Positions 1 to 45,610 of a DNA stretch of 45,610 nucleotides are shown here, in pieces; the stretch's first letter is position 1, and each line of letters begins with the position of its first letter. The DNA is taken from contig JAGQPS010000008.1 in assembly GCA_020426595.1 (NCBI GenBank), forward strand, positions 1 to 45,610. The letters are read 5' to 3'. This DNA is from Planctomycetales bacterium. Its GTDB lineage: Bacteria; Planctomycetota; Planctomycetia; Pirellulales; Pirellulaceae. The notes beneath the pieces are model-generated. The model saw nothing but the letters and a program-made list of their open reading frames with translations, had not been told where the DNA came from and ran no database searches. Made by a program: the position numbers and the translations under genes.

Positions 1-528
1 TCAATGGATGGGCCCGCGTAATGGAGGTGAGTCGTTGACGATCGTTCGTCTCGACATCATGCAAAGCGATTCCAGGCACCGAGCGCGGACACAAGATGTC
101 AGGGATTTCTCGGGGACGAGCGCGTCGCGGCCATGGGGCAATCACTTGAACGACGTGCCGTGCGACTCGCTCCAGGCTCGCGAAGTCACTCCCGGAATCC
201 ATTCGGGAAGCGACGTCGATGATCGGCCCCTGGCGGCACGATGTGCGGCGGTACGAGTCAATCAACCGCCGGCGTGCGAGCGAGAACGGCGGGAAGGGGG
301 GATTCCGATGGGCTTGGGCCAGGGACTTTCCCGGCTAGGTAAGCTGTGGAAGGACCGGAGTGGGATTTCCGATGGACCGGCTGGGGTCCGTTAAGTTGAA
401 ACCGGAGGGCTTTCTGCCACAATAGAGGCGTCATGGAGGGTTCAAGGGCGCGGGTCAAGCCTGAGTCGGCGGCCCTTGGGCTGGGATGCTTCCCGCAGTG
501 GATCAGGCTAGTGATCAGAGGCCGCTAG
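1..528. other. Left-edge stretch without a supported gene
   Basis: Open frames exist here on both strands, but none has a recognisable domain, a good ribosome binding site or protein-like composition. The long + strand frame is rich in Arg, Ser and Gly in the way read-through GC-rich DNA is. A possible sigma70-like promoter lies at 396-424 (TTGAAA, 17-bp spacer, ACAATA), about 105 bp upstream of the small gene that starts at 529. The 3' end of a gene lying to the left could be present, but I cannot support one. Confidence 0.4.
396..424 (+). promoter_or_regulatory. Candidate sigma70-type promoter
   Basis: TTGAAA at 396-401 and ACAATA at 419-424 are separated by 17 bp and lie upstream of the gene at 529. 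The -10 element is a weak match. The assignment rests only on spacing and position. Confidence 0.25.
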
Positions 529-756
529 ATGCTCGACCAAAAACAAGTGCTTGATCGATACTATCTCGAAACGCGTTGCCAGCTCGTTGAAATCGCGGCG
601 ACGCTCGATCGGTTTGATCGTGCCGAGTCTCAGGGTGAGGCTCCCCAAGATCCGCGATTGGACCAGATCTATGCTTCGCTCGAATTGCTGAGTCGTTCGC
701 GGACTTCAGCCGATCGCAGTCGTCGTTTGTTGGAGATGTTCTCCGACCCCGCCTAA
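529..756 (+). CDS. Small conserved-looking hypothetical protein (75 aa)
   Basis: The ATG at 529 is preceded by AGAGG at 517-521, a well-spaced ribosome binding site. The 75-residue product is mostly helical and charged, with no signal peptide or membrane segment. It is acidic in the middle and ends in a short Arg-rich helix. The N-terminal stretch (residues 1-28: LDQKQVLDRYYLETR and so on) reads like a short amphipathic helix. I do not recognise a named family. It sits about 270 bp upstream of the TatD-like hydrolase in the same direction, so the two may be co-transcribed. Base composition and codon use look like those of the neighbours, which supports a real gene rather than chance. Confidence 0.6.
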   Translation: MLDQKQVLDRYYLETRCQLVEIAATLDRFDRAESQGEAPQDPRLDQIYASLELLSRSRTSADRSRRLLEMFSDPA

Positions 757-914
757 TTGTCCACGCCGGTGAACGGCGGCTCCTTGCTGAGTCGTTACGT
801 GGTGAGCCAGCTGGGTCCGCCCGCTTGGCTCCAACGCGCGACAAGACAGCATCGTGGCGAGCCGCCTTCGAGCCGACTTGGATCCGCCTCGGCTCGTTCC
901 CGTCCCGCCCACGA

Positions 915-948
915 TGTCTCCGCGAAAACACTTGTCTCCGCGAAAACA
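915..948 (+). repeat. 18-bp tandem duplication upstream of the TatD-like gene
   Basis: TGTCTCCGCGAAAACA occurs at 915-930 and again at 933-948, a period of 18 bp. It lies in the 267-bp spacer between the small gene and the likely start of the hydrolase. The spacing would suit a duplicated protein-binding site, but it may be a simple slippage duplication. Confidence 0.6.
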
Positions 949-1023
949 TTAGTCGCCGGGATGGACGCGGGTCGGCGAAACGAGCCCTTCCTTACACCGA
1001 GGTCATCCTCCTTCGAGGTCACG

Positions 1024-1875
1024 ATGCAGATCATTCAACCGCACTACCATGCCATTGCTCGAACCGCGCAGGACTACGAGAAGATGGCGATGTCCGGCGT
1101 CGTCGCCGTGGCCGAGCCGGCTTTTTGGGCCGGCTTTGATCGAGCCTACCCCGAGACGTTCATCGACTACTTTCGCCAGATCTCGGAGTTCGAACCGACT
1201 CGGGCCGCGGAGTACGGCATCCGGCATTTCTGCTGGGTGGGTGTGAATCCCAAGGAAGCCGAGAATCCGCCACTCAGCTACGAAGTGCTCAAGCACATGC
1301 CGGAGTTCTTCAAGAAGCCCAACGTGCTGGGCGTCGGCGAGATCGGCTTTCACAAGACGACCAAGAATGAAGAGGAGATCTTCGAGGCCCAGATCGAGTT
1401 GGCCATGAAGTACGACCAACTCATCTTGATCCACACGCCGCACTTGCAGGACAAGATCCGCGGTACCAAGCGGACCTTGGAGGTACTGCGTCACATGAAC
1501 GCGCCTCCCGAGCGAGTTTGGATCGACCACGTCGAGGAGCACACGATTCGTGAACCTCTTGAGCAAGGCTATTGGGTCGGCTTCACGCTCTACCCGATCA
1601 CGAAATGTTCACCCAAGCGAGCGGCGGATATGCTCGAGGAATACGGCCACGAGCGAATCCTGGTGAACTCCTCGGCCGATTGGGGCCCGAGTGATCCGTT
1701 CACACTGCAAGAGTGCGTCCTCGAATATCGTCGTCGGGGTCACTCGCTGCAGGAAGCGATCGAGATTTTCCATAACAATCCCTGCCGTTTCCTCGGTCAG
1801 AACCCCAAGTGGGATATCAAGCCGATTAAGGTGGAAACGCAGGAGGCCGAATCGATTGAAACCTCCACCGTCTGA
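1024..1875 (+). CDS. TatD-family metal-dependent hydrolase (EboB-like)
   Basis: This is a 283-residue TIM-barrel amidohydrolase of the TatD type. The metal ligands are visible: H7 and H9 (PHYH near the N-terminus), E106 in GVGEIGF, H137 in LIHTPH, H169 in WIDHVEE and D219 in SSADWG. No signal peptide is present, so a cytoplasmic enzyme is expected. The frame is open back to a TTG at 757, but similarity begins at the ATG at 1024, which has GAGGT just upstream, so I use 1024. The TatD subgroup looks close to EboB of the ebo clusters, but no other ebo gene is in the window. The substrate (DNA ends or a small phosphorylated or cyclic compound) is unknown. The last 20 residues are acidic and look dispensable. 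Confidence 0.8.
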   Translation: MQIIQPHYHAIARTAQDYEKMAMSGVVAVAEPAFWAGFDRAYPETFIDYFRQISEFEPTRAAEYGIRHFCWVGVNPKEAENPPLSYEVLKHMPEFFKKPNVLGVGEIGFHKTTKNEEEIFEAQIELAMKYDQLILIHTPHLQDKIRGTKRTLEVLRHMNAPPERVWIDHVEEHTIREPLEQGYWVGFTLYPITKCSPKRAADMLEEYGHERILVNSSADWGPSDPFTLQECVLEYRRRGHSLQEAIEIFHNNPCRFLGQNPKWDIKPIKVETQEAESIETSTV

Positions 1876-1906
1876 AAACTCTTGAGTTGATAGTCGACGG
1901 TTACGC

Positions 1907-4900
1907 ATGAATTCGAGCGAAGAGTCTCGAGCATCGACAGAGCCCTTAGGGGTGTCGCCCATGTCTGAAGGCCTGAAGAGTTCCGGTCGCCCGGAGCCCT
2001 CCAGGCCTTCGGTCGTTTCGTGGCTTGCGCGACTCGTTGGCGCCGATCGCCCCACGACACGTCTGTCTCTTGGGCTCGTGCTTGTCGCGACGATCGTGTC
2101 GGGCGCAGCGCTGTGTAGCCTCGACCGACTCCCCGCTTACCGCGATGCCGGGCATTACTACGAGCCGCTCTTTCGTTGGCAGTCCATGGTGCTCGCCAGT
2201 GGCGACGGAGTGCTCTGGGACCCGCACGAGAACCTCGGCCGCGCGCTCGACGCGGACCCCACCGCCGCGACGTTCTATCCGCCCGCTCTCGCCGTGCGCT
2301 TGTTGCCTCTTCCCTGGCCGGCACGCATGAACGGCTTCCTGCTGGTCCACTTGCTGCTGGCCGCTTGCGGGGCGGCTTGGGGGGCCCGGCGTTTGGGAGC
2401 TGGCCGGTCCGGCGCGTTGGTCAGCGCCGTCGCTTATGTGTCGGCCGGTGCCGTGGTGACTCAGGTCAACAACATCCCATTTCTGGTCTCCGCCGCTTGG
2501 TTTCCTTGGGCGCTGGGAGCCGGCTGGACGGCGATCGTGCGGCCTTGGCGAAAAGTGCGGTCGCCGCGACACATCGCGCTGGCCATGTTGGCGATCGGCA
2601 TGCTGGTCCTCGGAGGCGATCCTCAAGGAGCAGTCCATGTCGTCATCGCCTTGGCCTTGATGTTGTTTTGCGGTCGCGTCCGCGTCGCGGCGAAAGCCGC
2701 TTCATCAACATCGCGGCCCTCGGGTCCGATTGAGTGGCTCAATCGCGCGGTGGCGGGAGTCTGGCGTCTCCGTCGCGAGATCGCCTTGCTCGGATTGATC
2801 GTGGGCGGAGCGATCGCGTTGTCGGCCGTGCAGTGGTATCCGTCGCTGCAAGCGGCTCGTGAGTCGGAGCGGCGAGTCCGGCGGGAGCCGCGTTCGCTGT
2901 ATGAGGGAATCGCCGATTCATGGCGAACAGATCTTGGTCCTCCGCAATCTCGAGTCACGCATGTCTCGCTCGGCTGGTTCGGTACGCCGTTGCCCGGGAC
3001 TCACCATGACGCGTCGCTGCAATACTCGCTCCCTCCATGGCAATGGGGAGAGCTGCTCTGGCCCAATTTTTCGGGTCGCGGCTACCCGACGCAGCGACGA
3101 TGGATCGAAGGTATCCCGGCGAGTGATCGATCGTGGTTCCCCTCGATCTATTTCGGTGGCTTGGTGCTGCTGTTGGTCGGAAGTAGTTTTTTGAGATCCC
3201 ATCGCTCGGCCTGCGGGCGCGCGACGGTCCGCTGGTTGCGAGTCGGCTTTGTGTTGTTCGCCCTATTGTCGCTCGGTTGGTATGGGCCAGGTTGGTTGGT
3301 GCAGGAGCTGGCTCAGGGGCTTGGGTTTGACGACGCGAGCCAGCTTTGGAGTCCAGCGAATTGGAACCCGGCACTCGGTGGCCCCTACTGGTTGGCTCAG
3401 TGGCTCATTCCAGGCTATGCCGATTTTCGTTTCCCGGCCAAGGCGTTCGTCGTCGCATCGCTGTTCGCGGCTTGGCTCGCCGGTTGGTCGGTGGGCCGCA
3501 TGCGATGGAGCGACTTGTCGTTGTGGAGTCGATTGTCGGCGACGCTCGCCGGACTCTCGTGCGTGGCTCTCGTGGCGACCTGGTTGTGGGAAACGAGTTT
3601 TCGAGATTGGGCATCAAGCTTGCGGCCCGACGGAACGTTTGGCCCGATCGATGTCGAGGGAGCCTGGGCCGATTTGCAGGGTGGCGTGGCTCATGGCCTG
3701 ATCCTGTTCACTGTCGCATGGGGTTGCTGCTCGGCGCTGGCCGGAGGCTTCTCGCTGATCAAGCGGCGAAATGAGTCACCGCGCGTTGGCGGAGCTTCGC
3801 ACGAATCAGGAGCTGGAGCCGCGCCGCGAGTGGTGCCGAGCCGCGTGTGGCGCTGGCGGTTGGCGATCGGAATCGCCATGGCATCGTTGGTCGATCTCGG
3901 TCTGGCTCAACATGACCTGATTGTCACGACCGAGGCGCATCGCTGGACCGATCGCTCTCCGCTCGCCGAGGCGATGCCAAAATCGCCGGGCGCCGAGTCG
4001 ACCGGTGGCTCCTTGGTGAATGAGCCACCGTTGCTAATGCCACGGGCTTATCGAGCTCAGTGGGACGGGTGGACTCCCGAGACTTGGTGGACCACCAGTT
4101 CGACCGAACGTCTTTCCCATGTCATCTCGTGGGATCGAGCGACATGGTTTCCCAAACATCATCGCTTTGATGGCGTGCGATTGATCGAGGCTCCTGGGTC
4201 GAGCCAGGATGCGGTCATGTGGATGCTGCTGAGAGTCGCGCGACATCGCGGCTGGCAACGCGTCGATGGTCAGTGGGAGCCCGATACGCGATTGCTTTCC
4301 GCTCTGGGAGCCGAGTGGATCGTGACTCCGGACTGGGATCGGTCATTGTGGCTCGAGCAGGATCCAGCTCTTGTTCCGATCGAGCCGTCGACCGACTGGC
4401 CTCAATCGGTCGCGATGTTTCGCAACCCACGGGCATTCCCCGAAGCATGGATCGTCCATGCCGCGAAGGCTCATCCACGCCCCGAGAGACATCATGACCT
4501 CGATGACTTGTGGCGTTGGCTGGAACGAGGCCTGTTCGATGAGGAAGCCGGATTCGCTCAATGGCGCGAACACGTACTGTTGGATGCCTCGCCCGAGAGC
4601 CTCGCCGCCACGCGTGCGAATCAAGAGCCGGAATCCAGCGCGGCGGACGATGCGGAATCCACCGTGAACTTGGAGTCCGAGCCAACCGCGGCGATCGAGG
4701 GCGAGTCGTCACGTGGCACCGAAGCTGATCCCGCCGACGATCGACTGACGTGGCTCTGGAATTCCCATCAACGCATCGAGCTGGAGATCGACGTCACGGA
4801 GCCCGGCTGGTTAGTGCTGGCTCACGCCTACGATCCGCATTGGCGAGTCTCGGTGCTAACGGCCGAGAACGAGTGGGAACCGCGAGAATTGCTGCGAGCC

Positions 4901-5089
4901 AATTTCGTGATGCGCTCCGTCGAGGTCCGTCCCGGCGACGAGCGCGTGAAGCTCGTCTACGAACCCGCCGGCCAAGGCTGGCCCGGCCTGGTAAGCCTCG
5001 GATCGGGATTGTTGCTATTGGCCATCCTACTGTGGCCCAAATCCCGAGCGGCCCGGCCCCAAACCGCGTCAGGGACGGCCCGACAATAG
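1907..5089 (+). CDS. Large YfhO-like polytopic membrane protein
   Basis: This 1060-residue protein has roughly a dozen hydrophobic segments, starting near residue 54 and ending with one at about 1027-1044. The first extracytoplasmic loop has the YfhO/GT-C style pattern: AYRDAGHYYEPLF, then LWDPHENLGR and FYPP (residues about 76-128). The end of the protein also fits YfhO: a soluble beta-rich part with VRPGDERVKLVYEP, then a final membrane span. YfhO-type proteins are linked to glycosylation of cell-wall polymers through polyprenyl-linked sugars; the donor here is unknown. An acidic Ser/Glu-rich insert lies at about 904-944. A second ATG at 1961 is an alternative start. It is separated from the TatD-like gene by 31 bp, so the two may share a transcript. 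Confidence 0.65.
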   Translation: MNSSEESRASTEPLGVSPMSEGLKSSGRPEPSRPSVVSWLARLVGADRPTTRLSLGLVLVATIVSGAALCSLDRLPAYRDAGHYYEPLFRWQSMVLASGDGVLWDPHENLGRALDADPTAATFYPPALAVRLLPLPWPARMNGFLLVHLLLAACGAAWGARRLGAGRSGALVSAVAYVSAGAVVTQVNNIPFLVSAAWFPWALGAGWTAIVRPWRKVRSPRHIALAMLAIGMLVLGGDPQGAVHVVIALALMLFCGRVRVAAKAASSTSRPSGPIEWLNRAVAGVWRLRREIALLGLIVGGAIALSAVQWYPSLQAARESERRVRREPRSLYEGIADSWRTDLGPPQSRVTHVSLGWFGTPLPGTHHDASLQYSLPPWQWGELLWPNFSGRGYPTQRRWIEGIPASDRSWFPSIYFGGLVLLLVGSSFLRSHRSACGRATVRWLRVGFVLFALLSLGWYGPGWLVQELAQGLGFDDASQLWSPANWNPALGGPYWLAQWLIPGYADFRFPAKAFVVASLFAAWLAGWSVGRMRWSDLSLWSRLSATLAGLSCVALVATWLWETSFRDWASSLRPDGTFGPIDVEGAWADLQGGVAHGLILFTVAWGCCSALAGGFSLIKRRNESPRVGGASHESGAGAAPRVVPSRVWRWRLAIGIAMASLVDLGLAQHDLIVTTEAHRWTDRSPLAEAMPKSPGAESTGGSLVNEPPLLMPRAYRAQWDGWTPETWWTTSSTERLSHVISWDRATWFPKHHRFDGVRLIEAPGSSQDAVMWMLLRVARHRGWQRVDGQWEPDTRLLSALGAEWIVTPDWDRSLWLEQDPALVPIEPSTDWPQSVAMFRNPRAFPEAWIVHAAKAHPRPERHHDLDDLWRWLERGLFDEEAGFAQWREHVLLDASPESLAATRANQEPESSAADDAESTVNLESEPTAAIEGESSRGTEADPADDRLTWLWNSHQRIELEIDVTEPGWLVLAHAYDPHWRVSVLTAENEWEPRELLRANFVMRSVEVRPGDERVKLVYEPAGQGWPGLVSLGSGLLLLAILLWPKSRAARPQTASGTARQ

Positions 5090-5280
5090 CCCACGGATTC
5101 AACGGTGGGGACGCGCGCGCCAACAACCGTCTTCTCTCTCCGATTGCTCTGGACGCTGCTTCGGTCGGTTTGCTACTGTCCGCGACGGTTTAGGCGTGTT
5201 CAGACTTGCCGAGGGGTACGCACGCCAGAATCGCCCAACGGCTTCGCGCACACTTCGACTTTGGACAGGAGTCGCCTCCG

Positions 5281-5973
5281 ATGGCTCGCCCTATGTTGCA
5301 GGCTTGGTCCTCGCGGACCACCGGTTGGATGTCGTTGACCGTGATCGCGGTCTCGATGGTCGCCGCTGGGTGGCTGGTTGGCTTGCTCAGTAGCGGTGGC
5401 GCTCAGGCTCAGAGCCGTACTCCGGCTACGGCGGGATTGCTCGCCGTGATCGATGTGCACGAAGTCGCTCGGCAACTGGGCGAGCGAGACCGATTGCAGG
5501 TCGTCCTCGATGCCAAGCAACAAGAGTTCCAGGATCGGCTGACGCTGCTGCAGCAAGGCTATACCGAACAGTATGAGGCTCGACGAGACGCGATCGGGAC
5601 CCCCGCCTCGGCCGAACAACAGCGCGAGCTTGAACAGCTTTCACTCAGCCTCAACACGCAGATCCTGCAAGAGCGCGAAGCCGCCAAGGTCGAGTACAAC
5701 CAGTTCCAACTCGAACTGGAAGAGAAGTTCGCCGAACGGCTTCGTCCCTATGCCTTGCAAATCGCGACGGCCCAAGGCTTTTCGGTCGTCGTGCGGCGCG
5801 AACGCGTCTTCGCGATGGCTGAAGGAGTCGACATCACCACCAGCGTGATCGCCGAACTCAAGCGGATCCCCGAGTTCACCGGCGGCTCGCCCTTCGTGCC
5901 GGCTCGACGCCCGACGGTTGGAGTTAGCCAACCGAGCGGCGGTCAATTCAACCCCGATAACCAACGACGATAA
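5281..5973 (+). CDS. Skp/OmpH-like periplasmic chaperone
   Basis: The 230-residue product starts at the ATG at 5281, with AGGAG at 5267-5271 upstream. An N-terminal membrane/signal segment (about residues 16-40, ending near the Ala-Gln-Ala-Gln stretch) directs it across the inner membrane. The mature part begins with a short strand (LLAVIDVHEVARQL), followed by a long charged coiled coil at about 70-165 rich in Gln, Glu and Leu. It then returns to a strand-helix element (IATAQGFSVVVRRERVF), the typical order of the OmpH/Skp fold. The last 30 residues are Pro/Gly-rich and disordered. Skp-like proteins hold unfolded outer-membrane proteins. No bamA or lpx gene lies next to it here, unlike many bacteria. 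Confidence 0.75.
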   Translation: MARPMLQAWSSRTTGWMSLTVIAVSMVAAGWLVGLLSSGGAQAQSRTPATAGLLAVIDVHEVARQLGERDRLQVVLDAKQQEFQDRLTLLQQGYTEQYEARRDAIGTPASAEQQRELEQLSLSLNTQILQEREAAKVEYNQFQLELEEKFAERLRPYALQIATAQGFSVVVRRERVFAMAEGVDITTSVIAELKRIPEFTGGSPFVPARRPTVGVSQPSGGQFNPDNQRR

Positions 5974-6009
5974 CTCCGGCGACAAGTCGTTGGACGATCG
6001 CCTGGCTCG

Positions 6010-7062
6010 TCAGCTTTCCATGCTCGGTAGCGCGGGAAAGCGGAACCGTTGGATCCGGTGATTGTAGCTGTCGAGGACGAAGCATCGTCCTCGCGAATCG
6101 AGCGCCGTCGACCAAGGCTGATCAAGCTGGCCGGGCTCGCGGCCAGCCGCGCCCCAACTCGCGATCGGTTCGCCCGTGCGCTTCAGCAGCTGTACTCGGT
6201 GGTTGCCGTACTCCGTGATCACGAGCGTTCCTTGCGGTGCGAGCACGAGGCCATAGGGATAGCGAAACTCTCCGGCTCCGCGTCCCTCGGTTCCCCAGAC
6301 GTCGACGATCCGCGCTTCCCCTTCGCTGCAATCAAAGACCTGAATGCGGTGGTTGCACGCATCGGCGACCCAAAGGTGGCCTTGCTCATCGACGGCCAAA
6401 CTCTGGGGCCGGCGAAACTCTCCCGGCTCGACACCAGGTCGCCCAAACACGAGCGACACCGATCCATCGGGCTCGAAGACCTGCACTCGATCGTTCTCGC
6501 CGTATTCCGAAACGTACCGACGCTGCTCGCCGTCGATCACGATGTCGGTCACGAGTCCGAACTCGCCTGGACCGATCCCCTGTGTTCCGCCCAGCGTGCG
6601 GTCCTCGAGCAACTCACCGTCCACCGTGTACTCGAGGACCCGATGGTAATGCGTGTCCGCGACCCACAAGTTGCCATTGGGAGCGATCGTGAGCCCGGTC
6701 GGCTTCCCCTGATAGATCTCGGGAGTTCGCCATTGCTTGAGCGGTTCACCGTCGGCTGTGAACGTCTGAATCCGACCCGTCATATCGACAACGAACAGCC
6801 GATCGGTCGCGTCGATCGCGATCGCGCGAGGCTTTTGAAACTTGCCCGGTCCGATGCCGATGGAGCCAATGATCAAATCGGGTTCGGCGCCAGCTTGGCC
6901 CGACAAGCAACCGGTGTGCAGCAGTGCCGTAGCGCTGGCGGTCGCGATGATGGGCAAGCGGGCGCATGCCAAGCCCATGCCCGCGAGATGCCGCAGGCTC
7001 TCGCGACGCGTTGTCCGCTTCTCCGAAATGCCGTCGCGTTCGCGCAAACCTTGTTCTCCCAC
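6010..7062 (-). CDS. Exported NHL-repeat six-bladed propeller protein
   Basis: At least five clear NHL repeats, likely six blades, fill residues about 60-350. Each has the pattern of a hydrophobic strand, a D or N turn, L-W/F-V-A/V-D and then NHR-I/V-Q (for example LWVADACNHRIQVF). The N-terminus has a twin-arginine-like stretch (TTRRESLRHLAG), a hydrophobic segment and a Cys in LLHTGC, so Tat export and perhaps lipid attachment are plausible, though the lipobox is imperfect. The frame is open to 7245. The Tat-like start needs at least residue 62 of that frame, a GTG at 7062, so the start is uncertain. NHL propellers usually bind proteins, peptides or ligands. It converges with the OmpH-like gene, with a 36-bp gap. 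Confidence 0.7.
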   Translation of the reverse strand: MGEQGLRERDGISEKRTTRRESLRHLAGMGLACARLPIIATASATALLHTGCLSGQAGAEPDLIIGSIGIGPGKFQKPRAIAIDATDRLFVVDMTGRIQTFTADGEPLKQWRTPEIYQGKPTGLTIAPNGNLWVADTHYHRVLEYTVDGELLEDRTLGGTQGIGPGEFGLVTDIVIDGEQRRYVSEYGENDRVQVFEPDGSVSLVFGRPGVEPGEFRRPQSLAVDEQGHLWVADACNHRIQVFDCSEGEARIVDVWGTEGRGAGEFRYPYGLVLAPQGTLVITEYGNHRVQLLKRTGEPIASWGAAGREPGQLDQPWSTALDSRGRCFVLDSYNHRIQRFRFPALPSMES

Positions 7063-7454
7063 TCCCAATCCACGATCGGATCGGCTCGCGATGATCGGCC
7101 CGCCTCGCCGCGGAAACACTCGCCCCGCGCGGCGGACCGAGTTCGTTGGCGAATCACCATAACTTAAATGGGGCAGGGGAGTTGGTGCCGCCAATTTTCG
7201 CGGATCGTAAGCATCGCCTGTCGGACTCCCACTATTTATCGGCAACCGCCGATTGAGGAGCGGGTACCTGTTGACCCATTATGGTCGGCAACTTTACTCT
7301 GAGGCGGTTGCTAGGCTCGCCTTGTGGGCGTGATCCATGGGTACGCGCTCCCGGACTTGGGCGAAAGCCGGAGTGGGTGGCACCCGCGAGGCGGCGGCAT
7401 GACTGCTGATTGACGACGGTTTGACTGGCTTTTGTTCCTCCTGGTGATTCCTGC

Positions 7455-8591
7455 ATGGCGGCGGCGACCATCGATTTGCGATCCGCCGATGATCCTCGCG
7501 ACATCGTCTTTCGCACGGTCCAAGCACTGGCCGAAGGGAAGCTCGTCGTCTTTCCGACCGAAACGGTCTATCTCGCGGCCGCTTCCGCATTGATTCCCGA
7601 GGCCGTGGCTCGCTTGGTGGAGGCATGCGGACAAGTCCCCCCCCAATACCGAGGCATCGCGGTCAAAAGCGGTGATGACGCACTCGATTACGTCCCCGAC
7701 CTGTCCCCCTTGGGACGGCGGCTCATGCGCCGCTGCTGGCCAGGCCCGTTACTGATCCGTTGCCGCGCCGATCACCCCGAGAGTGTACTGGCTCAACTCC
7801 CCCAAGAAACGCGCGCCCTCCTCACCCCTCAGGGGGTGGTCGGGTTGCGGGTCCCCTTTCACGATGTCATTCTGTCGGTGTTGCGATTCTCGATTGGGCC
7901 ACTGGCCGTGGTGCCGATCGATTGCGGTGGACGGATGGCGGTCACACCAGAAGAAGTGTCGGGGCAGGTGGGTGGCTCGGTCGACGTCATCCTTGATGAC
8001 GGCCGCACCAAATACGCTCAAGCCTCGACGATGATCGAGCTGGAATGGGATCGCTGGTCGACCTTGGAATCGGGAGTGATTGGTGACCTCGCGCTGCAAC
8101 GGTTGGCTTCGATGATGATTCTTTTGGTTTGCACGGGGAACACCTGCCGAAGTCCGATGGCGGAGCTGTTGATGCGCCGCCACTTGGCCAAACGATTGGG
8201 CTGTGGTATCGATCAGCTCGATCAACATGGCGTGGTGGTGGCGAGCGCGGGACTCGCGGCGGCCGCCGGTGGACGACCGTCGTCGGAGGCGGTCGAAGCG
8301 ATGGCTCGCCAAGGGCTCGACCTCGGAGAGCACCTCAGCCAACCCGCATCGGAGCGGCTGATCAAGCAGGCCGATTTGATTCTGACCATGACTCATGGAC
8401 ACCGCCAAGCGATCGTGAATCGCTGGCCCGAGCTCGCCTCGCGAACCTCGGTCGTGTCACGAGATAAACGAGACGTCGCGGATCCGATCGGTGGTCCGCT
8501 TCCGTTGTACGAAGAATGTGCCCGGCAATTGGACGATTATTTGGCGGTCTGGGCCGCCGAGCTGCCGCTGCCTGAGCGGCCGGAGACTTGA
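7455..8591 (+). CDS. Fused Sua5/YrdC-like domain and low-molecular-weight protein tyrosine phosphatase
   Basis: Residues about 12-215 are a Sua5/YciO/YrdC-type domain: PTETVY at 34-39, WPGPLLI at 95-101, VVGLRVP at 128-134. Residues 220-370 are a low-molecular-weight phosphatase with the P-loop C226-x5-R232-S233 (CTGNTCRSP) and the general-acid D343-P344. The phosphatase half looks intact. The Sua5 half departs from the canonical sequence: VYGL is replaced by VYLA, and the nucleotide-binding SANxSG stretch is replaced by VPIDCGGRMA (153-162). Whether it still makes threonylcarbamoyl-AMP for tRNA t6A is doubtful. The ATG at 7455 starts it. It ends 2 bp before rpiB, so the two are translationally linked. 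A cytoplasmic protein is expected. Confidence 0.85.
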   Translation: MAAATIDLRSADDPRDIVFRTVQALAEGKLVVFPTETVYLAAASALIPEAVARLVEACGQVPPQYRGIAVKSGDDALDYVPDLSPLGRRLMRRCWPGPLLIRCRADHPESVLAQLPQETRALLTPQGVVGLRVPFHDVILSVLRFSIGPLAVVPIDCGGRMAVTPEEVSGQVGGSVDVILDDGRTKYAQASTMIELEWDRWSTLESGVIGDLALQRLASMMILLVCTGNTCRSPMAELLMRRHLAKRLGCGIDQLDQHGVVVASAGLAAAAGGRPSSEAVEAMARQGLDLGEHLSQPASERLIKQADLILTMTHGHRQAIVNRWPELASRTSVVSRDKRDVADPIGGPLPLYEECARQLDDYLAVWAAELPLPERPET

Positions 8592-8593
8592 GC

Positions 8594-9073
8594 ATGCGTA
8601 TCGCGATCGGCAATGACCATCGTGGAGTCCAGTTCAAGCGAAAGCTTGTTGACTTGTTGTCCCGCTTGGGACACGAGGTTGTCGACGTCGGGACCGATTC
8701 GAGCGAAAGCGTCGACTACCCGGACATCGCCAGCCTCGTCGCTTGCAAGGTCGCCAAGAAGGAAGTCGATCGTGGCATCCTCATTTGCGGTACCGGCATC
8801 GGCATGGCCATCACGGCCAACAAGGTCCCGGGAATCCGAGCGACGACCTGTCATGACGAAGTGACCGCTGAAATCTGTCGCCGGCACAACGACGTCAACG
8901 TGCTTTGCCTCTCGGCCGATTTGGTCGGCGAGCAACGAGTCCAGCGAATGGTCGAAGTCTGGCTCGGCACCGAATTCGATGGCGGCCGGCACGAGCGACG
9001 CATTAGTAAGATCGCCGAACTCGAATCCCAAGCCTGTCACGAGCCGTGTGAGGGTGGAGGTTGTGGGGGCTGA
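8594..9073 (+). CDS. rpiB: Ribose-5-phosphate isomerase B
   Basis: This is a 159-residue RpiB/LacAB enzyme that interconverts ribose-5-phosphate and ribulose-5-phosphate in the pentose phosphate pathway. Key residues are seen: D8-H9 (GNDHRG), the C65-G-T67-G-I-G catalytic and phosphate loop, and H98. The YPD at 42-44 and the conserved DV/NVL region also fit. The start at 8594 lies 2 bp after the stop of the fused phosphatase gene, and a TTG start at 8588 would overlap it. The last 15 residues, Gly/Cys/His-rich (HEPCEGGGCGG), extend past the usual end of the family and may be a disordered or metal-binding tail. Confidence 0.93.
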   Translation: MRIAIGNDHRGVQFKRKLVDLLSRLGHEVVDVGTDSSESVDYPDIASLVACKVAKKEVDRGILICGTGIGMAITANKVPGIRATTCHDEVTAEICRRHNDVNVLCLSADLVGEQRVQRMVEVWLGTEFDGGRHERRISKIAELESQACHEPCEGGGCGG

Positions 9074-9116
9074 GCCAGCCTCCATCCGCTCAACCATCGC
9101 CGTGGACCCAGCCACC

Positions 9117-9662
9117 ATGTCTCAAGCCGACACTCCGGCGCTGATCGGTATTCTGACCGTCTCGGACCGAGCCTCTCGCGGCGAATACGAGGATCGTGGC
9201 GGGCCCGCGATCGACGCGTACCTGCGGGAAGTCCTAGTCAGTCCATGGTCGGCTCACGCGCGAGTCGTGGAAGATGACCGCGGGGCGATCGCCGCCGCCT
9301 TGATCGATCTTGTCGACACCGTCGGCTGTTCGCTCGTGGTCACGACGGGAGGGACCGGTCCCGCGCTGCGTGACGTGACTCCCGAAGCGACTCTCGACGT
9401 CGTCGAAAAGCCAATGCCTGGGTTCGGCGAACTGATGCGGAGCGTCTCGTTGCAGTACGTCCCCACCGCCATTCTCTCGCGCCAAACCGCCGGCATTCGA
9501 GGCCGCGCCTTGATCGTCAATCTGCCGGGGCAACCCAAGGCGATCGGTCAGTGTCTCGACGCGGTCTTCCCAGCGATTCCCTACTGCATCGACTTGCTGG
9601 AAGGCCCAAGACTCGAAACGCGTCCCGAGAGACTCAAGGCGTTTCGACCTCCGGGCAAGTGA
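9117..9662 (+). CDS. mog: MogA/MoaB-type molybdopterin adenylyltransferase
   Basis: The 181-residue product has the MogA/MoaB fold: IGILTVSDRASRGEYEDRGGPAI at the start, then TTGGTGPALRDVTPEA with the GGTG nucleotide/molybdopterin loop, and a final LPGQPKAI segment. MogA activates molybdopterin with ATP before molybdenum insertion. The ATG at 9117 is chosen because the homologous region begins there. The frame is open further up into rpiB, which would make an overlap of 95 bp. It follows rpiB by 43 bp and is likely in the same operon. No other molybdenum cofactor genes are visible. Confidence 0.88.
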   Translation: MSQADTPALIGILTVSDRASRGEYEDRGGPAIDAYLREVLVSPWSAHARVVEDDRGAIAAALIDLVDTVGCSLVVTTGGTGPALRDVTPEATLDVVEKPMPGFGELMRSVSLQYVPTAILSRQTAGIRGRALIVNLPGQPKAIGQCLDAVFPAIPYCIDLLEGPRLETRPERLKAFRPPGK

Positions 9663-9706
9663 TCGGAGCGGTGCTCCAACCGCGCTCCACTTCCCGTGCT
9701 CCGATC
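9661..9706. terminator. Inverted repeat between convergent mog and DUF486 genes
   Basis: GATCGGAGC at 9661-9669 pairs perfectly with GCTCCGATC at 9698-9706, leaving a 28-nt loop. The stem begins within the mog stop codon and lies in the 59-bp space between two convergent genes. No U-run follows, so it is a candidate bidirectional or Rho-dependent terminator only. Confidence 0.45.
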
Positions 9707-9721
9707 AACAGATCGCGCCGA

Positions 9722-10195
9722 TCAAAGCGGCGGGCCGTGGTCCGATCGAGTTGGCGGGTTGGAGCCACTCATCGCCGTTGGCGTCTCGACGCGCGAGTCC
9801 GATACCTCGGTACCCAACGCGGTTACTTGCGGCGTTGCCTCGCGCGACGGACGCGGCGATCGGAACACGAAATAGACGGCACCCAAAAGGCAAAGTCCGG
9901 CCCACAAGTAGTTCCAGCTCGGTCGTTCATTCAAGTACAAGATCGCGATCGGAATGAACACGCTGAGACTGATCACTTCCTGGATCAACTTGAGCTGCGA
10001 AATGGTGAAGACCTGATGTCCAGCTCGATTGGCCGGGACTTGTAGCAGGTATTCAAAGAGCGCGATGCCCCAGCTGACGAGGGCCGCGAGATACCAGGGC
10101 TTCGCGCTCAAGTCACGCAAATGCGCGTACCAAGCGAAGGTCATGAAGATGTTACTGCCGACCAACCCCGCGATCAGAAGCACGGCGTGGAGCAT
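9722..10195 (-). CDS. DUF486 small DMT-type membrane protein
   Basis: The 157-residue protein shows the DUF486 hallmarks in order: SNIFMTFAWYAHL (14-26), the VSWGIALFEYLLQVPANR stretch (40-57), and QLKLIQEVISLSVF (67-80). Four membrane helices span residues about 3-112. The family belongs to the drug/metabolite transporter superfamily; its substrate is unknown. The last 45 residues are a polar Pro/Ser/Thr-rich tail absent from usual members. It starts at an ATG (10193-10195). Confidence 0.85.
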   Translation of the reverse strand: MLHAVLLIAGLVGSNIFMTFAWYAHLRDLSAKPWYLAALVSWGIALFEYLLQVPANRAGHQVFTISQLKLIQEVISLSVFIPIAILYLNERPSWNYLWAGLCLLGAVYFVFRSPRPSREATPQVTALGTEVSDSRVETPTAMSGSNPPTRSDHGPPL

Positions 10196-10303
10196 GAAAG
10201 TGATGAACTCCTAGGACCCGATGAAAGGCCGCTGTTCCGAGGGTCCACGCGGTATCGTTCCGCTACGTCGGAAACGATCCACCGCTTGGAACCCAGCAAT
10301 CCC

Positions 10304-10377
10304 GCTCCGCCTCCGCGCTCCGCCTCTGCGATGCCGCGCGGAAAGACTCGCGTTCTCAAGCACTCAAGCACTCAAGC
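10304..10377. repeat. Two short tandem repeats downstream of the M3 peptidase gene
   Basis: A 13-bp unit GCTCCGCCTC(C/T)GC is duplicated at 10304-10316 and 10317-10329. An 8-bp unit CTCAAGCA is repeated 2.9 times at 10355-10377, running into the stop codon of the peptidase gene. They are probably slippage products in a 176-bp spacer that otherwise shows nothing. Confidence 0.6.
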
Positions 10378-12240
10378 CTGATACGCGCCCGAATCGATCC
10401 ACTGACGAAACTTGCGGTCGGCTTCGGCGAACGTATCGACCTCGGTATCCGCGATGACCTCGTTACCGTGCCTCACGGCGATCGACGCGTTGAGATTGAC
10501 TTCGCCATCGAACACCCGGCCTTCCGCCGCGAACCGATACCACTGATGGCATCGCTCGACCGCTTCTTCCACCTTGGCCGAGACCATCTCCGCGATCGGC
10601 TTGGCCGAGAGAGGCTGACCGGTCATTCGCTCCATGTATTGATTCACGTTGTAGCGATTGCCGGTTTCCCAGAATCGCTCGCGGAGAATCGGCCCCACCC
10701 GGGGATTGTCGGTAAGCGAACCCAGCTTGTCGTACAGGTGGTCGCGAGTCTGAAAGACCCCCATGTCCGCCAGCACGTAGCCGTGATAGTAGGCACTCGA
10801 CTCGCCAGCCAACAAATGAGGCACGCTGAGCACGGGCCGATGACTCGGCTGTCCCAGAATACGGGTCTCGATTTCGCGAGTGATCTTGAGGACGTTCTCG
10901 ACCGTCAGTTCCTGCTCGGGCAGTTCGTAGATCGCTCGTTCGACATACGGTACCACGAGCATCGAACGGAGGTAGAACGCGCGAAACGGTTGCTTCGCCT
11001 CGATCAACTTTTGGATCAGCTCGAATGGGAATCGCTCGCCCGCTCGATTGCTCGCGTAGTACACGAGCCAATCGGGATCACTGAGGATCGTGTCCATGAA
11101 CATGCTCTGAATCTCGGCGTACGCCACGCTCGTCGGCGCGAACTCTTGCGAGAAACAGGGAGCCGGCATGTCGATATTGGAGAAGTGAATCGCGTGGCCC
11201 CCCTCATGAAAGAAGGTCTCGAGCCCACGCTCCCCAGCGCCGACCTGCGTCGGAATCGCATTGGCCGTGAAGTGAATCCGGGCCGATTGGAACACGCCGT
11301 TCGAATTCCAACTCGGCTCGGGACCATGCATGAAGCCGTTCTCGTACTTGCCTTGGCGGTCGAGTAAGTCGAGCACCAAACGGGCTCCGCGGAAATCGCA
11401 TCCCATCGCCGTGAACGAGCGGCCCCAACGATCGAACGAGAGCGCGAACGGATAGTACGGATCGCAGAGCGAGGTCACGTCTCCGGCGATCAGGTATTGG
11501 ATGTTCCAAGGGTTGAGGTCCGATCCATGCTTGGTTCGCAAGGCCGTCATGCTTTGCGCGTGAGCCTCGCGCGTGCGTTCCTCGAGCTCGTCAAGCAACT
11601 CGAAGATCTCGACCTTCCTCATTCCCTCGACGCGTTGAGTCTTCCAATCGTAGTAGTCGTCGCCTCCCAGCAGCCGCCCCAACCGGTTGCGTTGCTTCAC
11701 GACCTCGAGAAAGCCGTTGGCCAACACGTGCTCCTCGATGCTCCGCAGTCCCTCCCAACCCGCCTTGCGCCGCGCGGCCGAGGGATCGGTGCGGACCATG
11801 CCCGAGAGCTCGACGCTGCTGGCTCGCTGAAATGGCTCGCCCCCTACCTGATAACCCAGGGTCATTGAACCGCGGGCCGAGGCGAGTTTCGTTTCGAGAT
11901 GCACGATCTCCTCGGCGAGCGACCGGGCTTCCGCGTCGGCGATGGCGTGGGCGTTGAGCGTCGCTTCCCAACCCTCGAGCGCTAGCCGCTCGCGATCCGT
12001 CGCCGCGGCGCGTCCGGCCTCGATGCCTTGGCGCAGCTCGCGCACCGTGGTCAGTCGCTCGGGATCCTGCAGCCAACGATTGAGCGCGACCTCGGCCTCG
12101 CCCAGCGTTTCACGCGTCTGCTCGGGAGTGTCCGTGAGCCCCATGTACGAAGCCCAGAACGTGTCCTCCTTCGACGTATGCAGCTCGAGGTATTCGCGAT
12201 TGAGTTGTTCGAGCTGTCGGGCGACCTCCGTGTCAGTCAT
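10372..12240 (-). CDS. M3-family zinc oligopeptidase
   Basis: The 622-residue product is a gluzincin of the M3 (oligoendopeptidase/thimet) type. The zinc site is H345-E346-G-G-H349, with E376 (AEIQSMF) as the likely third ligand. No signal peptide is seen, so it should be cytoplasmic and degrade short peptides. The N-terminal third is helical and coiled-coil, as usual for the family. The total length is typical. The ATG at 12240 lies 3 bp after the stop of the site-2 protease gene, which points to coupled translation. The GG pair in HEGGH is unusual next to the common HExGH but is found in some M3 subgroups. Confidence 0.85.
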   Translation of the reverse strand: MTDTEVARQLEQLNREYLELHTSKEDTFWASYMGLTDTPEQTRETLGEAEVALNRWLQDPERLTTVRELRQGIEAGRAAATDRERLALEGWEATLNAHAIADAEARSLAEEIVHLETKLASARGSMTLGYQVGGEPFQRASSVELSGMVRTDPSAARRKAGWEGLRSIEEHVLANGFLEVVKQRNRLGRLLGGDDYYDWKTQRVEGMRKVEIFELLDELEERTREAHAQSMTALRTKHGSDLNPWNIQYLIAGDVTSLCDPYYPFALSFDRWGRSFTAMGCDFRGARLVLDLLDRQGKYENGFMHGPEPSWNSNGVFQSARIHFTANAIPTQVGAGERGLETFFHEGGHAIHFSNIDMPAPCFSQEFAPTSVAYAEIQSMFMDTILSDPDWLVYYASNRAGERFPFELIQKLIEAKQPFRAFYLRSMLVVPYVERAIYELPEQELTVENVLKITREIETRILGQPSHRPVLSVPHLLAGESSAYYHGYVLADMGVFQTRDHLYDKLGSLTDNPRVGPILRERFWETGNRYNVNQYMERMTGQPLSAKPIAEMVSAKVEEAVERCHQWYRFAAEGRVFDGEVNLNASIAVRHGNEVIADTEVDTFAEADRKFRQWIDSGAYQA

Positions 12241-12243
12241 TGG

Positions 12244-13491
12244 CTATCCCACTACGCGGAAGATGAAGGGCGGGAAACAAAGGATCGGAATCACAAGACT
12301 GGTCCAACCAAGAACCGTCCGAAAGGCTCCCAGCCGGGCGCGGTCGTTGCTCGTCGGCGGGTGATCCGTCCCCACAATCAACAACAGGACGGTCATCAAG
12401 ATCAAGGTAGGAGCCCAGAAATAGACCATGAACGCGATGCCCAGCACGACGACTCCACGCGCCACCCAGTGGGCCTTACGCCCGATCAAGGCATAGATCA
12501 CGTGCCCACCGTCGAGCTGACTAATCGGCATCATGTTGAGACCGGTGATGAGAAAACCGACCCAACCGGCGACAAACCAGCCGTTGGCATGCCCCAGCCA
12601 CAAGTAGCCGTCATTGAGATCGATATCGGGACGCAGCCAGTGAATCATCGCCAGCACTCCCAGCGGACAATTCATCTGTAGGTCACCACGTGGAGGCGTC
12701 GTGACGTCGATCGTCATCACGCCGATTACCATCACGGGAATCGCGATCACGAGTCCGGCAAGCGGTCCCGCGATACCGATGTCGAACAACTGCTTGCGAT
12801 CCGCCTTGCCACCATGCATTCCGATCACGGCGCCAAACGTGCCGATCGGATTGAATGGAAACGGAAGAAACACGGGAAAACTGGCGCGGACACGATAGAT
12901 CAAAGTGGCGAAGAAGTGGCCCAGCTCGTGGACCAACAGAATCGCCATCACGCAGGCCATGTAGGTCAGCCCCGTGGTCCAATGCTCCAAGATCAATCGC
13001 CGAGCCCAAATGCCGTCTCCGCCCAGCCATGGGGTCAACGCCGGCAGCAACGGAACGGGCTGAAAGTGAGTCACGCCAACCCAAAACGTCGAGGCACAGG
13101 TAGCGAGGAACAACGCGATCGGCAACACGACACGACGACGAGGCGCGTCGCTTGTTTCCGTATCCTCGCCGGCGCGATGAGTCTCGAACTCGGCGGCCGG
13201 TTCGTTGGCCGAGGCTACCAGGGACTCGGAGACCGACGCGTTGGACGACTCGGATGCCTTCGAAGATTCGGCGTCGGACGATTCGACATTGGACTCGGGC
13301 TTCGCCAGCCCCGTCGCCTCCGGTTCGGACGATGAGGATCGAACCGAAACGCCACGAGTCTCTCGTCCCGAATCGAGTGAGACCGTCCCTTGGACCAGCG
13401 CGTCAAGCGTCGGCAACGACGAAAGAAAATCGTCGGCGGCGGAAGGCGATGGAGGAGTGGGCTTGGTCACGCTGTTCATTCGTTCCAACAT
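12244..13491 (-). CDS. Site-2 protease (M50) with Ser/Glu-rich N-terminal tail
   Basis: This is a 415-residue intramembrane metalloprotease. H188-E-L-G-H192 is in one membrane helix, and LDGGH, with the third zinc ligand Asp, is in a later helix. About six hydrophobic segments follow residue 120. Residues 1-118 form an acidic, low-complexity Ser/Glu/Ala/Asn tail with no fold, expected on the cytoplasmic side. Such proteases cut membrane-anchored anti-sigma factors or signal peptide remnants. It lies between the HDOD gene (63 bp upstream) and the M3 peptidase (3 bp downstream), so the three may form an operon. A second ATG at 13479 is possible. Confidence 0.85.
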   Translation of the reverse strand: MLERMNSVTKPTPPSPSAADDFLSSLPTLDALVQGTVSLDSGRETRGVSVRSSSSEPEATGLAKPESNVESSDAESSKASESSNASVSESLVASANEPAAEFETHRAGEDTETSDAPRRRVVLPIALFLATCASTFWVGVTHFQPVPLLPALTPWLGGDGIWARRLILEHWTTGLTYMACVMAILLVHELGHFFATLIYRVRASFPVFLPFPFNPIGTFGAVIGMHGGKADRKQLFDIGIAGPLAGLVIAIPVMVIGVMTIDVTTPPRGDLQMNCPLGVLAMIHWLRPDIDLNDGYLWLGHANGWFVAGWVGFLITGLNMMPISQLDGGHVIYALIGRKAHWVARGVVVLGIAFMVYFWAPTLILMTVLLLIVGTDHPPTSNDRARLGAFRTVLGWTSLVIPILCFPPFIFRVVG

Positions 13492-13554
13492 ATCAAAGTT
13501 CGCGGCTCGTCCCTATCGCCTCCCAGGCTACCAGGAACTCACCGCTCGTTGGGA

Positions 13555-15252
13555 TCACACACTAATGGTCTTGAAAGTATCGCCGCCGCTTAGTTGAGCG
13601 GACGAAAGACAAGTGTCCGCCCTTTCGATCAACTCGGCTGGCTCGAAGTTCTTGGCGATGATCGCCACACAGGCGACCCCCATGCTAAAGGTCAACGGAA
13701 ACAGGCCTTTCAGCTCCCGTTGCTCCGACCAAACACGAAGCCGGGCATGCAACTCTCGCGTCACGGTGGCGGCTGCCGATCGATCGCAGTCCTCTAGCAA
13801 GATGCCCCACTTGCCGTCGCTGACCACGGTCAGCACATCGCCCGGATCGATCGAACCCTCGCACAGCTTGCGAGCCAGCTGGGAGACTCGTTCGAACGCT
13901 TGATGGGAATGCCGTTTCCGCAAAGCCTCGGGATGGTCGATGGCGATCATCATAAGGGTCAACGGCCAACGTTGCTGGCGGCAGCGCGCCAAACTTCGTT
14001 GACACAACGTGACGATTCCCATCGGAGCCGGAGCATCGCCAAACGCGCTCCCCTTGCCGGCGGTGGTGGCCACGGTGGCGGCTGTCCTATCGGAGGCCGG
14101 CTTGGCCTTTTGGCTCATCAGTATCCTGGGATCCGAACTTTTGGCTTGAGCCAACACAGGGCTCGGAGCATCTCCCCGCGACATGCCGTTTGGCGGGACG
14201 AGAGTCGCATGGTCAGGCCGGGAGTCGGCGGCGTTCGCCAGCGTGGCGATCGGTGAATCGGCTTGCCGCCCATCGACGATCGGCTCGTCGGAGGTTGGGT
14301 CCTGAGGGGACAAGACGAATGAGTCGGCCAAGCGGATCAACAGATCGCGACTCTCCAACAGCAAGGCCTCGTAGGAATCCTCCTCGGACCATTCGAGCGA
14401 GAAGAGTGGAGCGATCTCACGGAGCTGTGCATCGAGCCGCTTGAGCAGCTCCTCGAGCTCCGACACTTCCATCGAGAAATGGCGCCGCGCGCTGTCGACG
14501 AGCAGCTCCCAATCCATCGGATCATGTTCGTGCAATAACCGGGCGATGTGTTCCGCGAGATGGAGTCGCTGCGCGGCTTGGCGCAAGGCGGGTTCCATCC
14601 GTGCGATGTGGTCGGCGCTCATGGGATGCGCCAACACGCGAGTCAACGATTCGGGGAACTGCCATCGCTCGACCAAGCGGCTGCTGAGCGCGCGATGATC
14701 GAAGCCGAGGCTCGCGATCTCCAACTGAAGCAAATTGCCTCGCTCGTTCCAAACCTGTTTCACGAAGTCGACGTAGGGAGCGCCGAGTTCCTGGATCATC
14801 GCCAGCATGCCGAGGTGCTGCAGCAAACCGGCGACAAATGCCTCCTCCACGTCGGGAGCATGAGTCATGTTGGCGAGTTCACGGGCGGCTAGTGCCTTGG
14901 CGAGGGAATGACGCCAGTACCGAGCCAGGACGCGACGTTCGATACCCTCGAGCAGCTGAGGAGGAAGGCTGAATCCCAACACGACGCTTTGCAGCGACCG
15001 TACCCCCAGAACCGCCACGGCCTCGTCGATCGTCCCGATCCGTCGCTTGAGGCCGACGGAAGGCGAATTCACGAACTGAAGGACTCGAGCGGTTAGCGCC
15101 GGATCGTGGCTGAGGCATTCGGCCAAGCCGCGCGCGTCGGATTTAGGATTGCGCGAAAGTCGGACGACCTCCATCGCCACGGCTGGCAAGGAGTACAATC
15201 CGCAAATGCGGTCCACGAGGTTCTCAAGCATCGATGGGGGACCCGAGTTCAT
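13555..15252 (-). CDS. HDOD-domain regulator with a degenerate GGDEF domain
   Basis: The 565-residue protein begins with an HDOD domain (about residues 8-205) containing the LPAVAMEVVRL, DPALTARVLQFVNS and AFVAGLLQHLGMLAM stretches. A long helical and polar linker follows. The C-terminal 150 residues have the GGDEF fold pattern (LTLMMIAIDHPEALRKRHS near 430, LTFSMGVACV near 530), but the GGDEF signature is replaced by VVSDGKWGILLED near 480, so no cyclase activity is expected. It may still bind nucleotide or a partner. Two ATGs fit, at 15252 and 15231, and I use the longer. HDOD proteins act in signalling and stress control. Nothing here shows its partner. Confidence 0.78.
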   Translation of the reverse strand: MNSGPPSMLENLVDRICGLYSLPAVAMEVVRLSRNPKSDARGLAECLSHDPALTARVLQFVNSPSVGLKRRIGTIDEAVAVLGVRSLQSVVLGFSLPPQLLEGIERRVLARYWRHSLAKALAARELANMTHAPDVEEAFVAGLLQHLGMLAMIQELGAPYVDFVKQVWNERGNLLQLEIASLGFDHRALSSRLVERWQFPESLTRVLAHPMSADHIARMEPALRQAAQRLHLAEHIARLLHEHDPMDWELLVDSARRHFSMEVSELEELLKRLDAQLREIAPLFSLEWSEEDSYEALLLESRDLLIRLADSFVLSPQDPTSDEPIVDGRQADSPIATLANAADSRPDHATLVPPNGMSRGDAPSPVLAQAKSSDPRILMSQKAKPASDRTAATVATTAGKGSAFGDAPAPMGIVTLCQRSLARCRQQRWPLTLMMIAIDHPEALRKRHSHQAFERVSQLARKLCEGSIDPGDVLTVVSDGKWGILLEDCDRSAAATVTRELHARLRVWSEQRELKGLFPLTFSMGVACVAIIAKNFEPAELIERADTCLSSAQLSGGDTFKTISV

Positions 15253-15715
15253 GCAGGCATCTCTGGGAACGCGTCCGGTGTGGTCCGTCTTGACTCGTTG
15301 CTCGCGGTGCGGCAAGGCGAGTTATTGAGGAACCAAGGGTGGTGCAAGGCAGCGAGGCGTGGGGAACGTGAGTGACTTTCGCCAAGTCATCAGCTCCACC
15401 CACGGACTCGGCGGTACCGACCGCACTAACGTTAGCTCACGTGAAAGGCCGCATCGGTCCGGGATGAATTGAACCGCCGAGTTGACGCGTGGTGCGACTT
15501 CGCGGGAGGATCTTGCGGCGTCCCTCCACGTTGCTCCAACTCCCCACGAGCCTCGATTCCCGCGGAAGTTGCACGCCATCGCGCTGGCTCGATTCAAGTC
15601 GACCGAAGCGCGCGGAGTGGCGAGAGTCCACCCACTCGAACAGAATGCAACGCTCGGCCCGACTCGATCCACCGCTCGGAACCAGCGTTTGGCGAGCCCA
15701 CCACACTCGGAAGCC
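15253..15715. other. Divergent spacer between the HDOD and SLC13 genes
   Basis: A long open frame runs through the right half in the opposite strand of the SLC13 gene, and another frame leads into it on the + strand. Neither shows a domain. No clear promoter or repeat is visible. It must hold promoters for both neighbours, but I cannot place them. Confidence 0.4.
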
Positions 15716-17446
15716 ATGACAGTCCCCCCCAACACTCCGTCGCCACCGCCGTGGTCTTGGTCTTTGATCAAGGTCGGATTGGGTCCCGCGTTGGGCGCGG
15801 TGGCTCTGACCGTTCTCCCCGCGTTGACCGGGATGCCAACCCAGGCCGCCGCCGTCGCGGGATTGGCGCTGTGGATGGCGATGTGGTGGATGACCGAAGC
15901 CCTTCCACTCGCGGCGACCGCCCTGCTGCCCATCGTCGTGACTCCGCTCATTGACTTCGCCGACCTTCCACCGCGCCCCGGCGAAACGGTCGCCGTCGTC
16001 ATCGACGAGAGCGATGGAAAATCACTGCGGTATCGAGCCGAGGTCTTGCCTCGCCCCGAGAACGCCGCGGCGGATCTCGTGGCGGTCGATGCGAGCGATT
16101 TGCCGAACGATTCCCCCTTTGAGAACAGCGAAGGGGGACTCCTCGTTCCGCGGGCACGGATCCAACCCTGGGGAGAAACGCCTTCTCCGATCGTGCGGGC
16201 CTTAACGCCGTACGCCGACCGGTTCATCTTTCTGTTCCTCGGCGGATTCATGGTGGCTCGCGGAATCGAACGTTGGCAACTCCATCGCCGAGCCGCGATT
16301 TATGTCATGAGTTCCGTGGGGAGCTCGCCGGCGCTGTTGATTGCTGGAGCCATGTTGGTGACCGCCGCGATGAGCATGTGGCTGAGCAACACCGCGACAA
16401 CGCTCGTGATGTTGCCGGTGGCGGTGAGCTTGACCGAGCCACTGAGCGGTTCGGATTCGCCCCGTACCGGCAACGGCTTTCGCGCGGCCATGCTGCTGAG
16501 TATCGCCTATGCGTCAACGATGGGCGGATTGATGACTCCCATCGGCACGCCCCCCAACGCCTTGTTGATCAAGCAACTCGCCGATCACGGTTACGAGATC
16601 GGCTTTGGTCGTTGGATGCTATTCGCGATGCCACTGTCGATCACGATGTTGGTCATCACGTGGTTCGTTTTGACTCGCGTGGTTTTCCAGGTGGCTCGGC
16701 AGCGCGATCCTCGCGCCGAGGCCGAACTCGCTCAACTGCGTCAATCACTCGGTCCCTTGTCGCGCGGCGAGTGGCTGGCGGGTTCCGTGTTCGCGGCGGT
16801 CGCTTGCGGCTGGGTGCTGCGAGGTCCGATCGCCGATGCGTTCGCCACGAGTTGGCCGAGTCTCGGCGCATGGCTCGAGCGTTGGCACGATGCGACCGTC
16901 GCCATCGCCGGCGCGATCGTAATGTTCGCTCTACCGGTTTCCATCCGACCGTGGCGAGCCGTTTTGAACTGGGATGAAGCCAAGACGATCCCGTGGGACG
17001 TGCTGCTCCTGTTCGGTGGCGGACTTTGCCTATCGAGCTCGATCGAGGCGAGCAGCCTTGATTTGTATCTCGGCCAATTGTTGACCGGCCTGAGCGACGT
17101 TCCGCCCTGGATCATGATCGCGGCGATTGCCTTGCTGATCACTTTCCTGACCGAGTTGACGAGCAACATGGCGACCGCCGCGTTGTTCCTTCCGATCGCG
17201 GCGACTCTTGGCTACACGCTCGCCGATTCCGGCGCCAGCCCCGGTCTCTTGATGGTACCGGCGGCGTTGGCCGCGAGCTGCGCGTTCATGCTGCCGGTCG
17301 CCACGCCACCCAATGCCCTTGTCTTCGCCGGAGGCGGCGTACGTATCAAGGACATGACTCGAGCCGGCCTCATCCTCAACCTTGCGGGAGCCGCATTGAT
17401 CGCGATCTGGGTCACCTGGGTTGGCCGCCCATTTCTGGGACTTTGA
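15716..17446 (+). CDS. SLC13/DASS-type anion or dicarboxylate symporter
   Basis: The 576-residue integral membrane protein has about a dozen helices. It shows the two pseudo-symmetric SLC13 signatures: SNTATTLVMLPVAV with STMGGLMTPIGTPPNAL in the first half, and ELTSNMATAALFLPIA with MLPVATPPNALVFAGGG in the second. Such transporters import dicarboxylates, citrate or sulfate, usually with sodium. Between the second and third helices (about residues 81-155) lies a hydrophilic insert rich in Asp and Pro that is longer than usual. The ATG at 15716 is used because the hydrophobic region begins soon after. The open frame further upstream has no signal. Confidence 0.85.
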   Translation: MTVPPNTPSPPPWSWSLIKVGLGPALGAVALTVLPALTGMPTQAAAVAGLALWMAMWWMTEALPLAATALLPIVVTPLIDFADLPPRPGETVAVVIDESDGKSLRYRAEVLPRPENAAADLVAVDASDLPNDSPFENSEGGLLVPRARIQPWGETPSPIVRALTPYADRFIFLFLGGFMVARGIERWQLHRRAAIYVMSSVGSSPALLIAGAMLVTAAMSMWLSNTATTLVMLPVAVSLTEPLSGSDSPRTGNGFRAAMLLSIAYASTMGGLMTPIGTPPNALLIKQLADHGYEIGFGRWMLFAMPLSITMLVITWFVLTRVVFQVARQRDPRAEAELAQLRQSLGPLSRGEWLAGSVFAAVACGWVLRGPIADAFATSWPSLGAWLERWHDATVAIAGAIVMFALPVSIRPWRAVLNWDEAKTIPWDVLLLFGGGLCLSSSIEASSLDLYLGQLLTGLSDVPPWIMIAAIALLITFLTELTSNMATAALFLPIAATLGYTLADSGASPGLLMVPAALAASCAFMLPVATPPNALVFAGGGVRIKDMTRAGLILNLAGAALIAIWVTWVGRPFLGL

Positions 17447-17498
17447 AGCACGCGACGAATCGCGACAGCGCGAGCCGATTTGTCGCGGGCCAATTGAA

Positions 17499-18566
17499 TC
17501 AAGCCGCGGTCTTTTGCGGGATCGTCGCGGAGGCGTTGTCATGCCGAACCGCGAGTGATTCGTCGCAAGCCTCGCGAACCATGTCGACCGAGATCGCTCT
17601 CATCGCGGAGTTATCAGCGCCGCGCCGTTGTCGAGCGGTGCCGTCTTGGTAGATCGCTTGGAGGTTCCTGGCCTTGGCTCCGTAGGCACCGCACGCCGCG
17701 GGTCGAGTGACTCCGTAGAGGCCCACGACCGGCGCGCCCACACCGGCGGCCAAGTGCAAGGGACCACTATCGGAACTGACGAACAGGCGGCTCATCATCG
17801 ACAGCGCGGCGAGCTCCTTGAGGCTCGTGGAGGGAGCCAGCAACGCCGCTCCACCCGACTGATCGACGATGCTTTGCGCCATCGCCCGCTCTTCTTCTCC
17901 CGCCCACACGACGACGGTCCGTAGGCCGTGGGCGGTCCGGAGATGAGTCGCGACTTGTGCGAAACGATCGAGCTCCCATCGCTTCGAAGGCCAGGAAGCA
18001 CTCGGATTGATCGCGGCGAATCCACCACGGAGTCGCTGTCGCAAGAGGAACTGTTGCATCGCCTCGACGGCGGTTTCGTGGATCGGCACATTGAATTCCA
18101 CTTCCGGTCGCTTGACGCCCAGCACGCGGAGCAGCTCCAAGGAGCGCGGAACAATATGTTCCTCCGTTGGCTCCACTCGTTCGTTGTTGAGCCACGGAGC
18201 GAACTCACGCCCCTGGGGTCGAGCGAGTCCAACGCGTCGACCGCAACCCGAGACCCAGCCCAGCGCCGCGCTTTTCGTGAGACTCTGCGGGTCGAAGACC
18301 AGATCGAACGGTTGAGCACGCAACTGCCGTCGGGTCTCGCGAAACTTCCCCACGCTCTTGAGCCATCCTTTGGGAATCTTGATCACGGCATCGAGTGCCG
18401 CATGACCTTCCAGCAGTTGATGCGAAGGGCTTTCCACCGCCCAGGTGATATGGGCATCCGGCAAGGCTCGTCGCAGTGCGCAGAGCAACGGCATGGTCAG
18501 CACGCAATCGCCAATGTGACTCAGGCGAGTGATGAGAACACGAGTCGGACGTGGGGCATCGGTCAT
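17499..18566 (-). CDS. Glycosyltransferase family 9 (heptosyltransferase-like)
   Basis: The 355-residue protein has the GT9 layout: an N-terminal Rossmann half starting RVLITRLSHIGDCVLTMPLL, and a C-terminal half with INPSASWPSKRW, VVWAGEEE and FVSSDSGPLHLAAGVGAPVVGLYG. The final nucleotide-sugar binding elements (SDSGPLHLAA, GLYG) match WaaC/WaaF/RfaQ-type ADP-heptose:LPS transferases, acting at the cytoplasmic face of the inner membrane. The ATG at 18564-18566 is chosen because homology starts right after it. An open frame of 54 further codons upstream has no protein-like signal. No other LPS-core gene is adjacent. Confidence 0.88.
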   Translation of the reverse strand: MTDAPRPTRVLITRLSHIGDCVLTMPLLCALRRALPDAHITWAVESPSHQLLEGHAALDAVIKIPKGWLKSVGKFRETRRQLRAQPFDLVFDPQSLTKSAALGWVSGCGRRVGLARPQGREFAPWLNNERVEPTEEHIVPRSLELLRVLGVKRPEVEFNVPIHETAVEAMQQFLLRQRLRGGFAAINPSASWPSKRWELDRFAQVATHLRTAHGLRTVVVWAGEEERAMAQSIVDQSGGAALLAPSTSLKELAALSMMSRLFVSSDSGPLHLAAGVGAPVVGLYGVTRPAACGAYGAKARNLQAIYQDGTARQRRGADNSAMRAISVDMVREACDESLAVRHDNASATIPQKTAA

Positions 18567-18895
18567 GACTTGAACTCCAGGACGGCCGCGCGGCAAGGAG
18601 CGTTCGCGATGCGAGCTCCGGCTCAAACGCCGTCCGTGAGCAAGGACAGGGGAGGTCGGCGGCCATCCACCATGGGCCACCATCCGAGGCTGCGGGGGTC
18701 GGTAGGTTAGCGAACTCCCCCCGACCACCCAAGATCAATTCGAGATGTCGCGATCCTCGCTCCTTGGCCGAATCGACCATTACGGGAGGCGTGGAAACTC
18801 CAACGAAACGCGAAGCGTGAGTTTTGATGTTGCGCGTTTCACGCTCCGCCCTAGTCGACCATGCCAAAAGCGTGGCAAAACCAAAGGGAACCCGA

Positions 18896-19017
18896 AGCGT
18901 GAGCGAGGGATTCTTCGACTTCTCAATCAAGCCACAAACCCGTTACGCCGCCAACACTTCCGCTTCGCCCCATCCATGAAAGCGCAACATCTAAGAGCGT
19001 GAGCGAGGGATTCTTCG
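18896..19017 (+). repeat. Pair of identical 22-bp repeats spaced exactly 100 bp
   Basis: A 22-bp sequence starting AGCGTGAGCGAGGG and ending TTCTTCG occurs at 18896-18917 and at 18996-19017. A shorter relative (CGAAGCGTGAG) is at 18811-18821. Flanks differ, so this is not one large duplication. It resembles short interspersed repeats that I recall from planctomycete intergenic DNA, an impression not checked here. Confidence 0.7.
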
Positions 19018-19117
19018 CTTTTCGAAAAGGGCCACCAACTCGTTCCACGGGCAAGATTTCTGGTCTCCCCCTCCCCTGGAAGCCACGAACCAGGAAGCTC
19101 CCCAAATGAGCGGCGCA

Positions 19118-19140
19118 TTGACCGCGCCGGTTCGTATAAT
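19118..19140 (+). promoter_or_regulatory. Candidate -10 element before the PSD1-domain gene
   Basis: A perfect TATAAT lies at 19135-19140. A TTGACC at 19118-19123 is too close (11 bp) to act as a normal -35 element. The site is about 180 bp upstream of the ATG at 19322. The A/T-rich hexamer stands out against the GC-rich background. Confidence 0.3.
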
Positions 19141-19321
19141 CAGGAATGGTCAAAAGCAGACGCCGCCTCCCCCTCGGGGCGAGACTGGCCGATTCTCCCT
19201 CTCGCCGCATCCGTGGTGATTCGTCATTCGCACGCGACGTCGCGTCGACTGGCCACCGGGATGTGGTCCTGCCCGATCAAGCTCTGCTCGCACATGCCCT
19301 GCCGAACACGATGGGAGCCCC

Positions 19322-22318
19322 ATGACGATGGCGATGCCCAAGGATCTCGATAATCAGTCCGCGATTTGCCGGTCGAAGCAAACAAGCCGCGTTGGGACGC
19401 TCGTGTTCCGGCAAGGGCGATCCCTGCTGCTGGCGATCGGCACCGCGATGCTCATCGGTGGCGGGTTGAGTCACGGCATGTTCGCGTATGCCGAGGAACC
19501 GCTCAGCGCCCAAGATGCTGACGAGACGATCGACTACGTGCAACAGATTCGACCGTTGCTCGCGAATCGTTGCTTCAATTGCCACGGCCCCGACGACAAG
19601 ACTCGCGCGGCCGAACTACGGATCGATCGGCGCGAGGCGTTGCTGCGTGGAGGCGAAAGCGAGGAACCGGCCGTGGTGCCCGGTGATCCCGATGCGAGCG
19701 AACTGATCCTGCGAGTTCGTAGCCATGCCGACGGTTATGTCATGCCGCCCGCTGAAATTGGACCGCCACTCGGCGCCGAGGAAGTCGCGTTGCTCGAAAG
19801 GTGGATCTTGCAGGGAGCTCCGATGCAAGACCATTGGTCGTTCACGCCTCCCCAACACACCGCCGCTCCTCGAGTCGGCAACGATTGGTCGAACGCGCCA
19901 ACCGACGCGTTCATCATGCAGGGACTTCAGCAAGTCGGACTCTCGCCGGCCAATCAAGCCGAGGGAGCGATTCTGGCGAGACGTCTCGCGCTCGATATCA
20001 CGGGACTCCCACCGCATCCGGCCGACGTTCGTGAATTGGTGGAGGGAGCTCGTCCCGACGCCGTCGATCGTTATGTCGATCGCCTGCTGGCGTCGCCTGG
20101 GTACGGCGAGCGATGGGGCGCGATGTGGCTCGACATCGCGCGCTATGCCGATTCCCAAGGCTATGCCCAGGACTCGCCTCGCACGATTTGGCCGTATCGC
20201 GACTGGGTGATCGAAGCCTTCAATAGCAATCTCCCCTTCGACCAATTCACCATCGAGCAGTTGGCGGGCGACTTGCTCGAGAATCCATCGGATTCCCAAC
20301 TGATCGCCACCGCCTTCCATCGCAACACGATGACCAACAGTGAAGGCGGCACGGATGACGAGGAGTTCCGTTCGGCGGCCGTCGTCGATCGCGTGTCGAC
20401 CACCGTCTCCGTCTGGATGGGCCTGACCATGGCGTGTGCTCAATGCCACAGCCACAAGTACGATCCGATCAGTCAACAAGAGTTCTACGAGCTCTACGCG
20501 GTTTTCAATCAAACCGAGGATCGCGATCATCCGAGCGAGTTGCCGCTCCTAGAATCCGATTCGGCCGAGAACGCGGCTCGCCGAGCCGCCCTGCAAGCGC
20601 GAATCGCGCTGCTGGAACAACGGATCGCCGCCCAGGAAACCGAATCGCCTTCGCTACCGGAACTCGCGGCCGATGCCTCGCTCGCGACACGGTTCGTGCG
20701 CGTCGAGCTCATGGGCGACTCGGTCATTCTCTCCCTGGCCGAAGTGCAGGCGTTCGTCGGCGAGAACAACGTGGCCTTGGCCGGCAAGGCGACTCAGTCG
20801 AGCGATGACTACGACGCGCCCGCGAACCTGGCGAACGACGGCAACACCGATGGTCATTTCTTCGATGCCAAGAGCACGACCCATACCAAGCAAGGGCCGA
20901 ATCCCTGGTGGGAAGTCGAGCTGACCGAGCCGCACGCGTTGGAACGAATCGCGATTTGGAACCGATCGGACTCACCGAATATCGGTGACCGGCTCAAACC
21001 GTTCCGCGTCATCGGACTCAACGACCAACGTCAACCGCTTTGGATCATCCGCGGTGACGAGGCTCCCTCGCCCAGTCGCGAATGGACTCTCCCAGTGACG
21101 GCGGGAGCGCGCGACGAAGCGATGCTGCAAGCGATGGCGAGTTGGTGGACGGAGGTCGGCGCGGGAGCGACCCCCGAGGCTCGTGAACTCGCGGCGGTCC
21201 GCAAGCAACTCGCGGAACTCAAACCCGACGTCGTCACGCCGATCATGCGGCAACTGGCGGAGAATCAACAACGCGAGACGTTCATTCACGTCCGCGGCAA
21301 TTTTCGAGTCCCTGGCGACGCGGTGAATCCTGGGTTGCTCACGTCGTTTGGAAGCTATGAACCGTCGGGTCCGCCGACGCGATTGGATGTGGCTCATTGG
21401 TTACTCGACCGGAGCAACCCGCTCACGGCGCGAGTCACCGTGAACCGTTTCTGGGAACAGCTTTTTGGTGTGGGGCTTGTCGAAACGGCCGAGGATTTTG
21501 GAACCCAAGGGGCTTGGCCGACTCATCCGCGACTGCTCGATAGCCTGTCGGTGGATTTCATGGATCACGACTGGGACATGAAATGGCTGGTACGGGAGCT
21601 CACGACGAGCGCGACGTATTGCCAATCGAGCGAAGTCACTCCCGAGAAACTGGCGATCGATCCGTATGGTTCGCTCTGGTCGCGTGGTCCGCGTTTTCGA
21701 TTGTCGGCGGAGTCGATTCGGGATCAAGCGTTGGCGATTGGGGGGCTGCTTAGTCGCAAGATGTTTGGTCCCTCGGTTCGACCACCGCGCCCCAAGCTTG
21801 GTTTGAACTCGGCCTTTGGAGGCTCGACCGATTGGGATCCGAGCCCAGGCGAGGATCGAGTCCGCCGCGGGCTATACACCAGTTGGCGGCGCACGACTCC
21901 GTATCCTTCGATGACGACGTTTGATGCCACGAGCCGCGAAGTCTGCGCGCTGCGTCGCATTCGTACCAACACGCCGCTGCAGGCGCTCGTGACCTTGAAC
22001 GACCCGGTGTATGTCGAGGCGGCCCAGGGACTGGCTCGGCGCGTGCTTTTGGAAGGCCCCGACTCGCTGGACGAGCGCCTCGCGTTTCTCTTCCGCACCG
22101 CCTTGGTGCGAGAAGCGACCGACGAGGAACTCGGCGTCTTGCGTCTGGCTTACGAACAAACCCATGCACAATTGGCTGCTGATCCGGCCGCCGCGACCAC
22201 GCTCGCGACGCAGCCGATCGGCCCGCTGGCCCCGGGGCTCGAGCCCGTCGACGCGGCGACCTGGACGGTGCTGGCGAATGTGATCATGAACCTCGACGAG
22301 ATGATTGCTCGACCGTAG
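19322..22318 (+). CDS. PSCyt1-DUF1549-DUF1553 planctomycete protein with an F5/8C-like insert
   Basis: This is a 998-residue exported protein. A hydrophobic signal lies at about 34-55. A cytochrome c-like PSCyt1 domain follows, with the heme motif C84-F-N-C87-H88 and the late ligand region GYVMPP. DUF1549 spans about 194-400 and includes a second C372-A-Q-C375-H376. A beta-rich discoidin-like part at about 457-590 ([27 protein letters not shown]) follows; then DUF1553 from about 690 to the end. The domain order is the usual one for this family. Its biochemical role is not known. It precedes the DUF1501 gene by 134 bp, the standard pairing in planctomycetes, and probably forms an operon with it. 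The discoidin-like part may bind a polysaccharide. Confidence 0.9.
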
Positions 22319-22452
22319 TCGGCCCGCGCTCGGCTCGACCGCATGGGCGGGCCGGAGAGGCGGGAACGGGTCGAGACTCAACAGCGAATGGAACACGGTC
22401 CGCGTGACCAAAACGGATACCGCGACCGACTTGCAGATAGAGAGGCGACACG

Positions 22453-23952
22453 ATGCAACCGAATTCCGCACGACGCTCGAAAGTCCTCACGCCAAGTTTT
22501 GGCGCTCACCCATTGGGCGACGTGACTCGGCGACAGTTCCTCGGCGGTGGTTCCCTCGGACTAGGCGCCGCGGCGATGGCGATGATGTCGGGACTCGGGT
22601 CCTCGGCCCGAGCGGACATCGAACTGGATGACAAGCAGCCTCTCGCCGAACGTCCGCCGCACTATCCGGGCAAGGTCAAGCAGGTGATCTTCCTGCACAT
22701 GGCGGGATCGCCCCCGCATCTCGATCTATTCGATTACAAGCCTCAATTGGTCGAGCGCAATGGACAGGACTGTCCCGACGAGTTTTACGAAGGCAAGCAA
22801 TTCGCCTTCACCAGCGCTCGTCCCACGCTGCTCGGCACGCCCCATCAATTCAAGCAACACGGTGAATCGGGCGCGTGGATGTCCGATGCCTTGCCGCGAC
22901 TGTCGGAACTCGCCGATGACCTGTGCTTCATCAAGAGCATGCACACCGAGCAGTTCAATCATGCTCCGGCCGAGATGCTGCTCTATACCGGCTCGCCCCG
23001 CATGGGCCGACCCGCGATGGGCTCGTGGGTGACCTATGGGCTCGGTACCGAGAATCAAAACCTGCCTGGCTTCGTCGTGCTCGTGTCGGGAGGCTCGAAT
23101 CCGAGCGCCGGCAAGAGCGTTTGGGGAAGTGGCTTTCTCCCGAGCGTGTTCCAAGGAGTGCAATGCCGCAGCCAGGGCGACCCCGTCCTCTATGTTTCGG
23201 ATCCGGATGGCATGAGCCGCGATGTACGGCGGCTCAGCCTGGACGCGATGCGTGATTTGAATCAGCTCCAGTCGGATCGCTTCGGTCATCCCGAAACCGC
23301 CACGCGAATCGCGCAATACGAATTGGCCTTCCGCATGCAGATGGCGGTGCCGGAAGCGATGGATATCTCTCGCGAATCGGCCGAGACGATCGAGGCCTAC
23401 GGCGCGCAGCCAGGACAGGCGAGTTTCGCCAATAACTGCCTGTTGGCTCGACGGTTGATCGAGGATGGCGTGCGTTTCGTGCAGCTCTTCGATTGGGGCT
23501 GGGACTTCCACGGAACCGGTGCCGGCGAGGACATTCGAGATGGCCTGACCAACCGCTGTCGTCCCATGGACCAAGCGGTCTCCGCGCTCATCCGCGACCT
23601 GAAGGCTCGCGGCATGTTCGAGGAAACACTCATCATCTGGTCGGGCGAATTTGGCCGGACACCGTTCCGCGAGGGACGAACGGCGAAGGGCGATCTTCTC
23701 GGTCGCGATCACTTTCCCGATTGCTACACGATGTTCATGACCGGAGGAGGCGTGAAGCGTGGTTTCACGTATGGAGCGAGTGACGAGCTTGGCTTCACCA
23801 TCGCCGAGAACCCGGTCCACGTTCACGACCTGCAGGCGACGATCTTGCACCTGCTGGGCCTCAACCACCTCAACCTGACGCATCGCTTCCAAGGTCGCGA
23901 CTATCGTCTGACCGACATCCACGGCGAGTTGATCGAACCGATCCTGGCCTGA
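22453..23952 (+). CDS. Tat-exported DUF1501 protein
   Basis: The 499-residue product has a twin-arginine signal (DVTRRQFLGGG, residues 23-33, then a hydrophobic stretch). The mature part belongs to DUF1501, with an alkaline-phosphatase/sulfatase-like fold. It shows HMAGSPPHLDLFDYKP near 80-95, SMHTEQFNHAPAE near 163-175, FGRTPF near 400, and GGGVKRGFTYGASDELG near 433-449. The family's function is unknown. It is nearly always encoded next to a DUF1549/DUF1553 protein, as here. The ATG at 22453 is preceded by AGATAGAGAGGCGACACG, a reasonable ribosome binding site. Confidence 0.9.
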   Translation: MQPNSARRSKVLTPSFGAHPLGDVTRRQFLGGGSLGLGAAAMAMMSGLGSSARADIELDDKQPLAERPPHYPGKVKQVIFLHMAGSPPHLDLFDYKPQLVERNGQDCPDEFYEGKQFAFTSARPTLLGTPHQFKQHGESGAWMSDALPRLSELADDLCFIKSMHTEQFNHAPAEMLLYTGSPRMGRPAMGSWVTYGLGTENQNLPGFVVLVSGGSNPSAGKSVWGSGFLPSVFQGVQCRSQGDPVLYVSDPDGMSRDVRRLSLDAMRDLNQLQSDRFGHPETATRIAQYELAFRMQMAVPEAMDISRESAETIEAYGAQPGQASFANNCLLARRLIEDGVRFVQLFDWGWDFHGTGAGEDIRDGLTNRCRPMDQAVSALIRDLKARGMFEETLIIWSGEFGRTPFREGRTAKGDLLGRDHFPDCYTMFMTGGGVKRGFTYGASDELGFTIAENPVHVHDLQATILHLLGLNHLNLTHRFQGRDYRLTDIHGELIEPILA

Positions 23953-23957
23953 GTCGC

Positions 23958-24818
23958 CTAGCCGTCGATGAGCCCACGCAACGTGGCGAGGTTGATATCG
24001 TCCCACGTTGTTTCCTCGTGGTCCCCCTTGGGCGTTTCGAGGTACATGGGGATGCGACGGAAACGCTTGTCGTTGAGCAAGTGGCGGAATGGCTCGAGAC
24101 CCAACGAGCCTTGTCCGATGTGCTCGTGGCGATCCTTGCGCGAACCAAGATCGCCCTTGCTGTCGTTGAGATGAAACGCGAGCACTCGTTTGAGCCCGAC
24201 CTTGGCCTTGAGTTCCTTCATCGTCGCTTCATAGGTCTCGGGGGTCCGCATGTCATAGCCCGCCGCGTGCGCGTGGCAGGTATCGAAGCAGATTCCGATG
24301 CGATCGGGATCGGCGACTTGATCGATCATTGCCGCGAGTTGCTCGAAACGCCAACCGAGGTTACTGCCTTGACCGGCGGTGTTCTCGAGGAGCACCATCG
24401 CGCCGTCCGGATCGGCTTGGCGATGAACCTCATTCAAGGACTCGGCGATTCGTGCGATGCCCTCTTCCTCGGTGCTCGTCGTGTACGAACCGGGATGCAC
24501 GACGACATGGGGGATGCCGAGTTGCGTGGCTCGAGCAAGCTCGACCACCATCGCCTCGATTGACTGATTGCGTAGGCCCTCCTCGGGCGAACCCATGTTG
24601 ATCAGATAGGAAGCGTGGGAGATCGTTCGCCGCACTCCCGTTTTCTCTAGCGCCTCGCGGAACGCCGCGACGTCATCATCGGTGATCGGCTTGGCTCGCC
24701 ACTGATTGTTGTTCTTGGTGAACAACTGCACGCAGTTCATGTCGCACGCGGCGGCGGCCTCGACCGCTTTGTAGTAACCACCGGCGATCGACATGTGAGC
24801 GCCAAGAAACTCGGGCAT
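23958..24818 (-). CDS. nfo: Endonuclease IV (AP endonuclease)
   Basis: The 286-residue protein matches the Nfo family end to end. It starts LGAHMSIAGGYYKAVE, includes VVHPGSY, LLENTAGQG, CFDTCHAHAAGYD (family signature 2) and HLNDSKGDLGSRKDRHEHIGQG (signature 3), with the many His/Asp/Glu zinc ligands. The enzyme cuts the backbone 5' of abasic sites in base-excision repair. It is convergent with the DUF1501 gene (5 bp between stops) and is otherwise unconnected. The ATG at 24818 is used. Confidence 0.95.
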   Translation of the reverse strand: MPEFLGAHMSIAGGYYKAVEAAAACDMNCVQLFTKNNNQWRAKPITDDDVAAFREALEKTGVRRTISHASYLINMGSPEEGLRNQSIEAMVVELARATQLGIPHVVVHPGSYTTSTEEEGIARIAESLNEVHRQADPDGAMVLLENTAGQGSNLGWRFEQLAAMIDQVADPDRIGICFDTCHAHAAGYDMRTPETYEATMKELKAKVGLKRVLAFHLNDSKGDLGSRKDRHEHIGQGSLGLEPFRHLLNDKRFRRIPMYLETPKGDHEETTWDDINLATLRGLIDG

Positions 24819-24966
24819 CCGTTCTTCCTTCCATCAATCAAACACACCGGTGGGTGGCGATTGGTTCGCGGTCTTGATCCATCAATGGCGGCGAGTGGTT
24901 CCTAGCCGACTCGCCGCCCCTGCCTGCTGATCCGCTTGGGTCTTCCGATCCAGCTGGGCACGCCGA

Positions 24967-26055
24967 TCAGCGTGAGGCCGCCTCTTGGCGAGCCGCTTCA
25001 AGCACCTCGGCGATCGCGACTGGCGCTCCGTTTCGCGCCAGGCTCTCGTCGGCCGCCGTCATGAACGCGTAGAGCTCGATCGTTTCCGCCGGTTCGATCG
25101 GGGCCTCACCCGAACGGAAAAACCGTGCGATCTCGACAACGAGCGGTCGGTAGCCGTCAAAGTTCCCAAGGGAGCGAATTTCGTTCGAGCCGTAGACCAC
25201 GCCTCCGTATCCCGCCTTTCCCTTGCGAATCCCGCGAAACGTTCCGATGCGTCCATCACTCCAAACGCCAGTGGCGAAATCAAAATCATCGGAGTGCGCG
25301 CGACTCACCGTCTCGCAGCCCGCTCCCATGACCGTGTACAGGATCTCGACGCCGTGAATGCCGTACCAGTAAAGACTGGGATGAGTCGCCTCGAGGGAGC
25401 AGGGACTATACGCCTCGCAGCCCAGCACGTCGCCCGCTTCACCATTCCGCGCGGCTTGGGGCCCCGATGAGAAACGCAGACTCGAGCACGAGAAGACCGG
25501 TGCGTCATGAGCCGCGGCGACGTCGTAGATCGCCACGATGTCGGCGAGCGAAGCGGCGAGTGGCTTGTCAATGAAACATGGCTTTTTGGTCGCGGCGATC
25601 AAGCGGTACTGCTCGAGATGCAAGCGACCATCGTTGGTCTCCAGCAACACACAATCGCATTTCTCGAGTAACTCGGGAATCGACTCCGCGATCTCCACAC
25701 CCATCGCCTTGATTTGTTCGGTGTAGCCTGGGATGCGGCTAGCGCTCGATTCGATATCCGCGCTCCCGTAGGGATAGGCGACCGTGACTCGAAAGCCCGC
25801 CACGTCCTCCGCGGGATTCTCGCCATTGAAGATCTCGGTGAAAGCCAAGCTGTGACTTGTGTCGAGTCCAATCACGCCAATACGCACAGGCTCGTCGGCG
25901 ATCAACGGTCGCGCGCCAATCAAGGCAAGCAGAGCCACGCAGGCTCCCCACAGCAATCCCCGGCGCGACAAGCGTGGCCGAGTGAGTCGAGCCAGGATGG
26001 AGTGGTTAGAGGCGAGCAAAAGGGGGGCACTCGATGTCCGATTCCCAACGGTCAT
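24967..26055 (-). CDS. Secreted Gfo/Idh/MocA-type oxidoreductase
   Basis: The 362-residue protein starts at the ATG at 26053-26055. A basic region with SRRGLLWG and a hydrophobic stretch (about residues 25-50, ending near PLIADE) suggests Tat or Sec export. The Rossmann domain begins RIGVIGLDTSHSLAFTEI, a form seen in planctomycete oxidoreductases where the usual glycine-rich loop is changed. It continues through ETNDGRLHLEQ and FIDKPLAAS, with Lys as the likely catalytic residue. The C-terminal half is the beta-sheet substrate domain. The substrate, probably a sugar or inositol derivative, is unknown. It is divergent from the 1566-residue mosaic protein. Confidence 0.85.
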   Translation of the reverse strand: MTVGNRTSSAPLLLASNHSILARLTRPRLSRRGLLWGACVALLALIGARPLIADEPVRIGVIGLDTSHSLAFTEIFNGENPAEDVAGFRVTVAYPYGSADIESSASRIPGYTEQIKAMGVEIAESIPELLEKCDCVLLETNDGRLHLEQYRLIAATKKPCFIDKPLAASLADIVAIYDVAAAHDAPVFSCSSLRFSSGPQAARNGEAGDVLGCEAYSPCSLEATHPSLYWYGIHGVEILYTVMGAGCETVSRAHSDDFDFATGVWSDGRIGTFRGIRKGKAGYGGVVYGSNEIRSLGNFDGYRPLVVEIARFFRSGEAPIEPAETIELYAFMTAADESLARNGAPVAIAEVLEAARQEAASR

Positions 26056-26126
26056 GGTCGGTTCTCCAGTGGGGCGGGGAAGGCATGCGACGGCGAGGTT
26101 AATCGGCCGGCACGGCGGTGGACCAG

Positions 26127-26132
26127 TATAAT
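26127..26132 (+). promoter_or_regulatory. Candidate -10 element in a divergent intergenic region
   Basis: TATAAT occurs 93 bp upstream of the ATG at 26225, in the 169-bp space between two divergent genes. No good -35 hexamer is seen 17 bp upstream. It could serve the + strand gene. Confidence 0.3.
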
Positions 26133-26224
26133 GCCAGCGACGCCGCCGCGAGTACCGCCGACCGCCAAGGCCCAATCCGACTGCCCGGCCGCTCTCCCAC
26201 CTTTCACTTGGAGACTCGTCCAAG

Positions 26225-29200
26225 ATGTCAGCTCCGCGCATCCGCATTCGTTGGCGATTTCTTTTGTCGGTCGGACTTCTAATTGCCGGCATCTGGGCTC
26301 CATGTTTGTGCTCGCTGGATTCCAAGTGCGTGGCTCAAGACGCTGAGTCGCCAGGAGAGCACTGGCAGCAGGGCGACGAGTATCAGATCGGAGTCGCGTC
26401 GATCGACATCACGCCGAACCACCCCATTCGATTGAATGGTTTTGGTTTTCGTCGTGAGGAAGCCGCCGATGTCGGCCTGCGTCTCGGTGCTCAAGCGCTC
26501 GCGATTAGCCAAGGCGATGAACCGCCGATCGTACTCGTGACGCTCGACAGCTTGGGATTGCGAATGTCGATGGCCGACGAGGTGGCGGCTCGATTGGCCG
26601 AATCGCATGGGTTGCCGCGAGAGAACTTGGCGTTTGCCTTCTCACACTCGCACTGCACGCCGAAACTGGCCGGTGCTTGTGACACCATCTTCAGCACGCC
26701 GATTCCCGCCGAGCACCAAACGCATATCGATCGTTACACCGAACGACTCACCAATGACTTGGTCGCGGTGGTGCAGGACGCGATCGACGGAAGACAACCT
26801 GGCTTCTTGAATTGGGCGACCGGGTCGGTCGGTTTCGCCGTGAATCGCCGCACCGCGGGCGGGCCGGTCGATCACTCACTGCCGGTATTGATCGCTCGAA
26901 CGAAGGACGGAGAGCTCCTGGCGCTGCACACCGCCTACGCCTGTCACTGCGTGACGTTGTCGTACAACCGGTTGAGTGGCGATTGGGCGGGCTACGCGCG
27001 GGAGGCGATTGAACGCCGGTGGCCGGGAGTCACTGGGTTGGTCGCGATCGGGTGCGGTAGCGACTCAAACCCGGACTCGGGAGTGACGGGAGACGGTGAG
27101 GCGATCGCCGCCGCGCAGGGTCAACAGATTTGCGATGAAATCGCCCGGCTACTCGACACTCCAGGGATTCCCATCCACGGCGCGCCGGTCGCGCGACTCG
27201 CGCGGATCGACCTCCCTCTGTTGCCGCTACCGACTCGTGAACAATGGGAAGTTCTGGCGAAGGAAGCATCTCCGGCGGGTTACAACGCACGGTGGCAACT
27301 CGCACGACTCGACGCGGGCGAGCCACTGCTCGATCACCTGGACTATCCCGTCCAGACCTTTCGCTTCGGCAACGATCTTGGCGTGGTGTTGCTGGCCGGA
27401 GAGGTGTGTGTCGATTATGCGCATCGGCTCAAACGCGAACTGAATGTCGACCGTCTATGGACCACCGCGTACGCGAATGACTTCTGTGCCTACATTCCAT
27501 CCGAGCGATTGCGGCAAGAGGGAGGCTACGGGGGTGGCGCCGAAGTCGTGTACTTCGCGCTCCCCGCGACGCTGGCTGAGGGACTTGAGCAACGCATCGT
27601 CGACGAAGTGAAGCGACAATTGCCCGAGGACTGGCAGGTGCCGCCTGGCACCAACGGCTCGCCGGCCAACGATCCACAATCCTCACTCCGCAAGTTTCGC
27701 ATCGACCCGCGTTTCCAAATCGAACCGGCGGTGACCGAGCCGTTGATCGATGATCCGGTCGCGATCGACTTTGGCCTCGATGGATCCCTTTGGGTCTGTG
27801 AGATGCCGGACTACGCGAGGGAAGTGGAAGGCGAGTTCTCGCCCCATGGGCAAGTACGGTTGGTGCGCGACACGGACGGCGACGGTCGCTACGATCAATC
27901 GACCGTCTTCCTCGAGGGGCTGCGATTTCCAACCGATGTCAAGGTCTGGCGTGATGGAGTGCTCGTGTGCGACGCGCCGCGAGTGTTGCTCGCCCGTGAT
28001 ACCGACGGCGATGGGCGCGCGGATGATGTCCGCACATTGCTGACCGGATTCGCGACTCATAATCCGCATGCACGAGTCAACAGTCTGCGCTGGGGTTTGG
28101 ACGGTTGGCTGTATGGCAGTTGCGGCCTCTTTGGTGGAACGATTCAGGTGTTTCACGACGCACCCGACGCGATGCCCGCTGGCGCGCCGGTGGCCTTGGG
28201 TGGACGCGACTTTCGCTGGCAACCCGATCTTGCTCGATTGGAACCCGTGACGGGAACAACTCAGCAAGGCCGCTCTCGTGATGACTTTCAGCGTTGGTAT
28301 GGCTGCGATAACGGAACGCTCATCCGTCACTATCCGATTCCACTCGGTCCCACGATCGGCTCGTTAACGTCGCCACCCTCGGCGATCGATCCTACGGTGG
28401 ACGATCGTCCGGGAGTGCTGTTTCCCCCGCGCGACCTTGTCTTGTTTGAACTCTCGGGCCCCGCGGGGCGTCCGACCAGTGCCTGCGGACTGGAGATCTC
28501 GAGAACGCCTTCACTAGGCGTTGACTTGTATGGGAACTCGTTCACGTGCGAACCGGTGAACCAGTTGATTCATCGCCGCGTGCTCCGCGATACGCCTCGA
28601 GGCATCAGTGCGATGCGCGCCAGCGACGAACAAGATCGCGAATTCCTGTCGTCGACCGACCGGTGGTTTCGCCCCGTGCAGGTGCGTATCGGCCCCGATG
28701 GTGGTCTGTGGGTGGTCGACATGGTGCGATATGTGATCGAGCATCCGCGTTGGATTCCCGAAGCGACTCGAGCCGAAACCAATGTCTTCGCGGGGCAGGG
28801 GCTCGGCCGGCTGTGGCGTATCTCGGGACGAACCGAGTCTCATGCGACGCCGTGGCCCGTCGACGAACAAGACGACGAGGGACTGCTTGCCGCGTTTACC
28901 TCAAGGAACGGCGTCTTACGAGACTTGGCTCATCAACGAATCATTTGGGACGAGCGCGAGGATCTTGCCTCGGCGATTCGACAAGTCGCGCTGCACGACG
29001 ACTGGCCAGCGACTCGAGCCCAGGCATGGCATACTCTCGCGCGGCTGAACGAGTTGACCGAGGCGGATGAGCGGGCGATCCTGGCGGAAACCGACTCGGA
29101 TGCGGTCGCGGTGACGCTGCCACTCATTCAACATTGGGATGCCGCGCGACTAGCCACGCTCAGAGAGCAACTTGGTTCAACCGAGGCTGCCGACACCATG

Positions 29201-30925
29201 CCTTCGAGCTCGCGGCGCGCGATGCTCGGCACACTCGCTCGATCCCAGGATCCTATGTCGATCGAGTGGATCATGCGGCAGCTCCCCACGCTCACCGATC
29301 CATGGGACCAATACGAAGTGTTGCGACACGTCGATCGCGACGCGGCACCGCTTTGGCTCTCGGCGCTGACCCAAGCCGATGCATCGACCAATTCCTCTTG
29401 GACTTGGGAACTTGCGAATGCGTTGATCGAAAGAAATCTCTCGCCCGAGAGCTGGAAACAGTGGTTGCTGGAGGTCGATCGGCCGGCGATCCGATCGGCG
29501 ATTTCCTCGGGGCGCCTCGATGCCTTGTTGTTTCGTTTGCAATCCGTTCGGCCAGCCGAGGCGACGTCCGAGAGTCTTTCACCGGCGTTGCGATTGGCCT
29601 GGCAAGACCGGCTCCAAACGCTCCGCATTGAGCTGGAAACGACCGACGCGACCAACCAGCTCGCGGCTCGGTTGCTCGAATCCGCTTGGCTCGTTCCGGA
29701 CATCGAATCCGACCTGCTTGAGTTTGTTGACCCGCGACGAACCGGCTCGGCGCAGCGAGCCGTTGTCGAGGCGCTCGCGGGTCAGGGAGGAGCGACCCAA
29801 CAACGTCTCTGGGATGCCTTGCGAAATGGATCTCCCAACCTGCAGCAGTTCGCCGTTGACTTGTGGCTGGAGCGGGAGGACACGAGGTCGACACTGATTC
29901 GTTGGCTCGAGGATCCCGAGCATCCCGTGCGACAGGTCATGACGAGGCAGCAACAGTCGAGACTCTTGGAGACCGTCCCCGCGGAAACGGCGGAGCGTCT
30001 TCGAGCACGATGGGCGATTCCAGCCATGCCCGACGAGGCCGATCTGTTGGCTCGTTACTTGGAGGCGTCGTCCCGCGATCCGGATCTCGCGCAAGGCTCT
30101 CGCTTATTCGATCAACACTGCGCGAACTGTCATCAGGCCGACGCGCAAGGCAAGCGGCTCGGTCCCGACCTCAACGCGCTTTCGTCACCCAGTTCCGAAT
30201 CGTTGACGCGATCGATCCTGTTTCCGTCCCACGACATCGACGCGAAGTATCGGAGCGTCGTGATTACCACCGACGACGGGCGGACCGTATCGGGTTTGTT
30301 GCTCGACGAGGGCGAAACCATGGTCCAGCTACGGACCTCGCCGACCGAACAAGAATCGGTGGCTCGCGAGTCGATTGAATCCTTGACCCCGAGCCGTGTC
30401 TCGTTCATGCCCGCGGGACTTCATGAATCCTTGCCACCGGATGCGATGCGCGATCTGGTCGGATTCTTGCTTATTCCCAAGATCGCGCCGAAGCAGCTCC
30501 CTGGTAACGAACCAAGGGTGATCACGATCGACTCGAGTCACGAAATCGAGTTCCCGGCCGCGGCGGCCGAGATACGGGGCGGCGACATCGGCTTTGAGAC
30601 CACGTTTCAGAATGTTGGATTCTGGCATGGCGAAACGGACTCGGTCAGCTGGCCTCTCACGATTGAAGCGGAGGGGACCTACCGCGTGGTCTTGGAACTA
30701 GCCTGCGATCCCGCGAGCGCCCACAACCGCCTGCGTTTGTCTCTTGGCACGGAAGTCCTGGAAGCCGAGGTGCCCAGTACCGGAGCTTGGAGCCAATACG
30801 AATCGTTGTCGATCGGGCAGGTGGAGCTCAAGCCTGGCCGCGGGCGGATGGCGGTGACGGCGGCCGGCCCGCTGCGAGGGGCCTTGTGCGACCTGAAGGG
30901 CATTCGACTGGAACGTGTCGATTGA
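26225..30925 (+). CDS. 1566-aa mosaic: ceramidase-like, PVC dehydrogenase, HEAT-like, heme c, C-terminal binding domain
   Basis: A signal peptide is at residues 1-38. Residues about 55-470 resemble the N-terminal part of neutral (non-lysosomal) ceramidases, with AFSHSHCTPKLAG, HTAYACHCVTLS and GCGSDSNPD in family order. Residues about 490-870 resemble the PVC-type membrane-bound dehydrogenase domain (GLDGSLWVCEMPDYA, RLVRDTDGDGRYD, LARDTDGDGRADDV). Residues about 880-1270 are helical and HEAT-like. Then comes a heme c domain with C1299-A-N-C1302-H1303 and the VPRE-like stretch of that family. The last 150 residues form a beta-rich domain resembling a carbohydrate-binding module. The frame is continuous with no stop or frameshift. 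A periplasmic role linking a hydrolase to electron transfer is inferred only from the domains. Confidence 0.8.
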   Translation: MSAPRIRIRWRFLLSVGLLIAGIWAPCLCSLDSKCVAQDAESPGEHWQQGDEYQIGVASIDITPNHPIRLNGFGFRREEAADVGLRLGAQALAISQGDEPPIVLVTLDSLGLRMSMADEVAARLAESHGLPRENLAFAFSHSHCTPKLAGACDTIFSTPIPAEHQTHIDRYTERLTNDLVAVVQDAIDGRQPGFLNWATGSVGFAVNRRTAGGPVDHSLPVLIARTKDGELLALHTAYACHCVTLSYNRLSGDWAGYAREAIERRWPGVTGLVAIGCGSDSNPDSGVTGDGEAIAAAQGQQICDEIARLLDTPGIPIHGAPVARLARIDLPLLPLPTREQWEVLAKEASPAGYNARWQLARLDAGEPLLDHLDYPVQTFRFGNDLGVVLLAGEVCVDYAHRLKRELNVDRLWTTAYANDFCAYIPSERLRQEGGYGGGAEVVYFALPATLAEGLEQRIVDEVKRQLPEDWQVPPGTNGSPANDPQSSLRKFRIDPRFQIEPAVTEPLIDDPVAIDFGLDGSLWVCEMPDYAREVEGEFSPHGQVRLVRDTDGDGRYDQSTVFLEGLRFPTDVKVWRDGVLVCDAPRVLLARDTDGDGRADDVRTLLTGFATHNPHARVNSLRWGLDGWLYGSCGLFGGTIQVFHDAPDAMPAGAPVALGGRDFRWQPDLARLEPVTGTTQQGRSRDDFQRWYGCDNGTLIRHYPIPLGPTIGSLTSPPSAIDPTVDDRPGVLFPPRDLVLFELSGPAGRPTSACGLEISRTPSLGVDLYGNSFTCEPVNQLIHRRVLRDTPRGISAMRASDEQDREFLSSTDRWFRPVQVRIGPDGGLWVVDMVRYVIEHPRWIPEATRAETNVFAGQGLGRLWRISGRTESHATPWPVDEQDDEGLLAAFTSRNGVLRDLAHQRIIWDEREDLASAIRQVALHDDWPATRAQAWHTLARLNELTEADERAILAETDSDAVAVTLPLIQHWDAARLATLREQLGSTEAADTMPSSSRRAMLGTLARSQDPMSIEWIMRQLPTLTDPWDQYEVLRHVDRDAAPLWLSALTQADASTNSSWTWELANALIERNLSPESWKQWLLEVDRPAIRSAISSGRLDALLFRLQSVRPAEATSESLSPALRLAWQDRLQTLRIELETTDATNQLAARLLESAWLVPDIESDLLEFVDPRRTGSAQRAVVEALAGQGGATQQRLWDALRNGSPNLQQFAVDLWLEREDTRSTLIRWLEDPEHPVRQVMTRQQQSRLLETVPAETAERLRARWAIPAMPDEADLLARYLEASSRDPDLAQGSRLFDQHCANCHQADAQGKRLGPDLNALSSPSSESLTRSILFPSHDIDAKYRSVVITTDDGRTVSGLLLDEGETMVQLRTSPTEQESVARESIESLTPSRVSFMPAGLHESLPPDAMRDLVGFLLIPKIAPKQLPGNEPRVITIDSSHEIEFPAAAAEIRGGDIGFETTFQNVGFWHGETDSVSWPLTIEAEGTYRVVLELACDPASAHNRLRLSLGTEVLEAEVPSTGAWSQYESLSIGQVELKPGRGRMAVTAAGPLRGALCDLKGIRLERVD

Positions 30926-30989
30926 TCGATCGCAGTCGGTGGGTTTGACTCAGGCCCATGCCGCCGCACGCGAGACTCGGCGCGGCCAA

Positions 30990-31025
30990 CTCTCGGGACC
31001 TTTCCCCGTTGGACGCCCCCGAGAG
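30990..31025 (+). terminator. Inverted repeat downstream of the mosaic gene
   Basis: CTCTCGGG at 30990-30997 pairs perfectly with CCCGAGAG at 31018-31025, with a 20-nt loop, about 65 bp after the stop codon. No U-run follows, so it is a candidate transcription terminator only. Confidence 0.4.
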
Positions 31026-31148
31026 GAGCCCACTTCATCGTTTGAATACGCCGCTTGAGTAGGGGCTCGAGTGGAACCGGCGAAATAGAGCGAGGAGAGG
31101 GAACTTCTCCTGTACTCATCCTTCAAACTTACGGTTCGCGCGCTGAGC

Positions 31149-31178
31149 TTGAGTAATACCGCTCAGGCCGACTAGAAT
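31149..31178 (+). promoter_or_regulatory. Candidate promoter for the sigma factor gene
   Basis: TTGAGT at 31149-31154 and TAGAAT at 31173-31178 are 18 bp apart. CTGAGC (31143-31148) and GCTCAG (31161-31166) form a 6-bp inverted repeat around the -35 element, which could be an operator. It is more than 400 bp from the ATG at 31586, so a long leader would result. Confidence 0.35.
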
Positions 31179-31277
31179 GCCCCCCGCGGAGGAAAGCCGA
31201 CCTGGATGTCCAGTGATCCTGGAGGTAGAGGTTGGCGGTTCGCGACGGGGGGGCCAGGTCCTTGCGCCTTGGCGGAA

Positions 31278-31352
31278 CACTTCGCGTCGCGGACGGCGGA
31301 TCGAACAGGTCGTTCACTTCATGGGGCAACTCCCTCGCTAGGGAGCGAAGTG
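31278..31352 (+). promoter_or_regulatory. Alternative stem-loops in the sigma factor leader
   Basis: GCGAAGTG (31345-31352) can pair with CACTTCGC at 31278-31285, or its GAAGTG (31347-31352) can pair with CACTTC at 31315-31320. In the second case the stem is extended by CTCCCT (31330-31335) with AGGGAG (31340-31345). The two foldings exclude each other. A tiny frame at 31321-31341 (Met-Gly-Gln-Leu-Pro-Arg) lies in the second stem. This is attenuator-like in form, but function is not shown. Confidence 0.3.
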
Positions 31353-31585
31353 CGGCGACGCTGCGATTAAGTAATTGGAAACGGCCGCGCCGTTCACCTT
31401 TGGCCAGATCAATTCAACTTGGGCCAAATCGAGCTTTGATGTTCGTGCTGGATTCCCTTTCAGCTCATAAGCGGCAGGGAACCCGGACTGGTGAATAGCG
31501 ATGTTCGCGATGCGACGAGGCAATCTTGTCGCCGCGCGACTCGGGCGCTGCCGGACTCAGACATTACGAAGAACACGAGTCCTCG

Positions 31586-32203
31586 ATGACCGACCCCACA
31601 TCGCCATTCGATGAACCCACGTCTCTTGCCTTGATCGCCGATGCGAGGCGGAAAGTGCCCGAGGCATGGCGGAAGATCCACCAGCTGTACGGCCCGCTTG
31701 TCTATGCATGGTGCCGTGAATGGCGCGTCCCCGAGCAGGATGCCGTCGATTTGGTTCAAGACGTCTTTCGCAACGTGATTCGGCGTTTGGATAGCTTCCA
31801 ACACGAAACGGACGAGGATTCGGCTGGGAAGTCTCGGGGGTCCTTTCGCGCTTGGATCTGGACGATCACGCGCAACAAGGTACGGGACTATTGGCGCGTT
31901 AACCCGCGCCGTCCGGTGGCCGTGGGCGGCACGGACATGCAGCAGCACATGATGCAGATTCCGGAATGGGAGATGGACTCAGCCGGACAAGTCGCCCAAG
32001 TCAGCGAACTGGCGAAGCAGGTGTTGCGTTTGATTCAAACCGAGTTTGAAGAACGTACGTGGACCGCTTTTTGGCGGGTGGTGGTTGATGGTCAATCGAT
32101 CTACACCGTGGCCAACGACCTTGAGATGTCGGAAGGAGCCGTACGACAGGCCAAGTATCGTGTCCTGCGGCGTGTTCGTGAGGAACTGCAAGACGTCGCT
32201 TGA
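31586..32203 (+). CDS. ECF-family RNA polymerase sigma factor
   Basis: The 205-residue product has sigma region 2 (about 28-115: WRKIHQLYGPLVYAWCREW, DAVDLVQDVFRNVIRRL, SFRAWIWTITRNKVRDYWR) and region 4 (about 155-203: VVVDGQSIYTVANDLEMSEGAVRQAKYRVLRRVREEL, a helix-turn-helix). Region 3 is absent, as is normal for extracytoplasmic-function sigma factors. Starts at 31526 (TTG) and 31586 (ATG) are possible, and the ATG is closer to the homologous region. It lies 259 bp before the protein kinase gene, a gene pair common in planctomycetes. The promoter it recognises is unknown. Confidence 0.92.
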   Translation: MTDPTSPFDEPTSLALIADARRKVPEAWRKIHQLYGPLVYAWCREWRVPEQDAVDLVQDVFRNVIRRLDSFQHETDEDSAGKSRGSFRAWIWTITRNKVRDYWRVNPRRPVAVGGTDMQQHMMQIPEWEMDSAGQVAQVSELAKQVLRLIQTEFEERTWTAFWRVVVDGQSIYTVANDLEMSEGAVRQAKYRVLRRVREELQDVA

Positions 32204-32462
32204 TCGCCGCGAGGCATCCCGGGAAAGCTGATCGGCGGCGGTTTTCAAATCGCTGGCGCGAAAACGATAAAACGAGCCTGCCGAGCCATTAAACTGCACA
32301 TGCTTGGGGCCGATGGACCGCGCGAGAGAATCTGGCGAGTGTCCCTAGATTCGCGGAGTGCCTTGGCGAGTCCGGTTCGAGCCTGAATCAATTCGGGATA
32401 CGCGAGCCTATTCAGCTCTTCCTTGTAATGCGGAATTCCTCCCGAATCGGCGGCGGTGGGAC

Positions 32463-35363
32463 ATGGGTTTCAGTGGATTCGACGACTCGCTTCGCCCAGG
32501 GGCGAACTGTCCCGATCCAGCATCGATGCGCGATGTCATTCTGGGCGACGCCGTCCGCTCCCTTGCTCAGTCGGTCTTGGACCATCTCGGTCGATGCGCG
32601 ACCTGTCGTCGGACCTTCGATCAACTCGAGCAGCAACTGCTCGATCAAGTATGGGTGGCCGAACTGGGACAGGAAACGGCGCACTTCAACCACGAGCCTG
32701 GCTTGCGCGACACGGTCCAGCGTCTCGGACAGGTCGCGGAGGAGTACCTCGAGGAATCGACCGCCGGCGACGCGAGCGACTCCGGTTCGGACGCGGATCC
32801 GTTCGCCCATTTGCCGCTGCTACTCCGGGACTACTCGCTGCTGATGAGAATCGGAAGCGGCGGCATGGGCTTGATCTTCAAGGCCCAACATCGGCGACTG
32901 AATAAACCGGTCGCCATCAAGGTGCTTCGCCCCGATTTGTCCGTCGACGTTCGCCAATCGTTCGAACGAGAAATCAAGGCGATGGGAAGCGTCGAGCATC
33001 CGCTAATCGCTCGAGCCACCGATGCGTTCACCGAACGGGGCCGCACGTTCTTGGTGATGGAGTACATCGACGGCTGGAATCTAGCCCAAGTCGTGACTCG
33101 CTGTGGTCCGCTCTGCTGCGAGGATGCCAAGGCGATCGTGAGACAAGTCGCGTTGGCGATGGACTTCGCCCATCTGCGAGGCGTCGCGCACGGTGACATC
33201 AAACCGTCGAACGTGATGCTGACGCGTGACGGCGGACTCAGGATCCTGGATCTTGGATTGGCCGAAAGGCTTTCCAAGGAGTCGCTCGCGGGCATCCTCG
33301 ATTCGCGAGGCGACCGAGAGGCCGGTGGCCAAGTGCTTGGCGGCGACGACGAGGCAAGTGCGAGCCAGGCTCCTCTCGAGGAAGATTCCCTTGAGTGTGC
33401 CGTCGAAGTGCGTCGCGATGTCGTCGCCCTCGGCGATATGTTGTTCCGGCTGACCACAGGAAAGTCGCCCCAGCTGGGCGCGTCCATTCACTTACGCGAT
33501 CGACTGGCGAACGAGGCCGAGCTGCGTCGTTGCTGCCCGAGCGCGCCCGATGACCTCGTCGCGCTCTATGCCGAATTGAAATCGCTCGCGCCACCCTTTC
33601 GCTTTCGTCACATGCTGTCGGTAGTACAAGGACTCGACCGGCTCGAGGTGGGCGAAGCGGTCGAGCTCGATGTTTCCGCGACGGACACGACCTATGAAAT
33701 CGCCCAGGCGCTGAGGGAATTTCGCCGTAATGTGCGGCGTCCCGGCGGGCTCGTGCCCAATTCGACGTTCCTCCCAAACGAAACCAGTGCGAATGGAGCA
33801 AGCCTCAAGCCGCGAGTGAATCGCGTGACGGCGGCACTAGGCCTCGCTCTTGCCATCACCACGTTGGTCGCCTTGATTTTCGCGGGAGTGAACCTTGGGA
33901 CGCGGAACCGCTCCGCCAGCGCCCTGAGCGCGAGTTCGGCGAGTCGTTCCGGTCAGCGGGGACTGGAATCCGCATTGGCGGGTCGCGGCTCGGATCGACT
34001 CTTGGGGACCGCGATTTCGATCGATCGAGTCGGGAGCGATCATTCCTCGCCCAGTTGGGACTTTCAAGAACGAGCCAGATTCTTCCTACGAGGTCGAGCG
34101 ATTCTCGATCTGCGTTGGACCTCCACCGAACCGAATCACCTCCTGATCCGTCGCAATCGAAGGATGAGCAGCTTCGCGATCGACGCTTGGGGACGCTCCA
34201 TCACCAATACGCCCACCGGTATCGGCTCGATGACCATCGACTTACCCAAAGGTCTGAATGGTCCACAAGTCCAAGACCTGATTGGGAACTCCACAGCTCG
34301 CTCGTCGCGTTTCGGAATCGCGCTTGACCAAGAGACCGGCACGGCCGTGCTGCCGATCGCCGATGGTGGCTTTCTGCGTTTACACGCCACGTCCCTGGAG
34401 CGGATGCCGGCCTCGTCGCACATCAACCGTATGGGAGCCGTCTGTTTTGTTCCACGACACAACGTTTGGCTCGTCGCGCTGCAAGGCGAGCTTTACTTGT
34501 TCAATCAAACCTTGACCGACCTGCTTGCGCGAGCCAAGTGGGACTTCTCTCCAAAGAGAATGACGGCCGATCCCGGCGGGCGATGGGTCCTGCTCGAGGG
34601 CGATGAGGATCACCAGATCGGTTTGGTCGAGGTCCTCGAGAAGGAAATCGTCACGCATGACTTCACCGCCCTGCCCGAACGCCGCTGGCTGAGCGTGGGA
34701 TTCTGGCGGGGCGGCGGGTCATCATCCAACCAAGACTCGTTGACCGCGGACTGGAACCAATCCTTGGGAGGCGGCAGCGACGAATACGCCGTCTCGCTGG
34801 TCTTCGTGTTTGGTAACGCTCTTGAAATCGTCAATGGCTCGCGATTGGAAAACGGAGATCTGCGGTGGCAATCGACCCTCGAGTTGATGCGGTTCGTGGA
34901 CGATCGACCGGCCGACGCGAGGGCCGAGATTGCTCAACTCTGCGAGAGTGTTCCGGTGGCGATCGTTGGCTTCCATGCGGGAGGTATCGAACTTTGGGAT
35001 CTGGAAACACGAGGACTCATGGGGCGATTTGGCGTGACCGAACTTGTGGATCGAATCGTCATGATGGAAGCCAACCAGGACGTGTCATGCATCGCGGTCG
35101 CCGATAGCTCGGGAGTCGTGAGAGTCTTTGGGAGACAGCCACTGGAGGCGAACAATCAAGAAGTGACCATCGTGAAAGTGATCGACGAGGAGGTCGTCAG
35201 CCAGGTCGACTCCTCACCGGTTCATGAGACCCACTCCGATTCGGTTGAGAAGCCAGCCATGCCTGCTGGCGATACCGAGCCCCCCGAGTCGTCACACGCG
35301 GAAGGCGTGGGAGAGACGCCCAACAAGTCGGCCCTCCCGGCGGTGACGGCACCGAATCAGTAG
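32463..35363 (+). CDS. Membrane serine/threonine kinase with an N-terminal anti-sigma-type zinc motif and C-terminal propeller-like sensor
   Basis: This is a 966-residue protein. Residues 41-48 read H-L-G-R-C-A-T-C, an HX3CX2C motif as in zinc-binding anti-sigma factors. The kinase domain spans about 123-390: GSGGMG (131-136), K153 in AIKVL, HGDIKPSN (243-250, with HGD in place of HRD) and DLG (263-265). The activation segment is abnormal: no GTPxYMAPE follows, and about 40 residues later the chain resumes with RRDVVALGDMLFRLTTGKSP. Activity may be changed or lost. A membrane helix lies at about 455-478. The last 480 residues are extracytoplasmic, beta-rich, with WD-like repeats. It follows the ECF gene by 259 bp. 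A GTG start at 32358 would add 35 residues. Confidence 0.85.
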   Translation: MGFSGFDDSLRPGANCPDPASMRDVILGDAVRSLAQSVLDHLGRCATCRRTFDQLEQQLLDQVWVAELGQETAHFNHEPGLRDTVQRLGQVAEEYLEESTAGDASDSGSDADPFAHLPLLLRDYSLLMRIGSGGMGLIFKAQHRRLNKPVAIKVLRPDLSVDVRQSFEREIKAMGSVEHPLIARATDAFTERGRTFLVMEYIDGWNLAQVVTRCGPLCCEDAKAIVRQVALAMDFAHLRGVAHGDIKPSNVMLTRDGGLRILDLGLAERLSKESLAGILDSRGDREAGGQVLGGDDEASASQAPLEEDSLECAVEVRRDVVALGDMLFRLTTGKSPQLGASIHLRDRLANEAELRRCCPSAPDDLVALYAELKSLAPPFRFRHMLSVVQGLDRLEVGEAVELDVSATDTTYEIAQALREFRRNVRRPGGLVPNSTFLPNETSANGASLKPRVNRVTAALGLALAITTLVALIFAGVNLGTRNRSASALSASSASRSGQRGLESALAGRGSDRLLGTAISIDRVGSDHSSPSWDFQERARFFLRGRAILDLRWTSTEPNHLLIRRNRRMSSFAIDAWGRSITNTPTGIGSMTIDLPKGLNGPQVQDLIGNSTARSSRFGIALDQETGTAVLPIADGGFLRLHATSLERMPASSHINRMGAVCFVPRHNVWLVALQGELYLFNQTLTDLLARAKWDFSPKRMTADPGGRWVLLEGDEDHQIGLVEVLEKEIVTHDFTALPERRWLSVGFWRGGGSSSNQDSLTADWNQSLGGGSDEYAVSLVFVFGNALEIVNGSRLENGDLRWQSTLELMRFVDDRPADARAEIAQLCESVPVAIVGFHAGGIELWDLETRGLMGRFGVTELVDRIVMMEANQDVSCIAVADSSGVVRVFGRQPLEANNQEVTIVKVIDEEVVSQVDSSPVHETHSDSVEKPAMPAGDTEPPESSHAEGVGETPNKSALPAVTAPNQ

Positions 35364-35390
35364 GTCGCTTGGCACGGCGGTAAAAAAGCC

Positions 35391-35423
35391 GAGCCGCCGC
35401 CGGGGGCAGGTCGGCGACGGCTC
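35391..35423 (-). terminator. GC-rich hairpin with a U-run on the minus strand
   Basis: GAGCCGCCGCC (35391-35401) pairs with GGCGACGGCTC (35413-35423) with one mismatch and an 11-nt loop. AAAAAA at 35382-35387 gives a run of six U on the minus strand just after the stem, so it could end leftward transcription. On the + strand it could be a mere 3' hairpin of the kinase gene. Confidence 0.35.
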
Positions 35424-35818
35424 GAGAGCACCTCCGAAGAGGCACCCGTACCGGTACGAGGTCAAGAACGATGGCGTGTCACACGATTTTCTAAAATGCC
35501 TAACACCCACTTAACGAAGTAGATCTGAACCACACTATTGTGGAACAAAGGGAACATTGAGTTCCCTTATGGCCATCACCGCGGAACTTGGTGCTCCTTC
35601 CGCCGGCGGACTGAATGAGCGACGGGTGACTCCTCTTCATCGCTCGAGCAGTGCGGAAACCCGCAATAAAAGCGGCCGATTGGCGATGTTGTTTGAGCCT
35701 CGATTCGGACTTTCGAGTACCGCGACGAGGCGGGCGAACTTCGTTACAACGATCATTGGACTCCCGCTTCGTGCCATCGGGCTCATCCCTTACTCGCGTT
35801 AGCAAGCCGAATCCCAAC

Positions 35819-37153
35819 ATGCCGCCCGACTCGCCGCCGCCTAGTTCGATCGACCTGGCCCAACTCCGCGGACAGAAGCTTCTACTCGTGACCGACGTGC
35901 CGTTTTGGCGACAGTCCAACGGGTCCCACTTGCGCATCCTGAGGCTGGTCGATGGTCTCAACCAAGCCGGTCTTGAGGTGGTCATCTGGTTGGTGGGCCC
36001 GGCCAAGTCCCATGAACGGAGCCTCTCGCACCAGCTTGTCGCTCCGGCGCGAGTGCTGTTCTGTGAGACCTGCATGGACCGAGTCGCCGCGACGTTCTCG
36101 CGCTGGTCGCGGACTCGAGCCAGGGTCGCTCCCTCGACTCCGACTTCCGGTGAGTCGGCATCGCGACCGCCAGCCGATCCCATTCCGACGTTTCTTCCGG
36201 CGGCTATTCGCAAACGATTTCGCGATGTCTTGGCCCGTGTCCAACCTCGCTTTCTGCTCCTGGAATATTTGTCGCTCGCTTCCTTGCTCGACGAACTTCC
36301 CTCACCAGATGCCAGTGGCCCGTTGCCTCGCCCCAAGACAATCCTGGACGCCCATGACGTTCTTTCCGCTCGCCATCGGCTCGCGGCGGAACAGGGTACG
36401 GCGAGCTGGTTGGCCATCAGCGAGGACGATGAACTTCGCTGGATCGATCGGTTCGACATCGTTTGGGCGATTCAGCGGCAAGACGCGGATTTCTTTCGTC
36501 GTGCCGCGCGACCGCATGTTGTCGTGGTGGGGCATTCGACCTTGGGCCAACCGCTGCCTCCTCCCGCCACCCATCAGGAAAAGTGCGTCTTCGGCATCGT
36601 GGGAGGCCAGTCGCCGATCAATCACCGGGCCCTGGCTTGGCTACTCGATGAAGTCTGGCCGGCGGTCCACCTGAAATGTCCGACCGCTGAGTTTTGGATC
36701 GGCGGATCAATCGCGACGGCCGAGACTCGCGCGGCATTGGAAGGAACGCGTGCGAGCGAGGACCTGGCCGGAGTGATCTGGTATGGTCCGTTCGATCAGC
36801 CAGAGGATTTCTACGGAGCCATCGACGTGGGCATCAATCCGGTCGATTTGGTCTCGGGGCTTAAGATCAAGAGCATTGAAACGTTGGGATTCGGTCGCCC
36901 GCTGGTGACTCGTTCGGCGGGCGCCGTTGGTCTGGAGGATTTCGCGTCGATTGCCGTGTCGATCGCCGATCAAGCCGCCGCGTTTCAACGGACTCTCATC
37001 GCGTTAGCCCAGTCTCCTCAGTTTCGCAAGGAAGCTACGAACGCCGCGGCTCATGTCGCCAAGACATGGCTAGCCCCAGAACGGGTGTATCAGGCGGCTT
37101 GGGAGTCGATTCAGACGGCTTTGGGGCAGAGCGACACAACCGACTTCAAGTAG
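35819..37153 (+). CDS. Glycosyltransferase (GT4/GT1-like, GT-B fold)
   Basis: The 444-residue protein has two Rossmann-like halves. The N-terminal half begins KLLLVTDVPFWRQSNGSHLRILRLVDGL, which resembles GT4 acceptor domains. The C-terminal half has the donor-binding end VIWYGPFDQPEDFYGAIDVGINPVDLVSGLKIKSIETLGFGRPLVTRSAG. The pattern of a Gly-rich loop plus a Glu (SIETLGFGRPLV) is typical of group 1 glycosyltransferases. The donor and acceptor sugars are unknown. An ATG at 35819 fits the beginning of the domain, and an open frame back to 35651 carries no such signal. The enzyme should be cytoplasmic. It precedes a second glycosyltransferase by 181 bp. Confidence 0.75.
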   Translation: MPPDSPPPSSIDLAQLRGQKLLLVTDVPFWRQSNGSHLRILRLVDGLNQAGLEVVIWLVGPAKSHERSLSHQLVAPARVLFCETCMDRVAATFSRWSRTRARVAPSTPTSGESASRPPADPIPTFLPAAIRKRFRDVLARVQPRFLLLEYLSLASLLDELPSPDASGPLPRPKTILDAHDVLSARHRLAAEQGTASWLAISEDDELRWIDRFDIVWAIQRQDADFFRRAARPHVVVVGHSTLGQPLPPPATHQEKCVFGIVGGQSPINHRALAWLLDEVWPAVHLKCPTAEFWIGGSIATAETRAALEGTRASEDLAGVIWYGPFDQPEDFYGAIDVGINPVDLVSGLKIKSIETLGFGRPLVTRSAGAVGLEDFASIAVSIADQAAAFQRTLIALAQSPQFRKEATNAAAHVAKTWLAPERVYQAAWESIQTALGQSDTTDFK

Positions 37154-37334
37154 CGGCCGACAAACGACTTAACATGGTTGACCGCGCCGACCATGCGATC
37201 GGTAAGACGGTCAAATCGTCTCGAAACGGATGAACTTCTCTTCCGTTACCATCCGAATAAATGTCGTGTATCCGAACCGAGGCCATCGGCAGGTCAGCCC
37301 TCCTGTTGCTCATATCCTCATTGAGGAACTCGCC

Positions 37335-38267
37335 ATGACGCGTCTGTCGATCGTGGTTGCCTGTTTCAACCGCGTTGATCTGCTTGAAGAGACTCTCATT
37401 GCCGTATTGCAGAACCGGCCTCGCCAGAGCGAGGTGGTGGTCGTGCATGACGGTCGATACACCGACCCCTACGACCTCAAGGAAGAAGTGCGATTTGTTT
37501 CGGTCGCCGCTGACTCGAGCTGGGTGGGATCGCTGAACGCCGGGATCGACCAATCCGAAGGCGAGATCGTGCACGTGCTTGGAGCCGGCGTATTGCCGGA
37601 AGCCAACTGGGCGGACGCCGCGTTGGAACCGTTCTCCGACCACGCCGTGGGGTCGGTCTGTCCGGTCTTGTTGGGTGCGGGCGAGAGCACGAAGATCCGC
37701 TGCCTCGGCGTGGGACTCGGTCCGCTCCTCGGTAGGAAAGTGCTCGCGGTCGGGCGCGAATGGAATGAGAATCGTCCTCCACGAGTCACGCCGCTAGGCC
37801 CGAACCTCGTCGCCGCGTTCTACCGTCGAGAAGCGTTGTTGGCGGCCGGCGGTCTCACCGAGGACTATGGTGACGAGCTGGCTGACATCGACCTCGCCTA
37901 TCGACTCGAGGATGTCGGCTACGATCTCGAGGTGGCCTACGAATCGCATTTGCGAGTCGATGTCGTCGACCGTCCACGCCGTCATTTCGCGGCCCAAGGC
38001 CGTCAACATCAGCAGCTCATCGCGTCACTGCCCGATGTCGCCTCGTGGAAGAAGACCGTCGCCAAATGGGGACAGGTCGCGCTCGACTGCGTGACCTCGC
38101 CGGTCGATCCTCGTCGACTCCTGAGCGCGTGGGGACGCATCACGACTCCGCACAATGTCGAGCCGCATTCGGCCGAGCCTGAGCCAACCGCGGCCGTCTA
38201 CTCGTTGGCCGACCACCGTGACGAGTTATCCGCGCCGGACAACGCTTCGCATCGCCGAGCCGCCTGA
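37335..38267 (+). CDS. Glycosyltransferase family 2 (GT-A fold)
   Basis: The 310-residue protein begins TRLSIVVACFNRVDLLEETL, the classic GT2 start, and has the VVVVHDG motif and, further on, DELADIDLAYRLEDVGYDLEVAY. The acid pair DID and the late E/D-rich stretch match GT2 metal and catalytic sites. Residues beyond about 230 are less conserved. The start at 37335 has GAGGAA at 37323-37328. No membrane segment is present. It is on the same strand as the preceding glycosyltransferase and the DSD1-like enzyme, likely for surface polysaccharide, though no flippase or polymerase is nearby. Confidence 0.85.
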   Translation: MTRLSIVVACFNRVDLLEETLIAVLQNRPRQSEVVVVHDGRYTDPYDLKEEVRFVSVAADSSWVGSLNAGIDQSEGEIVHVLGAGVLPEANWADAALEPFSDHAVGSVCPVLLGAGESTKIRCLGVGLGPLLGRKVLAVGREWNENRPPRVTPLGPNLVAAFYRREALLAAGGLTEDYGDELADIDLAYRLEDVGYDLEVAYESHLRVDVVDRPRRHFAAQGRQHQQLIASLPDVASWKKTVAKWGQVALDCVTSPVDPRRLLSAWGRITTPHNVEPHSAEPEPTAAVYSLADHRDELSAPDNASHRRAA

Positions 38268-38454
38268 CGCCCGAACCAGCCGCTGACGATTTGTCGCATG
38301 GCCGACGATGGCTCGGACCGTGTCTCCATCGATTGGCGGCCGGGCGAGTCGGGCGATACCGCGGCTCCGACCGGTTGCCTCGCTGGACGAAAACGTCGAC
38401 ACTTTTTGCCTTGGCTGTGTCGCGTTTTTCGACTCCCTCCCGGCTACACGTGCG

Positions 38455-39615
38455 ATGAATCTTTCTGCTGATGCTACCGCGGACGCCTGGTCGCGAATTC
38501 CTCATGCCCCGGCTCAGGTGCGAGGCATTGAAGCGATCGCCTCACCCTCGCTGCTGGTGTTCGACGAGCTGCTCGAGCGGAATTTGCATGAGATGATTCG
38601 TATCGCGGGAGTCGCGGCGCGGTTGAGACCGCACTGCAAGACTCACAAAATCAGCCGCGTGATCGAGCGGGAATTGTCGCTCGGCATTCGAAAGCACAAG
38701 TGCGCCACGATCGCCGAGGCCGAGATGTTAGCGGCGGCGGGTGTCCCCGACATCTTTATCGCCTACCCCATCGTCGGACCGAATATCGATCGAGTCGTGC
38801 GGCTCGCGCAACGCTTCCCCGACGCGACATGGCGGGTTTCGGGAGACCATTGGGGATCCTTGGTCCAATTGAATTCAGCGGCCGCGGCGAGCTCGGTGCG
38901 GATCGGTGTCGTCGTCGATTTGGATCCGGGCATGCATCGCACTGGCATCCCCATCGACTCCGGCGCTGCCGAACTCTATCGACGCATTTCCGAGCTCGAG
39001 AATTTGCGGGCCGATGGATTCCAGTTGTACGACGGGCATCATCGACAAGCCGATGTCGCCGAGCGACAAACCGCGGTGAACGAGATTTGGTCACGAACCG
39101 CACTGCTTGCCGATCAACTGCAGGCGGAGGGCCTGCCGGCACCTCGCGTGGTGGCGGGGGGAACCGGGTCATTCCCCTGTTTCGCGGCGATCGATGATCC
39201 GCGTTTGGAGCTGAGTCCCGGGACGGTGGTGTTTCATGATGCCGGTTACTTGCGAGCATTCCCCGATCTAGATTTCACGCCCGCCGCCGTGCTCCTGACT
39301 CGAGTCATCGATCTACCGGGCCCTGGACGGATCACCGTCGATCTCGGTCACAAGGCGGTCGCGGCCGACCCCGCGGCCGGACAAAGAGTCTGGTTTCCCG
39401 CGTTGCCCCAGGCTCGCGAGGTCATTCATAGCGAGGAGCATCTGGTGCTGGAGGTCGATGGTTCCATTTCACTTGAACCGGGCGACGCACTGTTCGCCAT
39501 CCCGCGCCACATTTGTCCCACGACCGCTCTCCATCAAGAAGTGCACGTCGTGAGTGGCGGGGCCATCGCGGGCTGTTGGCCGGTGGATGCCCGCAATCGG
39601 CGACTCAGTATCTAA
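38455..39615 (+). CDS. DSD1-like PLP enzyme (D-threonine/D-serine deaminase/aldolase group)
   Basis: The 386-residue product has an alanine-racemase-like TIM barrel with the PLP lysine K62 in RPHCKTHK, the conserved DLDPGMHRTGI stretch and GGTGSFPCF. The C-terminal beta domain has H352-I-C354 (RHICPTT), the zinc ligand pair of D-serine dehydratase/D-threonine aldolase enzymes. The reaction is cleavage or deamination of a D-amino acid; which substrate cannot be read from sequence. The ATG at 38455 fits the family start. It follows the GT2 gene by 187 bp and ends 91 bp before the convergent transglutaminase gene. Confidence 0.88.
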   Translation: MNLSADATADAWSRIPHAPAQVRGIEAIASPSLLVFDELLERNLHEMIRIAGVAARLRPHCKTHKISRVIERELSLGIRKHKCATIAEAEMLAAAGVPDIFIAYPIVGPNIDRVVRLAQRFPDATWRVSGDHWGSLVQLNSAAAASSVRIGVVVDLDPGMHRTGIPIDSGAAELYRRISELENLRADGFQLYDGHHRQADVAERQTAVNEIWSRTALLADQLQAEGLPAPRVVAGGTGSFPCFAAIDDPRLELSPGTVVFHDAGYLRAFPDLDFTPAAVLLTRVIDLPGPGRITVDLGHKAVAADPAAGQRVWFPALPQAREVIHSEEHLVLEVDGSISLEPGDALFAIPRHICPTTALHQEVHVVSGGAIAGCWPVDARNRRLSI

Positions 39616-39637
39616 CTCCGACCTTGTGTCTCACGAA

Positions 39638-39660
39638 GTCACGCGTGACGCATCCGCGTC
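39638..39660. terminator. Palindromic convergent spacer
   Basis: GTCACGCGTGAC (39638-39649) is a perfect 12-bp palindrome, and GACGC-ATCC-GCGTC (39647-39660) is a short hairpin. They lie between convergent genes ending at 39615 and 39707. They could act together as a weak terminator; no U-run is seen. Confidence 0.3.
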
Positions 39661-39706
39661 GGTCCCCGGCCGGCATCTCCTCGACCGGCGCGCGTGAGCG
39701 ATTGGC

Positions 39707-42190
39707 TCAGCCGCTGGGAGACGGAATCGGTGCTGGCGGCTGGGGAGGCGTAGCCAGCAATCGAGCAAGCGATTCGAGCGATGCTTCGGCTCGTTGACGC
39801 ATCAACGTATCGAGTGGCTGCCCGCCGAATCGAACCGCGTAATAATCCCGAATCAACGCCTCGACGATCGGTTCGAGCAGCCCGGCATCGCAGCGTCCCG
39901 CCAGCGCGAGTGGCAGTCGTTCGGCGAATTCCGCTGGCGTCTCCGAGAACCCACGTTCCACGTCGTAGCGGGAAAGCAAGTCCTCCAGCCGCTCGTAGAA
40001 CGGAACGGCTTGTCGAGCGACGGCCCCCGACTGAACTCCCATCCATCGAGCCAAGCGCGGAGCGACTCGCCTAAGCAAGCGGGCTCCCTTGACGCCTAGC
40101 AGCTTGCCGACGACACCGCGCGTGCGCCGAGTTCGCAACAGCGAATTGCCAATCACCACGATAGCCAACAGTCCAATCAACAGAGCGGCGGGACCCGATG
40201 ACGAGCCGTTGGAAAATGCTCGCTCCAAGGCGAACTCAAACGATGAGACATCGAACAAACCACGCAGACTTCCGCCAAACGACTCGCTCTGCTTCTTGTC
40301 GTCGAGTCCCACGACATAGTCGTCCCAGATCATTTGCGCGTAGCCATACGCTTGATCGGCCTGATCGATAATCGATCGGCTATTCTCGGTCTGCTCGTCA
40401 TCGGAGCCGGCCGGCGTCGGGTCGAGGTGAACCCAGCATCCGCTTCGCGCGAACGCGTCATTGACTCGCAGCGAGGCGGGAAGGTACTGGGGAGCAAGAT
40501 AAGCCTCGACCCACACGTGGGTGTTGCGCGAACGGATGTCATAGAAGGCACCCAGGTCGTTGTACTCGCTGACTCCGGCGTGATAGCCCATCACGAGTCG
40601 ACAGGGAATCCCCTTGGTACGCAGCATCAGAGCCAATGCGCTCGCGAAATACTCGCAATGGCCCGCTCGTCGATTCGCGACGAAATCCTCGATGGGATCG
40701 ATCGACGGGTCGCGCCGGAACTGACTGAAATCAAGCGTGTACGTGAAGTCGCCCGCTCGCAGATTCTGCTCCAACGCCAACATCATCCCCAAGTGGTCGC
40801 GTGGGTTGCTCTCGTTCGTCCATTCGTTGGCCAGCGATGTTAGGGTTGGAAAACGGTTGCCCAGATTGCTGGTTGGCGGCAACTGCAACAGGTCCTGCCG
40901 GTCCTCGAATGGCATCTCACGGGCGGAACGAGTCGCGCCGTAATACGGAAAGAACCGGTTTCGCTTGAAGATCGGATCGGTGGCGGTACCCACCTGCGAA
41001 TAGGACGTGACGGCAAGCGTGTACCGAAGCGGCTCGTTGCTTTGCTGCTCGTATTGGCTGAGGACGATGCAATTGCGATAGCCGTTGTACGCGATCCGGG
41101 AATCACTCCGGTTGAGGAAGAAAAACGGGTAGTCGGTGAACAGGTAGCGCTCTCCGCTGGGCGGCATACTGACCGTCTGTCGCAAGTAACCCGTCGAGTT
41201 GCCCCGAATCGTGGGCATGCCGCGCTCGGAGGCCCTGTCCACGACTCCCGCGTGGGCGTCGTGATCCTCGAGCCACGTGGGTTGGCCCCGTTCGACGTCG
41301 TAGTGATGAAGTGTCGTGCCGCGAAGATACACGCCGCCGTTCACCTGCGTTCGCTCATTCGTTTCCGGGTCCTCGAACGAGACTCGCAAGACCGGGTTCT
41401 CTGATTCGAGCAACTGCCCAGTTTCATCGAACGTCAATCGATCGGTGAAACCGACTTCGCCTTGGCGCGTGCCACGACGGTTCATCCAAGGCTCGCCCGC
41501 CCGTGGAATGACATAGAACAAGACCGTCGAGAATCCGATCGCCATGATCGTGAGGCCTAGCGAACGAGCGTGAAACGCCCGCAGGGTCGAGGCACTGACG
41601 TTGCCTGGTTCGGCGATTAACACCGGTGCGTTATGCAGCAGCCCGGCGGGCGTCTCGGTCTGGGCGAGTTGATCGGATTCCTCGCGGCTCTTCTCCGCCG
41701 ACTTGCGCGACACTTGAATGCGATCAAGGTCGCGTTGGGACAGCATCAGAACCATCGCGCTCGAGGCGACGATCGCGTAGAGCACGTACATGAGCCCGCC
41801 CTGCAAGTCGAACCGCAGCGCGCTGGCCACCACGACTTGAAGAACACTCAGCACGAAGATCTGCCAATAGATCCGCGATGTCTTTCGCTCGAGCATCAAC
41901 ACGACTTGCAGGTTGACCAGGAGCTGGGCGATGCTCAGCAGTTGAGCTTCGTTGTGCTTATTGAAAAAGTCGAAGAGCGGATAGAACGCGACGACGAGGG
42001 CGACAAGATTCGAAACGAGCCGTCCGAGGTAGAACACCTTCCATCCATCGACCAACGTGAGCGAAACGATCGCGCCCACCAAGGCGACGCTCAGCAAGTA
42101 CGAGCCCCCTTGGGTCCCGGACAATAGCGAGGCTCCCAGTACGACTTGCGCCGCGAGATTCCACTGCAGTCGCCGTTCAAGACGCTCCAT
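39707..42190 (-). CDS. TgpA-like membrane transglutaminase
   Basis: The 827-residue protein has about six membrane helices in the first 150 residues and another at about 210-230. A periplasmic beta-rich region follows. The transglutaminase core has the triad C512 (GHCEYFASAL), H558 (THVWVEAYL) and D590 (GCWVHLDPT). A last helix lies near 655-677, followed by a cytoplasmic DUF4129-like tail. The order is that of TgpA. It follows the DUF58 gene, whose stop overlaps its start by 14 bp. The MoxR-DUF58-transglutaminase set is a conserved group of unclear function, with proposed roles in envelope or metal-center maturation. Confidence 0.9.
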   Translation of the reverse strand: MERLERRLQWNLAAQVVLGASLLSGTQGGSYLLSVALVGAIVSLTLVDGWKVFYLGRLVSNLVALVVAFYPLFDFFNKHNEAQLLSIAQLLVNLQVVLMLERKTSRIYWQIFVLSVLQVVVASALRFDLQGGLMYVLYAIVASSAMVLMLSQRDLDRIQVSRKSAEKSREESDQLAQTETPAGLLHNAPVLIAEPGNVSASTLRAFHARSLGLTIMAIGFSTVLFYVIPRAGEPWMNRRGTRQGEVGFTDRLTFDETGQLLESENPVLRVSFEDPETNERTQVNGGVYLRGTTLHHYDVERGQPTWLEDHDAHAGVVDRASERGMPTIRGNSTGYLRQTVSMPPSGERYLFTDYPFFFLNRSDSRIAYNGYRNCIVLSQYEQQSNEPLRYTLAVTSYSQVGTATDPIFKRNRFFPYYGATRSAREMPFEDRQDLLQLPPTSNLGNRFPTLTSLANEWTNESNPRDHLGMMLALEQNLRAGDFTYTLDFSQFRRDPSIDPIEDFVANRRAGHCEYFASALALMLRTKGIPCRLVMGYHAGVSEYNDLGAFYDIRSRNTHVWVEAYLAPQYLPASLRVNDAFARSGCWVHLDPTPAGSDDEQTENSRSIIDQADQAYGYAQMIWDDYVVGLDDKKQSESFGGSLRGLFDVSSFEFALERAFSNGSSSGPAALLIGLLAIVVIGNSLLRTRRTRGVVGKLLGVKGARLLRRVAPRLARWMGVQSGAVARQAVPFYERLEDLLSRYDVERGFSETPAEFAERLPLALAGRCDAGLLEPIVEALIRDYYAVRFGGQPLDTLMRQRAEASLESLARLLATPPQPPAPIPSPSG

Positions 42191-43466
42191 TCGCCTGCCT
42201 CCTTGAACTTCCCGTCGCGGGAACGTCGCGTGAATCTGGCATGGGGTTCGTGGGAACGCTTGTCGACGCGGTCTCCGGTTCCGCCGCGCTCCCGGCGGGC
42301 CGATCGATCAAACGGAACCAGCGTCCGAAGGCCGGATCGCGCACGCTGACTCGCGGGACTCGGCCAACCCAATCGGGCAACGGCCGGGAGTCGATTTCAT
42401 CGAGTGATTCCGCGGGTCGCGTCGAGACGAGCAACGCCGAGTCCGTACTTCCACCGCCGCCGCCAGCTCCCGCCTCCAACCACGCTTGGAACGCATCGAC
42501 TTCCTCCGTCGGTTGAGCCACGGCGAGATAGTCAAGCGTCGTCGTTCTCAAGGCGGGTGACAGTCCGCCCGAATAATACAGCGGCTCCCGCGCCGAGATC
42601 GAAAGAGTCAGCTTGCCCCCCGCGGCTCGACACAAGTCGGTGACCGCCGAGGCCGCGAAGCTCACCGCCTTCTCGACCGCCAACAAGTCGTCGTCGGTTG
42701 GCGAGGAGGGGCACCACAGCTCGAGCAACAGCGTGATCTGTCGGTCGCTGCGTTGCTCGACCTGTTTGACCATCAATTGCCCGAGCCGCGCGCTGCTCCG
42801 CCAATGAATGCTGCGAGGCGGGTCCCCAGAGCGATACGAACGGAGCGCGAAGAAGTCGCCGTCCACCGCGCCGCGGCGATGCGAGGGACCTTGCGTTCCA
42901 TTGCGATCCTCACGCACATATCGGCGCCAGGATTCCTGCATGACGCCCAGACGCGGAGTCACCAGCAAACGCTGGGACCTGCGCAAACGTCTCCTGACCA
43001 AGATCAACCCAAAAGGAAAGCCGGTGGCGATCGCCGCTGGCCCCAACCGATACTCGCCGCGCTGGTAGACTCGGCATCGATAACTGACTCGAGCCATGCC
43101 TTGAGGTGGCACGTACGGAACGATCAACTCAATGTTCTTCACCGACGCTTCCGGGGCTCCCAGTCGGAACAGCTGATCGACGACTCGCACTTGCCACGCC
43201 GCGACATAGGGTCGGTTGTTGTGGACTCGCACGTCGACGACCAGCGTCTCGCCCGCCGCGACTCGAGGCGTGCGGCGCGTGACGATCAACCCACGAATCT
43301 CGGCCATGGCGATCCGCCAATTGAAGAGCAGCGGAGCCAACATCAGTCCGGCCAACGCGAACAACGGATTGATCTGGCGCATCACCGCGCCACCGGCGAT
43401 GAACGCCAGAATGAACAGGTAGTAATACCCTTCGCGCGTGATGCTCGTTCGCCGCCGAATGCTCAC
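42177..43466 (-). CDS. DUF58 protein
   Basis: The 429-residue protein has two membrane helices (about 14-28 and 33-50). The core holds the DUF58 signature, from GDFFALRSYRSGDPPRSIHW to SARLGQLMVKQVE, followed by a VWA-like part (ITLLLELW). A Pro/Ser/Thr-rich tail ends it. The start is a GTG at 43466, with AAGGAGA 9-15 bp upstream. It is the middle gene between moxR (149 bp upstream) and the transglutaminase (14-bp overlap), the usual order. Confidence 0.9.
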   Translation of the reverse strand: MSIRRRTSITREGYYYLFILAFIAGGAVMRQINPLFALAGLMLAPLLFNWRIAMAEIRGLIVTRRTPRVAAGETLVVDVRVHNNRPYVAAWQVRVVDQLFRLGAPEASVKNIELIVPYVPPQGMARVSYRCRVYQRGEYRLGPAAIATGFPFGLILVRRRLRRSQRLLVTPRLGVMQESWRRYVREDRNGTQGPSHRRGAVDGDFFALRSYRSGDPPRSIHWRSSARLGQLMVKQVEQRSDRQITLLLELWCPSSPTDDDLLAVEKAVSFAASAVTDLCRAAGGKLTLSISAREPLYYSGGLSPALRTTTLDYLAVAQPTEEVDAFQAWLEAGAGGGGGSTDSALLVSTRPAESLDEIDSRPLPDWVGRVPRVSVRDPAFGRWFRLIDRPAGSAAEPETASTSVPTNPMPDSRDVPATGSSRRQANGAS

Positions 43467-43615
43467 CCGCTATTCTCCTTCGCTCTCCTGGCGGAGAGAT
43501 TTCCACATCGCGTCACGAGCACCGTGCGGGGTGTCGTCGTAGCATTCGCGACGCGCCAACAACCTCGGGCATCCACCGGCGCCACGCCCCGATTCGCGAC
43601 GCGACGCCGCGAGGC

Positions 43616-44557
43616 TCAAACCGGTGTCGGTGTCTCGGCGACGATTCGATCGACGATCGCCTCGACGACTTCTCGTTGCCCACCCTGCACCGCACCGCGG
43701 ACGAGAACTCGATGGCTCAGTACGGGCACGGCGAGCCGTTTGATATCGTCGGGCACCACGTAGTCCCGCCCCTCGGCGTAGGCGTAGCTCTGCACCGCTC
43801 GATACCAGAGCAAGGCGCCCCGAGTACTTACGCCGACGCTCAAATCGGGTGAATCACGCGTCCGTTCGACAATGCTCAGGAGATAATCGACGAGCGACGT
43901 CTCGACGCGTACGTTCCGCACCTCCGCCTGCATGCGCCGAATGCTCTCGACGTCGGTCACCGATCGCAAATGATCGACAGGCTCACCCATTCGATGCGAG
44001 ACGAGAATCTCGCGTTCGTGCTCGCGAGCGGGATAGCCCACGCTAATGCGCAACAGAAATCGATCGAGTTGGCTTTCCGGAAGTACGTAGGTCCCCTCGT
44101 ACTCAAATGGATTCTGCGTCGCGATCACGAGGAACGGCTGGGGCAACCCATGAGTCTCGCCATCGACGCTCACCTGCCGGTCACTCATCGCCTCGAGCAA
44201 CGCCGCTTGAGTCCGCGGGGGAGCTCGATTGATTTCGTCGGCCAAGACGATGTTGTGAAAGATCGGGCCTTCGTGGAAGACGAACCGATTCTCGCGGTTG
44301 TCGAAGATACTATTGCCCGTGATATCGCTCGGCAATAAATCGGGCGTGAACTGAATTCGAGCAAAGCTCCCGTCGACACTCCGCGACATCGCCTTGCCGG
44401 CCAAGGTCTTGCCCACCCCTGGCACGTCCTCCAGCAGAATGTGTTCGCCCGAGAGCAATGCCACGACGCAATACCGCACGACCTGTGGCTTTCCCAAGAC
44501 GACTTGGGAAATGTTCCGCTCCAAGGTCCGGACCGCACTCACCGTTTCACTCGCCAA
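43616..44557 (-). CDS. MoxR-type AAA+ ATPase
   Basis: The 313-residue protein carries Walker A VPGVGKT (45-51), Walker B IVLADEINRAPP, sensor ATQNPFEYEGTYVLPESQLDRF, and a lid domain. It is a MoxR-family ATPase that acts as a chaperone with DUF58/VWA partners. The likely start is a TTG at 44557, since an in-frame TGA lies five codons upstream and GAGAGG precedes it by 8 nt. It heads the -strand operon MoxR-DUF58-transglutaminase. Confidence 0.92.
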   Translation of the reverse strand: MASETVSAVRTLERNISQVVLGKPQVVRYCVVALLSGEHILLEDVPGVGKTLAGKAMSRSVDGSFARIQFTPDLLPSDITGNSIFDNRENRFVFHEGPIFHNIVLADEINRAPPRTQAALLEAMSDRQVSVDGETHGLPQPFLVIATQNPFEYEGTYVLPESQLDRFLLRISVGYPAREHEREILVSHRMGEPVDHLRSVTDVESIRRMQAEVRNVRVETSLVDYLLSIVERTRDSPDLSVGVSTRGALLWYRAVQSYAYAEGRDYVVPDDIKRLAVPVLSHRVLVRGAVQGGQREVVEAIVDRIVAETPTPV

Positions 44558-44927
44558 TGTTGATGCCTCTCAAGTTGCAGCGCATTGGTAATTCTCGCGG
44601 CCCATCACCCGTCGGTGGCAAGATGCCGCCACCACGAGCCCTCCCCCCGCTCCACTTGGCACCGAAGCGCCGAGCACGAAGCGGCCGATCGGCCGTTGCA
44701 CGGCTGTTGGATCATTACAGCCGTCGAATCATCATAGCGGGGACCTCCCGACGACGGGTAGCGACGTGACGGCCAGAACGGGCCAGATTCGCCAATCTCT
44801 CACAACACGAGGCGAGCTCGCGGGAGCTCTCGATCGCCAGCACACCAGGGGAACAGTTGCCGCAGGGCCAACAACCCTGCGTTTCGCCGCCCAACATTGT
44901 CAATCCACGCGCGGCGGACGAGAGGCA
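44558..44927. other. 370-bp spacer upstream of moxR
   Basis: No supported gene is seen. Short frames on both strands lack domain signals. The region should carry the promoter of the moxR operon, but I see no clear element. It also separates moxR from the 3' end of the deacetylase-like gene. Confidence 0.5.
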
Positions 44928-45610
44928 TCACGAGCCGAGCAGTCCACGAAAGAAGCCCTTGGCCGACGCGCCCAGCGTTCGCGTCCGGTAGCCACCTTCC
45001 TGCACGACGAGCGTTGGCAAATCGAGGCGACCAATGGCCCGCCCATTCGCCTCGAAGTCCCTGGGGCCCAAACTCCAGGTCCCGGTCGGATCCCCCTTGG
45101 CGGGATCGAGCCCCAATGCGACGACGAGATAGTCGGGGCGAAATTCCCGAATCCGTTTGATCGCATGCTCGAGGGCGACAAGGTACCCCGGACCATCGAG
45201 TTGTTCCGGAAGTGGGAAGTTGAGGTTGTATCCCGCGCCGTCGCCGACTCCCGCTTCGTCCTCGAAACCGGTGAAGTAGGGATACGCGAACGAAGGATCG
45301 CCATGTAGCGAAACGGTCAGCACATCGTTCCGATCATAGAAGATGTCCTGTTGTCCGTTCCCATGGTGGTAGTCGATGTCGAGGATCGCCACCTTGCCAC
45401 GGCGGCTGAGTTGCTGAGCTCCGATCGCCGCGTTGCTGAAGTAACAAAACCCGCCAAAACTTCGTCGCTCCGCGTGATGCCCGGGTGGTCGCACCAAGGC
45501 ATAGGCCGTTCTTCGGCCCGCCAACAATCCATCGGTAGCCGTCAGCACGCAGTCGACGGCGGCCTTCGCGGCGGGGAACGCGTTGCGATTGATCGGAGTG
45601 AACGTGTCGA
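44928..45610 (-). CDS. Histone deacetylase/acetoin-utilisation family amidohydrolase (5' end cut off)
   Basis: The frame is open from the stop at 44928 to the right window edge, so only about 227 C-terminal residues are seen. It carries the HDAC/AcuC core in order: ALVRPPGHHAE, GFCYFSNAAIGAQ, ILDIDYHHGNGQQDIFY (the zinc-site Asp and His), SLHGDPSFAYPYFTG, VVALGLDPAKGDPTG and VVQEGGYR. These belong to zinc-dependent deacetylases that act on acetylated lysine or polyamines. Such enzymes are cytoplasmic. The bacterial substrate is not deducible. Confidence 0.9.
   Translation of the reverse strand, partial: DTFTPINRNAFPAAKAAVDCVLTATDGLLAGRRTAYALVRPPGHHAERRSFGGFCYFSNAAIGAQQLSRRGKVAILDIDYHHGNGQQDIFYDRNDVLTVSLHGDPSFAYPYFTGFEDEAGVGDGAGYNLNFPLPEQLDGPGYLVALEHAIKRIREFRPDYLVVALGLDPAKGDPTGTWSLGPRDFEANGRAIGRLDLPTLVVQEGGYRTRTLGASAKGFFRGLLGS

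What the first reader, a model, noticed from the sequence alone, without database searches (positions are those of the whole stretch)
26225..30925. Ceramidase-like hydrolase fused to PVC dehydrogenase, HEAT-like, heme c and binding domains
The open frame is uninterrupted from signal peptide to C-terminus, and four or five domains can be recognised. The dehydrogenase-heme part alone is common in planctomycetes, but a lipid-amidase-like front end is an unusual combination. It suggests that hydrolysis of an N-acyl substrate could be coupled to oxidation of the released product.
Basis: partly seen in the sequence, partly recalled or inferred. Interest (0 to 1): 0.6.

Follow-up and report, generated by a model that had tools for sequence, protein, structure and literature searches.

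The report
Ceramidase-fold hydrolase on heme-propeller chassis
A planctomycete makes one large, probably exported protein that joins a zinc amidase-type domain of the neutral-ceramidase fold to a beta-propeller, a heme c domain and a sugar-binding-like domain; the same build is common in related bacteria, and its relatives' gene neighbourhoods suggest that it works on amino sugars rather than on ceramide lipids.

Summary
One open frame, 26225-30925 (+), encodes 1566 aa: export-type N-terminus; neutral-ceramidase-fold domain (residues 45-476); DUF7133/TIGR02604 six-bladed propeller (484-867); HEAT-like stretch; TIGR02603 heme c domain with CANCH; weak CBM35/6-like tail. Three parts of the interpretation need change. 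(1) The fusion is not unusual: 32 of 40 family loci and 59 of 80 species loci (Planctomycetota, Verrucomicrobiota) carry it, several in single-contig genomes; other hydrolase modules (CE4, ThuA, GDSL) sit on the same chassis. (2) It is probably not a lipid ceramidase: the GDVSPN serine is Asn, the C-terminal ceramidase domain is absent, and stand-alone homologues sit in NagA/NagB-like amino-sugar operons in four alphaproteobacterial families and beside sugar-catabolic genes in haloarchaea. (3) Coupling to oxidation is unsupported: the propeller resembles PQQ sugar dehydrogenases in fold, but 22 of 24 genomes with the fusion lack PqqC and no sGDH-like catalytic His is conserved. Best reading: a metal-dependent N-acyl (amino-)sugar amidase on a heme-bearing, sugar-binding scaffold. 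Not described in the literature searched; moderate interest.

The parts
26225..30925 (+). Fused gene, 1566 aa
   Evidence: ORF list; congener G017 has the same architecture
26225..26335 (+). Probable export signal, residues about 1-37 (basic N-terminus then hydrophobic stretch)
   Evidence: read by eye from the translation; no signal-peptide program was available
26357..27652 (+). Neutral-ceramidase-fold hydrolase domain, residues 45-476
   Evidence: PF04734 37.1 bits over cut-off; profile vs 2zws E 6e-20; AF2 model vs 2zws Z 38.2, 390 aligned
26645..26653 (+). Codons of His141-Ser-His143 (HxH motif; His141 = zinc ligand His97 of the P. aeruginosa enzyme, His143 = its His99)
   Evidence: invariant in 42 sequences; aligned with 2zws His97/His99
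26945..26947 (+). His241, zinc ligand (P. aeruginosa His204)
   Evidence: invariant in 42; aligned
27068..27070 (+). Asn282, in the place of the conserved Ser of the ceramidase GDVSPN hexapeptide
   Evidence: alignment with canonical planctomycete ceramidases that keep GDVSPN; N 39, G 2, D 1 of 42
27401..27403 (+). Glu393, zinc ligand (P. aeruginosa Glu411)
   Evidence: invariant in 42; aligned
27491..27493 (+). Tyr423, zinc ligand (P. aeruginosa Tyr448)
   Evidence: invariant in 42; aligned
27674..28825 (+). DUF7133/TIGR02604 six-bladed propeller, residues 484-867
   Evidence: Pfam E 6e-117; TIGR02604 over cut-off; AF2 model nearest to PQQ sugar dehydrogenases, Z 25.7
28826..30079 (+). HEAT-like helical stretch, residues 868-1285
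   Evidence: Pfam HEAT_2 at this place in homologues only
30080..30469 (+). TIGR02603 heme c domain, residues 1286-1415
   Evidence: TIGR02603 over cut-off; homologous to diheme cytochrome Kustd1711, PDB 7zs0, E 5e-9
30119..30133 (+). CANCH heme-attachment motif, residues 1299-1303
   Evidence: motif scan
30521..30922 (+). CBM35/6-like C-terminal domain, residues 1433-1566
   Evidence: weak, below cut-off: CBM_35 E 7e-4; homologues hit CBM_6, also below cut-off

Best explanation
The protein is a probably exported, modular enzyme. Its N-terminal domain is a zinc-dependent amidohydrolase of the neutral-ceramidase fold, from a short branch that lacks the C-terminal ceramidase domain and the GDVSPN serine. 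Zinc, held by His141, His241, Glu393 and Tyr423, would activate water for attack on an N-acyl amide, with His143, an Arg of the NRR motif and Tyr435 around the site. The substrate is most likely an N-acylated amino sugar or a related N-substituted sugar, not ceramide. The rest of the chain is a chassis common in Planctomycetota and Verrucomicrobiota: a propeller of PQQ-sugar-dehydrogenase-like fold, HEAT-like repeats, one heme c and a sugar-binding-like tail. It would hold different hydrolases at the same redox and sugar-binding surface. Shown: ORF, domains, fold, conserved metal ligands, conservation of the fusion, module swapping, sugar-catabolic contexts of stand-alone relatives. Inferred: export, catalysis, substrate, and that the heme passes electrons in a step that may act on the same sugar.
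For: Fold and family. Invariant H97, H99, R164, R165, H197, D209, E349, Y379, Y391 (domain numbering) in 42 sequences. Ser to Asn change and lack of PF17048, with a planctomycete canonical ceramidase (L081) as positive control for both. Stand-alone homologues in a conserved order LacI, NagB-like, SIS isomerase, NagA-like, ceramidase-like, sugar ABC transporter in Nitratireductor, Ponticoccus, Martelella and Microvirga, four alphaproteobacterial families; NagA-like TIGR00221 E 1e-55 and NagB-like TIGR00502 E 2e-31, both below equivalog cut-offs. In haloarchaea the gene lies beside DegT-type aminotransferase, sugar isomerase, sulfatase and Gfo/Idh/MocA genes. The Lacipirellula stand-alone copy is followed 119 bp downstream by a PfkB sugar kinase. 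In the own genome the same chassis carries a CE4 polysaccharide-deacetylase module, ThuA (three), GDSL (two) and FG-GAP modules; in a relative CE4 and ceramidase-like modules occur in one 2348-aa chain.
Against: No activity data for any member of this short branch were found. The alphaproteobacterial and haloarchaeal relatives are only about 24-34% identical to the window domain and may have another substrate. No strongly conserved neighbourhood was found around the fused genes themselves. The NagA-like and NagB-like genes score below their equivalog cut-offs. The CBM assignment is weak. Loss of the GDVSPN serine could also mean a weak or different hydrolase.
Confidence: 0.5

Rival explanations
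1. One reading: an N-acyl lipid amidase whose released product is oxidised by the attached dehydrogenase, with electrons leaving through the heme.
For: Ceramidase fold with intact zinc site; propeller nearest in fold to PQQ sugar dehydrogenases; heme c domain over cut-off.
Against: GDVSPN serine replaced, PF17048 absent; PqqC in only 2 of 24 genomes with the fusion, none of 4 single-contig ones, no PqqE over cut-off in the own genome; no conserved His where sGDH has its base; sugar contexts; stand-alone copies nested in the fused clade.
Confidence: 0.1
2. Amidase plus dehydrogenase acting in sequence on one sugar substrate: the hydrolase unmasks an amino sugar, and the propeller (with scavenged PQQ or another cofactor) oxidises it through the heme.
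For: PQQ sugar dehydrogenases and AA12 fill the 16 best structural matches, Z 22-26; heme homologue Kustd1711 has a potential of about +350 mV (PMC11791136), fit for an electron sink; the fusion is kept in most lineages.
Against: PQQ synthesis mostly absent; catalytic-His equivalent not conserved in the fused clade although a His is present in CE4-type paralogues; general six-bladed propellers score only slightly lower, about 21.5-22.
Confidence: 0.25
3. The hydrolase domain is a degenerate, non-catalytic relative used for binding, and the protein is a structural or signalling surface component.
For: Key serine lost; the other chassis modules include non-enzymatic FG-GAP; in both congeners the gene is followed by an ECF sigma factor and a Ser/Thr kinase.
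Against: All metal ligands and neighbouring polar residues are invariant in 42 sequences down to about 35% identity, which is not expected of a dead site.
Confidence: 0.1

Closest known systems
Neutral/alkaline ceramidase (PF04734; PDB 2zws, 4wgk)
   Same: Catalytic-domain fold (Z 38 and 36); zinc ligands; HxH; two Tyr of the site
   Different: GDVSPN serine is Asn; C-terminal domain PF17048 missing; fused to a propeller and heme; only about 18% identical
PVC-type heme-binding CxxCH proteins (TIGR02604 with TIGR02603; DUF7133)
   Same: Propeller, HEAT-like part and heme c domain, both models over cut-off
   Different: Carries the ceramidase-like module in front; paralogues in this genome carry none or another module
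PQQ-dependent soluble sugar dehydrogenases (PF07995; AA12)
   Same: Fold of the propeller, Z 25.7
   Different: No PF07995 hit; no conserved catalytic-base His; PQQ synthesis mostly absent from host genomes
Diheme cytochrome Kustd1711 of Kuenenia (PDB 7zs0; PMC11791136)
   Same: Heme domain homologous, E 5e-9
   Different: Kustd1711 has two such domains and no hydrolase or propeller
Planctomycete-specific cytochrome c (PSCyt) proteins with CBMs in Verrucomicrobia (PMC5615132)
   Same: PVC proteins joining heme and sugar-binding domains; a carbohydrate role was suggested there
   Different: Different domain families (PSCyt1-3, PSD); no ceramidase-like domain in the passages read

Membership tests
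Neutral ceramidase superfamily (PF04734 fold) | Sequence score over the family's curated cut-off and the ceramidase catalytic fold | tested here: met
   37.1 vs 32.1 bits; Z 38.2 to 2zws over 390 residues
Bona fide neutral ceramidase | Zinc ligands His, His, Glu, Tyr (P. aeruginosa 97, 204, 411, 448; identity of the ligands from own knowledge) | tested here: met
   invariant in 42 sequences
Bona fide neutral ceramidase | GDVSPN hexapeptide (described as conserved and important for ceramidase activity, PMC5874051) | tested here: not met
   GSDSNPD in the window; Ser replaced by Asn in 39 of 42
Bona fide neutral ceramidase | C-terminal Ig-like domain PF17048 | tested here: not met
   present in control L081, no hit in the window protein
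Bona fide neutral ceramidase | Hydrolysis of ceramide | not testable with these tools
   needs an assay
PVC-type heme-binding CxxCH protein (TIGR02604/TIGR02603) | Both models over cut-off and a CxxCH motif | tested here: met
   220.9 vs 122.2 and 94.5 vs 68.15 bits; CANCH at 1299
PQQ-dependent sugar dehydrogenase | Six-bladed propeller of the sGDH/Asd type | tested here: met
   16 best structural matches are of this kind, Z 22-26
PQQ-dependent sugar dehydrogenase | PF07995 sequence score | tested here: not met
   no PF07995 hit up to E 1
PQQ-dependent sugar dehydrogenase | Catalytic base His of sGDH | tested here: inconclusive
   no His conserved in that segment in the fused clade; CE4-type paralogues have one; the register of the remote alignment is uncertain
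PQQ-dependent sugar dehydrogenase | Supply of PQQ (synthesis genes in the host) | tested here: not met
   PqqC in 2 of 24 genomes with the fusion; uptake of PQQ is not excluded
CBM35/CBM6 | Score over the Pfam cut-off | tested here: not met
   20.4 bits vs 28

The most novel reading that the evidence does not exclude
The short, Ser-less branch of the neutral-ceramidase superfamily is an unrecognised family of zinc N-acyl-amino-sugar amidases, used inside the cell by alphaproteobacteria and haloarchaea and mounted by PVC bacteria on an interchangeable heme-propeller chassis that holds many kinds of hydrolase next to an electron-transfer domain.
Probability: 0.35. Interest if true: 0.65.

Novelty: new variant of a known kind. 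Interest (0 to 1): 0.42.

Why it matters
Automatic annotation calls these proteins 'neutral/alkaline non-lysosomal ceramidase', which points to sphingolipids; the evidence here points to amino sugars, so many annotations in Planctomycetota, Verrucomicrobiota, haloarchaea and alphaproteobacteria may mislead. It also shows that the abundant, uncharacterised PVC heme-propeller proteins are a platform with swappable hydrolases, which makes their role in glycan breakdown directly testable.

Tried and rejected
Assembly artefact or chance fusion: rejected, full-length fusion in the congener and in four single-contig genomes. Cys next to the changed motif (GCGSD) as a new nucleophile: rejected, the column holds C 27, A 12, L, S, F of 42. 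Conserved neighbourhood of the fused gene: none strong, only generic DUF1501/DUF1549 pairs, sulfatases and Gfo/Idh in some loci. The TIM-barrel neighbour at 23961-24818 as a sugar isomerase: rejected by eye, it reads as endonuclease IV. Single origin of the fusion without reversals: not supported, the tree needs 13 changes against 32.5 in shuffles, with stand-alone copies nested in fused clades (quick tree with long-branch warnings). Literature on this architecture: nothing found. PDB homologues of the window hydrolase by single-sequence search: none, a family profile was needed.

Full report
Observation. The window holds one uninterrupted frame from 26225 to 30925 on the + strand, 1566 aa. 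Pfam and NCBIfam find DUF7133 (484-867), the TIGR02604 PVC domain, the TIGR02603 heme domain with a cytochrome c core, and a weak CBM35-like tail. The N-terminal part scanned alone scores 37.1 bits for Ceramidase_alk against a cut-off of 32.1. The congener G017 carries the same full-length protein, 68% identical in this domain.

The hydrolase domain. A profile of 42 related domains finds the two solved neutral ceramidases at E 6e-20 and 3e-19 and nothing else up to E 1. The AF2 model has mean pLDDT 95 and aligns with 2zws at Z 38.2 over 390 residues, 2zxc 37.9 and 4wgk 35.7; the next chain has Z 5.2. The alignment puts His141, His241, Glu393 and Tyr423 on the four zinc ligands of the P. aeruginosa enzyme (His97, His204, Glu411, Tyr448; the identity of the ligands is from own knowledge). 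All are invariant in 42 sequences, as are His143, the two Arg of the NRR motif and Tyr435. [quoted passage not shown] The counterparts of the His and the two Tyr are kept here, and the NRR motif offers the Arg. The Ser of GDVSPN is replaced by Asn in 39 of 42. Canonical ceramidases of other planctomycetes, used as controls, keep GDVSPN, and one tested carries the C-terminal domain PF17048; the window protein has neither. So it is a member of the superfamily with an intact metal site, but not a canonical ceramidase.

The fusion is common. Of 40 family loci read in full, 32 have the hydrolase and propeller in one frame; of 80 species-level loci, 59 do, in Planctomycetota and Verrucomicrobiota, while the Poribacteria loci have the hydrolase alone. 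Four of the genomes with the fusion are single contigs. On a quick tree the fused state needs 13 changes against 32.5 in shuffles, with stand-alone copies such as that of Lacipirellula nested among fused ones: an old fusion with later splits, or repeated joins. In the own genome other DUF7133 chains carry a CE4 polysaccharide-deacetylase module, ThuA three times, GDSL twice and FG-GAP; relatives add a nucleoside hydrolase, or CE4 and ceramidase-like modules in one chain. The fusion is one instance of a modular scheme.

Substrate. Stand-alone homologues give the best clue. In four alphaproteobacterial families the gene lies in the order LacI regulator, NagB-like, SIS isomerase, NagA-like deacetylase, ceramidase-like, sugar ABC transporter. 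In haloarchaea it lies beside DegT-type aminotransferases, sugar isomerases, sulfatases and Gfo/Idh oxidoreductases, in various combinations. In Lacipirellula a PfkB kinase follows. These point to amino sugars or other modified sugars. The identity to the window domain is about 24-34% for these distant relatives, so the transfer of substrate is inference. One Agrobacterium context is different, and the Arthrobacter one is uninformative next to the gene.

The redox part. The propeller model (pLDDT 90) is nearest to PQQ sugar dehydrogenases and AA12 enzymes (Z 22-26), with ordinary six-bladed propellers close behind at about 21.5-22. There is no PF07995 hit. PqqC is found in 2 of 24 genomes that carry the fusion and in none of the four single-contig ones; the own genome has no PqqE over cut-off. 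Where sGDH has its catalytic His, the fused clade has no conserved His, while CE4-type paralogues have one; the only invariant His of the domain is far downstream. The remote alignment is weak there, so this point is inconclusive. The heme domain is sound: TIGR02603 over cut-off, CANCH, and homology to Kustd1711, whose hemes have about +350 mV (PMC11791136). Thus electron transfer is likely, but oxidation of the hydrolysis product by a PQQ enzyme is not supported.

Context in the window. A Gfo/Idh/MocA gene lies divergently upstream. An ECF sigma factor and a Ser/Thr kinase follow, and the same order is kept in the congener, which suggests linked regulation; a promoter-like match lies between (consensus only).

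Literature. No paper on DUF7133/TIGR02604 function, on planctomycete neutral ceramidases, or on this architecture was found in the library. The nearest is a study of Verrucomicrobia that reports PSCyt proteins with CBMs and suggests a carbohydrate role (PMC5615132).

Verdict. The anatomy is real and correctly read; the rarity and the lipid-oxidation mechanism are not supported. The most likely role is a zinc amidase for N-acylated (amino) sugars on a heme-bearing chassis, at about even odds.

Noticed in passing
window 31526-32203 and 32358-35363 (+): ECF-type sigma factor and Ser/Thr kinase directly downstream; the same order behind the fused gene in the congener G017 (62% and 38% identity).
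   Followed up: partly
window 24970-26325 (-): Divergent Gfo/Idh/MocA-type oxidoreductase with an apparent export signal; its listed TTG start overlaps the fused gene, an internal ATG near 26055 is more likely.
   Followed up: no
window 19322-23952 (+): Pair of PSCyt1/DUF1549/DUF1553 and DUF1501 genes, a typical planctomycete pair.
   Followed up: no
window 7455-8591 (+): Sua5/YrdC domain fused to a low-molecular-weight phosphotyrosine phosphatase domain in one frame.
   Followed up: no
window 1907-5089 (+): 1060-aa ORF without any Pfam match up to E 0.001.
   Followed up: no
L221, L222, L225, L226: Conserved alphaproteobacterial amino-sugar operon that includes a stand-alone ceramidase-like gene between a NagA-like gene and a sugar ABC transporter.
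   Followed up: partly
L076 5086-12129 (-): 2348-aa chain joining CE4 deacetylase, FG-GAP, ceramidase-like, DUF7133, HEAT, heme c and CBM-like parts.
   Followed up: partly
L121, L123, L132 (second ORF): Verrucomicrobial pair: the fused protein is followed by a second long DUF7133 chain with a very divergent ceramidase-like part, 22-23% identical.
   Followed up: no
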